From Gordonia desulfuricans NBRC 100010 (GTDB lineage: Bacteria; Actinomycetota; Actinomycetes; Mycobacteriales; Mycobacteriaceae), in the NCBI RefSeq assembly GCF_001485495.1, contig NZ_BCNF01000044.1, positions 1-57,640 of the forward strand: a stretch of DNA of 57,640 bases. The letters run 5' to 3'. Under the pieces are notes generated by a model. The model worked only from the letters and a program-made list of their open reading frames with translations. It was not told the DNA's origin and did no database searches. The position numbers and the translations under genes were made by a program. Within the stretch, counting starts at the first letter, position 1; the number at the start of each line of letters is the position of its first letter. This document shows, in pieces, positions 1 through 57,640 of the stretch.

Positions 1-62
1 GCCGGCCGAGCTCGTCACGCAACCGGCGTCACCCGACCCGCGTCGTGGCCGGGGTTGTGGGA
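1..62. other. Window edge, no gene seen
   Basis: Short GC-rich stretch downstream of the minus-strand TPM gene. I see no reading frame or clear terminator in it. Confidence 0.4.
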
Positions 63-2096
63 TCAGAACCGTCCGCCGGTGCCGATCCGTCCGGAGCTCG
101 ACGACCCACCGAACGAACCGGGGCTGCGGCCACCGCTGGTGTAGCCGCCGCCGCGATGCCCGCCGTATCCGCCGCCGCGGGTCGCGCCGCGTAGGAAGCT
201 GTCCACCAGCACGCCGGTCAGTACGGCGCCGGCGGCCGATCCGTGCTGGCGCGGCGGTTGCTGGGTGCGCTGCCAACTGACCACGTCACCCTGGGCCGCC
301 ATCAGCGCCTGATCGGCCAGCGAGCCCGCGCGGCGGGCGGTGTCGGTGGCGGTGACCGGGTCGGACGTCGAGGCGGCGTGCGCGTCCTGCACCAGCCGTT
401 CCGCCTCCGACAACCGGGTGCGGGCCACCGACTGCACCGCGCCGCGGCGGGTGGCGATGAAGTCCCGGGCGGCCGACACCTTGGCGTCGGCCGACGTCAG
501 CGCCGCGGTGAGCACCTCGGCACGACGCGTGCGTTCGGCGGCGGCACCGCGCGCCGCGTCGAGCGCGTCGTCGAGTTCGGCGTCGGCGTCGACCAGCGCG
601 GTGAACACCCCCAGCGGGTCGGTGGCGAAGCCGGACTTCGCCGCGGCCAGGGCGGCGGACGCGGTCTGTACCGCGGTCGCCAGCGCGGGCCCGCCGTCGG
701 TGGTCAGCTGCGCCGCCTCGGCGAGCTCGCCTTCCACCTCGGTGATCAGCGCCGGCATCTGGGTGTGGGCCGCGGCGATGTTGCCCTCCGCGTTGTCGAT
801 CGCGTCGAGCAGTTTGGTGGCCTGGTCTATGGCGCCCTCGGCGGCCCGGATGTCGGCGACCGCCGGCCCCTGTTCACCGGCCGGGCGGGCGATCGCGGTC
901 CGGCCCTGGTCGGCGCTGCGCTCGGCGAAGTCGATCTCCTCGCGGGCCAGGTCCACGTTGTGCAGGATCGGGGTGCAGGTCTGCTCGCCGTGGCGGGCGA
1001 CGAGGTCGGCCAGCTGCGTCGTCGACGCCTCGATCCGGGTCCGCAGATCCACCAGCGAGCGCGTGATCTGGTCGAAGCGGGCCGCCGCGTTGATCAGCAG
1101 GTTGCGCATCTCGTCGAAGCCGGTGACCTGTTCGTCGAGTCGTTTGTCGGCGTCGGTGCAGGTGGTGATGATCTGCAGCAGCATGGTGCGCCGCTCGTCC
1201 GGGGTCTCCGGGATGTCGTCGTCGAGGCGCTGCCGCAGCATGAACGATGCCGCGAGTGCCTGCTTGGCATCGTCGAGGGCGTTGCGGAACGGCGCGGTCT
1301 GCGCCGGACCGAACTCGCCGACGGCCAGGGCGAGCTCTTCCTCGCTGGTGCGGATCGCGTTGTCGGTGTCGGTGAGGACCTCCCGCGACCACGGGTCGAG
1401 CACGTCGAGCGGCTGCGCGACGAGCTGGTCGGCGGTCAGCTCGTGTTCGCGCAATGCCTCCACCCCGGTCTCCACCGCGCGCCGCTTCTTGCGCCGTGAG
1501 TACATCCACGCGCCGCCACCGCCGACGACGGCGACACCGCCGACCGTCCCGGCGACGATCCAGCCGGTGTTGGACGGGGTCATCGCCGCGGCGATGCCGT
1601 CGGCCGCGGCGATCCCCGCACCGGCCCAGTCGGCCTTCTTCAGCGCCGGTACGACGTCGTCGGTGGCGATCGTGGCGAGGTCGGCGTCGGTGATGTCGGC
1701 CGTCGACGCATTGGGCGGTGCGGTCAGCCGGTACTCGCGGTCGTCGGTGGCGATCGCGAGCAGGATGTCCTTGTCGCCGAGCAGGCTCAGTTCGGCGGTC
1801 TGGCGTGCCCAGGTGTCGTTGGCCATGCCGTCGAACGACTTCACGTACACCACCCACAGCTGGATGCCGTGATCGCTGTACAGGCGGTCGACCGCGGCGT
1901 CGACGTCGGCGCGCTGGGACTCGGTGAGCACGTCCGCCGGGTCCGACACCGGTTCGGGGAGTCGGCCGGGCGGTTGCGCGTCGGCTCGACCGGCCAGCAC
2001 CGAGCCGAGCAGCACCGACGACAGCAACGCCAGGACCAGCGTGATCATCATGAGGGCTGCGGCGTGTACGAGACGCGTCATCCGAGCGGTTGCCAT
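63..2096 (-). CDS. TPM-domain membrane protein with glycine-rich tail
   Basis: Predicted 677-aa membrane-anchored protein. An N-terminal hydrophobic segment (about residues 12-35, ending near an ADA site) looks like a signal peptide or anchor. It is followed by a TPM domain (about 45-175, opening LPEPVSDPADVLTESQ). A second membrane helix (about 181-200) precedes a basic RRKKRR stop, then a long alanine-rich coiled-coil region. The end is a Gly/Ser-rich tail of the GGGYGG/GSFGGSSSSG type typical of this family. TPM domains occur in plant and bacterial membrane repair or quality-control proteins; the substrate is unknown. The ATG at 2096 is chosen over upstream in-frame starts because a TAGATT box ends 7 nt before it, which suggests a leaderless message. 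The next internal ATG lies 5 codons downstream and is a possible alternative. Confidence 0.88.
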   Translation of the reverse strand: MATARMTRLVHAAALMMITLVLALLSSVLLGSVLAGRADAQPPGRLPEPVSDPADVLTESQRADVDAAVDRLYSDHGIQLWVVYVKSFDGMANDTWARQTAELSLLGDKDILLAIATDDREYRLTAPPNASTADITDADLATIATDDVVPALKKADWAGAGIAAADGIAAAMTPSNTGWIVAGTVGGVAVVGGGGAWMYSRRKKRRAVETGVEALREHELTADQLVAQPLDVLDPWSREVLTDTDNAIRTSEEELALAVGEFGPAQTAPFRNALDDAKQALAASFMLRQRLDDDIPETPDERRTMLLQIITTCTDADKRLDEQVTGFDEMRNLLINAAARFDQITRSLVDLRTRIEASTTQLADLVARHGEQTCTPILHNVDLAREEIDFAERSADQGRTAIARPAGEQGPAVADIRAAEGAIDQATKLLDAIDNAEGNIAAAHTQMPALITEVEGELAEAAQLTTDGGPALATAVQTASAALAAAKSGFATDPLGVFTALVDADAELDDALDAARGAAAERTRRAEVLTAALTSADAKVSAARDFIATRRGAVQSVARTRLSEAERLVQDAHAASTSDPVTATDTARRAGSLADQALMAAQGDVVSWQRTQQPPRQHGSAAGAVLTGVLVDSFLRGATRGGGYGGHRGGGYTSGGRSPGSFGGSSSSGRIGTGGRF

Positions 2097-2103
2097 GCCG
2101 AAC

Positions 2104-2109
2104 AATCTA
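2104..2109 (-). promoter_or_regulatory. Candidate -10 box, leaderless TPM transcript
   Basis: On the minus strand TAGATT stands 7 nt before the ATG at 2096, so transcription would begin at or next to the start codon. No convincing -35 element is visible, which is common in actinobacteria. Confidence 0.4.
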
Positions 2110-2178
2110 GTCAACGCATCCGCCCGGATGGCCGGTCTCGTCCTCTGTCCGTGGACCGCCACGGCGAATCCGGCCGGC

Positions 2179-2961
2179 TCAGCCGCGCCAGCGGCAGAGC
2201 GCCTCCAGCGGGGTCAGGTCGTAGTCGGGACCGGTCACGCCGACGGTCAGCAGGGACACGCCCTCGGCGCTGATCGCGTCCGCATCGCGCAGCAGCGCAT
2301 CCACGTCGCCCTTGAACTGCAGGCCGGCCGACCGCTCGATGGTCTCCGGGTCGCGGCCGACCGCCGCACAGTGGTCGGCGAGCACCGCCGTCTTGTGCCG
2401 GTAGGTCTCGATGTCGTTGAAGCCGTGCCACGTGTCGGCGTACTGGGCCACATAGCGCAGCGTCTTCTTCTCGCCGCTGCCGCCGATCAGCACCGGGATG
2501 TCGCGGGTCGGGGCGGGGTTGAGGCGCTTGAGGCGGGCGTCGATGCGCGGAAGCGCCTGGCCGAGGTCGGCCAGGCGGGTGCCGGCCGTACCGAACTCGT
2601 AGCCGTACTCGTCGTAGTCCTTCTGGAACCAGCCGCCGCCGATGCCCAGGATGAGCCGCCCGCCCGAGATGTGGTCGACGGTGCGCGCCATGTCGGCGAG
2701 CAGCTCCGGGTTGCGGTAGGAGTTGCAGGTCACCAGCGCACCGATCTCGACGCGCTCGGTCTGCTCGGCCCAGGCACCGAGCATCGTCCAGCACTCGAAG
2801 TGGGCGCCGTCCGGATCGCCGTAGAGAGGATAGAAGTGGTCCCAGTTGAACACCACGTCGACACCCGCATCCTCGGCGCGCAGGACCGCGTCGCGGATCA
2901 GGGAGTACTCGGGGGCGTGCTGGGGCTGGAGCTGGACACCGATGCGAATGGGAAAGGCCAT
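2179..2961 (-). CDS. LLM-class F420-dependent oxidoreductase
   Basis: 260-aa member of the bacterial luciferase-like monooxygenase superfamily, a TIM barrel that in actinobacteria usually uses coenzyme F420. The start MAFPIRIGVQLQPQH is typical of the family (first beta strand). The protein also has the family motifs VVFNWDHFYPLYG, IGALVTCNSYRNPELLADMARTVD and LILGIGGGWFQKDYDEYG. The length is slightly short for the family (usually 270-350 aa) but the barrel looks complete. A farther upstream in-frame start would add a low-complexity arginine-rich extension and is rejected. The substrate cannot be told. It is transcribed divergently from the aminotransferase-like gene that follows. Confidence 0.9.
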   Translation of the reverse strand: MAFPIRIGVQLQPQHAPEYSLIRDAVLRAEDAGVDVVFNWDHFYPLYGDPDGAHFECWTMLGAWAEQTERVEIGALVTCNSYRNPELLADMARTVDHISGGRLILGIGGGWFQKDYDEYGYEFGTAGTRLADLGQALPRIDARLKRLNPAPTRDIPVLIGGSGEKKTLRYVAQYADTWHGFNDIETYRHKTAVLADHCAAVGRDPETIERSAGLQFKGDVDALLRDADAISAEGVSLLTVGVTGPDYDLTPLEALCRWRG

Positions 2962-3008
2962 GCGCTCCAGTCTGCCCGCGCCGAGGGTGTTGCGGGTACA
3001 ACGAGAAC

Positions 3009-4184
3009 GTGAACACCGGTAACGCCCGTCCGCGCCCGACCGCCCCACCGCTCGCCGAATTGCGCCGTCGCACCAGTGAGAAGTGGCGCACCTACCCCGA
3101 CGACGTGTTGCCGTTGTTCGTCGCCGAGATGGACTATCCCCTCGCGCCGGTGGTCGCCGAGGCGATGATCGAGCAGATCCGCACCGACGATCTCGGCTAC
3201 GCCGGCAGTGCCGGTGCCGCCGGGGAGGCGTTCGCCGGTTTCGCCCACCGCCGGTGGGGATGGACGGTGGCGCCCGACGACGTGCACCCGACGACCGATG
3301 TGTCGGTGGTGCTGGTCGAGGCGCTGCGGGTGGCCATCGAACCCGGGGATCCGGTGATCATCACCCCGCCGGTGTACCCGCCGTTCTTCGACATCGTGCC
3401 CGAGGCCGGGGGCCGCACCGTGGAGGTGCCCCTGGTGGACCTGGGCTCGTCGTGGCGCCTGGATCTGGGTGGTATCCGCGACGCCTTCGTCGCCGGGGCC
3501 AGGGCGATCATCCTGTGCCATCCACACAATCCGCTCGGCCTGCCGCATCCCCGCACCGACCTCGAGGCCCTCGCGTCCCTGGCTGCCGCACACGGTGCGG
3601 TGGTGATCTCCGACGAGATCCACGCGCCCCTGGTACATCCCGGGGTGGAGTTCGTGCCGTTCCTCGCGGTGAACGACACCGCCCGCGAGGTGGGGATCGC
3701 CGCCCATTCGGCGAGCAAGGCCTTCAACCTCGCCGGGGCCAAGTGTGCGTTCACCGTGGTCGGGTCCAATCCGATGCGGGCACTGGTAGACCGCCAGCCC
3801 GAGGAGGTGGCCTTCCGCACCAGCATCCTGGGGCGCGCGGGTGCCGCGGCGGCATTCGGTGACGGTGATGAGTGGCTCGACGAGGTGCTGGCCACCATCG
3901 GTGAGAGCTTCGATCTGTTGGAAACCCTCGTGGCACAGCGACTTCCGTCGGTGACGATGCGCAGGCCGCACGCCTCGTATCTGGCGTGGCTGGACTTTCG
4001 CGCCACCGGCCTGGGTGACGACCCGGCCGACCCGATCCTCGAGCAGGGCCGTGTCGCGCTGCATCGCGGTCCGGCGTTCGGGGAACAGGGCAAGGGATTC
4101 GCGCGCCTCAACGTGGCATGCTCACCGGAGGTGCTCACCGAGGCGATCGACCGGATCGCCGCGGTGGTCGACGTCGCTCGCTGA
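3009..4184 (+). CDS. PatB/MalY-type PLP-dependent C-S lyase or aminotransferase
   Basis: 391-aa fold-type I pyridoxal-phosphate enzyme. The PLP lysine is K237 in SASKAFNLAGAK. The substrate-side motif PPVYPPFF and the phosphate-cup motif CHPHNPLG are those of the MalY/PatB cystathionine beta-lyase branch, which splits cystathionine and similar thioethers into a thiol, pyruvate and ammonia. The start is GTG; no strong ribosome site is visible. Its 47-nt spacer with the divergent luciferase-like gene must hold both promoters. Ordinary aminotransferase activity cannot be excluded. Confidence 0.88.
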   Translation: MNTGNARPRPTAPPLAELRRRTSEKWRTYPDDVLPLFVAEMDYPLAPVVAEAMIEQIRTDDLGYAGSAGAAGEAFAGFAHRRWGWTVAPDDVHPTTDVSVVLVEALRVAIEPGDPVIITPPVYPPFFDIVPEAGGRTVEVPLVDLGSSWRLDLGGIRDAFVAGARAIILCHPHNPLGLPHPRTDLEALASLAAAHGAVVISDEIHAPLVHPGVEFVPFLAVNDTAREVGIAAHSASKAFNLAGAKCAFTVVGSNPMRALVDRQPEEVAFRTSILGRAGAAAAFGDGDEWLDEVLATIGESFDLLETLVAQRLPSVTMRRPHASYLAWLDFRATGLGDDPADPILEQGRVALHRGPAFGEQGKGFARLNVACSPEVLTEAIDRIAAVVDVAR

Positions 4185-4250
4185 CGGGGTGTTCTTGCGC
4201 ATGTGGCAATGCTCCTCGACGCGGCCCCGGCGGCATGCCAGAGTCGGGGC

Positions 4251-4865
4251 ATGAGCGAACACGAGCACGGACCCGTCACCACGCATTCCGCCGACGAGTG
4301 GGATGCCCGTTACCGCGACACCGACCGCCTGTGGACCGCCCACGTCAATCCGGCGCTGCCGGTGGAGGTCTCGGATCTGCGGCCCGGCCGGGCGCTCGAG
4401 GTGGGCTCCGGCGAGGGCGCCGACGCCCGATGGCTCGCCGATGCCGGCTGGACCGTCACCGCCGTCGACATCTCACAGGTCGCGATCGATCGGGCACGTG
4501 AGATCGACGGCCGCCCGGAGATCTCGTGGACGCGTGCCGATCTCACCGTCGACGAGGTACCCGGTGCCCCGTACGATCTGATCACCGCCCACTACTTCCC
4601 GATCCCCACCGAACATGCTGCGGTGGCCCGCAAACTGGTCGACGCCGTCGCGCCAGGAGGCACCCTGCTGGTGGTTGCCCATGCGCCCGAGGGCGTGCGC
4701 GCCCACGGCTTCGATCCGGACGACTACGTTCAGCCCACCGACTTCCTCGGCCTGCTCGGCGACGACTGGACGGTGGTCACCGACGAGACCCGAGATCGGG
4801 GCCGCCCCGCAGGCGGCGGCCATCACATCGAGGACGTCGTCGTGCGCGTGCAGCGGGCGGGCTGA
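4251..4865 (+). CDS. Class I SAM-dependent methyltransferase
   Basis: 204-aa Rossmann-fold methyltransferase. Motif I is ALEVGSGEGADARWL (residues 48-62), followed by the acidic end of strand 2 in VTAVDIS and the motif post I region ISWTRADLT. The small size and the N-terminal WDARYRDTDRLWTAHVNPAL resemble the thiopurine or tellurite (TehB-like) methyltransferase group; the acceptor is unknown. The ATG at 4251 is preferred because the domain begins directly after it. An upstream ATG at 4203 would add 16 residues of unconserved sequence. Confidence 0.85.
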   Translation: MSEHEHGPVTTHSADEWDARYRDTDRLWTAHVNPALPVEVSDLRPGRALEVGSGEGADARWLADAGWTVTAVDISQVAIDRAREIDGRPEISWTRADLTVDEVPGAPYDLITAHYFPIPTEHAAVARKLVDAVAPGGTLLVVAHAPEGVRAHGFDPDDYVQPTDFLGLLGDDWTVVTDETRDRGRPAGGGHHIEDVVVRVQRAG

Positions 4866-4900
4866 CGTCGACTGGTTGCGTGACGAGTTCGGCCGGCGGA

Positions 4901-5100
4901 GGTTTCGACTCGACTCGTCGCTTCGCTCCTCGTCGGCTCAACCATCGTATGGCAGTGGCTGGTGGGGTGTGGTGGCGGCTCAATCATCGTGCGCCACTGG
5001 CTGGTTGAGTCGGGTTAGGTTAAGAGGTTGCTCAACCATCGTGCACCACTGGATGGTTGAGCCGGGACCGAGTCGCCAGGCGAGGACCCGTGTCGAAACC
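4901..5100. repeat. Intergenic palindromic repeat element, copy 1
   Basis: The gap between the methyltransferase and the acyl-CoA dehydrogenase holds no gene. It is bounded by inverted ends GGTTTCGAC (4901-4909) and TGTCGAAACC (5091-5100). Inside are three versions of a smaller inverted unit, CTCAACCATCGT... ...GGTTGAG, spaced by CACTGGCTGG-like sequence. The same units recur at 35.76-36.27 kb. It looks like a dispersed non-coding repeat (REP or MITE-like) of the host genome. Confidence 0.7.
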
Positions 5101-5146
5101 CGGTGAGATCGACTTGTCCGCAACCACATCCGAGCCGAGGTCAACC

Positions 5147-6175
5147 CTATCCGGTGATCAGCGGCCAGAGACCGTCGCGTCCGGCAGCGATCGCCGCGGT
5201 GGTGATCAGCTGGTCCCAGTGGTGGACCGACCCGAACTCCGACCGCCAGGCCAGCGCGGGTTTGGTGAACTCGTGCAGCCGATGTTCCATCGTGGTCCCG
5301 ATCGCGCCGTGTACCTGATGGGCGTTGCGGACCACCACCGACGCCGCGTGTCCGGCACACGAACGGGCGACGGCGACACGGAACTCGAGACCGCTTCCCG
5401 ACCAGTCGGTGTCGACCGCCTCGGCGAGGGCGCCGTGGGTGGCGGCTCGGGCCAGCGCGGCCTCGGCGGCCATGTCGGCGACCAGGTTCTGCACGGACTG
5501 GAACTTCGCGAGTGGGCGGCCGAACTGGGTGCGGTCGGTGGTGTGGGTGACCGACAGTTCGACGATGCGGTCGAGGGCGGCACACACCTGCAGTGCCCGG
5601 ATGAGGGCTCCGCGCAGCATCATCTGGTCGATCACGGTGTCGGCCACCGGTATCCCCGACAACGACGACACCTCTGCGGTGACCGTGTCCCGGGGTTCGC
5701 CGGCGAGGTTGGCACCCGAGGACATGCCGAGTGCGGATGCGTCGACGTCGGCGACCACGAACCGATCGCGGTCGCGCCACACCGTCACGATCTTCTCGGC
5801 TTGCGAGGCCCACGGAACGGCGCGTACCACCCCGAATTCGTCGAGCACACAGAAGGTTCGGCGGGCGGGACCGGCATCCAGCCCGGCCGACTCGAGCAGC
5901 CATCCAGCGAGCAGGTCGTGTTCGGCGAGGGGGATGTGCACCCCGTGCCAGACCGCGGCCCGGATCAGTTCGGCGGCCTCGAACCAGCCGGCGCCACTGC
6001 CGCCGGCCTGCTCGTCACCGGTCAGCCGGACCAGACCCAACTCCTCGAGTCGAGTCCACAAACCGGTGTCCCACAAGGCGATTCCGGTGGTGGGCGCATG
6101 CGTGCGGCGGTATTCGGCGAACACCGCCGACATCATCGCCACGAGATCGGGGTCGACGGTCGGTCGTGTCGTCAT
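5147..6175 (-). CDS. Acyl-CoA dehydrogenase, second subunit
   Basis: 342-aa acyl-CoA dehydrogenase. The central helical part is recognisable (DRTQFGRPLAKFQSVQNLVADMA) and the C-terminal helical bundle has the nucleotide-contacting NAHQVHGAIGTTMEH segment, whereas the N-terminal half is short and divergent. It starts with ATG at 6175 and shares one base with the TGA of the gene before it (TGATG). The two genes are therefore co-translated. Such adjacent pairs in actinobacteria often make alpha2-beta2 heterotetramers acting on sterol or other bulky acyl-CoAs, in which only one subunit is catalytic. The actual substrate is unknown. Confidence 0.9.
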   Translation of the reverse strand: MTTRPTVDPDLVAMMSAVFAEYRRTHAPTTGIALWDTGLWTRLEELGLVRLTGDEQAGGSGAGWFEAAELIRAAVWHGVHIPLAEHDLLAGWLLESAGLDAGPARRTFCVLDEFGVVRAVPWASQAEKIVTVWRDRDRFVVADVDASALGMSSGANLAGEPRDTVTAEVSSLSGIPVADTVIDQMMLRGALIRALQVCAALDRIVELSVTHTTDRTQFGRPLAKFQSVQNLVADMAAEAALARAATHGALAEAVDTDWSGSGLEFRVAVARSCAGHAASVVVRNAHQVHGAIGTTMEHRLHEFTKPALAWRSEFGSVHHWDQLITTAAIAAGRDGLWPLITG

Positions 6176-7326
6176 CAGCGCATCCCCAATCCCCGTGCGA
6201 TCACACCGCGCAGGACCTCGTTGGTGCCGCCGCGCAGCGTGAAACCGGGGCGCTGGATCACCGCGTCGTCGAGCAACGCGTCGTACTCGGCGCGCACCGA
6301 CGAGTGGTCCCCGGTGAGCAGATCGGCGAAGTCGGCGATGTCGCCCTCGGTGGAGGTGCCGAGGACCTTGACGACGGCGGCCGCGGTGTCGGCGGGCTCG
6401 TGACGTTCGAGGGCACCGGCCACCGCCGACGACATCTGGTGCAGACCCGCGATCCGTGCCACGTGTCGTCCGAGGTCGGGATGGTGGGGGACGGTACCGG
6501 CCCGCATCTGTTCGGCGGTCTCGGCGAGCAGCTCGAATGTGGACAGGAACCGTTCGGGCCCACTGCGTTCGAAGCTCAGCTCCGAGGTGACCTGCGTCCA
6601 GCCGTCGCCGATCGACCCGAACACCATCTCGTCGGCGACGAACACGTCGTCGAGGATCACCTCGTTGAAATGGTGCCCGCCGTTCATCGAGACGATCGGG
6701 CGGATGTCGACGCCCGGTGACCGGAGGTCGACGATGAACTGGCTCAGCCCGTCGTGGCGGTGCTGCGGGTCGGGCGGTGCGGTCCGGGCCAGGCAGATGA
6801 ACGCATGCGCGCGATGCGCGCCGGAGGTCCACACCTTGGTGCCGGTGATCGACCAGCCGTCGTCGACGCGGACCGCCCTGGTGCGCACGCTCGCGAGATC
6901 GGAGCCGGCGTCGGGTTCGCTCATCCCGATGCCGAAATAGCACTCGCCGCGGGCGATCGCGGGAAGGAACAGGTGTTTCTGGTGCTCGGTGCCGTACTTG
7001 AGCAGCGACGGGACGATCTGCCGGTCGGCGATCCAGTGGGCCGCCACCGGTGCGCCGGCCGCGAGCAGTTCCTCGGTCACCACGAATCGTTCGACGTGGC
7101 TGCGGCCGTGGCCGCCGTACTCGACCGGCACCGTCATCCCCAGCCAGCCGCGGGCGGCGAGTGCGCGCGAGAACTTCTCGTCCCAGCCGGTCAGCCAGCT
7201 GTCGACATCGCGGCCGATCGTCCCGCCGTCGCGCTGCGCGGCGACGAAGTCACGGACCTCGGCACGCAGTCCGTCGAGGGCATGCGGATCGTCGGCGACC
7301 GGTGGCACCAGACGGCTGGTGGACAT
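6175..7326 (-). CDS. Acyl-CoA dehydrogenase, first subunit
   Basis: 383-aa flavoprotein of the acyl-CoA dehydrogenase family. It shows the FAD/substrate loop GECYFGIGMSEPDAGSDLASVRTRA and the strand DGWSITGTKVWTSGAHRAH. The C-terminal end LRGGTNEVLRGVIARGLGM is also family-typical. The ATG at 7326 begins just before the first helix. The gene is first in a two-gene unit with the overlapping partner downstream and is divergent from dinB. Confidence 0.92.
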   Translation of the reverse strand: MSTSRLVPPVADDPHALDGLRAEVRDFVAAQRDGGTIGRDVDSWLTGWDEKFSRALAARGWLGMTVPVEYGGHGRSHVERFVVTEELLAAGAPVAAHWIADRQIVPSLLKYGTEHQKHLFLPAIARGECYFGIGMSEPDAGSDLASVRTRAVRVDDGWSITGTKVWTSGAHRAHAFICLARTAPPDPQHRHDGLSQFIVDLRSPGVDIRPIVSMNGGHHFNEVILDDVFVADEMVFGSIGDGWTQVTSELSFERSGPERFLSTFELLAETAEQMRAGTVPHHPDLGRHVARIAGLHQMSSAVAGALERHEPADTAAAVVKVLGTSTEGDIADFADLLTGDHSSVRAEYDALLDDAVIQRPGFTLRGGTNEVLRGVIARGLGMR

Positions 7327-7433
7327 GATCGGTGTCCTTTCGGTACGGGGCACCGGAGGCCGGCGCGCCCAGAACTGTGCTCGTCCCAACGTATCCGAGC
7401 CGACCACCCACCTGGACTGCGTGCGGCCTTTCC

Positions 7434-7449
7434 TCGTACACATGTTCGA
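7434..7449 (+). promoter_or_regulatory. LexA-binding SOS box upstream of dinB
   Basis: The sequence TCGTACACATGTTCGA matches the mycobacterial/corynebacterial LexA box TCGAAC-N4-GTTCGA in 11 of 12 defined positions (one A to T change in the left half). It lies about 90 nt before the dinB ATG and 2 nt upstream of a TAGGCT hexamer (7452-7457) that fits a -10 element, so bound LexA would block the promoter. Family knowledge: dinB genes are often, but not always, under LexA control. Confidence 0.7.
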
Positions 7450-7539
7450 GGTAGGCTGCAGGGGCGGCGGCCCGACCGCCGGTACGCCGAGTCCCGGACC
7501 GGCGGCCCCAGCACCGCTTCTGAACAGCGAGGTCATGCC

Positions 7540-8757
7540 ATGCACGTCCACAGTGCAGACCGCGCCGAGGCGTCGATCCTGCATGCCGATCTCGACTCCT
7601 TCTACGCCTCGGTGGAGCAACGTGACGATCCACACCTGCGGGGCCGGCCGGTGCTCGTGGGTGGGGGTGTGGTGCTCGCCGCGAGCTATGAGGCCAAGGC
7701 CCGTGGCGTGCGATCGCCGATGCCCGGCCACGAGGCGCGGGCGCTGTGCCCGGACGCGATCGTGGTGACCCCACGCTTCGACGACTACATGCAGGCCAGT
7801 CGCGAGGTCTTCGAGATCTTCCACGACACCACCCCGCTCGTCGAGGGCATCTCGGTGGACGAGGCCTTCCTCGACGTGGCGGGTCTGCGCCACACCCCGG
7901 GCAGTGCCGGCACCCCGGTCGCTATTGCCGCGGAACTGCGCCGTCGTGTCCGGGTCGAGGTGGGCCTGCCGATCACCGTCGGCCTCGCCCGTACCAAGTT
8001 CCTGGCGAAGGTGGCCAGCGCGGTCGGCAAACCCGACGGCCTCCTCGAGGTGGCGCCGGGTACCGAACTCGCCTTCCTACACCCACTTCCGGTCCGACGG
8101 CTCTGGGGTGTGGGTCCGGTGACCGAGGCGAAACTCGCCGATGCCGGCGTGCGCACCGTCGGCGACATCGCACAACTCGGCCCGAAGTCGTTGTCCCACA
8201 TCGTCGGACCGGGTTCCGGGCGACATCTGTTCGCACTGTCGATGGCGCAGGATCCGCGTCGGGTCGACACCGGCAGGCGGCGCGGATCCATCGGTTCCCA
8301 ACGCGCACTGGGGCGTCGGCCACGTTCGGCCGACGAGATCGATGCGACGATCATCGCCATCGTCGAACGCCTCGGCAAACGTCTGCGCGCCGCCGAGCGT
8401 GTCACCCGAACCATCGTGTTGCGGTTACGATTCCACGACTTCGCCACCGCCACCAGGTCGCGCACACTGCCCGAGCCCACCGACCGCACCGAGATCATCA
8501 TGGCCGGCGCACGGGGACTCTTCGACGAGGTGAGACCACTGATCGCCGAACGCGGCTGCAGTCTGATCGGGGTGTCGCTGGCCAACCTCGACGACGCCGA
8601 CACCGTCCAGCTCACCCTGCCCTTCGCCGAGGACACCGGTGCCGCCCTCGACACCACGATGGATCAGCTGCGCAACCGCTTCGGCCGGGACGCGGTCACC
8701 CGCGCGGTCCTCGTCGGCCGCCACCACGGCGCCGATGCCCCGATGCTGCCCGACTGA
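7540..8757 (+). CDS. dinB: DNA polymerase IV, Y-family (DinB1 type)
   Basis: 405-aa translesion DNA polymerase. The catalytic acidic residues are D17 in LHADLDSFYASVEQ and D107/E108 in ISVDEAFLDV. The fingers/palm motif SYEAKARGVRSPM and the helix-hairpin-helix region (LWGVGPVTEAKLADAGVRTVGDIA) are present. A beta-clamp-binding motif QLTLPF sits at residues 357-362 near the C terminus, as in mycobacterial DinB1 (DinX); DinB2 lacks it. The ATG at 7540 is placed so that 16 residues precede the first aspartate. A LexA box lies upstream, so DNA damage induction is expected. Confidence 0.95.
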   Translation: MHVHSADRAEASILHADLDSFYASVEQRDDPHLRGRPVLVGGGVVLAASYEAKARGVRSPMPGHEARALCPDAIVVTPRFDDYMQASREVFEIFHDTTPLVEGISVDEAFLDVAGLRHTPGSAGTPVAIAAELRRRVRVEVGLPITVGLARTKFLAKVASAVGKPDGLLEVAPGTELAFLHPLPVRRLWGVGPVTEAKLADAGVRTVGDIAQLGPKSLSHIVGPGSGRHLFALSMAQDPRRVDTGRRRGSIGSQRALGRRPRSADEIDATIIAIVERLGKRLRAAERVTRTIVLRLRFHDFATATRSRTLPEPTDRTEIIMAGARGLFDEVRPLIAERGCSLIGVSLANLDDADTVQLTLPFAEDTGAALDTTMDQLRNRFGRDAVTRAVLVGRHHGADAPMLPD

Positions 8758-8836
8758 CCCCGGGTCGCGGTGCCACGGAAGGCGCGGCCAGGAACCTGGC
8801 AGGTGAGCACCATGGGGCCACAAGGGTGGGGCGGCA

Positions 8837-8886
8837 TTGTTGAGTCCGTCAGAGAGAAACGCCCACAGCGGATCTCGACTCAACAA
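8837..8886 (+). promoter_or_regulatory. 5-prime leader inverted repeat before the 37-codon gene
   Basis: Perfect 10-bp arms TTGTTGAGTC (8837-8846) and GACTCAACAA (8877-8886) enclose 30 nt and stop 4 nt before the ribosome-binding site GGGAGG (8891-8896). In RNA this would form a stem-loop next to the start region; in DNA it could be an operator. Confidence 0.5.
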
Positions 8887-8902
8887 AAGAGGGAGGGCCT
8901 CA

Positions 8903-9016
8903 ATGCCCCAGCAGCGCAACGCCAACAAGAAGAACAACCAGACCCCGGCCCGCCGCAAGCGTCGCGTGCGTCAGTTCGACCCGCGCAGCCGTCGCTGGAT
9001 CTGGGTCTGGGCCTGA
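8903..9016 (+). CDS. Very basic 37-aa peptide, unknown function
   Basis: Small gene with a strong ribosome site (GAGGGAGG, 6 nt before the ATG). It encodes a 37-residue protein starting MPQQRNANKKNN, with a core of Arg/Lys (ARRKRRVRQ) and an aromatic end RRWIWVWA. The net charge is about +11 with one acidic residue. The composition would suit nucleic-acid or membrane binding, but I recognise no family. The gene has its own hairpin leader and a strong terminator, so it appears to be a separate transcription unit between dinB and the citrate transporter. The coding call rests on the ribosome site, the isolated transcript architecture and the distinctive composition. Confidence 0.65.
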   Translation: MPQQRNANKKNNQTPARRKRRVRQFDPRSRRWIWVWA

Positions 9017-9060
9017 TCCTTCCGAAGCTTCTCTCGCCGGTCCACCCGGCAGAGCCTTGT

Positions 9061-9097
9061 CGATGACCCCACCCGTGGACGCCGGGTGGGGTCATCG
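9061..9097 (+). terminator. Hairpin terminator after the small basic gene
   Basis: Perfect 14-bp stem CGATGACCCCACCC / GGGTGGGGTCATCG with a 9-nt loop, 44 nt after the stop codon. There is no long T run, as usual in high-GC actinobacteria. Confidence 0.75.
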
Positions 9098-9103
9098 GCG
9101 TCA

Positions 9104-9134
9104 GCGCGTAATGCGCAAAACACCAGTTACGCGC
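9104..9134 (+). promoter_or_regulatory. Inverted repeat upstream of the citrate transporter
   Basis: Perfect arms GCGCGTAA (9104-9111) and TTACGCGC (9127-9134) separated by 15 nt lie about 90 nt before the transporter start. This is a plausible operator for the CitB-type response regulator encoded two genes downstream; the assignment is an inference from position and symmetry. Confidence 0.35.
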
Positions 9135-9222
9135 ACAAGCGTGACTGTGATCTGGGTAACGCCAACACTTCTCTGGTAGCAGCCGACACAGGTGGTCGGT
9201 ACTCGGCAGAAAGAGCAAGGCA

Positions 9223-10776
9223 ATGTTGGTAGCACTCGGGTTGGCCATGGTCGCCACCTTCATGTTCCTGATCATCACCAAACGCGCGACGCCCGTGGTC
9301 GCGCTGATCCTCGTCCCGGTGGCCTTCGGTCTGTTCGCCGGTGCCGGACTCGGGATCAGCGACATGATCTCCGACGGCATCACATCCCTCGCGCCGACCG
9401 CGGCGATGCTGTTCTTCGCGATCGTCTTCTTCGGCATCATGATCGACGTCGGACTCTTCGACCCGATCGTCCGATTCATCGTCCGGATGGTCCGCAACGA
9501 TCCCGCACGACTGGTCGTCGGTACCGCCGTGCTGGCCGCGGTGGTCTCCCTCGACGGTGACGGATCGACGACGTTCATCATCACCACCGCTGCACTGTTG
9601 CCGCTCTACCTCAAACTCGGTGTGTCCCCGGTGGTGTTGACCGTGGTGGCGGGCCTGGCCAATGGCACCATGAACATCCTGCCGTGGGGTGGCCCCACCG
9701 CGCGTGCCGCCACCGCCCTGAAGATCGACACCAACTCGGTGTTCCTGCCGATGGTCCCGGCCCTGGCCGTGGGCATGCTGGTGGTCCTGCTGTTCGCCTT
9801 CCACCTCGGCGTGCTGGAGCGTCGTCGGATCGGCCGGATCGTCGTCAAGGACTCGATTCTCGCCCCGCAGGAGACCGAACTCGTCGGTGCCGGCGTCGGG
9901 GGCGCCACCGGCACCCCGACTGGCCGTCGGTTCCGCATCGGTGGCCGGCGCCGCCCGAACGGTGAGGCCGGTTCCGATGCTCCCGGCACCGGCACCGGCA
10001 GCGCCGGCATCGGCGACGACGACGCACCGCACACCGCCGACCTGCCGGTCACCCCATCCGGCCGCGACATCCCATCCGGCCCCGACGCCCCGCAGCCGGT
10101 CCAGGGCGACGACGACCACTCGGCCTTCACCGGCGTCCTCGACCCCGAACGCAAGACCCTGCGCCCCAAGCTGTTCTGGGTCAATGCCGCCCTCACCGTC
10201 GCCCTGCTGGCGATCCTCGGCATGGACATCGTCGCCATCCCGGTGCTGTTCATGATCTTCGCCGCCATCGCCCTCGCGGTGAACTTCCCGCACCTGAAGG
10301 ACCAGCAGGAGGCCATCACCCGGCACAGCTCCAGCATCGTGTCGGTGGTCGCCATGGTCCTCGCCGCCGCCGTGCTGACCGGCGTCTTCAGCGGTACCGG
10401 GATGGTCGACGCCATCGCCCACTGGATGGCCGACGGTATCCCCACCTGGATGGGCCCGCACCTGGCGATCGTGATCGGCGTCCTGTCCATCCCGCTCACC
10501 TTCCTGATGAGCAACGACGCCTTCTACTTCGGCGTCCTGCCGGTGCTCTCGGAGACCGCCACCCGCTACGGCATCGACCCGAGTGAGATGGCCCGCGCCT
10601 CCATCACCGGCCAGACCTTCCACATGCAGAGTCCGCTGGTCCCGGCCATCCTGCTGCTCGTCGCACTCGCCGGCGTGGGCCTGGCCGATCACCACAAGAA
10701 GGTCCTCTGGCGCGCCGCCGTGGTGTCGCTGGTCATGCTCGGCACCGGAGTCCTGGTCGGCGCCATCCCGTTCTGA
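9223..10776 (+). CDS. CitMHS-family citrate (metal-citrate) transporter
   Basis: 517-aa polytopic membrane protein of the CitMHS/Ion transporter superfamily, which imports citrate complexed with Mg2+ or Ca2+ by proton symport. Conserved features include the first-half motif VSLDGDGSTTFIITTAALLPLYLKLG with NGTMNILPWGGPTARA. The second-half equivalent is SNDAFYFGVLPVLSETATRYGI and TGQTFHMQSPLVPA. The two halves are linked by a hydrophilic Gly/Pro/Asp-rich loop of roughly 100 residues (about 200-310), longer than in Bacillus homologues. The ATG at 9223 follows an AAGAGCAAGG ribosome site. A sensor kinase and regulator of the citrate-sensing family follow, so expression is probably substrate-induced. 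Confidence 0.92.
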   Translation: MLVALGLAMVATFMFLIITKRATPVVALILVPVAFGLFAGAGLGISDMISDGITSLAPTAAMLFFAIVFFGIMIDVGLFDPIVRFIVRMVRNDPARLVVGTAVLAAVVSLDGDGSTTFIITTAALLPLYLKLGVSPVVLTVVAGLANGTMNILPWGGPTARAATALKIDTNSVFLPMVPALAVGMLVVLLFAFHLGVLERRRIGRIVVKDSILAPQETELVGAGVGGATGTPTGRRFRIGGRRRPNGEAGSDAPGTGTGSAGIGDDDAPHTADLPVTPSGRDIPSGPDAPQPVQGDDDHSAFTGVLDPERKTLRPKLFWVNAALTVALLAILGMDIVAIPVLFMIFAAIALAVNFPHLKDQQEAITRHSSSIVSVVAMVLAAAVLTGVFSGTGMVDAIAHWMADGIPTWMGPHLAIVIGVLSIPLTFLMSNDAFYFGVLPVLSETATRYGIDPSEMARASITGQTFHMQSPLVPAILLLVALAGVGLADHHKKVLWRAAVVSLVMLGTGVLVGAIPF

Positions 10777-10816
10777 CCAGCGCCCTCATTCGGACCACCC
10801 ACCGCACCCGACTGCC

Positions 10817-10822
10817 TAGGCT
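10817..10822 (+). promoter_or_regulatory. Candidate -10 box of the citrate sensor-kinase operon
   Basis: TAGGCT ends 6 nt before the ATG at 10829, so the sensor-kinase message would be leaderless. The same hexamer stands in front of dinB and of the TetR gene. Confidence 0.4.
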
Positions 10823-10828
10823 GACCGC

Positions 10829-12493
10829 ATGCGATTGCGAACGCAGGTACTGCTCCTGCAACTCGCCGTCATCGCGGTCAGCCTCGGCGTCGGGTTCGGC
10901 ATCGTCGTCACCGGCGCCGACGACCGCATCCGCGACGAGTACGCCCAGCGTGCCCTCGCCATCGCCCAGACCATGGCGTCCGACCCCGACGTGATCGGGC
11001 AGGTCGCCGCACACCAGGGCACCGCATTCGACCACGACACCCTGGTCGCGGCACCCCTGCAGCACCAGGCGGTGGCCGTGACCCGCCGCACCGGGGCCCT
11101 GTTCGTGGTGATCGCCAACGCCGACGGCATCCGTCTGGCCCACCCCGACCCCGCCGAGGTGGGTGTCCACGTCTCCACCGACCCGTCGACGGCCCTGTCC
11201 GGCGACGTCGACATCACCACCGACCGCGGCACCCTCGGCGAGTCGGTCCGCGCCAAGGTCCCGATCTTCGTGACCGGTTCACCTGCACCTGTCGGCCTGG
11301 TCAGTGTGGGGATCTCCACCGCGAAGCTCGCCTCCGACACCCGGCATGCGGTGGGGGTCACCGTGTCGATCGCGCTGGCCGCCCTCGGCGTGGGGGCGCT
11401 CGGGTCGCTGCTGCTCGCCCGGCGCTGGCGACGACTGACCCTGGGGCTCGAACCCGACGACCTCGCCGAACTCGTCCGCGAACAGCGCGCGGTGCTGCAC
11501 TCGCTCGGCGACGGTGTGCTCGCCGTCGACCCGTCCGGGGTGGTCCGCGTCGCCAACACCCGCGCCCGGACGCTGCTCGGCCTCGAGCGTCCGGTCGGAC
11601 GGCACATCGACACCCTCGGGCTCACCCCGCGGGTGCGCAGCGTCCTCGACGTCCCCACCGCCGATCCGGTGGCCGCGACCATCGGCGACAACATCATCCT
11701 GCTGTCATCGCATCATGTCGTCGCCGACGGCCGTGACCTCGGCATGGTGATGTCCATCGTCGACCGCACCGACGTCGAAGAACTCGCCCGCGAGGTGGAC
11801 TCGATCCGGGTGATGAGCACCGCGCTGCGCGCCCAGCGGCACGAGACCGCGAACCGGATGCACGTCCTCGCCGGGCTGCTCCGGCACGGCCACGTCGACG
11901 AGGCGAGCGCCTACCTCGACGAACTCACCGGCACCGGCGCGGGCGGGGCGATCGACGGCATCGAGAACGTCGACGAACCGCACCTGCAGGCCTTCCTCGA
12001 GGCCAAGGCCGCCCACGCGCGCGAACGCGGGGTGGGTCTGCGACTGGGTCCGCAGACCTGGGTGGAGGGCCGGCTCACCGATGCGGTCACGGTGACCGCC
12101 GTGGTCGGCAACCTGCTCGACAATGCGATCGACGCGGCCGCCGGCTCCGCGCAGGCCGAGGTGGAGGTCGAGATCCTGACCGACGCCACCACCATGCTGA
12201 TCACCGTCGCCGACTCGGGCCCGGGTATCGCCTTCGAGCGCCCGGACGACATCTTCGCCGAGGGCGTCACCACCAAGGTGGATGCGGCGGTGCCCGGCGG
12301 CCGCGGCATGGGCCTGGCGGTGGTGCGACAGCTGGCGCGGCGGATCGGCGGGGACGTGGTGGTCGCCGACCCGGGCGGGAATCTGGGCGGAGCTGTGCTG
12401 GTGGCACGCTTGCCGGGAGTGATCGACGACCCGGCCGCCGACGACCCCGGTGGCCACACCGACACCGACACCGAGACCGGAGGGCACCGATGA
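10829..12493 (+). CDS. CitA/DcuS-type sensor histidine kinase
   Basis: 554-aa membrane histidine kinase. The first membrane helix is about residues 6-27, followed by an extracellular PAS-like (sCache) ligand domain about 30-170, which in relatives binds citrate or C4-dicarboxylates. A second helix lies at about 173-195 and a cytoplasmic PAS at about 210-310. The dimerisation box is LRAQRHETANRMHVLAGLLRHG with phospho-accepting H338. The ATPase domain has the N box NLLDNAIDAA and the G boxes DSGPGI and GGRGMGLAVVRQL. Its last four bases overlap the regulator start (ATGA). The upstream transporter supports citrate as the signal. Confidence 0.92.
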   Translation: MRLRTQVLLLQLAVIAVSLGVGFGIVVTGADDRIRDEYAQRALAIAQTMASDPDVIGQVAAHQGTAFDHDTLVAAPLQHQAVAVTRRTGALFVVIANADGIRLAHPDPAEVGVHVSTDPSTALSGDVDITTDRGTLGESVRAKVPIFVTGSPAPVGLVSVGISTAKLASDTRHAVGVTVSIALAALGVGALGSLLLARRWRRLTLGLEPDDLAELVREQRAVLHSLGDGVLAVDPSGVVRVANTRARTLLGLERPVGRHIDTLGLTPRVRSVLDVPTADPVAATIGDNIILLSSHHVVADGRDLGMVMSIVDRTDVEELAREVDSIRVMSTALRAQRHETANRMHVLAGLLRHGHVDEASAYLDELTGTGAGGAIDGIENVDEPHLQAFLEAKAAHARERGVGLRLGPQTWVEGRLTDAVTVTAVVGNLLDNAIDAAAGSAQAEVEVEILTDATTMLITVADSGPGIAFERPDDIFAEGVTTKVDAAVPGGRGMGLAVVRQLARRIGGDVVVADPGGNLGGAVLVARLPGVIDDPAADDPGGHTDTDTETGGHR

Positions 12494-13158
12494 CCGACAC
12501 CGACGGGCACGGGGTGCTCATCGTCGACGACGACTTCCGTGTGGCGGCCCTGCACGCGGCGATCGTCGACGCGGTGCGCGGCTTTCACGTGGTGGCACGG
12601 GCCGGATCGATCGCCGCCGCCCGCGCCGCGCTGGCCGATCACCCGGAGATCGAACTGGTGCTGCTGGACGTGTATCTCCCCGACGGATCGGGGATCGACG
12701 TCATCGCCGATCTCGACCGCGACTGCTTCGTGGTGGGTGCCGAGACCGATGCCGACGCGGTGCGGACCGCGATGCGGGCGGGTGCGCTGGCGTATCTGAT
12801 CAAACCGTTCCCCGACACCGAACTCGCCCGCCGCCTGGCCGGCTACGCGCAGTACCGGCGGGCGCTCGCCGCACCGACGGTCGATCAGGGCATGGTGGAT
12901 GTGGCGTTGTCGGCGTTGCGATTCGGTACCTCCCGCGCCGACCGGACGCCGGTCTCGCACACCGAACAGCGAGTGCTGGACCTCTTCGACGCCGACGCGG
13001 TGCTCTTTGCCGACGAGGTCGCCGAACGAATCGGGATCTCCGCGGCCACCGCGCGCCGCCACCTCGCCGCGCTGGTCGGTGCTGGCCGGCTCACGATGTC
13101 GTTGCAGTACGGCGGGACCGGGCGTCCGCGCCAGTCGTATCGTCGCGCCGAGGGGTGA
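12490..13158 (+). CDS. CitB/DpiA-type response regulator
   Basis: 222-aa two-component regulator. The receiver domain has the acidic pair D14/D15, phospho-acceptor D60 in LLDVYLPDGSGIDV and K105 in YLIKPF. The usual switch Thr/Ser after strand 4 is replaced by Gly83 (FVVGAETDAD), which is unusual for a receiver. The C-terminal DNA-binding part carries a winged-helix HTH (VAERIGISAATARRHLAALV) with the YGGTGRPRQSYR wing typical of CitB regulators. It is translationally coupled to the kinase. The likely target is the citrate transporter promoter upstream. Confidence 0.9.
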   Translation: MTDTDGHGVLIVDDDFRVAALHAAIVDAVRGFHVVARAGSIAAARAALADHPEIELVLLDVYLPDGSGIDVIADLDRDCFVVGAETDADAVRTAMRAGALAYLIKPFPDTELARRLAGYAQYRRALAAPTVDQGMVDVALSALRFGTSRADRTPVSHTEQRVLDLFDADAVLFADEVAERIGISAATARRHLAALVGAGRLTMSLQYGGTGRPRQSYRRAEG

Positions 13159-13445
13159 CGGTGGGCGGGTGCGGTCGCAGCCCGTCCACCGAACCCATTG
13201 TGTGACTTCCTTCGTTCATCGATCCGGTGAATTTCGTGGCCATATGCGAACATGACAGACAAGCCATTTCCGATGAAAGGTTGGTGAAGTGCCAGAGTCC
13301 TTCCGGCTGACACCCTGACAATGTCGCCGATGGCGGGTATGAAGGTGGTCAGGAATCGCAGGGGAAATCCATCGATGTGCGCCATTTATGCATTCGGCGC
13401 AATCGGTCCGTACGGCACCATCGATTCAAGCGAAGGGGAAATCGC
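13159..13445. other. Leader/promoter region of phosphoketolase
   Basis: This 287-nt gap is visibly less GC-rich than the genes on either side and has no convincing reading frame. A short inverted pair TGCGCC (13378-13383) / GGCGCA (13396-13401) surrounds an AT-rich core about 45 nt before the phosphoketolase start, possibly an operator or leader hairpin. Nothing else is recognisable. Confidence 0.35.
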
Positions 13446-15893
13446 ATGCCCGACGTTCGCGAGATACCGCATCGTTCCTACGAAAAGGCCGATCTCGCCG
13501 CCGATCTCCGGTGGTGGGACGCAGCGAACTACTTGACGATCGCGCAGATCTATCTGCAGGACAATGTGCTCTTGCGTGAACCGCTGGCCGTCGAACACAT
13601 CAAACCGCGGTTGCTCGGACATTGGGGAACCAGCCCCGGATTGTCGGCGATCTATGCGGTCCTCAATCGCATCATCGCCGACACCGGGACGGAATGGCTC
13701 TACGTCACCGGCCCGGGTCACGGCGGTCCGGCGCTGGTGGCCAACACCTATCTCGAGGGCACCTATTCCGAGATCTACCCGCACATCTCCCGTGACGCCG
13801 ACGGCGTCCGGCGGCTGTGCCGGCAGTTCTCCACGCCGGGCGGGATACCCAGTCACGTCAGCGTGCAAACCCCCGGCAGCATCCACGAGGGCGGCGAGCT
13901 GGGCTATGCCCTGGTGCACGCCGCCGGTGCCGCCTACGACCATCCCGACCTGGTGGTCGCCTGCGTCGTCGGCGACGGGGAGGCCGAGACCGGTCCGCTG
14001 GCGGGGTCGTGGAAGATCCCGGCATTCCTCAACCCGGCGCGCGACGGGGCGGTGCTGCCGATCCTGCATCTCAACGGGGCCAAGATCGCCGGGCCGACGG
14101 TGCTGGGCCGCAGCACCGACGCCGAGATCTCCGACTATCTGGGCGGTCAGGGCTGGCGACCGGTGTTCGTCGAGGGCACCGATCCGGCTGCGGTGTTCGG
14201 TGATCTACGCGCGGCGATCGTCGAGGCGCACCGCACGATCAGGGCCGTCCAGGCCCTGGCCCGCACGGATGGGGCACAGCCCGACGATGCGCAGCCCGAC
14301 ACCGGGTGGCCGGCCATCGTGCTGCGTACGCCGAAGGGCTGGACCGGCCCGAAGGTGGTGGACGGCAAGAAGATCGAGGGCACACACTGGGCGCATCAGG
14401 TGCCGCTGTCGGGGGTGCGGGAGAATCCCGAGCACCTCGAGATCCTGGAGAAGTGGCTGCGGTCGTACCGGCCCGAGGAACTGTTCGACGCCGACGGTGC
14501 GGTCGTCGAGCAGATCAGTTCACTGGCACCGGCGGGGGATCTGCGCCTGGGTGCGACCCCGTACGCCAACGGCGGTCGCCTGCTCAGACCGCTGCGGTTG
14601 CCCCCGATCGGCAACTACGCCCTCGAGATCGACGAACCGGGTGTGGTGGTGCACGAGACCACCCGGGTGCTCGGCGAGTTCATGCGTGACATCTACCGCG
14701 AGAACTCCACCCCGGACGGCGGCGGCACCTTCCGGCTGTTCTGTCCGGACGAGACCACCAGCAACCGCCTGGGCGCGGTGTTCGAGGAGACCGACCGCTG
14801 CTGGCAGCTGCCGACCACCGACTTCGACGACGGGCTGTCGGCATCGGGCCGGGTGATGGAGGTGCTCAGCGAGCACCTGTGCCAGGGCTGGCTGGAGGGC
14901 TACACGCTGTCGGGACGGCACGGCCTGTTCGCCACGTACGAGGCGTTCGCGATGGTGTCGGCGTCGATGGTGGTGCAGCACACCAAATGGCTGCAGCACG
15001 CCACGAGCCTGCCGTGGCGGGAGCCGGTGGCATCGCTGAACATCCTGCTGACCTCCACCTGCTGGCGCAACGACCACAACGGCTTCTCACATCAGGGGCC
15101 GGGTCTGATCGACCTGGTGCTGCCGCTGGCCCCGGACGTGGTGCGGGTCTGGCTGCCGCCGGACTCCAACACGCTGCTGTCGATCGCCGACCACTGCTTC
15201 CGCAGCCGCGACCACGTCAACGTGCTGGTCGCCGACAAACAGCCGCACCTGCAGTACCTGACCCTCGACGAGGCGAACGAGCAGGCGGCCGCGGGCGCGT
15301 CGATCTGGCCGTGGGCGGGTACCGAGCGCGCCGGCATCCGATCCGGTGACCTGTCCGGTGTCGACGCCGGAGCACCCGACATCGTCCTGGCCGGTGCCGG
15401 TGATGTGCCCACCCAGGAGATCCTGGCGGCGGCACAGCTGTTGCGCGAGTGGGTGCCGTATCTGCGGACCCGGGTGGTCAACGTGCTGGACCTGATGGCC
15501 CTGCTGCCGCACGCCGACCATCCGCACGGGCTGCCCGAGGACCGGTTCATCGAGTTGTTCACCCGCGACACCGATGTGGTCTTCGCCTTCCACGGCTATC
15601 CGCGGGCGGTGCACCAGCTCCTGCACGGCCGTACCCATCCGGGCCGGTTCCACGTCCGCGGATTCAACGAACAGGGAACCACCACAACGCCGTTCGACAT
15701 GGTGGTGCTCAACCGGATGAGCCGTTATCACCTGGTGCTCGAGGCGCTCGCCCGGTCACGGCGCGCACCGGAGAAGGGTGCGGAGCTGGCCGAGTACTGC
15801 CGGGCCCAACTGGCCCGTCACCATGATCACGTGCGCGAACACTTCGAGGATCTGCCGGAGGTCCGTGACTGGGTGTGGTCGCCGGCGCACTGA
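13446..15893 (+). CDS. xfp: Phosphoketolase (xylulose-5-P/fructose-6-P)
   Basis: 815-aa thiamine-diphosphate enzyme that phosphorolytically splits xylulose 5-phosphate (and often fructose 6-phosphate) to acetyl phosphate and an aldose phosphate. Diagnostic motifs are YVTGPGHGGPALVANTYLEG near residue 80 and the ThDP-binding signature GDGEAETGPLAGSW. The second-half segment STCWRNDHNGFSHQGPG and the C-terminal GFNEQGTTTTPFDM are also present. The length is normal for the family. The ATG at 13446 has an excellent AAGGGGA ribosome site. No acetate kinase or phosphotransacetylase is adjacent, so the fate of acetyl phosphate is not shown here. Confidence 0.95.
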   Translation: MPDVREIPHRSYEKADLAADLRWWDAANYLTIAQIYLQDNVLLREPLAVEHIKPRLLGHWGTSPGLSAIYAVLNRIIADTGTEWLYVTGPGHGGPALVANTYLEGTYSEIYPHISRDADGVRRLCRQFSTPGGIPSHVSVQTPGSIHEGGELGYALVHAAGAAYDHPDLVVACVVGDGEAETGPLAGSWKIPAFLNPARDGAVLPILHLNGAKIAGPTVLGRSTDAEISDYLGGQGWRPVFVEGTDPAAVFGDLRAAIVEAHRTIRAVQALARTDGAQPDDAQPDTGWPAIVLRTPKGWTGPKVVDGKKIEGTHWAHQVPLSGVRENPEHLEILEKWLRSYRPEELFDADGAVVEQISSLAPAGDLRLGATPYANGGRLLRPLRLPPIGNYALEIDEPGVVVHETTRVLGEFMRDIYRENSTPDGGGTFRLFCPDETTSNRLGAVFEETDRCWQLPTTDFDDGLSASGRVMEVLSEHLCQGWLEGYTLSGRHGLFATYEAFAMVSASMVVQHTKWLQHATSLPWREPVASLNILLTSTCWRNDHNGFSHQGPGLIDLVLPLAPDVVRVWLPPDSNTLLSIADHCFRSRDHVNVLVADKQPHLQYLTLDEANEQAAAGASIWPWAGTERAGIRSGDLSGVDAGAPDIVLAGAGDVPTQEILAAAQLLREWVPYLRTRVVNVLDLMALLPHADHPHGLPEDRFIELFTRDTDVVFAFHGYPRAVHQLLHGRTHPGRFHVRGFNEQGTTTTPFDMVVLNRMSRYHLVLEALARSRRAPEKGAELAEYCRAQLARHHDHVREHFEDLPEVRDWVWSPAH

Positions 15894-15912
15894 GTGCCAC
15901 GTGGCGGGTGGG

Positions 15913-15945
15913 TGCGTTCCGGCCCGGAAGCCGGGCCGGAACGCA
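15913..15945. terminator. Bidirectional hairpin terminator
   Basis: Perfect 15-bp stem TGCGTTCCGGCCCGG / CCGGGCCGGAACGCA with a 3-nt loop, between the convergent phosphoketolase and TrpB2 genes. It can serve both. Confidence 0.8.
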
Positions 15946-15961
15946 ACCACCGCAACGGTTC

Positions 15962-17263
15962 TCAGAAGCTGCCGTCGAGGAATTCGGCGTAGGCGGGCAG
16001 ATCGAGCTGGCCGTGACCGGACAGGCCGATCACCACGACCTGTTCGGTGTCGTTGTCGGCGACGTGTGCGGCGCACGCGGCGATCGCATGCGTCGACTCC
16101 GGTGCCGGGACGATGCCCTGGGTACGGGCGAACTGCACACCGGCGGCAAAGGCGTCGTGCTGTCCGATCGCGATGCCCTCGACCAGACCGAGTTCCACGG
16201 TGTGACTCAGGGCCGGGGCCATGCCGTGGTAGCGCAGACCGCCCGCGTGGATCGGATCGGGAACGAAATCCATTCCGAGCGTGTGCATCTTGAGCAGCGG
16301 GGTGAGGCCTGCGACGTCGCCGTGGTCGTAGCGGTACTCGCCCTGGGTGATCGACGGGCAGGCCGACGGCTCGGCGGCCACGATCCGCGGATTCGACCGG
16401 CCGTGGATCTTCTCCCGCAGGAACGGGAAGGAGAGGCCGGCGAGGTTCGATCCGCCACCGGCGCAACCGAAGACGACGTCGGCGCCACCGGGCTCGGCGG
16501 CGTTGAGCTGCTCGACGGCCTCCTGGCCGATCACACTCTGGTGCAGCACCACGTGGTTGAGCACCGAGCCGAGCGCATACCGGGTGTCGGCATTGCTCGC
16601 GGCCACCTCGACGGCCTCGCTGACGGCCATGCCGAGCGAGCCGGTGGTGTCGGGGTCCTTGGCGAGCATCGCGCGGCCGGCCTCGGTGAGATCCGAGGGG
16701 CTCGGGTGCACGGTGCCGCCGTAGGTGCGCATCAGGTAGCCGCGGTAGGGCTTGGAGTCATACGACGCCCGGACCTGCCACACCTCCACGTCGATGCCGA
16801 ACTGGGCACCGGCGAAGGCCAGCGCGCTGCCCCACTGGCCGGCACCGGTCTCGGTGGTGAGCTTGGTGACCCCGTCGATGCTGTTGTAGTAGGCCTGCGC
16901 GACAGCCGAGTTGGTCTTGTGGCTGCCCACCGGGCTGACACCCTCGTACTTGACGTAGATGCGCGCCTTGGTGTTCAGCGACTGCTCGAACCGGCGGGCG
17001 CGGAACAGCGGCGAGGGCCGCCACATCTTGTAGATCTCACGGACCGGCTCGGGGATCTCGATGTAGGGCTCGGTGGAGACCTCCTGGGCGATCAGTCCCG
17101 ACGGGAACAGGGCGGCCAGATCCTCGGGGCCGACCGGCTCCTTGGTGCCCGGGTGCAGGTGGGGCGGGATCGGCGTGTCGAGCTCGGCCGCGAGGTTGTA
17201 CCAGTGCGTCGGGACGTCGACGGTGATCAGATCGGGGTTGGTGGCATCCGCATGCATCGTCAT
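15962..17263 (-). CDS. trpB: TrpB2-type tryptophan synthase beta-like enzyme
   Basis: 433-aa PLP enzyme of fold type II. The PLP-binding lysine is K116 in SPVGSHKTNSAVAQAYY; the phosphate-binding glycine loop is VFGCAGGGSNLAGL. The long N-terminal part (TPIPPHLHPGTKEPVGPEDLA) and total length are those of the TrpB2 branch found in archaea and many actinobacteria, which condenses indole with serine (or phosphoserine) without a TrpA partner. No other trp genes are near, so it probably is a stand-alone indole-salvage enzyme. The ATG at 17263 is used; an upstream frame would add 29 unconserved residues. Confidence 0.9.
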   Translation of the reverse strand: MTMHADATNPDLITVDVPTHWYNLAAELDTPIPPHLHPGTKEPVGPEDLAALFPSGLIAQEVSTEPYIEIPEPVREIYKMWRPSPLFRARRFEQSLNTKARIYVKYEGVSPVGSHKTNSAVAQAYYNSIDGVTKLTTETGAGQWGSALAFAGAQFGIDVEVWQVRASYDSKPYRGYLMRTYGGTVHPSPSDLTEAGRAMLAKDPDTTGSLGMAVSEAVEVAASNADTRYALGSVLNHVVLHQSVIGQEAVEQLNAAEPGGADVVFGCAGGGSNLAGLSFPFLREKIHGRSNPRIVAAEPSACPSITQGEYRYDHGDVAGLTPLLKMHTLGMDFVPDPIHAGGLRYHGMAPALSHTVELGLVEGIAIGQHDAFAAGVQFARTQGIVPAPESTHAIAACAAHVADNDTEQVVVIGLSGHGQLDLPAYAEFLDGSF

Positions 17264-17387
17264 GGGTGTCCACTGTAGGCGGCGTCGCGGGGAGAACACC
17301 CCCGAACCACCAGGTGCAACGGACACACGGCACGAGCCGGACCAGGCCATGTCCGAGAATTGCGGGTGGCGCCCGACCCGCGACGAC

Positions 17388-17855
17388 TCACCACGCCAGC
17401 GTCATGAACACGCTGTTCGGATCTGCCGGGTAACGCCCGAACGGACCGCACACAACGAATCCGGCGGAGCGGTAGAGGCGGCGGGCGGGCTCGAAGAAGT
17501 CCATCGAACCGGTCTCCAGCGACACCCTGGTCACTCCTCGCGTTCGGGCGTCGAGCAGCAGGTGCTCCAGGAGCAGCCGCGCGATCCCTCGTCCGCGTGA
17601 CTCCGGAGCTGTTCGCATGCTCTTGAGCTCTTCGTGGCCTGGTTCGAGCCGGGCGAGAGCTCCGGTCGCCACCACGTCACCGTCCTGCCGGACAACCCAG
17701 AGCCGAACCGACGAATCCATGAGCTCGGCCATGGTCAGGGCGTGGCGGCTGGTTGCCGGTGCGGTCGGGGCGATGTCGCTCAGGTGGGCCTCGAGGAAGC
17801 CGGTGAGGCCGGGGTCGTCGAAGTCCGCCCGCTCGATCCCGTGAGCTGCCGCCAT
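17388..17855 (-). CDS. GNAT-family N-acetyltransferase
   Basis: 155-aa acetyl-CoA-dependent acyltransferase. The acetyl-CoA loop is TAPESRGRGIARLLLEHLL (motif A), followed by the motif B region RVSLETGSMDFFEPARRLYRSAGF, which resembles small-molecule acetyltransferases. The substrate is not predictable. It lies upstream of the TrpB2 gene on the same strand with a 124-nt gap. Confidence 0.88.
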   Translation of the reverse strand: MAAAHGIERADFDDPGLTGFLEAHLSDIAPTAPATSRHALTMAELMDSSVRLWVVRQDGDVVATGALARLEPGHEELKSMRTAPESRGRGIARLLLEHLLLDARTRGVTRVSLETGSMDFFEPARRLYRSAGFVVCGPFGRYPADPNSVFMTLAW

Positions 17856-17936
17856 CGGTGTCTCCCTCCGCCGACTCCGAAATTACCTGGTCCGCGGCCT
17901 GTGCTGTCGGCCTGGCAACGAGTCGGGCCGAGGCCT

Positions 17937-18022
17937 CCCGCGTGCCACACGGCAGGCGACACCGCGTGCCACATGACGGGTGACACCGCGTTCCTCACGA
18001 CGGGCGACACCGCATGTCGCAC
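17937..18022. repeat. 24-nt tandem repeat, about 3.6 copies
   Basis: Units at 17951-17974, 17975-17998 and 17999-18022 plus a preceding 14-nt partial copy share the core GGCGACACCGC / GGTGACACCGC. The array is in the promoter-side gap before the catabolic operon; it is probably non-coding. The rest of the 282-nt gap has an AT-richer segment (about 18040-18100) with the pair TTTCTG / CAGAAA, a possible operator. Confidence 0.6.
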
Positions 18023-18137
18023 TCGACCGAGCCGATACGAGAATGCCATTTCCGGAAAACGCTTGTCGATTTCTGAATCTGAATCTAGCATCAGAAAATG
18101 CCGACGGAAGTGAGCTCCGTCACTGCACTGGGGGTTG

Positions 18138-18620
18138 ATGCGGATGGCGATGATGATCTGCGAGGAACGTGTTGCCTCGCCCGACGACGGCTCGCGTGCC
18201 ACCGGCGCCCGCGGTGAGTCCGTGCCGTTCACCCCGGCGTCCACCGAGCGTCTTCTCGCGCTGATCCGCCGCCTCGACGGCGAGTCCGATCCGGTGCTGC
18301 GTCCGCACATCGCCCGGGTCGTCGCCGCCATCACCGCGCTGCGTGCGGTGTCGGCGCTGACGCCCGGGTCGTGGACCCACGACCTCGAACCGGTCGCCGG
18401 CTCGGTCGGGGCTCTCGTGATGACCCGGGCCGCCGACGCCGTCGCCGACCTCGCCGCGGCCGTCCTCGGTGACCACGCCGTCATCGACTTCGGTGACCCC
18501 GACACGATCGCCTGGAGCGAGTTCATCCTCGGGGTCCCGGTGCTCCACGTGGTCGGCTGCACCGACGAGTTCGCCCACGCCGCCATCGCCGGACGTGGCC
18601 TCGGCCTGTCGCAGCGCTGA
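18138..18620 (+). CDS. Stand-alone C-terminal domain of acyl-CoA dehydrogenase type
   Basis: 160-aa protein. Its second half resembles only the last helical portion of an acyl-CoA dehydrogenase, ending GCTDEFAHAAIAGRGLGLSQR, the counterpart of the usual GGTSEIQRNIIAERVLGLPR tail that contacts FAD of a neighbouring subunit. The N-terminal and beta-barrel domains are absent, and no lost upstream part is visible. It is followed by a dioxygenase-like gene (38-nt gap) and, two genes further, by a degenerate acyl-CoA dehydrogenase, so it may be a partner subunit. The ATG at 18138 follows a GGGG stretch; start codons at 18144 and 18150-18153 are also possible. The function is unproven. Confidence 0.7.
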   Translation: MRMAMMICEERVASPDDGSRATGARGESVPFTPASTERLLALIRRLDGESDPVLRPHIARVVAAITALRAVSALTPGSWTHDLEPVAGSVGALVMTRAADAVADLAAAVLGDHAVIDFGDPDTIAWSEFILGVPVLHVVGCTDEFAHAAIAGRGLGLSQR

Positions 18621-18658
18621 TCTCACCAGACCTCATCGACCGTCAGGAGTTCCCCACG

Positions 18659-19777
18659 ATGGAATCGTTCATCCACCATACCAAGGGCCGTACGCCGCGG
18701 CAGCTGCACCGCGACCTCGACGGCCTCAAGGACGACGAGCTCGGCCGGTCCGGATTCACCGGCCGCACGGCAAATCTCTACCGCCGCAACGATCCGACCC
18801 AATACCGTGCGGTCGGCGATCTCGCCGGCGTCGACCGGATGATCTCCGACCTCACGCCCACCGACGAGACCGACCCGGCCGGGGAGCCGTTGGTGATGTT
18901 CCACAACGACGACTGCCGGATCTCGCTGAGCCGACGCGGTGCCGCCGCACCGTTCTGGAGCCGCAACGTCGACGGTGACGAACTGATCTTCGTCCATGCC
19001 GGAACCGGTTATCTGGAAACAGAATTCGGCCGTCTTCCCTATCGCCCCGGCGACTACCTGTACCTCCCGAAGGGCGTCACCCATCGTCAGCGGCCCGCCG
19101 AACCGTCGACGCTGCTGATCATCGAGGCCACCGACGAGTACCGGGTGCCCGAGGCCGGCGTGCTGGGCAGGCACTTCCCGTTCGACCCGTCGCTGGTGGT
19201 GGTCCCGGAGCCGGAGGTGTTCACCGACCCGGCCCCCGACGGCGCCGAGGAGTACGAGATCCGGTTCCGGCAGCGCGTCGGGGCCACCTCGGTGTTCTAT
19301 CGGTTCCATCCGCTCGACGTCGAGGGCTGGCGTGGTGACAACTTCCCGTTCGCCTACAACATCGACGACTACGACGTGATCACCTCCGACTCGGTCCATC
19401 TGCCACCCACGGTGCATCTGTTCATGCAGGCCACCGGCGTCTACGTGATGAACTTCCTGCCCCGCCCGGTCGAGGGGCGGGCCGGGACCGAACGGCTGCC
19501 CTGGTATCACCGCAACACCGACTACGACGAGATCGCCTTCTTCCACGGCGGCGCCATGTTCGGCGTCGACATGCCGCCGGGCCTCATCTCCCATGCGCCG
19601 CAAGGCATCCACCACGGCATCCCCGAACGTGCCCGCGAGCGTGCCCGACGCCGCTTCGACACCGACACCCGCGTCGAATGGAAGGTGATCGCCGTCGACA
19701 CCCGGCGTCGTCTGACACCCACCCCGGCCGTCCTCGGCACCGCACCCACCGAGGTCCCCGCCGAGGTGCAGGTATGA
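18659..19777 (+). CDS. Homogentisate 1,2-dioxygenase-like cupin protein
   Basis: 372-aa double-cupin protein of the homogentisate dioxygenase family, non-haem Fe(II) ring-cleaving enzymes. Family features include WSRNVDGDELIFVHAGTGYLETEFG and YRPGDYLYLPKGVTHR in the first half. In the second half YDEIAFFHGGAMFGVDMPPGLISHAPQGIHHG would carry the His/Glu metal ligands. It is shorter than classical enzymes (about 430-450 aa). With an alpha/beta hydrolase and acyl-CoA dehydrogenase-like genes around it, the true substrate may be another gentisate- or homogentisate-like aromatic. The stop overlaps the next start (ATGA). Confidence 0.82.
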   Translation: MESFIHHTKGRTPRQLHRDLDGLKDDELGRSGFTGRTANLYRRNDPTQYRAVGDLAGVDRMISDLTPTDETDPAGEPLVMFHNDDCRISLSRRGAAAPFWSRNVDGDELIFVHAGTGYLETEFGRLPYRPGDYLYLPKGVTHRQRPAEPSTLLIIEATDEYRVPEAGVLGRHFPFDPSLVVVPEPEVFTDPAPDGAEEYEIRFRQRVGATSVFYRFHPLDVEGWRGDNFPFAYNIDDYDVITSDSVHLPPTVHLFMQATGVYVMNFLPRPVEGRAGTERLPWYHRNTDYDEIAFFHGGAMFGVDMPPGLISHAPQGIHHGIPERARERARRRFDTDTRVEWKVIAVDTRRRLTPTPAVLGTAPTEVPAEVQV

Positions 19778-20952
19778 GCGGCAACCGATTCGAGTACGAC
19801 CGCATCCCGTATCTGATCGTCTTCGACGACACCTCCGCCTACCGCGACACCTACGGCGGGGTCACCGAGTCGGTGGTGCTCGAGAGCTATCTGTTGAAGC
19901 CCAAGGGAATCGACTCCGACACCGTCGTCGTCTTCATGCATCCGATCGGAGGCGGCGCCTATCTCCCGATGACCAACGCACTGCCCCGGGCCGGCCATCA
20001 CGTCATCTACTGCAACAGCCGCTACCGCGGGGTGGACAGTGCCCTGATCATGGAGAAGGTGGTCGCCGACCTCGGTGCATGTGTGCGAGATGCCAAGGAG
20101 CGACTGGGATATCGCAATGTCGTCCTCGCGGGCTGGAGCGGGGGCGGTGCCCTCTCGCAGTACTACCAGCAGCAGGCGCAGCACGCCACGGTCACCGCGA
20201 CCCCGGCCGGCGAACCGCCGGACCTCACCCGGCTCGACCTGCCCGCCGCGGACGGTCTGATGCTGCTCGCGGCACATGTCAGCCGTCACGGCACGCTCAC
20301 CGAATGGATGGATCCCTCCATCATCGACGAGACCGACCCGGCACAGCGTGATCCCGAACTCGATCTCTACAACCCCGACAACCCGAATCAGCCGCCGTAC
20401 ACCGAGGAGTTCCTCACCCGCTACCGGTCGGCCCAGGTCGACCGCAACCGCCGGATCACCGGATGGGTGAAGGAACAGCTGGCCGATCTGCGTGACTCCG
20501 GTGAGCCGCTGATGGAGCGAGGGTTCATCGTGCACGGCACCATGGCCGATCCGCGGTGGCTCGATCTCACCCAGGATCCCAACGACCGCGAACCCGGCTG
20601 CTACCTGGGTGATCCGCGGGTCGTCAACATGGGGCCGGTGGGTCTCGCGCGGTTCACCACGCTGCGGAGCTGGCTGTCGCAGTGGAGTATCGACGACGCC
20701 AACGGCGACGGCCCGCGCTGCGCAGCCGATCTCGCGGTCCCGGCGCTGGTGATCGGCAACTCCGCCGACAACGCCTGCACTCCCAGTCACACGCATCGCC
20801 TGTTCGACGGGATCGGCCATCCGGACAAGACCCTGCACACCATCGACGGTGCGACACACTACTATTCGGGTCGCGAACAGATCCCGCACCTGCACCGGGC
20901 GGTGGAGGTCATCACCGATTGGCTCGGGGAGCGTTCGTGGACGGGCGTGTGA
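19774..20952 (+). CDS. Alpha/beta hydrolase
   Basis: 392-aa hydrolase. The nucleophile elbow is LAGWSGGGALSQYY with S122. A likely acid is in VIGNSADNACTPSHTHRLFDG and the base is the histidine of TIDGATHYYSGREQ. It starts with ATG four bases before the end of the dioxygenase-like gene and ends in a GTGA overlap with the next gene, so translation of the three is coupled. In aromatic catabolism such enzymes may hydrolyse ring-fission products or activating esters; the exact reaction is unknown. Confidence 0.85.
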   Translation: MSGNRFEYDRIPYLIVFDDTSAYRDTYGGVTESVVLESYLLKPKGIDSDTVVVFMHPIGGGAYLPMTNALPRAGHHVIYCNSRYRGVDSALIMEKVVADLGACVRDAKERLGYRNVVLAGWSGGGALSQYYQQQAQHATVTATPAGEPPDLTRLDLPAADGLMLLAAHVSRHGTLTEWMDPSIIDETDPAQRDPELDLYNPDNPNQPPYTEEFLTRYRSAQVDRNRRITGWVKEQLADLRDSGEPLMERGFIVHGTMADPRWLDLTQDPNDREPGCYLGDPRVVNMGPVGLARFTTLRSWLSQWSIDDANGDGPRCAADLAVPALVIGNSADNACTPSHTHRLFDGIGHPDKTLHTIDGATHYYSGREQIPHLHRAVEVITDWLGERSWTGV

Positions 20953-22094
20953 GCGCGCCGTCGGCGGTCCCGATCTCCCCGGACGACATCCGCGCGACGT
21001 TGCGTGCGTACTTCTCCGCCGACCCGGCGGCCGACCGGTTCACCGGCCCCCGCGCCGAGGGGGTCGACGAGAAGTGCTGGGATCGCGCCGGATTCGATCC
21101 CGAGTGCTGGAAGCTCCTGGCCGGTCGGATCGGACTGGCCGGACTCGGCGCGCCGCGCCGGTCGGGCGGGATGGGACTCGGGCTCACCCATCTGGTCGCG
21201 GCGGTGGAGGAGTGTGCGGCGTCGGCGTATCCCGGCCCGGTGCGTGCGACGGTGCTGATGGCCCATCTGCTCGCCGTGGCCGGTGCCACCGAGATGTCCC
21301 GGCCGGTCGCCGAGGTGGTTGCCGCGGCGGTGGCGGGTGAGGCGGTGATCGGTGCACCGATCCAGGTCGGCGGTCCGCGTGCCGGATTCGCCGACGGGCT
21401 GGTCGGCGGACGCCTCGGGGCGATGACCCACGGACCCGTCGCCGACGCGGTCCTCGCCGAACTCGATGCCCCTGGCGGTCCGGCACTGGGTCTCGTCGTC
21501 CTCGATTCCGCGGTGACGCAACGCTTTCCGATCCGCGGTGTCGACGGGGCCACACCGCTGGCCTACGTCGAGGTGTCGGGGGCACCCGCCGTGTTGCTCG
21601 GTGCCGCCGGCGATCAGACGGTGATGCACCACCATCGGGCCGCCGCGGCGTTGCTGCTGGCCGCCGAACAGGTCGGCGGTGTCACCGCCTGCCTGCGGGC
21701 GATGGTCGAGTGTGCCGGGCTCGGCGGTGAGTCCGCGGCACCGGCGGGTCCCACTCGGGCGGTGTCCCATCGCTGTTCGGAGACCGCGGTGATCGGGGCA
21801 GCCGCCCGTGCCCTGGTCCATGCCGCCGCCGGACACCTCGATCGTCCCGACCCGGACCGACCCGCCGCCGGCTACCTCCTCGCGCTGCTGGCCCGGGCGG
21901 AGGCCGCCGACGGCTACATCGCGGCGTCGAGCGCACTGGTCCAGATCTGCGACGGAACCGGTGCCGCCCGCGAACACGAAGCGCGCCTGCACTTCCGGCG
22001 TGCCCGCGCCGTCGCAGCGCTCGGTGCGACCCCGGACCGGCTGCGCGACAAGGCGGTTGCCGGTGGCTGTCTGGACCTCCTCCGTTCGGCGTGA
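20949..22094 (+). CDS. Degenerate acyl-CoA dehydrogenase
   Basis: 381-aa member of the acyl-CoA dehydrogenase family. The N-terminal helices (LAGLGAPRRSGGMGLGLTHLVAAVEECAA) and the C-terminal bundle (VQICDGTGAAREHEARLHFRRARAV) are recognisable. The motif that normally reads RxQFGRPIGSFQAIKHRCADM has decayed to GESAAPAGPTRAVSHRCSETAV, so FAD binding may be lost or shared. The GTG at 20949 overlaps the hydrolase TGA. Together with the lone C-terminal-domain gene at the head of the operon this may be a split or non-catalytic subunit pair. Confidence 0.78.
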   Translation: MSAPSAVPISPDDIRATLRAYFSADPAADRFTGPRAEGVDEKCWDRAGFDPECWKLLAGRIGLAGLGAPRRSGGMGLGLTHLVAAVEECAASAYPGPVRATVLMAHLLAVAGATEMSRPVAEVVAAAVAGEAVIGAPIQVGGPRAGFADGLVGGRLGAMTHGPVADAVLAELDAPGGPALGLVVLDSAVTQRFPIRGVDGATPLAYVEVSGAPAVLLGAAGDQTVMHHHRAAAALLLAAEQVGGVTACLRAMVECAGLGGESAAPAGPTRAVSHRCSETAVIGAAARALVHAAAGHLDRPDPDRPAAGYLLALLARAEAADGYIAASSALVQICDGTGAAREHEARLHFRRARAVAALGATPDRLRDKAVAGGCLDLLRSA

Positions 22095-22173
22095 GCCGGT
22101 ATCGGACGTCTCGGCTTCCTGACCGTGGTGATCGGTCTGTCCCATCGGCGACGGTCGGGCGGGTGCACTGGTC

Positions 22174-22179
22174 TAGGCT
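22174..22179 (+). promoter_or_regulatory. Candidate -10 box before the TetR gene
   Basis: TAGGCT followed by an imperfect inverted region AACTGA... ...TTTAGTT (about 22182-22204), which could be a TetR self-operator. It is weak evidence from sequence symmetry only. Confidence 0.3.
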
Positions 22180-22252
22180 GAAAACTGACTTCGGATTTAG
22201 TTCTGTCGCTGCGCACTGTGACGACGGACCAGCAGGACAGGAGGCGGTCGTG

Positions 22253-22915
22253 GTGGCCATGAGCAAGGGGGAACGCACCGAGAACGCGTTGCTCGAGGCA
22301 GCGCGGACGGTGTTCGCCGAGCACGGGTACTTCAACGCCAGGATCGCCGACATCGCCCGGGCGGCGGGCCGCTCACCGGGCTCGTTCTACAACTATTACG
22401 AGAACAAGGCGCAGCTCCTCGACGCCCTGCTCGATCAGTTCACCGACGACATGGTCGCCGAGTCGATGCGGGCGATGTCGGCCGACCCGTACGAGAGTGT
22501 GCGAGGCGCGGTGGCCGTCTATCTGCGGCATTTCCGGCAGAACATCCCGGAGATGATCGGCATGGTGCAGATGTCGATGACCGACCTCAAGTACGACCAG
22601 CGGTGGCGCGAGGTCCGTGCGGTGGGCGTGCGGGGGATCGGGGTCCACCTGGCCGCCGCCCAGACCGCCGGACACCTCGACGCCGACGCCGACCTCGGAC
22701 TGATGGCGTCGGCGATCATGTCGATGCTGGAGTCGTTCTGCTGGGTGTGGGTGGCAGGCAAGGGCGATCTCGGGGTCGACCGACCCGCCGACGACCACGC
22801 GATCGACACCCTCGCATCCCTCTGGTACGCCGCGATGTACGGCCCGCACGGACCGGGCGCGTCGGCGCCGGCCCGATCCGATGCCGATCGCGCCGGGTCA
22901 GCTCAGGTGATGTAG
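22253..22915 (+). CDS. TetR-family transcriptional regulator
   Basis: 220-aa one-component repressor. The N-terminal DNA-binding domain contains the helix-turn-helix RIADIARAAGRSPGSFYNYYENKAQLL. The C-terminal ligand domain is not similar to a named group I can recall. The ribosome site AGGAGG (22239-22244) best fits GTG at 22253 (8-nt spacing); GTG 22250 and ATG 22259 are alternatives. It follows the catabolic operon on the same strand, so it likely controls it in response to an aromatic or acyl-CoA. Its last 18 bases overlap, tail to tail, the end of the TerD gene on the other strand. Confidence 0.88.
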   Translation: MAMSKGERTENALLEAARTVFAEHGYFNARIADIARAAGRSPGSFYNYYENKAQLLDALLDQFTDDMVAESMRAMSADPYESVRGAVAVYLRHFRQNIPEMIGMVQMSMTDLKYDQRWREVRAVGVRGIGVHLAAAQTAGHLDADADLGLMASAIMSMLESFCWVWVAGKGDLGVDRPADDHAIDTLASLWYAAMYGPHGPGASAPARSDADRAGSAQVM

Positions 22916-24145
22916 CACCTGGGGGAGCGCATCCTTCGGGGTCTTGCCCTGGAAGCCGTCGCCCACCGCGCGCAGCTTCCACTCGGCGCCCTCCCGGTGG
23001 ATCACCGCCATCGTCACGCCGGTGAACGGCATCCCGCCCTGCAGCGTGAAGCGGGCGAGCTCGGCGCCGGTGGTCTCGTCGACGAGGCGGCAGTAGGCGT
23101 TGGCGACCTCCTCGAAGGTCTGGCCCTGATACGAGGTGACGATGAAGATCAGGTTGTCGATCGCCGGGTGGATGGCGGTGAGGTCGACATTGATCACCTC
23201 GTCGTCGCCCTCGCCCTCACCGGTGAGGTTGTCGCCCGAGTGCAGCACGGAGTTGTCGCTGCTGCGCAGGTGACCGTAGTAGACCACCTCGGCCACCTGC
23301 CCGCGCGAGAACATCAGCACCGAGGCGTCGAGGTCGATGTCGCGGGACCGGCCGAAGAAGCCGCCCCGCTTGACCGGGTCCCAGCCCAGTCCCATCCGGA
23401 TGCGGGTCAGGGCGACGCCGCCGTCCTTGCGGAGGGTGACCTTCTGCCCCTTGGTGAGGTTCACGCGCTTGTTCTTGGTGAGGCTGACCTCGGCCGGGGC
23501 GGCCGGCGGCGTGTACGCCGGGGGTGCGGGCGGAGCTGCGGGGGCCGGCGGCGGTGTGTAGGCGGGCGGTGCCGGTGGTGTGTGGACCGGCGCTGCGGGC
23601 GGGGGCGTGTACGCCGGCGGTGCCTGGGCCGCAGGTGTCGTCGCCGGGGCGTCGTCGACGGACACGCCGTGATCGCGGATCAGATCGGCGAAGCCGCCGG
23701 CATATCCCTGCCCGACGGCGCGCACCTTCCAGTCGGTACCGCGGCGGTACAGCTCGAGGGCCACCACCACCGATTCCGAACTCAGCTCGGTGATGGTGAA
23801 GGAGAACAGTTCCCGGCCGGTCAGGTCGGTGACCCGCGCGGTCGGCGGGGCCAGCCGACCGAAGCTCGACGACGCGTCGTCGAGGGTGATCACCGCACGC
23901 ACCGCGTGGATGTCGGCGGGGATCGCGGCGGTCCGCACCACCAGGACGGGCTGTGTGGTGGGGTTCTGCAGTTCCACACCCGGCCCGTGCGGCTGGTTGT
24001 AGAAGACGAAGTCGGCGTCGGTGCGAACCTTGATGGCGTCGGTCACCAGCAGCGCGGATACGTCGGCGGCGGCGCCCACCTGTACCGAGATCGCGACGTC
24101 GGCGACGGGGAGTGCGGCGTTCTGTCCCTTGGTGAGAGCGGTCAT
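22898..24145 (-). CDS. Two-domain TerD-family protein
   Basis: 415-aa protein of two TerD domains joined by a Pro/Ala-rich linker. Domain 1 (about 1-165, MTALTKGQNAALP...) keeps the fold motifs DADFVFYNQ and LYRRGTDWKVRAVGQGYAGG but lacks the acidic calcium loop. Domain 2 (about 230-415) has DIDLDASVLMF and the full Ca2+ loop [19 protein letters not shown]. The linker (about 166-228) repeats AYTPPP/APPAYTPP blocks. TerD proteins are cytosolic Ca2+-binding components of the tellurite/stress response. The ATG at 24145 is preferred because family members begin directly with the LTKG strand. It is separated from the main Ter island by about 4 kb of other genes. Confidence 0.93.
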   Translation of the reverse strand: MTALTKGQNAALPVADVAISVQVGAAADVSALLVTDAIKVRTDADFVFYNQPHGPGVELQNPTTQPVLVVRTAAIPADIHAVRAVITLDDASSSFGRLAPPTARVTDLTGRELFSFTITELSSESVVVALELYRRGTDWKVRAVGQGYAGGFADLIRDHGVSVDDAPATTPAAQAPPAYTPPPAAPVHTPPAPPAYTPPPAPAAPPAPPAYTPPAAPAEVSLTKNKRVNLTKGQKVTLRKDGGVALTRIRMGLGWDPVKRGGFFGRSRDIDLDASVLMFSRGQVAEVVYYGHLRSSDNSVLHSGDNLTGEGEGDDEVINVDLTAIHPAIDNLIFIVTSYQGQTFEEVANAYCRLVDETTGAELARFTLQGGMPFTGVTMAVIHREGAEWKLRAVGDGFQGKTPKDALPQVLHHLS

Positions 24146-24276
24146 GCCACCGATCATTCCATCACCGGCGCCCGACGCGGTGTCCCCGGTCGGCGGCGGG
24201 GCCCAGCCGCGGCCGCGCGGTCGTCATCGGGCCCCGGCCGTTCCGGTCATGTGCCCCACGGCGATCGACCGGGCGT

Positions 24277-24639
24277 TCAGGCCAGCGCCCGGACGGCTTT
24301 CAGGTAGTCGTCGATCGCGTCGCGGTTGCGGGTGAGGCAGTCGATCCGGCCGCTCATCCGATCGCGCTCGCGTTCGAGGGTGGCGAGGATCTCCGGCGTC
24401 GCCTCGGCGAAGTGGATGGTGCGCGGCTTGTCCAGGCACGGCAGGATCTGCTTGATGATGCGGGTCGGTAGCCCGGTGTCGAGCAGACCGCGTATCTGGA
24501 CGACGCGGTCGACCAGGAAGTCGTCGTAGTCGCGGTACCCGTTCGCCTGTCGCCTCGGCACGACGAGCCCTTCGTTCTCGTAGTAGCGCAGCGCGCGGGT
24601 GGATGTGCCGGTGAGCTCGGCGACCTCCCCGATTCTCAT
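24277..24639 (-). CDS. MerR-family transcriptional regulator
   Basis: 120-aa MerR-type activator. The N-terminal winged HTH is MRIGEVAELTGTSTRALRYYENEGLVVPRR, followed by the dimerisation helix from about residue 75. There is no C-terminal effector domain and no metal-binding cysteine cluster (only two scattered cysteines). It is divergent from a drug-efflux-like MFS gene, which it probably controls through the intervening dyad. Confidence 0.92.
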   Translation of the reverse strand: MRIGEVAELTGTSTRALRYYENEGLVVPRRQANGYRDYDDFLVDRVVQIRGLLDTGLPTRIIKQILPCLDKPRTIHFAEATPEILATLERERDRMSGRIDCLTRNRDAIDDYLKAVRALA

Positions 24640-24696
24640 GTGTCGATCCCCATGTGTCCGGCCTCACTGTCGTCGGGCGGTGTCCGGGCTTGACCT

Positions 24697-24710
24697 TGAC
24701 GTCAACGTCA
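24697..24710. promoter_or_regulatory. MerR-type operator dyad
   Basis: TGACGT-CA-ACGTCA, a perfect 6-bp inverted repeat in the 89-nt space between the divergent MerR and MFS genes, as expected for MerR control of the MFS promoter. The exact -35/-10 boxes are not clear. Confidence 0.55.
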
Positions 24711-24728
24711 GCCTTTGACGATGGTGCC

Positions 24729-26069
24729 ATGACACGAATCCAGCCCCCGCCCACCCCCTCGCAACCGCCCACCCCCTCGCAACCGCCCACCCCCTCGCAA
24801 CCGGCCGGCCCCTCGCAACCGGCCGGCCCCTCGCAACCGGCCGGCCCCTCGCAACCGGCCGGCGCCGTACGGGACGCTCCGCGTGCGCCCGACCGGCTGC
24901 CGCTGGCAGGTCTGCTCGCACTCGCGACCGCGGGCTTCATCACGATCATGACCGAGGCCCTGCCTGCCGGGATCCTGCCGGGGATGAGCGCCGATCTCGG
25001 CGTCACCGAGGCCGCGGCCGGCCAGACCGTCACCGTCTACGCGATCGGTTCGGCGCTGGCCGCGGTGCCCCTGACGGCGGCGACCATCGGGTGGCCGCGC
25101 CGTCGTCTGCTGATCCTCGCGGTGGCGGGATTCGCGATCGCGAACGGTGTCACCGCCGTGTCGCACAGCTATTTGCTCACCATGACGGCCCGGTTCGTCG
25201 CGGGTGTCGTCGCCGGTCTGCTGTGGGCGCTCCTGGCCGGATATGCCCGCCGCATGGTGACACCCGGACAGCGGGGACGGGCCATGGCCATCGCGATGGC
25301 GGGTGCTCCGGTCGCGCTGTCGGTGGGGGTCCCGCTCGGCACCTTCCTCGCGCAGCTCGTCGGCTGGCGGTTCACCTTCGGGATCATGACCGCACTCACC
25401 CTCGCCCTCATCGGTTGGGTGCTCGCCACCGTCCCGGATTTCCCCGGCCAGGCGCGGGCGGACCGCATCCCGCTCCGGCGCACCGTCCGCATCCCGGGGG
25501 TGGCCCCCGTCCTGGTCGTCACGCTGGCCTTCGTCCTGGCGCACAACGTTCTCTACACCTACATCGCTCCGTTCCTGGCACCCCTCGGCCTGGCCGGCCG
25601 CGTCGACGCGGTGCTGCTCGTCTTCGGTGTCTTCTCGCTGGCGGGTATCGCCATCACGGGTGCCTTCATCGACCGGCGGCTGCGTCGGCTCATGATCGGC
25701 TGCTCGGGCGGATTCGCCGCCGCGGCGCTCACCCTGGGTCTCGCCGGGGAGGTGCACTGGCTCGTGTTCGTCGGTGTCGCCGTGTGGGGTCTCGCCTTCG
25801 GTGGCGCGGCGACACTGCTGCAGACCGCGTCCGCCGAGGCCGCGGGCCCGGCCGGAGATGTCGCACAATCGCTGGTGGTCACCTGCTGGAACATCGGTAT
25901 CGCCGGTGGTGGCGTCGTCGGCGGACTGCTGCTCGGCGGAGTCGGGGCGGGTGCATTGCCCTGGGCGGTGCTGGCGCTGCTGCTCCCCGCGATCGTCGTG
26001 ACCGTCTGCGCCCGCGGCCACGGTTTCCCGTCACCTGCGGTCCGCCGGGAGCGTGAGCTCGCGGGGTGA
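24729..26069 (+). CDS. MFS efflux transporter with repetitive proline-rich N terminus
   Basis: 446-aa twelve-helix transporter of the major facilitator superfamily, DHA1-like (drug:H+ antiport). The loop 2/3 region GYARRMVTPGQRGRAMAIAMAGAP is typical, with helices covering about residues 55-440. Unusually, residues 7-46 are a cytosolic tail of PPTPSQ (x3) and PAGPSQ (x3) hexapeptides from an 18-nt tandem repeat. The ATG at 24729 is the first start after the MerR dyad. Substrate unknown; the neighbouring MerR gene suggests induction by a toxic compound. Confidence 0.9.
   Translation: MTRIQPPPTPSQPPTPSQPPTPSQPAGPSQPAGPSQPAGPSQPAGAVRDAPRAPDRLPLAGLLALATAGFITIMTEALPAGILPGMSADLGVTEAAAGQTVTVYAIGSALAAVPLTAATIGWPRRRLLILAVAGFAIANGVTAVSHSYLLTMTARFVAGVVAGLLWALLAGYARRMVTPGQRGRAMAIAMAGAPVALSVGVPLGTFLAQLVGWRFTFGIMTALTLALIGWVLATVPDFPGQARADRIPLRRTVRIPGVAPVLVVTLAFVLAHNVLYTYIAPFLAPLGLAGRVDAVLLVFGVFSLAGIAITGAFIDRRLRRLMIGCSGGFAAAALTLGLAGEVHWLVFVGVAVWGLAFGGAATLLQTASAEAAGPAGDVAQSLVVTCWNIGIAGGGVVGGLLLGGVGAGALPWAVLALLLPAIVVTVCARGHGFPSPAVRRERELAG
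24747..24854 (+). repeat. 18-nt tandem repeat inside the MFS gene
   Basis: Six 18-nt units, three encoding PPTPSQ then three encoding PAGPSQ, followed by a partial one. The near-identity of copies suggests recent slippage; changes in copy number stay in frame. Confidence 0.85.
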
Positions 26070-26366
26070 GGACGACCCGCCGGGCGGTGGTCATGCCACT
26101 CTCGGCGGGCCCTCGGTGCCGGCACCGCGAGCGTCGCATGACGGCCTCGGTGCCGGTTCCGGCCGGGTTCGCCGGTGAGCCCGTCGTTCTGACACGTTCT
26201 CCGCACCGTCGATCGGGAAGAGCCGGCAAAGCCGGAGCCGTGCACCGCGAAGTAGCGGTGCAGGTACGAGATCCCGGCCTCGAGGAGCCGATCGTATGCC
26301 CCGCCACGGCTGGTGGAACCCGATTCATGCTCGCTCGGCGTTGCGGCGCAGCCTGTTCGGGCCGAT
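26070..26366. other. Gap between convergent MFS and RES genes
   Basis: 297 nt of GC-rich sequence with no supported gene, perfect hairpin or repeat. Confidence 0.4.
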
Positions 26367-27121
26367 CTACGAGCGGGTCCACTCGAGTCCGAGGAGGGTC
26401 AGGGCGCGGGCCAGTTGCGGATCCGCGGCGTCGATCGGGGAGTCGTCGACGACGTCGATGTGCGGGCTCACATCGGGGTCGGCGGCACGTTCGTAGAGAG
26501 CCCACATACGCAGCCGGTCACCGTGGCGGGAGTCGAACTCGACCCCGTCGACCGCTGCCTGTCCGTGGTCGGTGAGGGCGTAGATCCAGTGGGAGATGGC
26601 TTGGGTGAGTCCGCGCGGCCGCCCGTCCCGGAGAGCGGCGGTGTCGAGGTCATCCAGCCCGTAGCGGATGGCCAGCGGCCGAAACACCGTCCGGAGGGTG
26701 GCGAGACTGTCCGGGTCGGCGGGCACCGCGAACCGTCCGGTCAGGGTGCCGTGGCCGAGCATCCGCGCCTCACACCACGATCGCGGAACCTGCCCGGGCG
26801 GCAGCGTGGGGTAGTGCTCCTCGTCCTCATCGTCGACGACGATCTCGTCGAGATCGGCGATCAGTTGCAGGCTGGGGCGGGCGAACGCAAGAACTTCGAG
26901 GTAGCAGGCCAGGGAGTATCGGCGCAGTACAGGGTGCGCCACACCCCCTCGGGGTCATCCCAGCGGCCGACGAAGCGGCCGTCGGTGGCGTACTCCCACG
27001 GCGTCCACTCCCACGGACTCGGCGCGTACCCGACCCGATAGACGGGCGTACCGGTGTGGACGGTAGTGGTGATCGGGCCGCGTGGAGTGTCGATCGCCGA
27101 GCGGTGGTGCGGGTGGTTCAT
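26367..27121 (-). pseudogene. RES-domain toxin gene with a one-base frameshift
   Basis: RES toxins hydrolyse NAD+ in the cell and are paired with Xre/MbcA-type antitoxins. The gene starts with ATG at 27121, overlapping the antitoxin stop by 4 nt. The first frame gives GTPVYRVGYAPSPWEW, GRFVGRWDDPEGVWRTLYCADTP and then loses homology. The adjoining frame resumes exactly with LACYLEVLAFARPS and continues to 26367. The break is at a run of three G (26912-26914; CCC on the coding strand) where a fourth base would restore a protein of about 251 residues. The likely active-site Arg (GRW) and Tyr (LYCAD) fall before the break and the Glu (YLEVL) after it, so the product is predicted inactive unless the base was missed in sequencing. 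Confidence 0.82.
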
Positions 27122-27513
27122 CCCACCGCGGCGAACTGGCGGGCGGCGGCGAGTACCTGGGGGCCGACGTCGGCGAGTTCTCCGTCGCGCAACAGCAACG
27201 CCGGCGCACGGTCGTCGAGGATCGGGTTGAGGCCCTGGAACCACGCTTGTGCGACGGCGGGGGTGTCGCGTTCGGTGATCAGCCGGGCGGCGCGGTAGGC
27301 AATCCGGAGCCGTTCGACGTCCTCCGGGTTGGCGATGGTGCGGGTGCCAGCGGCCCACTGCCGCACCGCACGCGTCTCGCTCACCCGGCCCAGGTAGGCA
27401 ACCAACCGCGCGCCGAGCAGATCTCGCAACATGGACACGAGTTCGGGCTGCGACATACGAGCCGCTTCGGTGTAGGCGGCCAAGTCCGGTCGGGGATGCG
27501 CTGCTGTCATCAT
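27118..27513 (-). CDS. Xre/MbcA/ParS-type antitoxin of the RES pair
   Basis: 131-aa protein with an antitoxin/ParS-like toxin-binding C-terminal domain. It contains the stretch LVAYLGRVSETRAVRQWAAGTRTIANPEDVERLRIAYRAARL, in which the HTH-like part and the RTI-P segment are typical. The C terminus (LLRDGELADVGPQVLAAARQFAAVG) is where relatives contact the toxin. The start is ATG at 27513 (or the second ATG at 27510), with ribosome site GAGAGG. It is followed by the RES gene with a 4-nt ATGA overlap. It probably represses its own promoter, as related antitoxins do. Confidence 0.85.
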   Translation of the reverse strand: MMTAAHPRPDLAAYTEAARMSQPELVSMLRDLLGARLVAYLGRVSETRAVRQWAAGTRTIANPEDVERLRIAYRAARLITERDTPAVAQAWFQGLNPILDDRAPALLLRDGELADVGPQVLAAARQFAAVG

Positions 27514-27869
27514 GATCACCTCTCGATCCCAGTGTAGATCCCACACGGAATGACAGCTGGATACCATCGCGGATACCACCGTCGCCCGCACCAGGGATGG
27601 GCCCGAGCGAGGAACGCCGGGTGGTCGGCCGTTCGCGGCGCCGGGCACACGGAGCCCGTGAGCAGCCGTTTCGATGGGGCTGTCGCCCGACTGCATCGGT
27701 ATCGGGCTGTACACGCCACCAGGAGCCCGTGCCGGCCACCCGAGCTCCACGATCGCGGCGCTCGGATACGACGCCGTCGCCGAGGTCAACGAAGGAGTAC
27801 ACGGGACGGAAGTGCGAACGATGCTCACCCCCCCGTTCGACCTGGATCTGGTGTGCGAGTTGTCACGAG
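27514..27869. other. Gap between antitoxin and HAD gene
   Basis: 356 nt without a convincing gene. It contains the antitoxin promoter (a possible TACACT -10 box on the minus strand at 27530-27535), a GATACCATCGCGGATACCACC-like short direct repeat near 27561-27582, and a run of seven G near 27830. No terminator for the HAD operon is obvious. Confidence 0.35.
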
Positions 27870-28709
27870 TCAGGTGGCGAGGGCCGTGGCCCCGCCCACC
27901 CGCCCGGTGAACCATCGCAGGATCTCCTCGCCGGCGAGTGCACCGGGCCGCTCGGTGACCGTCACATGCGGTCGGTTCCAGCCCATCTCGTGCAGTTCGC
28001 CGTGGCACGGGCGGATCGCGTGGTCGGCGTACTCGAGCAGGTCGGTGTCGAGGCGGCCGTCGCCGGCGGCGAGCACCGGGGCGTCGGCGGGCAGCGTCCC
28101 GTCGGCGACGAGCCGGGCCCGCACCTCGGCGAGGGCGGCGGACTTGGTCACCGGCTGCGGCAGCGCATAGATCTTGCGGCCCTGCTGCGACACCATCCAC
28201 TGCCGGTCACCGCACCACTGCTGCCATTCGGGCAGGAAGTCGGCGGGCTGGGCGTCGAGGTCGACGACGAGGTAACAGAACAGGTCGTCGGCGGTCCGCA
28301 GGGAGCGGACCCAGCGCTCGTCGATCCGGGCGCGCAGGGCGGCGGTCACCTCGTCGAGGGTGGCCGACGTCGACGCCACCCGCCGCTCGACGGTCTCCCG
28401 CCACGCCGCGTCGTCGGATCCGTCGGTCAGGATGCGCCCGCCACTGGAGGCCACCGCATATCGAAACGGGCCGCCCGGCAGCATGATCCGAGTGAACTGG
28501 GCCGGGGTGCGGGTGGTGACCGGAACCACCGGAACCCGGGCGACCAGCTCCTCCAGCAGGATTCGGGAATCGGGGGTGAGATACGACAGCGGTCCACCCT
28601 GATACATCTCCACACATTCCGGTGCGAGGCAGGCGAACTGCTCCTCGCCCATGGCGGTGCGGGAGAAGATCAGGGTGCGGTCGAGGTCGGTGGCGACCAG
28701 GGCGGTCAC
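27870..28709 (-). CDS. HAD-superfamily phosphatase of Ter operon
   Basis: 279-aa haloacid dehalogenase-type hydrolase. Motif I is VATDLDRTLIFS with the nucleophile and acid aspartates, motif II is VVPVTTRTPAQF, motif III the lysine of QPVTKSAAL and motif IV AAGDGRLDTDLLEYAD. A type-C2 cap is inserted between motifs II and III. Such a HAD is a constant member of Ter-linked biosynthetic operons, where it is thought to dephosphorylate a nucleotide-like product. It starts with GTG inside the end of the preceding gene (GTGA) and is the last of five coupled genes. Confidence 0.88.
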   Translation of the reverse strand: MTALVATDLDRTLIFSRTAMGEEQFACLAPECVEMYQGGPLSYLTPDSRILLEELVARVPVVPVTTRTPAQFTRIMLPGGPFRYAVASSGGRILTDGSDDAAWRETVERRVASTSATLDEVTAALRARIDERWVRSLRTADDLFCYLVVDLDAQPADFLPEWQQWCGDRQWMVSQQGRKIYALPQPVTKSAALAEVRARLVADGTLPADAPVLAAGDGRLDTDLLEYADHAIRPCHGELHEMGWNRPHVTVTERPGALAGEEILRWFTGRVGGATALAT

Positions 28710-29848
28710 GCGTCCTCCTTGATCAGGCCCACACACGAGTACGCCAGATCGGGACGCACCTCGATCGGCACCCCGCGCTCGGCCGCGAGCAGCCGGATAT
28801 GACGATGCTCGGGCAGATCCGGTGCGCTCACCAGCACCCGCCACGGCACCCGCCGCAGCAACACCCGGGTCGTCTCGCCCACACCGGGTTTCGCGAAGTT
28901 GATCGACGAGAGTCCGTACTCGGCGGCGATCGCCTCCACCGAGGCCCACCCCGACCACGTGGGCCGGCGGTCGGCGACGGCGGTCTCGGCGAACTGCATC
29001 TGCGAGACGCGGTGCGCCACGGTGTCGGCGACGGCGGAGAACCGGTCCGAGACGGTGTCGAGCAGCAGCCGCGACACGTCGTGATCGATCAGATGACGAT
29101 AGAACTTGGCGCCGTGGAACTCTCCGGGTCCGATGTGGTCGGCGTTGAGCACCGTCCTCGACACCAGCCCGGACACCGTCGAGTTCAGGCAGGCCGAGGC
29201 GATCAGGAAGTCGTCGCGGGTGCCGAATGTCGTCGTACACGAGCCCGGATCGGCCAGCACCGCCAGCTCGCCGTCCAGTCGCGGACCCCCGGCGGTGGCG
29301 TAGGCGTCCAGGGCCGCCGACAGCTCACGCGCGATCGCCCCCTTGCCGGTCCACCCGTCGACGAAGACCACCGACGCCGGGTCGTGCCGGGCGACGATGT
29401 GATCGAGTGCCACCCGGTCGATCCCGCGGTCGCGGACGATGGAGATCGTGTAGTGCGGGGCATCGGTGCCGTGCGCGAAACCGATCCAGCGACGCATCAG
29501 GATGCCCACCGGGGTGCCGGCCCTCGCCAGCGACACCAGCGTGGGCACCTCGGTGCGCTCGGCGACGACGAGTTCGGCCACCACGCCGACCGCCTCGGCC
29601 AGCCGGTCCGCCGACGCGGTCAGCGTCTCGTGGAACAGTGCCTGATACTGCTCGCCCGGCTGATACTCGATCGGCAGGGACTCCGCGTAATGGGCTGCAC
29701 CGGACTGGATCCTGCGTTCCCGCTCGGTGAGATCACCCTCGAGGGACAGATGCGAGAGGTCTTTGAGCAGCCACGTCACCTCGTCGGCGGCATAGGAGCC
29801 GAAGGCCGGTCCGTACAGCGGCGGGGTCACGGTGGTCGGGGTGCTCAC
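28706..29848 (-). CDS. StiP/PRTase-PELOTA protein of Ter operon
   Basis: 380-aa protein of the family annotated as tellurite-like stress resistance protein StiP. The N-terminal two thirds contain PRTase-like segments (GILMRRWIGFAHGTDAPHYTISIVRDRGID, SVVFVDGWTGKGAIARELSAAL) and a conserved SACLNSTVSGLVSRTVL with a cysteine. The last ~90 residues (RRVPWRVLVSAPDLPEHRHIRLLAAERGVPIEVRPDLAYSCVGLI) look like a PELOTA/L7Ae-type RNA-binding fold. Cysteine protease and phosphoribosyltransferase functions have both been proposed for this family; the sequence does not decide. GTG start, with 4-nt overlaps at both ends. Confidence 0.85.
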   Translation of the reverse strand: MSTPTTVTPPLYGPAFGSYAADEVTWLLKDLSHLSLEGDLTERERRIQSGAAHYAESLPIEYQPGEQYQALFHETLTASADRLAEAVGVVAELVVAERTEVPTLVSLARAGTPVGILMRRWIGFAHGTDAPHYTISIVRDRGIDRVALDHIVARHDPASVVFVDGWTGKGAIARELSAALDAYATAGGPRLDGELAVLADPGSCTTTFGTRDDFLIASACLNSTVSGLVSRTVLNADHIGPGEFHGAKFYRHLIDHDVSRLLLDTVSDRFSAVADTVAHRVSQMQFAETAVADRRPTWSGWASVEAIAAEYGLSSINFAKPGVGETTRVLLRRVPWRVLVSAPDLPEHRHIRLLAAERGVPIEVRPDLAYSCVGLIKEDA

Positions 29849-31173
29849 ACGACACCTTCCGTCTCGAGGGGCAGGGTGCGGCCGGCGAGTGCGGTGGGGG
29901 TGGTGGCCGGGACGATCGCCACGCACACGTCGTGACCGGCGGCGGTGAGTACGTCGAGCACCCCACCGTCGGCGCGCAGCAGGTCGGTGTCGGCGGGCGA
30001 GTCGATCACCAGCACGACCTGTGGCAGCGGTGCGTCGGCGGGGGCGTCGGCGGCCCGCACGTTGTAGACGAATCGCGGTGTGCCCGGGTCGGATTCCGGT
30101 GCGGTGAAGGTGAATCCGCGACGCAGCGGATAGCCCGCCTCGTCGCGGACATGGGCCGGTGAGCGCGTGGTGGTCTGATACCTGGTGGCCACCCCGGCCG
30201 CCGAGAGGCGTTCGGCCAGGCACAGCGGCAGGTACATCAGTTCCTCGTGACCGAGCACCACCACGTCACGATCGGCCGCGAGGGCGGGGGCGAGTTGCCC
30301 GGCCGCCGCGGTGACCGCCGCGTGGAACGCAGCCGTATCGGTACGCAGGAAGCCGTGCCGGCCGCCGTCGGGCAGGTCGGCGGGCCAGTCCAGCGTGACC
30401 TCGGTGACCGACCCGCGCCTCCCGACCGGATTGAGCTCGGGTGCGGTCAGCGCCCACACATCGTCGACCAGACTGTCCGGCAACGTGATCTCACCCTGTG
30501 CCAGCGACACGTGGTCGATCCGCACCCCGACCTCGGCGGCGAAGCGCTCGGACTCGGCCCGGTGGGCGTCGGTGCGCATGTCCACCAGCGAGGCCACCAC
30601 GTAGCGATCCCGCGGGGCGAGTGCGTGCAGTGCCGAGATCGCCCGGATCGCCGTCGACCCCGTCGAGATCTCGTCGTCGACGAGGACCAGCGGTGCGCCC
30701 GGATCGATGCGCAGCAGGGCGGCGTCGCTGGGCTGCAGCAGATGGGTGGTGGCGTGCGAATGCCCCTCCTCGAAGGTGCCGTGCACCTGCGCGTCACCCA
30801 CCTGCCGACGCGTCGAGTGCAGGTACACCTGCGCCGAGATCCGCTCGGCCACGCAATGTCCCAGTCCGGTGGCGGTCTCGGCGAAGCCGATCACGGTGCT
30901 GCGGGCCCCATCCTGGGCGCCGAGGACCCCGATCACCGCGTCGCCGAGGGCGTCGGCGGCACCGCGCACCTGCTCGGGTGGGGTGGGGATGTGTTTGCCC
31001 AGCACCGTCGACACCAGCAGGTGGGCCCGACGGCGATTGCGGCGTAGGCCCAGGATCAGCAGATCCGAGAGCTCCCACCGGGCGTCGGGATCGCCGGTGA
31101 TCTGCACCCCGAACCGTTCGGTCACCCAGTCGGTGGGACCCGTTGCCGCGGAGGTCGATCCGATCGCGCTCAT
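29845..31173 (-). CDS. Phosphoribosyltransferase-like protein of Ter operon
   Basis: 442-aa protein. Its first half is a type I phosphoribosyltransferase fold with the PRPP loop PLVLVDDEISTGSTAIRAI (about residues 160-178) and an RRNRRRAHLLVSTVLGKHIPT start. The second half (HEELMYLPLCLAERLSAAGVATRYQTTTRSP...) is the C-terminal TRSP-type domain that accompanies Ter-linked PRTases. It probably transfers or removes a ribose phosphate in making a nucleoside-like metabolite, as proposed for these operons. It starts with ATG overlapping the aldolase stop (ATGA) and its own stop lies within the StiP start. Confidence 0.88.
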   Translation of the reverse strand: MSAIGSTSAATGPTDWVTERFGVQITGDPDARWELSDLLILGLRRNRRRAHLLVSTVLGKHIPTPPEQVRGAADALGDAVIGVLGAQDGARSTVIGFAETATGLGHCVAERISAQVYLHSTRRQVGDAQVHGTFEEGHSHATTHLLQPSDAALLRIDPGAPLVLVDDEISTGSTAIRAISALHALAPRDRYVVASLVDMRTDAHRAESERFAAEVGVRIDHVSLAQGEITLPDSLVDDVWALTAPELNPVGRRGSVTEVTLDWPADLPDGGRHGFLRTDTAAFHAAVTAAAGQLAPALAADRDVVVLGHEELMYLPLCLAERLSAAGVATRYQTTTRSPAHVRDEAGYPLRRGFTFTAPESDPGTPRFVYNVRAADAPADAPLPQVVLVIDSPADTDLLRADGGVLDVLTAAGHDVCVAIVPATTPTALAGRTLPLETEGVV

Positions 31174-32372
31174 GCGGCCACGTCCGCGGCGGTCAGCAGG
31201 TCCACGAAGCTGATCCCGGAGTTGGTCACACCGAAGGCGGCGGCGCGATCCATCACACGGTTGGCCCAATTGCGGTGGGGTTTCATCTCGTTCATCTTGT
31301 TCCCGTACGACGAGCGGGCCACGCCCCCGGCCTCGGTGGCGAGGACGTCGAGGGCGTCGTGGTACTCCTCGTGGGTCACCGCGCTCAGTGCGTGTACCGG
31401 GGCGACGTGGCGGGGGTGGATGACGGTCTTGCCGTTCATGCCGTTGGCCCGGTCCAGTGCGATCTCCCGGAGCAGGCCGTCCATGTCGCGGCTGACCAGC
31501 TCCTGGCGGAACCACACCGCGTCGTGGTCGCGGAAAGGCGTGTGCCGCAAGGTGGGCGCGAATCGTCGTTCGTGGTCGGCGAAGTACTCCCACACCGGTC
31601 CGGTGATGACGTGTCCGCCGTCGGCGCGGCCGAGGTGGTTGACCACGCTCGCGATCGCGTCGGCGGCCACCCGCACGTCGTAGATGGTCAGGTCGCGGTC
31701 GCGGCGGATCCCGAACAGCCCGCACATGTCGGTCGCACCGATCCGCACCGCGGGGACGATGTCGCGGTATTCGTCGAGATGGCTCGACAGGAGCGACAGC
31801 TGGTCATCGCGTGTCTCCCGGTGGACGATCGCCGCGGACTCCAGCACGGGCATCGCCCACAGATGCCGGCCGGTCGCCGTGCCGGCGGTGCGGACGGCCT
31901 GCAGGGCGTGGATCGCGTTGTGGGCGTCGAACTTCGGGATCACGAAGCCGGTCAGCACATCCGAACCGCCGGTCAGGGACGCGATGGTCTCGATCTGCTC
32001 GGCGGTGCGCACTCGCACGAACAACAGCATCTGCCCGGCGGGGGTGCCCTCGAGTTCGGCGATCGCGGCGATCGCACTCGCGATGGCCGCCGGCTCCTCG
32101 TGATCGGCCACCGCATCCTCGAGGTCGATCACCATCGTCATCACCCCGGATGCGAACCGCCGCGAGATCACCTCGGCCAGATTCGGTCGCGTCGCCGGGA
32201 CGTACAGCGTGGCACCGAGCGCCACACCCAGGCGGCGGGCATCCCAGAACTGCGAGATCGGTTCGGGCCGATGGAGAAACAGACCTTGCAGGGTGTCCTC
32301 GGCCAGGTGATGGAAATGTGCCGGGCCCTCGACGGCCGGTGCGGTGGTGTCCTCGGAAGCCGTTGCGGTCAT
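31170..32372 (-). CDS. HpcH/HpaI-type aldolase (citrate lyase beta-like)
   Basis: 400-aa TIM-barrel C-C lyase/aldolase of the HpcH/citrate lyase beta superfamily. The metal-binding acidic strand is MTMVIDLEDAVADHE. The barrel motifs TGFVIPKFD, AVRIGATDMCGLFGIRRDRDLTIYD and NGMNGKTVIHPRHVAPVHAL are intact. In Ter-associated operons this enzyme supplies a carbon-bond step together with the PRTase and HAD. The ATG overlaps the end of the helical protein gene. Substrate not known; the usual acyl-CoA need not apply. Confidence 0.88.
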   Translation of the reverse strand: MTATASEDTTAPAVEGPAHFHHLAEDTLQGLFLHRPEPISQFWDARRLGVALGATLYVPATRPNLAEVISRRFASGVMTMVIDLEDAVADHEEPAAIASAIAAIAELEGTPAGQMLLFVRVRTAEQIETIASLTGGSDVLTGFVIPKFDAHNAIHALQAVRTAGTATGRHLWAMPVLESAAIVHRETRDDQLSLLSSHLDEYRDIVPAVRIGATDMCGLFGIRRDRDLTIYDVRVAADAIASVVNHLGRADGGHVITGPVWEYFADHERRFAPTLRHTPFRDHDAVWFRQELVSRDMDGLLREIALDRANGMNGKTVIHPRHVAPVHALSAVTHEEYHDALDVLATEAGGVARSSYGNKMNEMKPHRNWANRVMDRAAAFGVTNSGISFVDLLTAADVAA

Positions 32373-33484
32373 CGCGCCGCCACCTGTCCTCTCATCCGGT
32401 TGACGATCTCGGCGACACGGTCCTCCACGGCTCGCAGTTCGGTCAGATATGCCCAGTAGTCGGGGTGAACGCGTTCGAGTCGGGTGTGCGCACGGGAGAT
32501 CCGGTCGGCCTGAGCATCGAGTACCGATCCCCATTCGTCAACCAGGTTACTGTTCATCGCGAGGTGCTGTGCGTCACGCAGCCGGAATCGGACACGCTGC
32601 TCGGTGGCGGCCGGGTCGGCGCGGACCTGGCGCAGCAACTCCAGCCGGCTCAGCACGGAGTCGACGGCGAACTCCGCGGCGTCGAGATCGTCGCGGGCGT
32701 TCTCGGCGTCGGCGATGGCCTGGTCGGGGGCGTCGGCCAGGCGCTCGCGGGCCCGCGCGAGATCGGCCTCGGCGGCCTCGATGTTGCGACGGATACCGGC
32801 CTCGGCGGTCTGCAGATCCGCCGAGCACTCGCCACTGAACTCACGGCGCAACGCCGACATCGTCTCCGGTACCCGCTCGGCGCGGGTGACGATCCCGCCG
32901 CGGCGAGTATCGACCGATCGAATGACGCGCTGGGCACGCTCGGTGAATCCCGGCGCCGCCGACAGCGCCGTGTCCACCCGTTGGGCGGCGCTGATCAGTG
33001 CGTTCGCCGTGGATCGCCGGGCCGGGAGGTCGGTTGCCTGCTCGTAGGCCCCGATCGCACCGCTCAGGCCGTCGGCGGCCTGCGACACCGAGGTCAGTCG
33101 CATGAACGACGCCGGGGCCTGCTCGAGGGCGTGGCCGGCCGACGTCGCTGCGGTCCGGGCACGCTGATCGAGCACCCCGAGCTCGGTCACGGCATGCCGG
33201 GCCCGGTCGAGTTCGCGGGCGTGGGCCTGACCGAACCGTGCCATCTGGTCGGTCATCGCCACCAGGGCGTCGGTGCAGCGGGCGAACTCGTCGGCGCGAG
33301 GCGGCGGATCGGCGGCGGCCGCCCCGGACAGACGCAGGTACTCGGCGGTGACCTGGCCGTACCGTTCGCGCAGCGCAGTCCAGTCGGCCCGCACTCGGGA
33401 GCGGGGGTCGAGCTGGTGGGCCACCTGGACGGCGGAGTCGATGTCGGCGAGCGCGGTCTCCGACGCCAGGAACGCCGCCGTCAT
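32369..33484 (-). CDS. Helical coiled-coil protein, first gene of Ter operon
   Basis: 371-aa soluble protein predicted almost entirely helical, rich in Ala, Arg, Glu and Asp, with long heptad-like stretches (for example EAADLARARERLADAP...DQAIADAENARDDLDAAEFAVDSVLSRLELLRQ). No membrane segment or catalytic motif. Composition and location recall the helical TelA-like proteins of tellurite-resistance loci, but I cannot assign it to that family by motif. The ATG at 33484 has an AGGACGA-type ribosome site. It heads the coupled five-gene operon and is divergent from the AIM24 trio. Confidence 0.75.
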   Translation of the reverse strand: MTAAFLASETALADIDSAVQVAHQLDPRSRVRADWTALRERYGQVTAEYLRLSGAAAADPPPRADEFARCTDALVAMTDQMARFGQAHARELDRARHAVTELGVLDQRARTAATSAGHALEQAPASFMRLTSVSQAADGLSGAIGAYEQATDLPARRSTANALISAAQRVDTALSAAPGFTERAQRVIRSVDTRRGGIVTRAERVPETMSALRREFSGECSADLQTAEAGIRRNIEAAEADLARARERLADAPDQAIADAENARDDLDAAEFAVDSVLSRLELLRQVRADPAATEQRVRFRLRDAQHLAMNSNLVDEWGSVLDAQADRISRAHTRLERVHPDYWAYLTELRAVEDRVAEIVNRMRGQVAAR

Positions 33485-33640
33485 TCGTCCTGTGTACTCA
33501 CCGAGGTCGGGATTCGGGCGTGACCTGGCCCCGAACCATCGACGCGAAGAGTTCCTGGGCACGCACCCGATGCTATCGACTATCTTCACCGTCGTACGCG
33601 GCCTGCGTCTGGCGGCCGCGCCGGCCGAGAGGGGTGGCGG
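33485..33640. promoter_or_regulatory. Divergent promoter region of the Ter operon and AIM24 trio
   Basis: The 156-nt gap separates two coupled operons reading apart. It contains an AT-richer core around GATGCTATCGACTATCTTC (about 33568-33586) that could carry -10 elements for either strand. No exact operator is apparent. Confidence 0.4.
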
Positions 33641-34261
33641 GTGCAACTGGTGCAGCGTTCGAAGCGGGTCGTGGAGGCCCGGTTGAACAACACCGCGGTC
33701 CGTGCGTTGTCCGGATCGATGGTCGCCTACGAGGGGCAGGTGAGCTTCAAGTCGGCCGGCTTCGGCGGGGGTGACGGCCTGCTCGCGGGGATGAAGCAAC
33801 GGGCGACCGGCGAGGGCCTGTCGCTGATGGAGGCGTCCGGGACCGGCGTCGTCTACTTCGCCCACGATGCCGCCGAGACCACCATCATCGAGCTCAACGG
33901 CGACACCCTGCAGGTGGAGTCGCAGCAGCTGATGGTGCTCAACGGCAACCTGCAGACCAACATCACCTTCGCCGGGGTGCGCGGCGCGACCTCCGGGCAG
34001 GGCCTGTTCACCACGACGGTCAGCGGCCACGGGCAGATCGCCTTGCTGTCGCAGGGCGGTCCGCTGATCCACCTCGAGGTGTCGCCGCAGTTCCCGGTGG
34101 TCGTCGACCCGGATGCCTTCGTCTGCGCCCGTGGCGCGCTCAGCCAGTCGTTCGTCACCGACGTGACCTGGCGTGCAGCGGTCGGCCAGGGCGGCGGTGA
34201 GGCGTTCTCGCTGCGCTGGGACGGCACCGGTGTGGTCTCCATCCAACCGGCGGAACGGTAG
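33641..34261 (+). CDS. AIM24-family protein 1
   Basis: 206-aa protein of the AIM24 (TRAP-like beta-sandwich) family, named after a mitochondrial protein; bacterial function unknown. Typical strands include SGSMVAYEGQVSFKSAGFGGG, EGLSLMEASGTGVVYFAHDAAETTIIEL and GQGLFTTTVSGHGQIALLSQGG. The start is GTG with a purine-rich GAGAGGGGTGG upstream. It is the first of three tandem paralogues, the next starting 10 nt after its stop. Confidence 0.85.
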   Translation: MQLVQRSKRVVEARLNNTAVRALSGSMVAYEGQVSFKSAGFGGGDGLLAGMKQRATGEGLSLMEASGTGVVYFAHDAAETTIIELNGDTLQVESQQLMVLNGNLQTNITFAGVRGATSGQGLFTTTVSGHGQIALLSQGGPLIHLEVSPQFPVVVDPDAFVCARGALSQSFVTDVTWRAAVGQGGGEAFSLRWDGTGVVSIQPAER

Positions 34262-34271
34262 GGCGACAACG

Positions 34272-34973
34272 ATGTTCACCAAGGTCAACAGCAAGGTCGT
34301 GTCCGTCGACATCGGCCGCAGCGGCCCGATCGTGGCACGCCGCGGCGCGATGCTCTTCTACACCGGCAACGTCTACTTCCAACCCCACCAGGTCGCCGGT
34401 GCCCCCGGCGGGATGGGTGGGGTCGGCGGGATGGCCGGCCGGATGCTCTCCGGTGAGCACGAGTCGACGATGATCGCCCAGGGACAGGGCGTGGTGCACT
34501 ACGGCTTCAAGGGCATCGAGATCGAGATCGTCGACGTCGGCGCCGTCGGCGGGATGATCCGGGTGGAGGCCTCCCGCACTCTGGCCTACACCTCGGGCCT
34601 GCAGGCCTCGATCGTCTCGGTCGCCTCGCAGGGCGGTGGCGGCGGCGGTGGTGGCGGTGGCTTGTTCGGGTCGTTGCGCAATGCGGCCGCGGGTGCGGTC
34701 ACCGGTCAGGGCATGTTCACCACCCAGCTCTCGGGGGCCGGGCAGGTCGTGATCCTCGGTCACGGCGGGGTCTTCGAGCTGGCCGTCGCGCCGGACCGGC
34801 CGCAGGTCACCGTCGACCCGCAGGCATTCGTCGCATCCGCCGGACAGGTCAACACCACCCTGCGGTCGGCGATGAGCTGGCGCAACGTCGGCCGGACCGG
34901 CGGCGAGGCAATGCAATTGGAGTGCAACGGACACGGCGTCGTGTACGTCCAGGCGTCGGAGGAGAAGCTGTGA
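34272..34973 (+). CDS. AIM24-family protein 2
   Basis: 233-aa AIM24-family paralogue. It has the GAMLFYTGNVYFQPHQV, GQGVVHYGFKGIEIEIVDVG and GQGMFTTQLSGAGQVVILGHGGVFEL strands of the family. A Gly-rich loop (about 121-133, GGGGGGGGGLFG) interrupts the middle. The ATG at 34272 is used; upstream residues are unconserved. Its end overlaps the third paralogue start (GTGA), so the genes are co-translated and the products may assemble into mixed oligomers. Confidence 0.88.
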   Translation: MFTKVNSKVVSVDIGRSGPIVARRGAMLFYTGNVYFQPHQVAGAPGGMGGVGGMAGRMLSGEHESTMIAQGQGVVHYGFKGIEIEIVDVGAVGGMIRVEASRTLAYTSGLQASIVSVASQGGGGGGGGGGLFGSLRNAAAGAVTGQGMFTTQLSGAGQVVILGHGGVFELAVAPDRPQVTVDPQAFVASAGQVNTTLRSAMSWRNVGRTGGEAMQLECNGHGVVYVQASEEKL

Positions 34974-35734
34974 GCCAGTTGAACACGGTCTGGAACCCGA
35001 TGTCGTTGCCGGTCGACGACAACATCCCGGACAACGACTACTCGTTCTGTATCGATCTCACCCAGCCGTGGTTCATGTCCAAGGGTGCGATGATCGCCTA
35101 CTACGGGCAGATGAACTTCACCTCGCTGCAGCACGGCCTGCAGGGAAGTCTGTTGCAGATGGTGGCCCAACAGTTCTCGGCACCGCTGTACCTGGGTGAC
35201 TATGTGGTCGCCGAAGGGCACGGGAAGCTGATCATCGGCGACCGCGGCTACAACATCAACGCCTTCGACCTCGACGACGGCAACCTCACCATCCGGGCCT
35301 CGAATCTGCTCGCCTTCCAACCGCAGTTGTCGTTGCAGCAGTCCATCGTGCCCGGGTTCCTCACGCTGGTCGGCAGCGGCAAGTTCCTCGCGTCGTCGAA
35401 CGGTCCGGTGATGTTCGCCGAGCCGCCGCTGCGGGTCGACCCGGAGGCGCTCGTCGGCTGGGCGGACTGTCCGTCCCCGAGCCACCACTACGACCAGGTG
35501 TGGGTGAACTCCTTCATCGCCGCCGCCGGCGCCCGGTTCGGGATCAACTCCGGTGAGGAACGCCAGTTCGACTTCACCGGCAGCGGAACGGTTCTCGTCC
35601 AGTCCAGCGAGAAGGTCCGCAACGACATGTCGGTGATCCGCACCATCCAGGGGCAGATCCCGGGGCTGTCGGTGCCCGGTCTGCAGCAGATCAACCAGCA
35701 CATCAACCAGCAGCTGGGGCAGCAGCAGGGGTAG
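34970..35734 (+). CDS. AIM24-family protein 3
   Basis: 254-aa third paralogue. Family strands are AMIAYYGQMNFTSLQ, DYVVAEGHGKLIIGDRGYNINAFDLDDGNLTIRASNLLAF and GSGKFLASSNGPVMFAEP. It has extra Gln-rich C-terminal residues (INQHINQQLGQQQG). GTG start inside the end of paralogue 2. It is the last gene before a repeat-filled 0.6-kb gap. Confidence 0.88.
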   Translation: MSQLNTVWNPMSLPVDDNIPDNDYSFCIDLTQPWFMSKGAMIAYYGQMNFTSLQHGLQGSLLQMVAQQFSAPLYLGDYVVAEGHGKLIIGDRGYNINAFDLDDGNLTIRASNLLAFQPQLSLQQSIVPGFLTLVGSGKFLASSNGPVMFAEPPLRVDPEALVGWADCPSPSHHYDQVWVNSFIAAAGARFGINSGEERQFDFTGSGTVLVQSSEKVRNDMSVIRTIQGQIPGLSVPGLQQINQHINQQLGQQQG

Positions 35735-35759
35735 GCCGCGCCCACATGTCGGCCGGTCG

Positions 35760-36275
35760 TCCTCGTTCCGTGGTCGGCTGTGGAGATCTCGACTCGTCTC
35801 GTCGCTGTGCGCGTGGCCGGTCTCAACCACCGTGTGGCCATTGGTGGTTGAGCACGACTCGACTTGTCGCTGCGCTCCGCGTCGGCTCAACTATCGTGTG
35901 GCCATTGGTGGTTGAGCAGGTCGTCCTCGCGCAGCGAGGCCGCCCGTCGTCGAAACCCGGTGAGATGTGCGTGTCCGCGACCACAGCCGAAGTGGTCACC
36001 CGCCGATGTTGGCCGGCGGAGGTTTCGACTCGACTTTGTCGCTGCGCTCCGCGTCGGCTCAACCATCGTGGACGGCGCGAGGCCGCCCGGCCGTCGAAAC
36101 CTCGGTCAGGTTGCGTTGGGAGGTGGCCACCGCCGAAGTGGTCACCCGCCGATGTCGACCGGCGGAGGTTTCGACTCGACTTGTCGCTGGGCGGATTCAA
36201 GGGGTCAGCCCTGCGCTCCGCGTCGGCTCAACCATCATGGACGGCGCGAGGCCACCCGGGCGTCGAAACCTCGGG
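35760..36275. repeat. Array of palindromic intergenic repeats, copies 2 and more
   Basis: The 35735-36371 gap has no gene. It holds several copies of the element seen at 4.9-5.1 kb: GTCTCAACCACCG... ...GGTGGTTGAGC at 35820-35852 and a second at 35885-35916. Two full units running GGAGGTTTCGACTCGACT... to ...CGTCGAAACCTCGG lie at 36018-36105 and 36166-36274. The two full units sit in a 146-nt direct repeat beginning CCGAAGTGGTCACC (35987 and 36133). The second unit has an extra ~24 nt (about 36189-36212) splitting CGCTGCGCTCCGCG. Confidence 0.75.
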
Positions 36276-36313
36276 CAGGTTGTGCCGGGACCCGACCGGC
36301 CGCGAGATGAACG

Positions 36314-36346
36314 AAACCCCCGGCACTCACCGAGTGCCGGGGGTTT
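36314..36346 (-). terminator. Strong hairpin terminator of the TerC-family gene
   Basis: Perfect 15-bp stem AAACCCCCGGCACTC / GAGTGCCGGGGGTTT with a 3-nt loop, 25 nt beyond the stop of the minus-strand gene. Ends in TTT on both strands. Confidence 0.85.
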
Positions 36347-36371
36347 GTCGTGTGCGATCGGATCTCCGCGA

Positions 36372-37544
36372 TCAGATCTCGATGTGGTCCTTCGCGCCTT
36401 CGGGCTCGTTGCGGCGCCGGATGACGCTGGAGGCGAACGCGGCGCCGATCAGCACGATGCCGACGAGACCGGTGACGAGCTCCGGGACGTGGGTACCGAT
36501 CGAGTACAGCAGGATCACGGCCAGTGCACCGATCGCCCAGTGGGCGCCGTGCTCGAGGTACACGTATTCGCTCAGCGTGCCCTTGCGGACCAGGTACACC
36601 GTCAGCGAACGGACGAACATCGCACCGATCAGGCCGAGGCCGAGCGCGATGATGATCGGGTCGGCGGTGATCGCGAACGCGCCGATCACACCGTCGAACG
36701 AGAACGACGCATCCAGGACCTCGAGGTAGAGGAACAGGAAGAAGCCGGCCTTACCGGTGGCCTTGGCCAGATCGGTCGGGCCGGAGCGTCGTCGGAGCTC
36801 GGTGTCGGCGACTGCGGCCGCCTCGTCGACGCGCGGATCGTTCTTGGCGCGTTCGTCGTCGGCCTCGTCCTCGTCCTCGCCCTCGTCGGTGTTGAACAAC
36901 TCACCGAGTCCGTTGACCACCATGTAGGTGACCATGCCCAGGAGGCCGGCGAACAGCACGGTGGAGCGTTCGTCGTCGGGTGCGATGAACTCGGCGGTGA
37001 TGATCAGCAGCAGCGCCGCGATGACCACCTCGAGCTGATCGAGCTTGCCGATCTTCTCCAGCGGCCGCTCGATCCAGCTGAGCCAGGTGATCTCCTTCTC
37101 CTCGAAGATGAATCCGAGGAAGAGCATCAGCAAGAACATGCCACCGAACGCCGCGATCTGCGGATGCGCGTCGGTGATGATGGTCTCGTAGCTGGGGCTG
37201 CCGTCCGCGAAGTAGGCGGCATCGCCCGGCGGCGGGTTGAGTGCCAGGTCGAGGGCATCGATGGGATTGAGCCCCGATGCCAGCCACACGATGGCGAGCG
37301 GGAACACCAGGCGCATACCGAAGACGGCGATGAGGATGCCGACGGTGAGGAAGATCTTCTGCCAGAACTCGCTCATCCGTCGCAGGACGGTGGCGTTGAT
37401 GACGGCATTGTCGAACGACAGCGACACCTCGAGGATTCCGAGGATCAGGGTCAGGAACAGTGCTGTCGGACCGCCGTACAGGAAGGCGATGATCAGCGAG
37501 AAGATCGTGACGACTATGGACAGACCGAATATTCGGAGAACCAC
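36372..37544 (-). CDS. TerC-superfamily integral membrane protein (DUF475 type)
   Basis: 390-aa polytopic membrane protein. TerC/Alx-like motifs appear twice: ILEVSLSFDNAVINA near residue 40 and LEVLDASFSFDGVIGAFAIT near residue 285. They carry the acidic residues implicated in metal-ion handling. A large acidic cytosolic loop (about 218-240, NTDEGEDEDEADDERAKND) lies between the two halves. TerC proteins pair with TerD in tellurite and metal stress responses, probably at the membrane. The start is GTG at 37544 with an AAAGG ribosome site 8 nt upstream. It follows the classical terD gene by 170 nt, so they are likely co-regulated. Confidence 0.9.
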   Translation of the reverse strand: MVLRIFGLSIVVTIFSLIIAFLYGGPTALFLTLILGILEVSLSFDNAVINATVLRRMSEFWQKIFLTVGILIAVFGMRLVFPLAIVWLASGLNPIDALDLALNPPPGDAAYFADGSPSYETIITDAHPQIAAFGGMFLLMLFLGFIFEEKEITWLSWIERPLEKIGKLDQLEVVIAALLLIITAEFIAPDDERSTVLFAGLLGMVTYMVVNGLGELFNTDEGEDEDEADDERAKNDPRVDEAAAVADTELRRRSGPTDLAKATGKAGFFLFLYLEVLDASFSFDGVIGAFAITADPIIIALGLGLIGAMFVRSLTVYLVRKGTLSEYVYLEHGAHWAIGALAVILLYSIGTHVPELVTGLVGIVLIGAAFASSVIRRRNEPEGAKDHIEI

Positions 37545-37714
37545 TGGGGCGTGGCCTTTCTGGAGATGCGGTGGGCGTTACGCCGTCGATCGCGGGGATC
37601 AGCCCCGCGGACCGCGCTGGGCGCGCCGCGCTGCGACGCCCGTCGCACACGAATGCCGCACTCGACGGTGATCGGGTGCGGCATCGGTGACGTTGTCGAT
37701 GACCGGGGAGGAGA

Positions 37715-38290
37715 TCAGACGTTGACGCCGTAGTCGCGGGCGATACCCGCGAGGCCCGACGCGTAGCCCTGACCGATGGCGCGGAACTTCCACTCGGCGC
37801 CGTTGCGGTAGATCTCGCCGAAGACCATCGCGGTCTCGGTGGAGGCGTCCTCGGACAGGTCGTAGCGGGCGATCTCGGCACCGTTGGCGCGGTTCACGAC
37901 GCGGATGTAGGCGTTGCGGACCTGGCCGAACGACTGCGAGCGGGCGTCGGCGTCGTAGATCGAGACCGGGAAGACGACGCTGTCGATCTCCGGCGGGGTG
38001 CCGGCCAGGTCGATGTTGATGACCTCGTCGTCGCCCTCGCCCTCACCGGTCAGGTTGTCACCGGTGTGCTCGATCGCGCCGTCCGGTGAGCGCAGGTTGT
38101 TGAAGAAGACGAAGTGCTGGTCGGAGAGCACCTTCTTGGTTGTGCCCAGTGCGATGGCGCTGGCATCCAGGTCGAAGTCGGTGCCGGTGGTGGTGCGGAC
38201 GTCCCAGCCCAGACCGACGGAAACCGCGGTCAGTCCCGGGGCCTCCTTGGTCAGCGAGACATTTCCGCCCTTGCTCAGGCTCACGCCCAT
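37715..38290 (-). CDS. terD: TerD calcium-binding stress protein
   Basis: 191-aa classical TerD/TerZ protein. It begins [20 protein letters not shown], followed by [24 protein letters not shown]. The acidic Ca2+ loop is [19 protein letters not shown] and the end [25 protein letters not shown]. The full set of acidic ligands is present. ATG at 38290 with ribosome site GAAAGG. It is upstream of the TerC-like gene on the same strand. TerD proteins are cytosolic and thought to link metal or redox stress to the membrane TerC component. Confidence 0.95.
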
Positions 38291-38435
38291 GGTTGTCGTG
38301 CCTTTCTGTCGTTGAACGGCCAAACGCCACTCTACGTGCGATGGCCCTCACTGTATGTGAAGTGCGAGGCGACCCACCCGGGTCTGGTCTGTCATCCGAA
38401 TGAACGTGGCATGTCCGATTTCGGTTCCCGGCCGG

Positions 38436-39836
38436 TCAGCCCAGCAGCTTTTTCTGCACCTTGCCCATCGCGTTGCGCGGCAGGGCTTCCACCCACCGGA
38501 TCTCGCGGGGTCGCTTGTGCACCGACAGCTCCTCGGCGACGAACTCGATCAGCTCGGAGTCCTCGACGGCCGAGCCCACCACGTAGGCGACGATCCGCTG
38601 GCCGAGGTCCTCGTCGGGGACGCCGACGACGGCCACCTCCGACACCGACGGATGGGCCAGCAGCACGGTCTCGATCTCGCCGGCACCGATCCGGAAACCA
38701 CCGGACTTGATCAGATCGGTGGCGCGGCGCCCGACGATGCGGTGCATCCCGTCGGGTCCGATCACCGCGACGTCGCCGGTGGTGAACCATCCGTCCGCCG
38801 ACCACGATTCGGCCGTGGCCTCGGGTCGGTGGAGGTATCCGGTGGCCAGCATCGGTCCGCGCACCAGCAGATCGCCGACACTCGCCCCGTCGTGCGGCAG
38901 CTCCTCGCCGGCCTCCTGCAGCCGGGTCTCCACACCCGTCACCGGCAGTCCCACCCACCCGGGCCGGCGTTCGCCGTCGGCCCGGGTGCTCACCGTGATC
39001 AGGGTCTCGGTCATGCCGTAACGCTCGACGATCTCGTGGCCGGTGGCATCCCGGATCTCGTCGAACACCGGGACCGGCAGCGGGGCGCTGCCCGACACCA
39101 GCAGCCGTGCCGGGGCGAGCGCGCGCGCCGACGCGAGGTCGGTGGCGACCCGTGCCCACACCGTCGGCACACCGAAGAACATCGACGCACCCGCCTGGGC
39201 GGCCGCGGCATAGTTCTCCGGGGTGGGCCGCACGGTGTGGATCAGTCGGCCACCGCGACGCAGCGGGCCGAGCACACCGAGGATCAGGCCGTGGACGTGG
39301 AACAGCGGCAACCCGTGCGCGAGGGTGTCACCGGCGGTCCAGTCCCAGGCGTCGGCGAGGGCGTCGAGACCCTCGGCGATCGCGTGCCGGGTGATCGGCA
39401 CGCCCTTCGGCATACCGGTGGTGCCGGAGGTGTAGAGGATCAGGGCGGTGGAGTCGGCCGGCGGCTCGGGATGTGAATGCCACGACTTGGCGTATCGACG
39501 GACCGGGATCGAGGGCAGTGTGGTGTCCGGCGGGGCCTCGCCGAGCCATGCCTGGGCCCCCGAGTCGGAGAGCATGTGGACCAGTTCGCGGTGCCCGGAA
39601 TCCGGTGGGATCGGCACGATCGTGACGCCGGCGACGAGACCGCCGGCGATGGCCAGCACCGTCGACACGGTCGGGCGGGCCAGCACGGCGAGCGTATGGG
39701 CGCCGCGGATTCGTTCGGCCGTCGCGGTGGCCGCGCCGACGAGCTCCTCCCGGGACAGATGGTCGTCGCCGACGATCACGGCATCGGCGAGGTCGGGCGC
39801 ATTGGGGATCATCGTCGGCAGCAACACAGGTCTCAC
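38436..39836 (-). CDS. Acyl-CoA synthetase (AMP-forming), FadD36-like
   Basis: 466-aa adenylate-forming ligase. The P-loop A3 motif is LILYTSGTTGMPKGVPI; A5 is EIVERYGMTETLIT, the A7 motif DGWFTTGDVAVIGPDG, and A10 PRNAMGKVQKKLLG with the catalytic lysine. The compact size resembles mycobacterial FadD36 or malonyl-CoA synthetase (MatB)-type enzymes. The start is GTG at 39836; an in-frame ATG at 39812 is possible since no ribosome site is evident. Substrate uncertain, probably a short or medium acid. Confidence 0.9.
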   Translation of the reverse strand: MRPVLLPTMIPNAPDLADAVIVGDDHLSREELVGAATATAERIRGAHTLAVLARPTVSTVLAIAGGLVAGVTIVPIPPDSGHRELVHMLSDSGAQAWLGEAPPDTTLPSIPVRRYAKSWHSHPEPPADSTALILYTSGTTGMPKGVPITRHAIAEGLDALADAWDWTAGDTLAHGLPLFHVHGLILGVLGPLRRGGRLIHTVRPTPENYAAAAQAGASMFFGVPTVWARVATDLASARALAPARLLVSGSAPLPVPVFDEIRDATGHEIVERYGMTETLITVSTRADGERRPGWVGLPVTGVETRLQEAGEELPHDGASVGDLLVRGPMLATGYLHRPEATAESWSADGWFTTGDVAVIGPDGMHRIVGRRATDLIKSGGFRIGAGEIETVLLAHPSVSEVAVVGVPDEDLGQRIVAYVVGSAVEDSELIEFVAEELSVHKRPREIRWVEALPRNAMGKVQKKLLG

Positions 39837-39874
39837 TGTGCCACGTGCGTCACCGGGCGGCGCCGATTACCGGG

Positions 39875-40504
39875 TCACACCGCGGCCACGATCTCCTGGG
39901 GGCGCACCCAGCCGTCGGCGAGCAGGTTGACCAGCAGCCGGGACTTGTTGCCGACGCTGCGCCCGACCGCCTCGTATCGCTGCACCACCCGGCGGTAGTG
40001 CTCGCGGACGGTGCTCTCGGCGACGTGATGGATCTCGGCGACCTCACGGGTGGTGCCGCCGAGCGCATAGGCCACCACGATCTCGCGCTCGCGCGGGGTG
40101 AGGCGGATGACCTGCGGGGTGCGGGCCCGGTCGTCGGCGACGTGCTGGAGGAAGGCCAGCAGTTCCGACGCCGCATTGGGGGAGTCGGTGAGATCGAGTC
40201 CGTCGGGGTCGCCGGAGGCCACCCCGAGCCCGACGAACCGGGCGTCGGCGAGCAACGGATCGTTGCGGGCGGCCTCGATGTGATCGGCCGAGCGTGCGAC
40301 GACCACCGCGATCGACGCCGACGTCGGTCGCAGCGGGTCGGGTCTGAGATCGGCGGTGTGCACCAGGAACGACGCGTGACCGGCGTTCTGCAACAGCGCG
40401 CACAATGCGGCGTCGGCGATGCCGCCCTCCGCGAGCACCGCCACGGTCAGGGCGGGGCTGTGGGAGCCGGCGGGTGGCAGTTCACGGCCGAGAACGGAGG
40501 TCAC
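39875..40504 (-). CDS. LuxR-type regulator with degenerate receiver-like domain
   Basis: 209-aa protein with a C-terminal LuxR/GerE helix-turn-helix (RLTPREREIVVAYALGGTTREVAEIHHVAESTVREHYRRVVQRY). The N-terminal ~120 residues look like a receiver fold but lack the phosphorylatable aspartate and acidic pair. It is divergent from another receiver-like regulator across a perfect palindrome, suggesting shared control. GTG at 40504 is the likely start. Confidence 0.78.
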   Translation of the reverse strand: MTSVLGRELPPAGSHSPALTVAVLAEGGIADAALCALLQNAGHASFLVHTADLRPDPLRPTSASIAVVVARSADHIEAARNDPLLADARFVGLGVASGDPDGLDLTDSPNAASELLAFLQHVADDRARTPQVIRLTPREREIVVAYALGGTTREVAEIHHVAESTVREHYRRVVQRYEAVGRSVGNKSRLLVNLLADGWVRPQEIVAAV

Positions 40505-40598
40505 CGAACAAGCATTACCGCGAGTACCGCATAGATCAGGTCTCTGTTTGGCACCATCGCTCCGATTTCGAGCAGAAAACACCACCAAAGTCACAATC

Positions 40599-40618
40599 TC
40601 ATGCGTGATTACGCATGA
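40599..40618. promoter_or_regulatory. Perfect palindrome between two divergent regulators
   Basis: TCATGCGT-GATT-ACGCATGA (8-bp arms, 4-nt centre) in the 133-nt intergenic space, 19 nt before the plus-strand start. It is a likely operator bound by one of the two flanking regulators. Confidence 0.6.
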
Positions 40619-40637
40619 AGTCGCTTGATCGGACACA

Positions 40638-41393
40638 ATGAATGTCATGCCGAATGGTCTCCGGGTGCTGGTCGCCTCGCCGTTGGGGCGGATGGTGGCC
40701 GGTCCGCTCGCGACGGCACTCGAACGCGCCCACGTCGATGTGGCCGTCGACCGGGACGACTTCACCCAGCGGGTCGCCGGCCGGGTGCGCTACGACGTGG
40801 TGGTGGCCGATTTGGTGTGGAATCACCCGGTCACCGAGTGGGAGTTCGATGGGCTCGACGTGATCGATGCGCTCACCCGGTACGGCCGGCTGGCGCCGGT
40901 CGTGCTGGCCACGCAGGGACACAGTATGGAGCAGGACCTGCTCGACGAGGCCGGCCGCCGTCCCGAGGTGGTCGGCGTGATCGCCAAGTCCGACGGCCTC
41001 GGCGCGCTCGCCGAGGCGGTCCGCACCGCCGCACTCGGGCGTCGACTGCCGCCCACGCCGGTCACCGACGGGACCTCGCTGCACGAGCTGTTCGACGGAC
41101 GCCGCGGCGAGACCAGCGGACGGATGGCCGGGGCGATCGCCGCCGGGCACGTCTCCGACAACGCCTCCCTGGCCCGCGTCGCGAAGGTGTCGCCGAACAC
41201 CGCGAACAAGGTGACCAGTCATTACCTCGGTCCGATCATCCTCCGGCGGGGCGAGCACGATCCCGACATGCCGATGACCCAGGCCGCGGTCTACCGCTGG
41301 TGCGGTCTGCATGCGCGGTACCTGGTGAGCTGGTGCCGCCGCAACGGGCACGCCGACGTCCTCTCCCCGTCGAGCGGTTCCGGGCCGAACTGA
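40638..41393 (+). CDS. Receiver-like DNA-binding regulator
   Basis: 251-aa protein. Residues about 8-135 follow a receiver fold (RVLVASPLGRMVAGPLATAL... VVVADLVWN with D58 ... VVGVIAKSDGLGALAEAV) with a possible phospho-acceptor D58 and the conserved Lys. The N-terminal acidic pair is replaced by Ser-Pro. The C-terminal part (GRMAGAIAAGHVSDNASLARVAKVSPNTANKVTSHYLGPI) resembles an HTH. The start at 40638 or at the ATG 40647 cannot be decided. Its target is unknown. Confidence 0.72.
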   Translation: MNVMPNGLRVLVASPLGRMVAGPLATALERAHVDVAVDRDDFTQRVAGRVRYDVVVADLVWNHPVTEWEFDGLDVIDALTRYGRLAPVVLATQGHSMEQDLLDEAGRRPEVVGVIAKSDGLGALAEAVRTAALGRRLPPTPVTDGTSLHELFDGRRGETSGRMAGAIAAGHVSDNASLARVAKVSPNTANKVTSHYLGPIILRRGEHDPDMPMTQAAVYRWCGLHARYLVSWCRRNGHADVLSPSSGSGPN

Positions 41394-41410
41394 TCGTCGG
41401 GCCGTCACGT

Positions 41411-41506
41411 CGAGGTCACGGCGTCGAGGTCGCGGTGCCGAGGTCGCGGTGCCAGGTCACGGCGGTGGTGTCATGGCGATGAGGTCACGGCATTGGGGTC
41501 ACGGGA
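41411..41506. repeat. 14-nt degenerate tandem repeat
   Basis: Units CGAGGTCACGGCGT, CGAGGTCGCGGTGC, CGAGGTCGCGGTGC (41411-41452) and weaker copies to 41506 (TGAGGTCACGGCAT, TGGGGTCACGGGA) fill the gap before the convergent oxidoreductase gene. Non-coding. Confidence 0.65.
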
Positions 41507-41528
41507 CGTCGTGCGTCGGCCGGCGCGG

Positions 41529-42464
41529 TCAGGGGCGCAGGACGACCTTGCCGCCGGCATGTCCGCCGGCCACCACCGACACGGCGTCCGGTGCCGCCGA
41601 CAACGGATACGTCGCGGCGATCGGAACCACCACCTCGCCATTGCCGGCGAGTCGGATCATGCTGGTGCGCACCGAATCCCGGAACATCTGACTCTCCGGC
41701 TGCCGACCCCCGAGTGCGATGAACCCGTCGGTCCGGGCGCGCGCCGCGGCGGCGACGGTGACGATCCGTGAGCGGTCGGCGACCAGGGCGAGGGAGGTGT
41801 CGACGGCATCGTCGGTGCCCACGGCGTCGAGGGCCGCGGCGATCGGGATGTCACCGGCCAGGGCCAGGATGCGGTCGACGAGTCCGGGGCCGTACTCCAC
41901 CGGCAGTCCACCGAACTCGCGCACACGCCCGGCGCCGGCCTCGCCGGTGGTGCCGATGACCCGGAATCCGCGAATCCTGGCCAGCTGCAACAGGATCGAG
42001 CCCACCGCCCCGGAGGCGCCGTGGAAGACGACGAGCTCGTCGCGGGCGACCTCGGCGGCACGGATCATGTCGGCGGCGGTCACCCCGGCCAGCAACAGGC
42101 CTGCCGCCTCGTCGAATCCGAGGGACTCCGGTTTGGCGAACACCGTCGACGCCGGGACGGTCAGCGACGTCGCATAGCCACCGTGGACACGGAATGCGAG
42201 CACCTCGTCGCCGATACCCGCCGGACCCGAGGCGATCTCGGTGTCGGCGCCGATGGCCGAGATCCGCCCCGACACCTCGTAGCCGATCGGCAGTGGGAAG
42301 GTCTCGGCGCGCGCCGCATGTTTGAGGTCGGCCGGGTTGATCCCCGCGGCGACGACGTCGATGGTCACCTCGCCGGGACCCGGTGCGGGTACCTCGGTCT
42401 CGACGAAGGCGAAGTCGGCCAACCCGTCCGGACCGGTGGCCACCCAATGGTGTGCCGAGCTCAT
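41529..42464 (-). CDS. Zinc-independent quinone oxidoreductase / MDR enzyme
   Basis: 311-aa medium-chain dehydrogenase/reductase. It has the N-terminal GroES-like domain (GEVTIDVVAAGINPADLKHAA) and nucleotide-binding motif VFHGASGAVGSILLQLARIRG. The zinc ligands of alcohol dehydrogenases are absent, as in NADPH:quinone reductases. ATG at 42464 follows GGGGAGG by 6 nt. Substrate unknown. Confidence 0.88.
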   Translation of the reverse strand: MSSAHHWVATGPDGLADFAFVETEVPAPGPGEVTIDVVAAGINPADLKHAARAETFPLPIGYEVSGRISAIGADTEIASGPAGIGDEVLAFRVHGGYATSLTVPASTVFAKPESLGFDEAAGLLLAGVTAADMIRAAEVARDELVVFHGASGAVGSILLQLARIRGFRVIGTTGEAGAGRVREFGGLPVEYGPGLVDRILALAGDIPIAAALDAVGTDDAVDTSLALVADRSRIVTVAAAARARTDGFIALGGRQPESQMFRDSVRTSMIRLAGNGEVVVPIAATYPLSAAPDAVSVVAGGHAGGKVVLRP

Positions 42465-42568
42465 CGTCTGCCTCCCCATGACGTCGGTCGCCCCGACCTG
42501 TGAACCAGGGTAGGCCGAGGTCGGGCCCCTGCGTGGGACTCCGGTACGACCGATCTCGGCGGTGGTCA

Positions 42569-42586
42569 CCGGTGCTTTCGCACCGG
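42569..42586 (-). terminator. Short hairpin after the TerD/tubulin operon
   Basis: CCGGTGC-TTTC-GCACCGG, a 7-bp stem 18 nt beyond the minus-strand TerD stop. A plausible end of the long operon. Confidence 0.5.
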
Positions 42587-42604
42587 GGGGCCCGGGGCGT
42601 GAAC

Positions 42605-43114
42605 TCAGGTGTTGACGCCGAACGCCGAGGCGATCGACAACAGGCTCGCATGCCGTTCGGCGGTGGCCCGGAATCGCCACTTGCCGTCCTCGAGCACCAG
42701 GCGCGCGTAGACCAGCGCCCGGACATCGGGCTGCCCGGCCGACAGCGAGTACTCGGCGAGTGCGCCACAGGAGCTGTCGGCGGCGCTGATCGTGGCGGCC
42801 TCGAACCGGCCGAACACGTCGGCGTTGTCATAGACCGTCACCACGATGGCCACCTCGCGGGCCTTCGGTGGCAGGAGCAGGGTGTCGATGGTCAGGCTCT
42901 CGCGCGGGTCGTGGGCGTTCCCGCCGACCAGCCGGACCGCCTTCTCCGGGGTGTCGTGCTGGTTGAAGAAGGCGAAGTAGTCGTCGCTGAGCACTGTGCC
43001 GTCGTCGCCGAGGACGAGTGCGGCGAGGTCGAGGTCGATCCCGGCCGGCGTGCGTGCACCGTCCCACTCGATCGCGACGGTGATCACCGCCAGGCGATCC
43101 GGAGTCGTCGTCAT
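42605..43114 (-). CDS. Divergent TerD protein, last gene of tubulin/GTPase operon
   Basis: 169-aa TerD-domain protein. Fold motifs are VAIEWDGARTPAGIDLDLAALVLGDDG, SDDYFAFFNQ and the end LEDGKWRFRATAERHASLLSIASAFGVNT. The usual acidic Ca2+ loop is altered to VGGNAHDPRESLTIDTLLL, so calcium binding may be weaker or lost. It lies 13 nt after the NPF-rich membrane gene and is therefore the terminal cistron of an operon otherwise made of tubulin-like, GTPase and associated genes. It is a physical link between the two systems. Confidence 0.9.
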   Translation of the reverse strand: MTTTPDRLAVITVAIEWDGARTPAGIDLDLAALVLGDDGTVLSDDYFAFFNQHDTPEKAVRLVGGNAHDPRESLTIDTLLLPPKAREVAIVVTVYDNADVFGRFEAATISAADSSCGALAEYSLSAGQPDVRALVYARLVLEDGKWRFRATAERHASLLSIASAFGVNT

Positions 43115-43127
43115 CGTTGTCCTCTCG

Positions 43128-43841
43128 TCATCTCGCCGCCGGCCGCTGCTCGGTGTAGCGCCGGGACGGTGGCAACCACAATCCCGCCGTGGCGAGCAGT
43201 CCGCAGACCACGATCGCCATGACGACCGGTCCGGCCAGCAGACCGAACAGCGAGAGCACGGCGAGGAAGATCGCCGCATATCGCGGCCACCGGTGGCCCC
43301 GCCAGGTACCGATCGTAAACAGTGCGTACGACGCTGCGAAGATCACCCCGAGCGCGATGGTGGCACCGATCCCGATGGAGTGGCCGGTGTCGACCCAGGT
43401 CCCGGCCACCCGGTCGGCCGTACCGGTCGGATCGGCATCGAGGGCGGCATCTGCCGATGCGCGCACGCGCGACACCGCGATCACACCGAAGACCGTCTGC
43501 ACCACGACCAGCAGACCCGCGGCCGTGAGGGCGGCGGCGCTCAGCACGATCGCCGGTGGCCGCGGCGTGTGCACCGGTGCGGCGGCGGGGATGCCGAGAT
43601 GCCCGGGTGCCGGTGTGCCGAAGGTTGCCGGCCCGCCCGGGTGCGGGGGTGGTGTCCCGGCCCACGCCGGTACCGGTGCCGGCGGCTCGAACGGATTCGC
43701 CGGCGGTGACGATTCGGTGGGCGCCGCCGGGCGGAACAGGTCGTTCCCGCTCGGGTCGACGTTGCCCGGCGCAAATGGGTTGTGCCGGGCCGGGTTCGGT
43801 GAGAACGGGTCGGGTCCGAAGGGATTCGGGGGATGTGTCAC
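43128..43841 (-). CDS. NPF-rich four-helix membrane protein
   Basis: 237-aa membrane protein of unknown function. The first ~95 residues are a proline-rich, probably disordered tail with NPFGPDPFSPNP, HNPFAPGN and ANPFEPPAP blocks. Four predicted membrane helices follow between about 97 and 220 (first AIVLSAAALTAAGLLVVVQTVFGVIAV). The arrangement, tail in the cytosol and a small helical bundle, suggests an anchor that gathers soluble operon partners. The gene is 9 nt after the GTPase and 13 nt before TerD. Confidence 0.8.
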   Translation of the reverse strand: MTHPPNPFGPDPFSPNPARHNPFAPGNVDPSGNDLFRPAAPTESSPPANPFEPPAPVPAWAGTPPPHPGGPATFGTPAPGHLGIPAAAPVHTPRPPAIVLSAAALTAAGLLVVVQTVFGVIAVSRVRASADAALDADPTGTADRVAGTWVDTGHSIGIGATIALGVIFAASYALFTIGTWRGHRWPRYAAIFLAVLSLFGLLAGPVVMAIVVCGLLATAGLWLPPSRRYTEQRPAAR

Positions 43842-43850
43842 GGCATGCGC

Positions 43851-45008
43851 TCATTCCTGGAGCACGTGGCGATCGGCGAGTACCCAGCGGATGGGATCCA
43901 TGCAGCGGAAGGGGGAGATCCCGTTGGGGTGCAACCGTTCTCCCTCGGGTGACTCACCCAGGGCCGACACTGCGAAGAATCGGTGGTGGTACTGCTGCCC
44001 GGTCACCGGATCCACCATGTTGAGCAACGACGGCCCGGCCCGCAGGCGCTGGAGCAGACTGCGCACCTCGGCGTCGAGGAGCTGTCCGTCGGTCTCGTCG
44101 TAGCTCCGGTTGACCAGGCTCGGATCCCGGTTGAAGGCCGCACCCGGATGACCCATCACCTGACCCCAGGCACTGTTCTTGACCCGTGAGAGTTCCTGCA
44201 GTGCATCGAATTTCGACAGGATGACACCGAGCCGGGGGTTCCCGCCGGAGATCAGCCGCATCACCACCCGCAGGACGTCGCGCGGATCGCCGCCGACCCG
44301 TGAGGAATCGGGGATCAGATCGCGGAGCTGATCGGAGACGTCTTCCACCCGGAGGGGATCGAACAGGAAGAACACCGCGTCGGCGCGGGAGAAGAACTCC
44401 CAGGCAGGTCCGGCGACCTTGGCCTCCTCCAGATCCTCACCGGCCACGTCGCGGATGACGAGGAAACGCTTGAGGCCGTCCCACACACCGAGGTCGAAGA
44501 TCAGCGGGTGGTGGGCCTCCGACGCCGCACTCGGTGTCGCCTGCACGATCCCGCGTTCGACGAACAGCGGGGTCTCGTAGATCGCCGAATAGCGGTTCGC
44601 GGTCTCGTCGTCGGCGGGGATGACCTCACGGTGGAACCGTTCGGTGTACTGCTGCAGCTGTTTGATCAGGACTGCGATGAACACGGTCTTTCCCGTGTAC
44701 CGGGCCCCGGCCATGGCCACGCAGGTGGCCTCGCCGTACCGCCACATCGGTGGCAGCGTGTAGTGGCAGGTCACGCACACCTCGACGTGCCGGTGCACAT
44801 CGAAGCTGGCCGGAATCCAGTCGGGACTGTTCTCCGGGCGGTTCGCGGTGTGGACCTGCCCCGTCGACGTGGCGACCCCGGCGTAGGCGCTGGCGGTGGG
44901 GTTGTGCGCGACCGACTCCGGAGTGGCCTCGGTCCATGCGACCTTGTCGTGGGGCAATGCGGTGAAACACCGAGGGCATTTCACCGGTGCCGGGCCTGGT
45001 CCGGTCAT
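43851..45008 (-). CDS. Zinc-ribbon P-loop GTPase (DO-GTPase2-like)
   Basis: 385-aa protein. A zinc ribbon at the N terminus (C11-P-R-C14 and C78-V-T-C81) precedes a TRAFAC-type NTPase. The P-loop is AGARYTGKTVF with K107, the Walker B/G3 motif FLVIRDVAGED, and a possible G4 equivalent is ILSKFD. It resembles the double-GTPase 2 family described from bacterial conflict and stress operons. No membrane helix is visible. Its start overlaps the preceding vWA-like gene by 4 nt. The genes next to it (GAP1-like, vWA-like, tubulin-like) fit a nucleotide-switch apparatus; the role itself is inferred. Confidence 0.8.
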   Translation of the reverse strand: MTGPGPAPVKCPRCFTALPHDKVAWTEATPESVAHNPTASAYAGVATSTGQVHTANRPENSPDWIPASFDVHRHVEVCVTCHYTLPPMWRYGEATCVAMAGARYTGKTVFIAVLIKQLQQYTERFHREVIPADDETANRYSAIYETPLFVERGIVQATPSAASEAHHPLIFDLGVWDGLKRFLVIRDVAGEDLEEAKVAGPAWEFFSRADAVFFLFDPLRVEDVSDQLRDLIPDSSRVGGDPRDVLRVVMRLISGGNPRLGVILSKFDALQELSRVKNSAWGQVMGHPGAAFNRDPSLVNRSYDETDGQLLDAEVRSLLQRLRAGPSLLNMVDPVTGQQYHHRFFAVSALGESPEGERLHPNGISPFRCMDPIRWVLADRHVLQE

Positions 45009-46006
45009 CGTCGCACGCTCCCGAGTTCGGTCGCGGCGAGCAGTCCGGCGACGACGGTGGTGAGACGTTCGGGCGAGGCGATCAGTGCTTCCCGCGGGTC
45101 TCCACCGGGTTGTGGCGGTTCGATCTGCGCGCCGATGAAGCCGGGCCGTGTGGTGGCTGCCCGGGAAGGTGAGATGACCAGGGTGGCCTCACCCGAACGC
45201 GGGCCGGTGCCGATGGTCAGCCCGGTCCCGGGTCCGTCGGTGATGATCACGGTCAGCGACCTGCCCACGGCCGGGCTCGTCGGCCGCGAGCCCATCAGCA
45301 GGCCGAATCCGTTGCCGGGCGGCCGGGAGAGGAACTCGCCGAGATCTGCCGGGGCGATCTCTTCGGTGGCGCCGTCGGCCCGGGTACAGGCGATGGTCGG
45401 ACGGTCGCCGACGACAGCGGCGACGCCCGCGACGACGTCGCCGGCCGCGGCGACCGCACCCGAGGCGATCAGGGCCGCCATCGAGGCGGAGCTGTCGACG
45501 ATGCAGCGGACGGTCACCGCATCGGCCTCCGGGACCTGGTCGAGCCGGAGCACGCCGCGGCATGCGACACGCGCCTTGGCGGCGAGCGGTGGCAGCGGCG
45601 CGTCGGGAATGGTCAGACGGGTCTGGACGACGAGGGTGTCGGGGCCGTCGGGGGCGACCGTCGCCAGCTCGATGAAGCTCATCCCGGAGACGTCACGGGG
45701 GGTCAGCTGTGCGATATCGGCGCTCGGGTCGTTCCCGCCGTCGGGACCGAACGAGACGTGCACGACGGTGCCCTGGTCGAAGTTCGATCGCCCGGCGTCG
45801 GGTACGGCGACGATGGTCGTCTCCACGTCGACCCTGGGGAGGATCAGCAGTCCGGGGGACTGCTGGATGACGCGGGTGGAGGCGCCGTCGGCGGTCCGGG
45901 CGGCCAGTCGTACGCCCGTGGTGGGGGTGGCGGTCGCCAGCTGGACGGCCAACGGCCGGCGCGGCAGTGTTGCCGATGCCTTGCCGTCGAGAACGTAGGT
46001 GGCCAT
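45005..46006 (-). CDS. vWA-like metal-ion-site protein
   Basis: 333-aa protein. The second half (about 165-330) looks like a von Willebrand A domain with the MIDAS motif RCIVDSSASM (D171-S-S-A-S) and a further ITDGPGTG segment. The first ~160 residues are a beta-rich unknown domain (ARTADGASTRVIQQSPGLLILPRVDVETTI...). vWA domains use bound Mg2+ to grip acidic partners; in this operon it probably bridges the GTPase and GAP1-like proteins. It starts 1 nt after the GAP1-like stop. Confidence 0.75.
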   Translation of the reverse strand: MATYVLDGKASATLPRRPLAVQLATATPTTGVRLAARTADGASTRVIQQSPGLLILPRVDVETTIVAVPDAGRSNFDQGTVVHVSFGPDGGNDPSADIAQLTPRDVSGMSFIELATVAPDGPDTLVVQTRLTIPDAPLPPLAAKARVACRGVLRLDQVPEADAVTVRCIVDSSASMAALIASGAVAAAGDVVAGVAAVVGDRPTIACTRADGATEEIAPADLGEFLSRPPGNGFGLLMGSRPTSPAVGRSLTVIITDGPGTGLTIGTGPRSGEATLVISPSRAATTRPGFIGAQIEPPQPGGDPREALIASPERLTTVVAGLLAATELGSVRR

Positions 46007-46007
46007 G

Positions 46008-48656
46008 TCAGCGATCCTCTCGGGAGCGGAAGGGCCAGAGACCTGAGGTCTCCGGGCTGATGATCTTGAAGGACTCCAGCCATGCCGAGGCCTGTTTGGG
46101 ATGCTCGGCGAAGAACTCCTGGGCGTCGGCGGCGGTGACGGTGCGAAGCGCGGGCCAGACGGCATCACGCAGGGCGTCGGCGGTGGCCGGCCCGTGATAC
46201 CGCTGGTCCTGGACCGCCTCGTCCAGCAGTCGGTCGGCCCACGGCTCTTCGGTGGCGAGGTCGTCGGCGATGACGTGGTCGATCCTGATGTGCTCGAACT
46301 GCGACAGGTAGCTGCGCGCCGCGACCCAGCCGATGTCGAGCAGCTTGCGGCCGACGAGTATCCCCAGGAGATCGAGGAGTCTGTTGGCGGTGTCCGGCCG
46401 CTGGTGTGTGAGCCGCTCGTCGGCCGGACCCCCGGCGGTCGCGAACGCCGCCGCGCGGGACTGCGCGACGAGCATTCCGGCATACAGCATCCGGCGCAGA
46501 TCCTCGGCGAGCGGCCGGTTCCACCCGACCGGATCACCCATGCATACGCGGACGGTCTCGATGAGGGTCGGCGGGTCCGGGATGTTGCCCGGGTTCATGT
46601 GAAACCTGCGCAGACATGCCGCGGCGACCAGGGCATCCTGTGCGGCGTCCACACCGCGCGGTTGTCCGGCCAGGTCGTAGAGCATGTCCGGCGTGGGATT
46701 CTCGTAGAACACGTGGTCGTGCAGCATGGTCGGCGAGGTCCGACGGGGCTTCTCGTGGGTCCACATCAGCAGATCGGCGGCGGCCGGTGCCTCGAGGCGG
46801 GTCAGTTCGCCGGTGAGGTCCCTGGCCTGCGCGTCGTCGAGCGTCAGGTCCTCGAGGACGAACTCGATCGCCTGGGTGACGGCCGCCTGTCGCTGTTCGG
46901 TGCCCAGGTTCAGGGCATCGGGTGTGCCCGCCGGGGTCCCGCGCAGGCACGCTGCTACCGCGATCGGGTACAGGCGCCGATCGGCATTGGATGGATTCGC
47001 CGGCGGTTCCAGGGGTCGACCGGAACCGTCGTCGAAGACCCAGTTCCACAACGGGCTGCGAAAGGCCTCGAGGTGCACACGATTCCAGCGGAGAAGACTG
47101 GGGCGCACGAACTTGGCTCGGACCCCCAACGGAATGAACACCAGATTCGACTGTTGGTTCGTATCCCAGATCACCGACGGGTCGATTCTCTCCCAGAGAC
47201 GGGTGAGTTCGGCCTCGACCTCGACGAACTCGCTGTCATGACGCGCGAGCTGATCGAGCAGGATGGTGAGCCGGATGACGAAGATGGCGGTTCCGGTGGG
47301 CTCGTGGTCGACGGATTTCTCGGCATCGGCGAGCAGGGACGTGATCGTGGCACGTACCCCACCGAGGTCGACTGCCTGGACGGCCGGCAGCTTGCCGAAC
47401 GAACTGGTGTGAAGCCACTGCCTGTCGTCGAGCGCGGCCACCAGGAACCGGGACGCGGGGATGCCCGGATCGGACTGGCCGGCGACGGCCTTGCGCAGCT
47501 GGGCAAGTGCCTCATCCGGGGTGATCGGGAACTGCGTGCGGGCCCGGGCGATCAACGCCGCGGCCTCGGGAAGGGCTGCGGTGTCGGCCGGTTCGTCGTG
47601 GGCGACCACGCGGAGGGCATCGTCGTGGAACTCGTCGAGTGCGGGATTCTCGGCGATCGCCACCGCCAACGGCCATGCCCCCGAGGTGGATTGCGCACCG
47701 AGTGCGAGTCCCACCTCGTCGCGGCGCAGGAGCACGGCGACGGCGGTGTCCTCGTCTTCGAGAACACCCTCGACAAAGGTGGACAGCGCCGAGACCGGCA
47801 CCTCGCCACGTGCGACGCGATGCACCGATCCCACATCTCCGAGCAGCGGCGCCTCGTTCTCGTCGATCACCAGCGCACCACCGAAGGCCGTGCGCTCGTC
47901 GACACTGTCGGCGGGGACGGCGATCAGATGTGTCCCGCGGTCGATGTGGGCCGGGATCTGATCCGGGCGATCATGGGTGGTCCATCCGAGTCGTCCCGCG
48001 AGTTCCGGGGGCAGCAGGTAGGACACGGCGGCGATCCACGCGGCCGATGCGTCGTGCGAGTGCGTCAGCAGCACCACCGCCGGGCCGTCCTCGAGGGCAT
48101 GGGTGACGGCGTCGATCAGGACGCGGAAGACGCCCTGCCGGTCGACGGCATCGTCGGTCACGAACCGGACGACCGACGAGAGTGTGATGATGCTGCCGGG
48201 AGCGGGGATGTCGGCGGTACCGAGTCGGGCCGCGGCCACGTTCTCGGCGCGGTACGGCCGCAGCCAGTCCGGTGAACCCCAGAGCCGGATCGGCCGATAC
48301 CCGGGCCGGTGGGCACGGCTGCGGTCGACGGCGATGTGGGCGAACACATTTCCGGGCCTGCCGGTGGCATCCGGGCCGGCGGCCGTCGTATGCCAGAACA
48401 CCCCGGCGTCGTCCATCCGCGCGTACGCCAGCCGGCTCGGGCGCTCGGCGATCTGTGCCTCGGTGGGGAAGTCGGGCAGACGGGGATCGAGGTCGAACCG
48501 CGTGACGACCCGGCCCACCAGCGTGTCGCGCTGGGCCGTGGTCAGATCCCCCCGCACCTCTTTGACCTGCCATCCGCCGCGCCCGGCGCCGTCGTCGAAC
48601 GAGGTGTAGGTCAGTTGCGCGTACTGCGACGCTGCCGGCGGCGGCGCAGCCGTCAT
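46008..48656 (-). CDS. GTPase-associated protein (GAP1-like)
   Basis: 882-aa soluble multi-domain protein. The first ~200 residues (YAQLTYTSFDDGAGRGGWQVKEV..., GVFWHTTAAGPDATGRPGNVFAHIAVD) are typical of the N-terminal GAP1-type domain that accompanies DO-GTPases in predicted prokaryotic conflict/stress operons. The next ~250 residues form a second alpha/beta domain, and the C-terminal ~400 residues are largely helical with no motif I know. The ATG at 48656 overlaps the preceding stop. It probably acts with the GTPase encoded two genes downstream. The family name is from general resemblance, not a search. Confidence 0.78.
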   Translation of the reverse strand: MTAAPPPAASQYAQLTYTSFDDGAGRGGWQVKEVRGDLTTAQRDTLVGRVVTRFDLDPRLPDFPTEAQIAERPSRLAYARMDDAGVFWHTTAAGPDATGRPGNVFAHIAVDRSRAHRPGYRPIRLWGSPDWLRPYRAENVAAARLGTADIPAPGSIITLSSVVRFVTDDAVDRQGVFRVLIDAVTHALEDGPAVVLLTHSHDASAAWIAAVSYLLPPELAGRLGWTTHDRPDQIPAHIDRGTHLIAVPADSVDERTAFGGALVIDENEAPLLGDVGSVHRVARGEVPVSALSTFVEGVLEDEDTAVAVLLRRDEVGLALGAQSTSGAWPLAVAIAENPALDEFHDDALRVVAHDEPADTAALPEAAALIARARTQFPITPDEALAQLRKAVAGQSDPGIPASRFLVAALDDRQWLHTSSFGKLPAVQAVDLGGVRATITSLLADAEKSVDHEPTGTAIFVIRLTILLDQLARHDSEFVEVEAELTRLWERIDPSVIWDTNQQSNLVFIPLGVRAKFVRPSLLRWNRVHLEAFRSPLWNWVFDDGSGRPLEPPANPSNADRRLYPIAVAACLRGTPAGTPDALNLGTEQRQAAVTQAIEFVLEDLTLDDAQARDLTGELTRLEAPAAADLLMWTHEKPRRTSPTMLHDHVFYENPTPDMLYDLAGQPRGVDAAQDALVAAACLRRFHMNPGNIPDPPTLIETVRVCMGDPVGWNRPLAEDLRRMLYAGMLVAQSRAAAFATAGGPADERLTHQRPDTANRLLDLLGILVGRKLLDIGWVAARSYLSQFEHIRIDHVIADDLATEEPWADRLLDEAVQDQRYHGPATADALRDAVWPALRTVTAADAQEFFAEHPKQASAWLESFKIISPETSGLWPFRSREDR

Positions 48657-51088
48657 CCCTGGTCCCCCTGCGGCGTGGGCGCCCGGAACTGCCAGAGCTG
48701 CTGCATCGGCGGGTCGGTGAGCGCCACACGCGGTGTGCGGTCCGCGGTGTCGTCGACGAACACCCGCACGAATGCGAACTCGTTGCCGAGATCGACATAG
48801 AAGTCGGTGCGGTGCACCCCGGGTTGGATGTGGGGGAGCTCGCAGTGCGGAGTCCGTTGACCACGGACGAGGAACTGCAGATTGTGTCCGTCCCGGAGAT
48901 CCAGCGGCAGTCGTTCGCGGTTTGCCACCAGCACCAGCGCCGGCGGGTTCGCGAGCTCGCTCTCCGAGCCGACCCACAGCCGGAGCACACGTGATCGGGG
49001 GTTGTCGGTCGGCACCGATTCGAACCGGTACTCCATCCGGGTCAGGCCCGGATAGGCCAGTGTGGCGATCTCACCCCGGATCTGCTCGCCGCGCGAGTAG
49101 GCGACCGGTACCAGACAGACGGTACATCCGTTGGCACCCAACCTTTGTGGCATGATGATCGCGCCGTCTCGCCGGTGCGTCGACGCCGACACCACGGCGG
49201 ATGGCCGCGACTGGGAGCAGATCTCTTCGGGGCTCAGCGTCGTCGAACCGACGAAGACCTGCACCTCGGCCGCACCGGCCGGCCAGCCGAAGGTGATCAG
49301 TTCGGTGTTGAATCGTTCGATGATCCGCGGTTTGATCACCGCGGGCAGCGGACGTGTCTGCACCTGGGTGGTGCCGATCCGGACACGTCCGTTGGCGAGG
49401 GTCACCGGGGTCAGGTAGGCGCGTTCCCAGTCCGTCGGCCACAGCACCCGCGTCATCTGGGAGGTGGTGGGATCGAGTGCGGTGACCGGGTCCTTGATCC
49501 GTGATTCCTCGGTGAAGCCCTGGACCGTGATCGCCGAGGCGTCACGGTCCTCGTTCTCCAGGCCCGCCGGCGGCGGTGAGGCGAACCGGTGGATCTGGAC
49601 CTGCTGACCGGATTCCGGTGTACTCCAGCGCAAGTCGAAGGTGCTGCCGGATTCGGACATGGTCACGGTCAGATCGGTGACCGGATCGAGGTCGACGGTG
49701 ACCAGGACGTCCTTCTTGACCTGGCGGGACAGTCGCGCCGAGTCGTTAACCATCACCTCGGCCTGGACCGCATACAGGAATCGTCTTCCCCGGGTGGCGC
49801 CGGAATCGACGAATCCGGTGAGATTCGGCTGATCGGAACAGATCTGGTTGCTCGGGTTCGCGACCGGCGGTCCGCTGCCCTCGAGTGGGATGCGGTACAC
49901 CCGGACGCTGCGGGTGCCCGGATGGACCGACCACTCGCCGATGACGCGTCCGGACTCCTCGGACAGACGCATCCCCTCCACCGGGCTGACCTCTTCGCCC
50001 TCGGCCCACTTCACCGGTTGTGCTGCGCGGGCGGAGCTTTCGTCGACGCCGACGTGACACCAGACCTGGAACACGCGGACGGCGGAGGCCAGGAACCGGC
50101 CGTCGTCGAGCGCTGCGGTGGTGGTGACGCCGATCAGCTCTCCGGACTCGGGCTTGTACGGTGCGACATCGTCACCGGAGACGACGCGGTACAGCACGGT
50201 CTCCCGGCCTTCGGTCGGCCAGGATTCCCAACTCAGCTGGACGCCGTCTCCTGCGGTACCCACCTTGATCCGCCCGGGTTCGACATCTGTTTCGGGATAG
50301 TCGTATTCGCAGAAGTCGCCATGCGACCAGGTGCGTCCGGTACCGGTGCCGGTGGCCGACCCGGCCTGGCCGGTGGTGTCGGCGGTGGTGTGGGCGGAGG
50401 TGGTGTCTGCGGCTGGGGCGCTGGATGCCGCCGGTGAACTCGGTGCGGTTGTCGGTGTCGGTGTCGGTTGTGGCGCGGCCGGGGTGACCGGGGGCCGCGG
50501 CGTGCGACGGGGCTCCGGGGTCACCGTCTCGGGCTTGTCCGTGGGCTCGTCGGCGAACGCGGCGATCACCGTGGCGATCTCCGGGGCCAGGGCGGCTGCG
50601 GCACCGGTCAGCTTCCGCCGGATCTGGTTGACGCTGGTCTGATTGCGTCGCAGCAGGTTTCGGAGGGTGACGTCCTTGATGGAGTCGGCCCCCTCGACCC
50701 CGTTGGCGATCTGGGCGGTGCGCCACTCGATGAGGGCCCGCAGGATCCGGGCCTGCGGGTCGTCGGTCGCGGTGGCGGCGGCCGGCGGATCGTCGCGGCG
50801 CGGTGCCGGTTCGGGATCCGGCACATCGGGGGCGGCGCGCAGGTGTTCGGGCATGTGCGCGACGGCGATCTCGGGGGTGACCCCCAGGGTCGTCTGGGCC
50901 AGGAGGTGATCGATGGTCTCCCGGTACGCCGTCTCCAGCGGGCTGAGCGGACCGTCGGCCCACTGCTGCGGGATCCGGGAGATCTCCACGAGCCGCGGCG
51001 GTTCGGGAGTCGGGTAACCCTGGTCGGTTGCCCATCCACGCCAGACCTGCAGGGTGGCCAGGTATGTCTCGGGGCTGATGCTCGTCAT
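48653..51088 (-). CDS. Fn3-like multi-domain protein with helical N-terminal domain
   Basis: 811-aa protein. Residues about 1-75 and 110-185 form two small helical domains (the second with RNLLRRNQTSVNQIRRKL, perhaps an oligomerisation or nucleic-acid module). A Pro/Thr/Ala-rich linker about 185-265 follows. The remaining ~540 residues are a string of beta-sandwich repeats resembling fibronectin type III (VQLSWESWPTEGRETVLYRVV, VTDLTVTMSESGSTFDLRWSTPES). No signal peptide, so it is probably cytosolic, acting as a scaffold. ATG at 51088, 1 nt after the upstream stop. Exact family uncertain. Confidence 0.72.
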   Translation of the reverse strand: MTSISPETYLATLQVWRGWATDQGYPTPEPPRLVEISRIPQQWADGPLSPLETAYRETIDHLLAQTTLGVTPEIAVAHMPEHLRAAPDVPDPEPAPRRDDPPAAATATDDPQARILRALIEWRTAQIANGVEGADSIKDVTLRNLLRRNQTSVNQIRRKLTGAAAALAPEIATVIAAFADEPTDKPETVTPEPRRTPRPPVTPAAPQPTPTPTTAPSSPAASSAPAADTTSAHTTADTTGQAGSATGTGTGRTWSHGDFCEYDYPETDVEPGRIKVGTAGDGVQLSWESWPTEGRETVLYRVVSGDDVAPYKPESGELIGVTTTAALDDGRFLASAVRVFQVWCHVGVDESSARAAQPVKWAEGEEVSPVEGMRLSEESGRVIGEWSVHPGTRSVRVYRIPLEGSGPPVANPSNQICSDQPNLTGFVDSGATRGRRFLYAVQAEVMVNDSARLSRQVKKDVLVTVDLDPVTDLTVTMSESGSTFDLRWSTPESGQQVQIHRFASPPPAGLENEDRDASAITVQGFTEESRIKDPVTALDPTTSQMTRVLWPTDWERAYLTPVTLANGRVRIGTTQVQTRPLPAVIKPRIIERFNTELITFGWPAGAAEVQVFVGSTTLSPEEICSQSRPSAVVSASTHRRDGAIIMPQRLGANGCTVCLVPVAYSRGEQIRGEIATLAYPGLTRMEYRFESVPTDNPRSRVLRLWVGSESELANPPALVLVANRERLPLDLRDGHNLQFLVRGQRTPHCELPHIQPGVHRTDFYVDLGNEFAFVRVFVDDTADRTPRVALTDPPMQQLWQFRAPTPQGDQG

Positions 51089-51089
51089 G

Positions 51090-53795
51090 TCAGAACTCGA
51101 ATCCTCGGCCGGGTTCGGGTGCCCGGAACTCGTCCGGTCGGGTCGCCGGACCAGGGGCCCCGGTGGGGTCCTGGCCGTTCCGGGAGACACCGAACCCGGA
51201 TTCGATCGGCTGTGGCGCCGCCCAGTCGGTGTCGGCCCGCGGGGTCTGGTCGCCCACGGTCACCAGATGGTCTGCGGTGAAAGCGTCGCTGAGCTGGGTT
51301 GCAGCGCAGATGATCCCGAGTCCCCACCGCTGGGCGCGCCGGTAGTCGATGTCGACCTTGGCGACGGCGTCCATGATCGCACCGTCGGTGAGGAGGTCGG
51401 TCGAGAACGACCCGCTCGGTTCGGTCGGCCGATCGATCCCGCCGAGGAACTCGTCGATGGTGGTCTCGACCCGATCGATCGGTTGCACCGAGGCGAGCAG
51501 CCGCGGGACGAGGGTGCCCATCGGGCCGGCGAGCAGGTCGAGCGCATGCTGCCACACGACGTCGGCTCCCGAGGACGTGACGGCGCCGGTGTGGACCGCC
51601 GTCGAGAACCGGTCGAGCTGTGAGCCCGAGCGCCGGCCACGTTCGGACCACAGCGGCGACGCACCGACACCGAGGTCACGTGCCCCGGGCTGCGGTGGTG
51701 CGGCCCGCGTGATGAGGTCCTCCCACGAGCGGGTGAGCCACCCCGGCCGGAACAGATCCCGCCGAAGATGTCCTGCGATGGTGGCGATCTCGGCCTCGGC
51801 AGGCCGTGCGACACCCACCGAGGTGGACATCGGCATTCCACGCGAGATGTGCAGGACCTGCTCCGGGCGATGCAGGTCGGGTCCGAGCGGTGCCGCGAGG
51901 AAGCCGCCGATGACGCGGCTCCAGGCCAGGAACTGTCCGTAGGCCTGCGACAGACGACGCAGATCGTTGAGCGCCGCCCGCAGGTTCTGCAGATCGATCT
52001 CGTGCTCGGCGATGACGGATTTCCGTTGGTGCAGTAGGGCGAACAGTCGTCGTTGGGTACTGATGAACGCGCAGCCGAGCGCCACCACGAGCACGATCAG
52101 CGTGCCGACGATCACCGTCGGTGCCACCCACCAGTCCACGATCTCCGCGATCGCCAGATAGGTGAAGACGCCGGTCAGGATCAGCCACAGCACCACCGCC
52201 ACCTGCACCCAGCGGGCCAGTCCGAGATTGCGTGATCCCGGGTCCGGCGGGGTCTGCGCGTTCATGAGTTTGGCGAACAGCCCCTGGACCTCGGACCAGC
52301 AGCCGGCGAACGACTTCGCGAGCTGGTCGCCGACGGCGGCACCGAAACTGCCGGAGTGCCGGCGCTGCCAGTCGTTCAACGCCGACAAGGTGGAACCGGC
52401 GGCGAGGCCGTTGTGCGGATCGCGCTGGAGATCGCCCAGGCGGCGGCGCAGATCCTCGACGCCCAGGGCGTCCACGGCGTCGACCCCGTCGATCTCGGTC
52501 GCGGCACCGATCACACCCGGGATCGCGGTGAACCGTTCGCCCGGGCCGGGGACCACACCGGCGGCCTCGTGCACGATCCCGACCGCGGCCCCCACCGGGA
52601 CCGGGGGCAGATCCGACGTGCGGTTGCCCGCATCGGCGAGGGTCATCGACGCCCGGGCGTAGTCCTGCCACAACCCCGACAGGTCGGTACCCGCGTCATG
52701 CACGGGGCCGGTGCCGGTGATCAGGCCGCCCAGGTGATCGGAGGCCTCGCCGATGTCGGCCCATCCGGCGTGCTGGCCGTTGGCCCGGCGGCCGTGGGCG
52801 ACCACCTCGTAGGCCGCGGGGGCGTCGGTGAAGACGGCCTGCTGGACGCCGATGGCGACGCTGCGGGCCAACCCGCCGGCGACCTTGTGGTACCAGGCCG
52901 CCGGGGCGTTCTTGATCGACGCCCAGAGGAAGCCGAGGAACATCTTGATGGCCGCCCAGGCCCCGATGGTCTCGACCGTCTGGGTGGGGTAGGACAGGCG
53001 CGTGCCACGCAGGACGGCGCTGTGCTTGGTCCACAGCGTCGAGGCCATCGTCCGGCCCGCCAGCCCGGCATCCTGCAGGTACACGACCTGCATGCGCTGA
53101 TCGCTGGGCAGCGGCAGACGCCCGTCCTGCGCCAGGATCTCCGCGCGCAGGGACGACTCGACGTCGGCGGTCTCGAGTTTCCGGTAGAACGACCGGGCCA
53201 GCCGGATCACCTTGCCGGGCAACACCGGCGCGTCGTCGAGCGGGGCGTGCTCGATCCCGCTCCACAGTCCGGTCAGTCCCGCGATCACCGGACCGGCGAA
53301 GCGGCCGTGATCGATGGACGTGGGCTCGGTGGGGGTGGGGATGCGGCCGAACTCGGGGCCGCGTGAATCCTCCGGCGATACGACGACGTTGTGCCAGCCC
53401 TCGACCGACAGTGCCGTGGACGGTCCGTCGATCCCGGCGGGGCCGGTGAGCGCCACCCGGATTCGGACCACCTGTGCGGCCCCGGTGGCCGAGTGGAGCG
53501 CTCGGGTCACACCGAGTTCGGCGCCCACCGGAAGCCGGTGGGTGCCCTCGGCGATCGGCACGACCGAACAGATCCGCAGCAGCGTGATCCGCCGTGTGGT
53601 GACCAGTTCGGTCAGTGCGAGGTCGTGGGCGATCCCGCGCTCGACGACGACGAGTGACTGCACCGGCGTGGCGGTGTCGGGGTCGGTGACCCAGGCGAAC
53701 TGGTCCACGAGACCGGCCGCCGACAGGTCGGTGAGTGCGGCCAGCACGCCGTCGGCGGGGCCGCTGGGGGCGAGGAACACCGTCAGTGCGGTCAT
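51090..53795 (-). CDS. Large membrane protein of the tubulin-like operon
   Basis: 901-aa protein of unknown family. It has an alpha/beta N-terminal region (MTALTVFLAPSGPADGVLAALTDL) and a long middle part with an amphipathic stretch near 275-300 (WAAIKMFLGFLWASIKNAP). One clear pair of membrane helices lies at about 529-549 and 556-577 (WVQVAVVLWLILTGVFTYLAI, VIVGTLIVLVVALGCAFI). Helical coiled-coil residues follow (HQRKSVIAEHEIDLQNLRAALNDLRRLS) with a soluble C-terminal part. The ATG at 53795 shares one base with the tubulin-like stop (TGATG). It would place the apparatus at the membrane. Confidence 0.72.
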   Translation of the reverse strand: MTALTVFLAPSGPADGVLAALTDLSAAGLVDQFAWVTDPDTATPVQSLVVVERGIAHDLALTELVTTRRITLLRICSVVPIAEGTHRLPVGAELGVTRALHSATGAAQVVRIRVALTGPAGIDGPSTALSVEGWHNVVVSPEDSRGPEFGRIPTPTEPTSIDHGRFAGPVIAGLTGLWSGIEHAPLDDAPVLPGKVIRLARSFYRKLETADVESSLRAEILAQDGRLPLPSDQRMQVVYLQDAGLAGRTMASTLWTKHSAVLRGTRLSYPTQTVETIGAWAAIKMFLGFLWASIKNAPAAWYHKVAGGLARSVAIGVQQAVFTDAPAAYEVVAHGRRANGQHAGWADIGEASDHLGGLITGTGPVHDAGTDLSGLWQDYARASMTLADAGNRTSDLPPVPVGAAVGIVHEAAGVVPGPGERFTAIPGVIGAATEIDGVDAVDALGVEDLRRRLGDLQRDPHNGLAAGSTLSALNDWQRRHSGSFGAAVGDQLAKSFAGCWSEVQGLFAKLMNAQTPPDPGSRNLGLARWVQVAVVLWLILTGVFTYLAIAEIVDWWVAPTVIVGTLIVLVVALGCAFISTQRRLFALLHQRKSVIAEHEIDLQNLRAALNDLRRLSQAYGQFLAWSRVIGGFLAAPLGPDLHRPEQVLHISRGMPMSTSVGVARPAEAEIATIAGHLRRDLFRPGWLTRSWEDLITRAAPPQPGARDLGVGASPLWSERGRRSGSQLDRFSTAVHTGAVTSSGADVVWQHALDLLAGPMGTLVPRLLASVQPIDRVETTIDEFLGGIDRPTEPSGSFSTDLLTDGAIMDAVAKVDIDYRRAQRWGLGIICAATQLSDAFTADHLVTVGDQTPRADTDWAAPQPIESGFGVSRNGQDPTGAPGPATRPDEFRAPEPGRGFEF

Positions 53796-56700
53796 CAGAA
53801 GATGCTCCCGCCGGATGCCGAACCGAAGTCCATCGACGGTGCCGACCAATCGTTCTCACGTCCCTGTACGGGTACCGGGCTCGGTGTGTCCGGGGCGATC
53901 GGCCGTTCGGCGTCGGCCACCGCCGCCGGGATCAGCGCCAGCAGTTCGCTGGTGACCCAGTACACGTCGGGGGCGAGGTCGCGGAAGATCGGGGTCTTCG
54001 ACGCCTGCTCGCGCACCGAGATCACCGAGAAGACACCACCGCCCGGGGCCGGTGGGTGACCGTCGGTGCCGCCGTCGCCGGGGCGCATGAAGTGTGCACC
54101 CACAAAGGTGCGGTACTCGGTCAGGTATGCGGTGAGTCGTTCTGCGCGCGTGGCGATGTCGGAGCCCGGCCCGGTGTCGGCGATCACCGAGGCGATACCG
54201 GTGCCGAGATCGCCGGAGCGCAACCAGCCGGCGATGTTGCGGCGGGCGGCGAGCTGGTCCCGATCCATTCCGGAGGTGGTGTTCTGTGCGGCCGCGTCGT
54301 AGACCCGGCGCAGCGCCCGGTACGGATGCATCGAACTCATCGCCGGCGGCTGGTGCGAGTTGGCGATGGCCAGCAGCACGGATTCGAGAATCGCCGGGAG
54401 CCAGTCGTATTCGGCGAGGAACTCCGACGGCGGGGTGAGCAGCTGGGCGGGGAACGGCAACCACCGTTTGTTCTCCCCGTCCCAGACCTGCGCGGCCTGC
54501 GTGAACGGCGCCTCGGGAACCGAGACCAGGCCGAGGGCGCGGCCGAGGATCCATCCGCCGACCATCGCCCGGCGTTCGTCGACGTGCATCGGCAGGCTGG
54601 CCGCGAGCGGGCGGGCCCGACGATGGGTCCAGAACGCCTTGCGTTCGGCCGCCGACGATTCCAGCCACTGGCGGGACGCCGCCTCGACCACGGCGTCGTA
54701 GGCCAGCGGCGAGTAGTTCGGGTACGAGCCGAAGATGTCGATGCGCTTGATGTTGGCCTCGTCGGTGAGCGCGCCCTCGAGTGCGCGGACGCTGTTCTTG
54801 TCGACGCGCATCTGCTGCCCGAGGGTGGTCGACAGTTCGTCGGCGACGGTCAGGCTGTGGAAGGGCACCGCGGAGAACTTGTAGCGGTACATCATCTCGG
54901 AGACGCCGTGGATGGCCTGCATGGCGTTCTCGTTCACGCTGGCCAGCGGCCGGGCCAGGCTCACCGCCTCGCCGAATCGGAGCAGGAGGTCGCGTCGGCG
55001 GGCGGCCAGCTCGGACTCGGCCACCTGGGCGTCGCTGCTGGTCCGGCCGGTCACGTACTCGCGCAACGAGACCGAGCAGAAGCGGTGGAAGGCCTCGCCC
55101 GGGCGGGCCACGAATTCCCGTGCGCGCGAGAGAAGTTCGCCTGGCCGGATGTGGATGTCGAAGGTGGCGGGGGAGGCGATGAGGGTCTCGCCGCTCTCCG
55201 GGTGACGCGGGAAGGCCCGCGAGACCCATGCGGAGGTGCGCTCCACCGTCGGCTGGACGTCACCGGGTGCGCGGGTGCCGCCGACCGTGGTCCAGTGGCC
55301 GGTGATCACCTGGTGGGCGGCGCGGCCCACCGCCATGCGGAAGGTGTGCGGATCAGAGGTCTGGGCGCCGATCGAGCTGGGGAGGTCGATCTCGTAGCGC
55401 TGCTTGAACTCTCCCGACCGGGTCAGCATCACCTCGTTGTCGGCCTCGGAGAAGCGTTCGGCGACGCGCTCGTCGTTGTCCGACGGCCAGGCCGCGTACT
55501 CGGTGGTCTGCAGGTGGGCGAGGCCGGTCTCCCGGCGGGGTGCCGCCGCGGCCTGACGCAGCAGCGTCTGCGACTCGTTGAGGCCGGTGATCAGCGGGTC
55601 GAGGATCTCCCCGACGATCGCACTCGCGGCGTCGGCGACCCGGGTCGCCAGGGAGGCGTAGATCTCCTGCTGCACCGGACCGCGCAGACCGTCGAGGACC
55701 TGCTCACTCACCCCGGCCGGGTTGGTCAACGTGCCCTTGAGTGATGCGAGGGTCCGCGCGACCTCGGGTGACACCTCGACGACGTCGCCCGGCGCATACC
55801 CCGACAGCTGCTGGGATTCGGGCAGGATCACATCCGACATGAGGCGCGAGACCCGTTTCACCAGGCCGGTCGCATAGGGGAGGCCCAGCATGGCGATCGC
55901 CTCGGTGGTGACGAAGGTGAGTGCGTTGGCGAAGTTCTGATGCCAGGTGTAGGCCACCGAGTAGGCGGTGGTGGCGGCGGCTCCCTTGACGGTGTCGCGT
56001 TGCTCGCCGAGCACCCGGTAGACCGAGGCCGCCCACTGTTCGCCGTTGACGCCGGGGTTCTGGTCGATGCGCGGGCGGACCGCGGCGTTGACGATCTGCA
56101 TCCCGTGCGTGCTCACCTGCTCGTGCGACAGTACGGCCGGCGACGCCAGCCACTGGCCGACGAGGTTGCCGCCGGCACCCTCGGGCAGACCGAGCTGCCG
56201 GCAGATGTTGCCCCACTGGTTGTCCAGGATCGCGTTGACCTGTTCCTCGTCGGAGGCGCTGTTGCCGGGCTGGAGGTGGCCGTGCAGGAGCTTGTCGGCG
56301 CTGGAGCGGGCCAGTCGCTGGGCGGCGTACTCGGCGTAGCGGTCGCGTCCCATCGACAGGCTGGCGTAACCGAAAGTGCCCCAAGGGATGTTGTTCCACT
56401 GCCGGTTGCCCCATCCGAGGAACTCCAGCGAACCCTGGTCGCCGACACCGTTGGTGAGGTCCCACTCGACGAACTGCTGCAGTGCCGGACCCGACATGGT
56501 CAGGCCGGCCAGACCGCGCCCGAGCCCGCGGTACACGGCGTTGGGTGTGCCGTCGCCGAAGACGGTGCGCTGGGCGCCGACGTATCGGCCCACCGGGAAG
56601 ACCCGGGCGAACGGGATCCGTTCGCCCTCACCGCGTTCGTAGCCGAGGGCCCGCAACAGTGCGACGTCGGATTCGCGGGCCGAACCGGTCTGTGCGGCGA

Positions 56701-57415
56701 CGATTTCGCCGAGCATGGCCAGCGCGTTGGCGCGGGTACCGGTGACCGCGGAAGAGGGCAACGTCTCGAAGATGTCGGGGGTCACCATGAACACGGCCAT
56801 CAGGCGCGGGTCGACTCCCTGGACCAGGGTGAGGATGCGGCAGACGTCGAGTGCCATCGACGCACCGGCGCCACCGGCCATCGAGGAGACGACCAGCACG
56901 ATCGGCTGGTCGTCGGGACTGTAGGTCCCGGCGCCGGGGATCGACAGCGACCGCATCTCGGTGTCGGTGGAGTTGAGGTACAGGCGATCCCAGGCCTGCT
57001 GCAGGGCGTCGCGGACCTGCCCCACCCGGCTGAGGGTGATCATGCGACCCAGCGACCGGTACTGGCCGGCTCCGGTGGACAGCGGGGTGTACACCGAGTC
57101 CGGGTCGCGCGGGGCCCAGGTGGCGATCCCGTCGACCGCCTGGTTGGTGGCCAGGCGCTGGGTCATCGCGTTGTCGAGGACCTTGTAGCTGTCGCTCTCC
57201 GGGCCGGTGCCGACGTAGACGCCACCCTGGTCGCGGACGTTGCCGACACCTTCGACCCGGGACGGCGAGGTGGGTACGTCGAGATGGACGAACTGCCATC
57301 CGGCGGGCAACCGATGGATGCCGTGGCCGGCCAGGTCGGAGCGCAGCTGGTCCATCATGTAGGCCAGTGCGGCACCGCCGGATCCGCCGCAGCCGACGAT
57401 CAACAGTCGTTTCAT
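53795..57415 (-). CDS. Bacterial tubulin-like protein
   Basis: 1206-aa protein with an N-terminal tubulin/FtsZ-like nucleotide-binding domain: MKRLLIVGCGGSGGAALAYM (first glycine loop, G8-G14) and the tubulin signature counterpart SSMAGGAGASMALDVCRIL at about residues 176-190. Domain length before the signature and the following VDPRLMAVFMVTPDIFETLPS match the bacterial tubulin-like family. The large C-terminal part (about 500-1206) is helical and specific to the family. FtsZ-like polymerisation is possible but not shown. It heads a nearly gapless operon with GTPase, GAP1-like and TerD genes; upstream, an NPF-rich gene enters from outside the window. Confidence 0.85.
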   Translation of the reverse strand: MKRLLIVGCGGSGGAALAYMMDQLRSDLAGHGIHRLPAGWQFVHLDVPTSPSRVEGVGNVRDQGGVYVGTGPESDSYKVLDNAMTQRLATNQAVDGIATWAPRDPDSVYTPLSTGAGQYRSLGRMITLSRVGQVRDALQQAWDRLYLNSTDTEMRSLSIPGAGTYSPDDQPIVLVVSSMAGGAGASMALDVCRILTLVQGVDPRLMAVFMVTPDIFETLPSSAVTGTRANALAMLGEIVAAQTGSARESDVALLRALGYERGEGERIPFARVFPVGRYVGAQRTVFGDGTPNAVYRGLGRGLAGLTMSGPALQQFVEWDLTNGVGDQGSLEFLGWGNRQWNNIPWGTFGYASLSMGRDRYAEYAAQRLARSSADKLLHGHLQPGNSASDEEQVNAILDNQWGNICRQLGLPEGAGGNLVGQWLASPAVLSHEQVSTHGMQIVNAAVRPRIDQNPGVNGEQWAASVYRVLGEQRDTVKGAAATTAYSVAYTWHQNFANALTFVTTEAIAMLGLPYATGLVKRVSRLMSDVILPESQQLSGYAPGDVVEVSPEVARTLASLKGTLTNPAGVSEQVLDGLRGPVQQEIYASLATRVADAASAIVGEILDPLITGLNESQTLLRQAAAAPRRETGLAHLQTTEYAAWPSDNDERVAERFSEADNEVMLTRSGEFKQRYEIDLPSSIGAQTSDPHTFRMAVGRAAHQVITGHWTTVGGTRAPGDVQPTVERTSAWVSRAFPRHPESGETLIASPATFDIHIRPGELLSRAREFVARPGEAFHRFCSVSLREYVTGRTSSDAQVAESELAARRRDLLLRFGEAVSLARPLASVNENAMQAIHGVSEMMYRYKFSAVPFHSLTVADELSTTLGQQMRVDKNSVRALEGALTDEANIKRIDIFGSYPNYSPLAYDAVVEAASRQWLESSAAERKAFWTHRRARPLAASLPMHVDERRAMVGGWILGRALGLVSVPEAPFTQAAQVWDGENKRWLPFPAQLLTPPSEFLAEYDWLPAILESVLLAIANSHQPPAMSSMHPYRALRRVYDAAAQNTTSGMDRDQLAARRNIAGWLRSGDLGTGIASVIADTGPGSDIATRAERLTAYLTEYRTFVGAHFMRPGDGGTDGHPPAPGGGVFSVISVREQASKTPIFRDLAPDVYWVTSELLALIPAAVADAERPIAPDTPSPVPVQGRENDWSAPSMDFGSASGGSIF

Positions 57416-57464
57416 AACGTGGTGTCCTTACCTCGACGCGGGGTCGTCTCAGGGGATGGAGGTC

Positions 57465-57640
57465 TCAGGGCTGGAAGGGGTTTCCGCCACGAGGCGGTGC
57501 CGCCGGCGGCGGAGACGGCGGCTGCCCGCCGGCACCCGGTCCGAACGGGTTGCCGCCCGCCGGTGGCGCACCGCCCGGTGCCCGCGATCCGAAGGGGCCG
57601 TTCGGGACCGGTCCACCGCCGGGGGCGGAGTTCGCGGGGC
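57465..57640 (-). CDS. Pro/Gly-rich NPF-motif protein (partial, runs off the window)
   Basis: C-terminal 57 codons of a gene entering from the right edge on the minus strand, stop at 57465-57467. The visible part is wholly low-complexity, Pro/Gly/Ala-rich with GPFGSRAPGG, GNPFGPGAGG and GGNPFQP at the very end. It closely resembles in style the N-terminal tail of the membrane protein at 43128-43841. The start and any structured domain lie outside the window. Confidence 0.7.
   Translation of the reverse strand, partial: PANSAPGGGPVPNGPFGSRAPGGAPPAGGNPFGPGAGGQPPSPPPAAPPRGGNPFQP

Follow-up and report, generated by a model that had tools for sequence, protein, structure and literature searches.

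Operons that join a tubulin with a GTPase, a GAP1, a vWA and an Fn3 protein were already predicted in 2010 and 2020, as far as the sections of the two papers on these operons describe them, and the combination itself is not new. Kaur 2020 (PMC7159879) predicted an actinobacterial tubulin theme of the GAP1-N2/DO-GTPase systems, which, in the part of its text devoted to the theme, has a zinc-ribbon DO-GTPase, GAP1-N2 and a single tubulin with a long C-terminal region in common with the operon described here, whose Fn3-like scaffold and vtm may correspond to the Fn3 protein and the membrane vWA protein of the theme. Makarova and Koonin 2010 (PMC2875224) predicted membrane remodelling for the FtsZl1 operons, whose Tubulin_2 protein, vWA and GTPase genes and membrane proteins, as given in the sections on these operons, are likewise shared. 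The present operon differs from the latter by the addition of GAP1, a TerF-like protein and TerD and by a membrane protein (MEM) that we propose to be a second, degenerate tubulin; TerD is absent from the main text of Makarova and Koonin 2010. As the text of Kaur 2020 describes the tubulin theme, it has neither a TerF- or TerD-like member nor a membrane protein resembling tubulin, and neither NPF tags nor tails that match; TerD is mentioned once in the text covered, for VMAP systems. What is new here is the TerF-like identity, the TerD association, the tubulin-like model of MEM, the matched tails and the occurrence of the modules alone.

The operon lies in the window, the whole stretch of 57,640 nucleotides that was analysed. 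Searches of PADLOC and NCBIfam gave no match at 0.01, PADLOC having no fitting model, and no experimental description of any homologue or of the combination was found in the open-licence literature, the same outcome as the initial annotation, which knew of none. Ter systems, reportedly described by Anantharaman and co-workers in 2012, are said to contain TerD, TerF, TerC and StiP, with TerF combining TerD and vWA in one chain. Like these systems, the window has a TerD gene, nearby genes for TerC, StiP-PELOTA and a C-C bond lyase, and probably TerD and vWA in one chain; unlike them, its operonic TerD and TerF-like protein have diverged, the TerD without its acidic loop, and both are set in a tubulin/GTPase operon. 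The nearby genes, together with a further TerD, form a chromosomal Ter locus a few kb from the operon, which the initial annotation had overlooked.

Window positions 42605-57640 contain eight complete genes and a partial one, every one of them on the minus strand. The partial gene is the 3' end of vtm (57640-57465, stop at 57467-57465), which is incomplete because the contig ends at 57640 through an assembly cut; its translation is a Pro/Gly-rich tail with NPFGP and NPFQP. After a 49-nt gap follow the tubulin-like gene TUB (57415-53795, 1206 aa), MEM (53795-51090, 901 aa), the Fn3-like scaffold (51088-48653, 811 aa), GAP1 (48656-46008, 882 aa), the TerF-like, vWA-like gene (46006-45005, 333 aa), DO-GTPase2 (45008-43851, 385 aa), an NPF-tagged membrane protein (43841-43128, 237 aa) and, as the last cistron, TerD (43114-42605, 169 aa). 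The junctions from TUB to TerD were, in order, -1, +1, -4, +1, -4, +9 and +13 nt, and third-position GC was 0.79-0.90 across the eight complete frames. These coordinates bear out the initial gene calls, including the partial gene, the junctions of -4 to +13 nt and the one 49-nt gap. Promoter and terminator scans of the operon gave results near chance.

The tubulin-like identity of TUB was indicated by Tubulin_2 (PF13809, 5.3e-47), an alignment and motif counts, with the loops GCGGSGG and GGAGAS and a tail ending in GGSIF; it is the one Tubulin_2 gene of the operon. GAP1 carried GAP1-N2 (PF20013, 1.2e-23) and GAP1-M (PF20014, 2.3e-13) domains, both above the cut-off, and a GAP1-C domain was not found in it. 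The GTPase matched PF19993 (1.2e-7; 32.1 bits against a cut-off of 27) and contained two CxxC pairs, GARYTGKT, DVAGE and SKFD. The DO-GTPase/GAP1 pair named in the initial annotation was confirmed by these three Pfam families; the membrane parts and two NTPases that it named were also right. No convincing Pfam match was obtained for the MEM, Fn3-like and vWA-like proteins of the window. The Fn3-like scaffold was recognised by its conserved place in the operon, and its Fn3/HRDC label was taken from Kaur 2020; among 21 Fn3-like members none gave a Pfam match to fn3 or HRDC at E 0.01, and a PDB sequence search gave no clear match. The relatives of vtm have a vWA domain, a beta-rich part, one TM helix and a long part with a tail like that of the window, which covers the tail only; VWA_2 was found in both relatives scanned (L017 and L018), and the long part was judged cytosolic because basic residues follow the TM helix. 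The NPF-tagged membrane protein has four [ND]PF motifs upstream of its first TM helix; such motifs before a TM helix occurred in 19 of the 72 TM proteins encoded after the GTPase versus 8/252 others.

Relatives of the operon were compared at 57 loci, a count that omits L019 (a system with DnaK-like genes), L026 (a weak match with a stop), L003 (a weak GAP1 match), L029-L032 (no tubulin), and L037-L043, L045 and L047-L066, which are GAP1-N2 loci with no tubulin match in the stretch examined; 41 of 46 search places were covered. A GAP1-N2 match was also obtained in Corynebacterium glutamicum, which served as a control. At 55/57 loci the gene order was kept and the components found were collinear on one strand, and therefore the arrangement is not due to chance. 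The GTPase patterns Walker A and [DE]xxGE were present at all 57 loci and the two CxxC pairs at 44. The genes fall into two modules that also occur alone, as judged from three and four loci, respectively: vtm-tub-mem, with no match to any other component in the stretches examined of L107, L108 and L111, and fn3-gap1-gtp in L029-L032, where tub, mem, vtm and vwa gave no match. The TerF-like gene was seen only where both modules were present; L044 and L046 have both, yet no TerF-like match was found on that strand. Taken together, these results place the operon in the tubulin theme of the actinobacterial GAP1-N2/DO-GTPase systems; it is composed of the vtm-tub-mem and fn3-gap1-gtp modules and a derived TerD. 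The initial annotation had raised the matter of homologues usually occurring apart: the core genes stand together, and TerD outside the window's genus is mostly apart from them, following the GTPase in 8/44 loci (none of the 13 in genus g27).

An AF2 model (pLDDT 90.7), VIA, PF10138 in relatives and profile alignment make a divergent TerF the probable identity of the vWA-like protein. In the model, a TerD-fold domain (2-132) resembling solved TerD structures is followed by a vWA domain of the TerF type (138-333) with the MIDAS motif DSSAS; Foldseek gave no PDB match below 0.001. PF10138 was the one recurrent family, found in 14/33 members with a best value of 0.00089, the window's own protein not being among them, and below the cut-off at the TerF-like gene in 10 of 15 genomes, again other than the window's. 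The hhalign comparison of the TerF-like profile with two TerF sequences, the 2 of 9 TerF loci that passed the filter, gave 4.7e-6 against 0.049 or worse for the controls; the N-terminal half matched TerF sequences weakly (P 0.089).

From moderate evidence, MEM may be a membrane-anchored tubulin-like protein whose GTP loops have been lost and whose fold is interrupted by a membrane hairpin. Its model showed a tubulin-like fold into which long helices bearing a TM hairpin (about 484-634) were inserted, and a disordered tail (851-901) ending in GRGFEF; tubulin and FtsZ filled the first three places among 996 chains compared, at modest Z. The T1 and T4 GTP-binding loop patterns were found in none of 62 MEM proteins, profile comparison detected no sequence homology between TUB and MEM, and Foldseek returned no match below 0.001 in the PDB and none in BFVD. 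A resemblance of the hairpin to the calcium uniporter was not significant (E 0.08) and was dropped. The initial annotation had called the vWA-like protein and the two-helix membrane protein correctly as genes and had missed the probable divergent TerF and the possible degenerate tubulin.

In genus g27, and also outside the family, the last six residues of TUB match those of MEM. Such coupling was absent in the window's genus (14 loci, z -0.9) and among 16 family representatives without g27 (z -1.4). Twenty other protein pairs of the operon served as controls: fn3-gtp reached z 3.4 to 4.7, falling to 1.4 without L044 and L046, because in these two loci both proteins form one frame; fn3-vwa gave z 3.1 without the same two loci, with a matched score below zero; and gap1-vwa gave z 3.4 at one threshold only.

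The TerD gene was identified by PF02342 (3.1e-25; 89.2 bits against a cut-off of 25.3) and by alignment; a homologue search with the protein returned itself alone. TerD follows the GTPase in 13/13 operons of the window's genus whose 3' end is covered, and in six genomes (G784, G005, G008, G015, G795 and G758) no other TerD was found, which agrees with the initial view of TerD as a true operon member. The acidic GDNxTGxGxGDDE loop of TerD has a calcium role. By eye in the alignment, it was absent from the window's TerD and from 20/21 operonic TerDs, and present in all 11 high-scoring non-operonic TerDs aligned.

As the best explanation of the whole, which we hold with evenly divided confidence, the operon would encode a membrane-anchored, GTPase-timed tubulin scaffold with TerF-like coupling and TerD/NPF outputs. 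Through its vWA domain, vtm would sense a state outside the membrane; MEM would seed or cap TUB assembly at the membrane, and DO-GTPase and GAP1 would set the timing. The TerF-like MIDAS protein would join one module to the other, the NPF-tagged membrane proteins and TerD may serve as lineage-specific adaptors or outputs, and the whole would likely act as a self-contained response to phage attack or envelope stress. More tentatively, and with somewhat less than an even chance, MEM would be a membrane-embedded pseudo-tubulin that nucleates or caps filaments of TUB, the active partner, the pair having ancestrally bound a common receptor through the shared six-residue C-terminal tag, with the TerF-like protein coupling the scaffold to the DO-GTPase switch.

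One could instead follow Makarova and Koonin 2010 and regard the operon as a machine that remodels membranes or maintains the envelope and has turned into a branch of the Ter stress response, in which TerF and TerD pass the Ter signal to the tubulin scaffold. The TerF-like member and the Ter locus in the same window speak for this possible but less probable reading, as does the proximity of 26/42 operons to a TerD other than their own within 20 kb, where 1.50 were expected with operon length approximated at 13.7 kb and genome sizes rounded. The 42 genomes exclude 13 of g27 and six class-level genomes, in which no TerD was found, the fragmented G965, and the genomes of L044 and L046; they are related and therefore not 42 independent events, which weakens the argument, as do the six genomes where the operon is present and a further TerD was not found, the g27 operons with no TerD and the loss of the acidic loop. 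That TerD is simply a chance neighbour, acquired through frequent insertion of the operon close to Ter loci, would fit both this proximity and the 36 of 57 loci without TerD right after the GTPase (21 have it there). We consider it very improbable, since TerD stays with the operon at different insertion sites, including the infA/rpsM site, and also where the genome has no second TerD, and nearly all operonic copies lack the acidic loop.

A doubtful alternative, following Kaur 2020, is an anti-phage conflict system in which the GTPase and GAP1 form a threshold switch, Fn3 senses, tubulin multimers and membrane proteins contain the infection, and TerD is an interchangeable effector. The Pfam assignment to GAP1-N2/DO-GTPase systems is consistent with it, and so is the patchy presence of the operon in 14/59 genomes of the window's genus. 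Divergence within that genus is much greater for GAP1, whose identity to the window is 34-40% over most of the protein, and for operonic TerD (35-38%) than for TUB (58-73%), and the genes downstream of the GTPase differ between lineages, both as this alternative would have it. Against it stand the lack of a PADLOC match and the TerF-like stress proteins among the genes of most constant order.

In the preferred reading of a membrane-anchored tubulin scaffold, Ter and tubulin/DO-GTPase operons, both of them unexplained, would be linked through shared proteins, and each would gain a testable partner. Where other lineages have matched six-residue tails, these offer a cheap handle for finding the receptor. 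If MEM is a membrane-embedded pseudo-tubulin, it would to our knowledge be the first case of a membrane hairpin opening a tubulin-family fold, and it would explain how such a scaffold stays at the membrane.

The initial annotation had described an operon of eight complete genes plus a partial one, all reading the same way (42605-57640), and the gene calls reproduced this layout, on the minus strand. The junctions range from -4 to +13 nt, with a single 49-nt gap ahead of the tubulin-like gene (tub, product TUB). Of the first gene, whose relatives encode a vWA membrane protein (vtm), only the 3' end is present, the contig stopping within it. A Pfam profile check gave matches to Tubulin_2, GAP1-N2, GAP1-M, DO-GTPase2, and TerD. 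The next gene downstream of the operonic TerD in the window, encoding a relative of alcohol dehydrogenase, was unmatched in all eleven first loci compared, where other genes lie 3' of TerD; TerD is thus likely the terminal gene of the operon.

Relatives were sought with a tubulin profile (A1). Counting the window's own genome, the tubulin system was found in 14 of 59 genomes of the window's genus, 49 of 401 genomes of the family sample, and 10 of 394 of the class sample. Iterated profiles, run over the window and 62 further loci, detected tub in 63 loci, mem (encoding a membrane protein modelled as tubulin-like, MEM) in 62, vtm, fn3 (Fn3-like scaffold), and gap1 in 58 each, and vwa (TerF-like vWA protein) and gtp (DO-GTPase) in 57 each. 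The gene order was recovered by the neighbourhood comparison, the detected components being collinear in 55 of the 57 loci with the GTPase; the two exceptions (L044 and L046) have their vwa matches on the other strand, and in both a single frame covers fn3 and gtp. A GAP1-N2 match was also present in Corynebacterium glutamicum, the named control. In four loci (L016, L020, L024, and L025), the operon directly adjoins infA and the ribosomal rpsM-rpoA cluster, where insertion has recurred, and in L082 and L086 DUF262/GmrSD-looking genes, judged by eye, lie downstream.

DO-GTPase/GAP1 systems were set out by Kaur et al. (2020, PMC7159879); tubulin genes lie at the centre of about 52% of their GAP1-N2 neighbourhoods, these being from firmicutes and actinobacteria, and the actinobacterial ones add an Fn3-HRDC protein and a vWA-Fn3 membrane protein. 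Makarova and Koonin (2010, PMC2875224) described FtsZl1 operons that combine vWA and GTPase genes, predicting membrane remodelling for them, and in one passage a 2024 article about phage shock proteins mentions a DO-GTPase. No experimental work on operons of this type was found in the open-licence literature. The present operon is a variant of this already predicted kind of system.

Two modules can be told apart. In three loci from other families of the class (L107, L108, and L111), vtm, tub, and mem were the only matches in the stretch. In four g23 genomes (L029-L032), only fn3, gap1, and gtp were matched with genus profiles, as a tubulin-free operon, and gap1 and gtp are neighbours in the two inspected (L029 and L031). 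The TerF-like gene was met only alongside both modules (55 of 57 such loci), suggesting that its product may couple the membrane-tubulin trio to the GTPase trio. In a profile comparison, the hairpin of MEM (gene at 51090-53795) resembled the mitochondrial calcium uniporter weakly and without significance (E 0.08).

In 21 of 57 loci, the GTPase gene is followed by a TerD gene in the same orientation: 13/13 in the window's genus, where L018 is outside the count as its stretch ends before the GTPase, 1/3 in g23, 5/10 in g31, and 1/1 each in g122 and g110. None was found in the remaining 29 loci, 13 of them g27. The g31 domains sit in frames of about 450 residues, and the g110 case was found by iterated profile and is missed by a PF02342 search. 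In six genomes (G784, G005, G008, G015, G795, and G758), the operonic TerD is the sole PF02342 match of the assembly. Furthermore, the unit lies next to infA/rpsM in some species of the window's genus and next to TerC/TerD in others, always with its TerD. Since TerD is kept at differing sites and in six single-TerD genomes, it belongs to the operon in the window's genus.

A GDNxTGxGxGDDE loop of TerD proteins binds calcium. In an alignment read by eye, this loop was absent from 20 of the 21 operonic TerDs, L027 retaining it, and present in 11 of 11 other TerDs, which had been picked for high score. The operonic TerD is accordingly predicted from its sequence to be an adaptor rather than a calcium sensor.

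The window also carries a chromosomal Ter locus (22898-38323) with a double TerD, a MerR gene, StiP-PELOTA, a C-C bond lyase, TerC/DUF475, and a canonical TerD 4.3 kb from the operon. Among 42 tubulin genomes, a TerD other than the operon's own lay within 20 kb in 26 (1.50 expected under random placement) and within 5 kb in 20 (0.73 expected); as these genomes are related by descent, no P value is given. By genus, the 20-kb counts were 7/14 in g1, 1/3 in g23, 3/3 in g219, 9/10 in g31, 5/6 in g25, 1/3 in g29, and zero in g28, g224, and g122. No TerD was found in the 13 g27 genomes carrying the operon.

The C-termini of TUB and MEM were compared. The last residue is hydrophobic in TUB at 56 of 63 loci and in MEM at 53 of 62, against 6 to 23 of 57 or 58 loci for the five other components. 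With 28 representatives picked greedily at <70% TUB identity, the TUB-MEM score over the last six residues was 11.8 within a locus versus -1.7 across loci (z 9.5; 0 of 20,000 permutations as high). The signal was clear in the final six positions, with z of 2.2 and 2.4 at positions 18 and 19, and control windows shifted by six or twelve residues gave z of 0.5 to 1.4. The match was found in g27 (z 6.0, 12 loci) and outside the family (z 4.7, 8 loci), and it persisted when g27 was removed from the representatives (z 5.0, 16 loci). It was absent in the window's genus (z -0.9, 14 loci) and among the family representatives with g27 set aside (z -1.4, 16 loci), indicating from these sequences that the two tails have parted, or never resembled each other, in the window's clade. 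The three loci with vtm, tub, and mem as the sole matches (L107, L108, and L111) still have like tails, which points to a putative tail reader that is either one of these three proteins or another component of the cell; in L109, with the same matches and a short MEM frame, they are unlike. A weaker coupling was seen between the Fn3-like and TerF-like C-termini (z 3.1, 21 representative loci).

An [NDS]PF motif was sought in the last 40 residues of each component. The vtm product carries it in 43 of 58 loci (as NPF or DPF in 42), TUB in 6/63, MEM in 13/62, and the GTPase in 25/57 (all SPF), with none in the Fn3, GAP1, and vWA proteins. Among transmembrane proteins, [ND]PF precedes the first transmembrane helix in 19 of the 72 whose genes lie up to 3.5 kb past the GTPase versus 8 of 252 others (P = 2.5e-8, an optimistic value because the sequences are related); 5 of these 8 are in L080 or L095, close to the system. 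Tandem NPF-tagged membrane proteins follow the GTPase in L028 (1677-5743; four, with similar C-termini) and in L080 (six [ND]PF-bearing frames). Repeats of other kinds, noted by eye, are shared in some g27 loci by the tail of the vtm product and the membrane protein that comes next.

The evidence establishes the operon's parts and their conservation; a wholly hypothetical working scheme may be proposed. The transmembrane vWA protein would sense an outside state, and MEM, as a membrane-anchored tubulin relative, would seed or cap TUB. The DO-GTPase and GAP1 would set the timing of a switch, the TerF-like protein would join switch and scaffold, and TerD and the NPF-tagged proteins would be the outputs. 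New here for this kind of system are the Ter link, a membrane protein that may be a second tubulin, and tails that match in other lineages.
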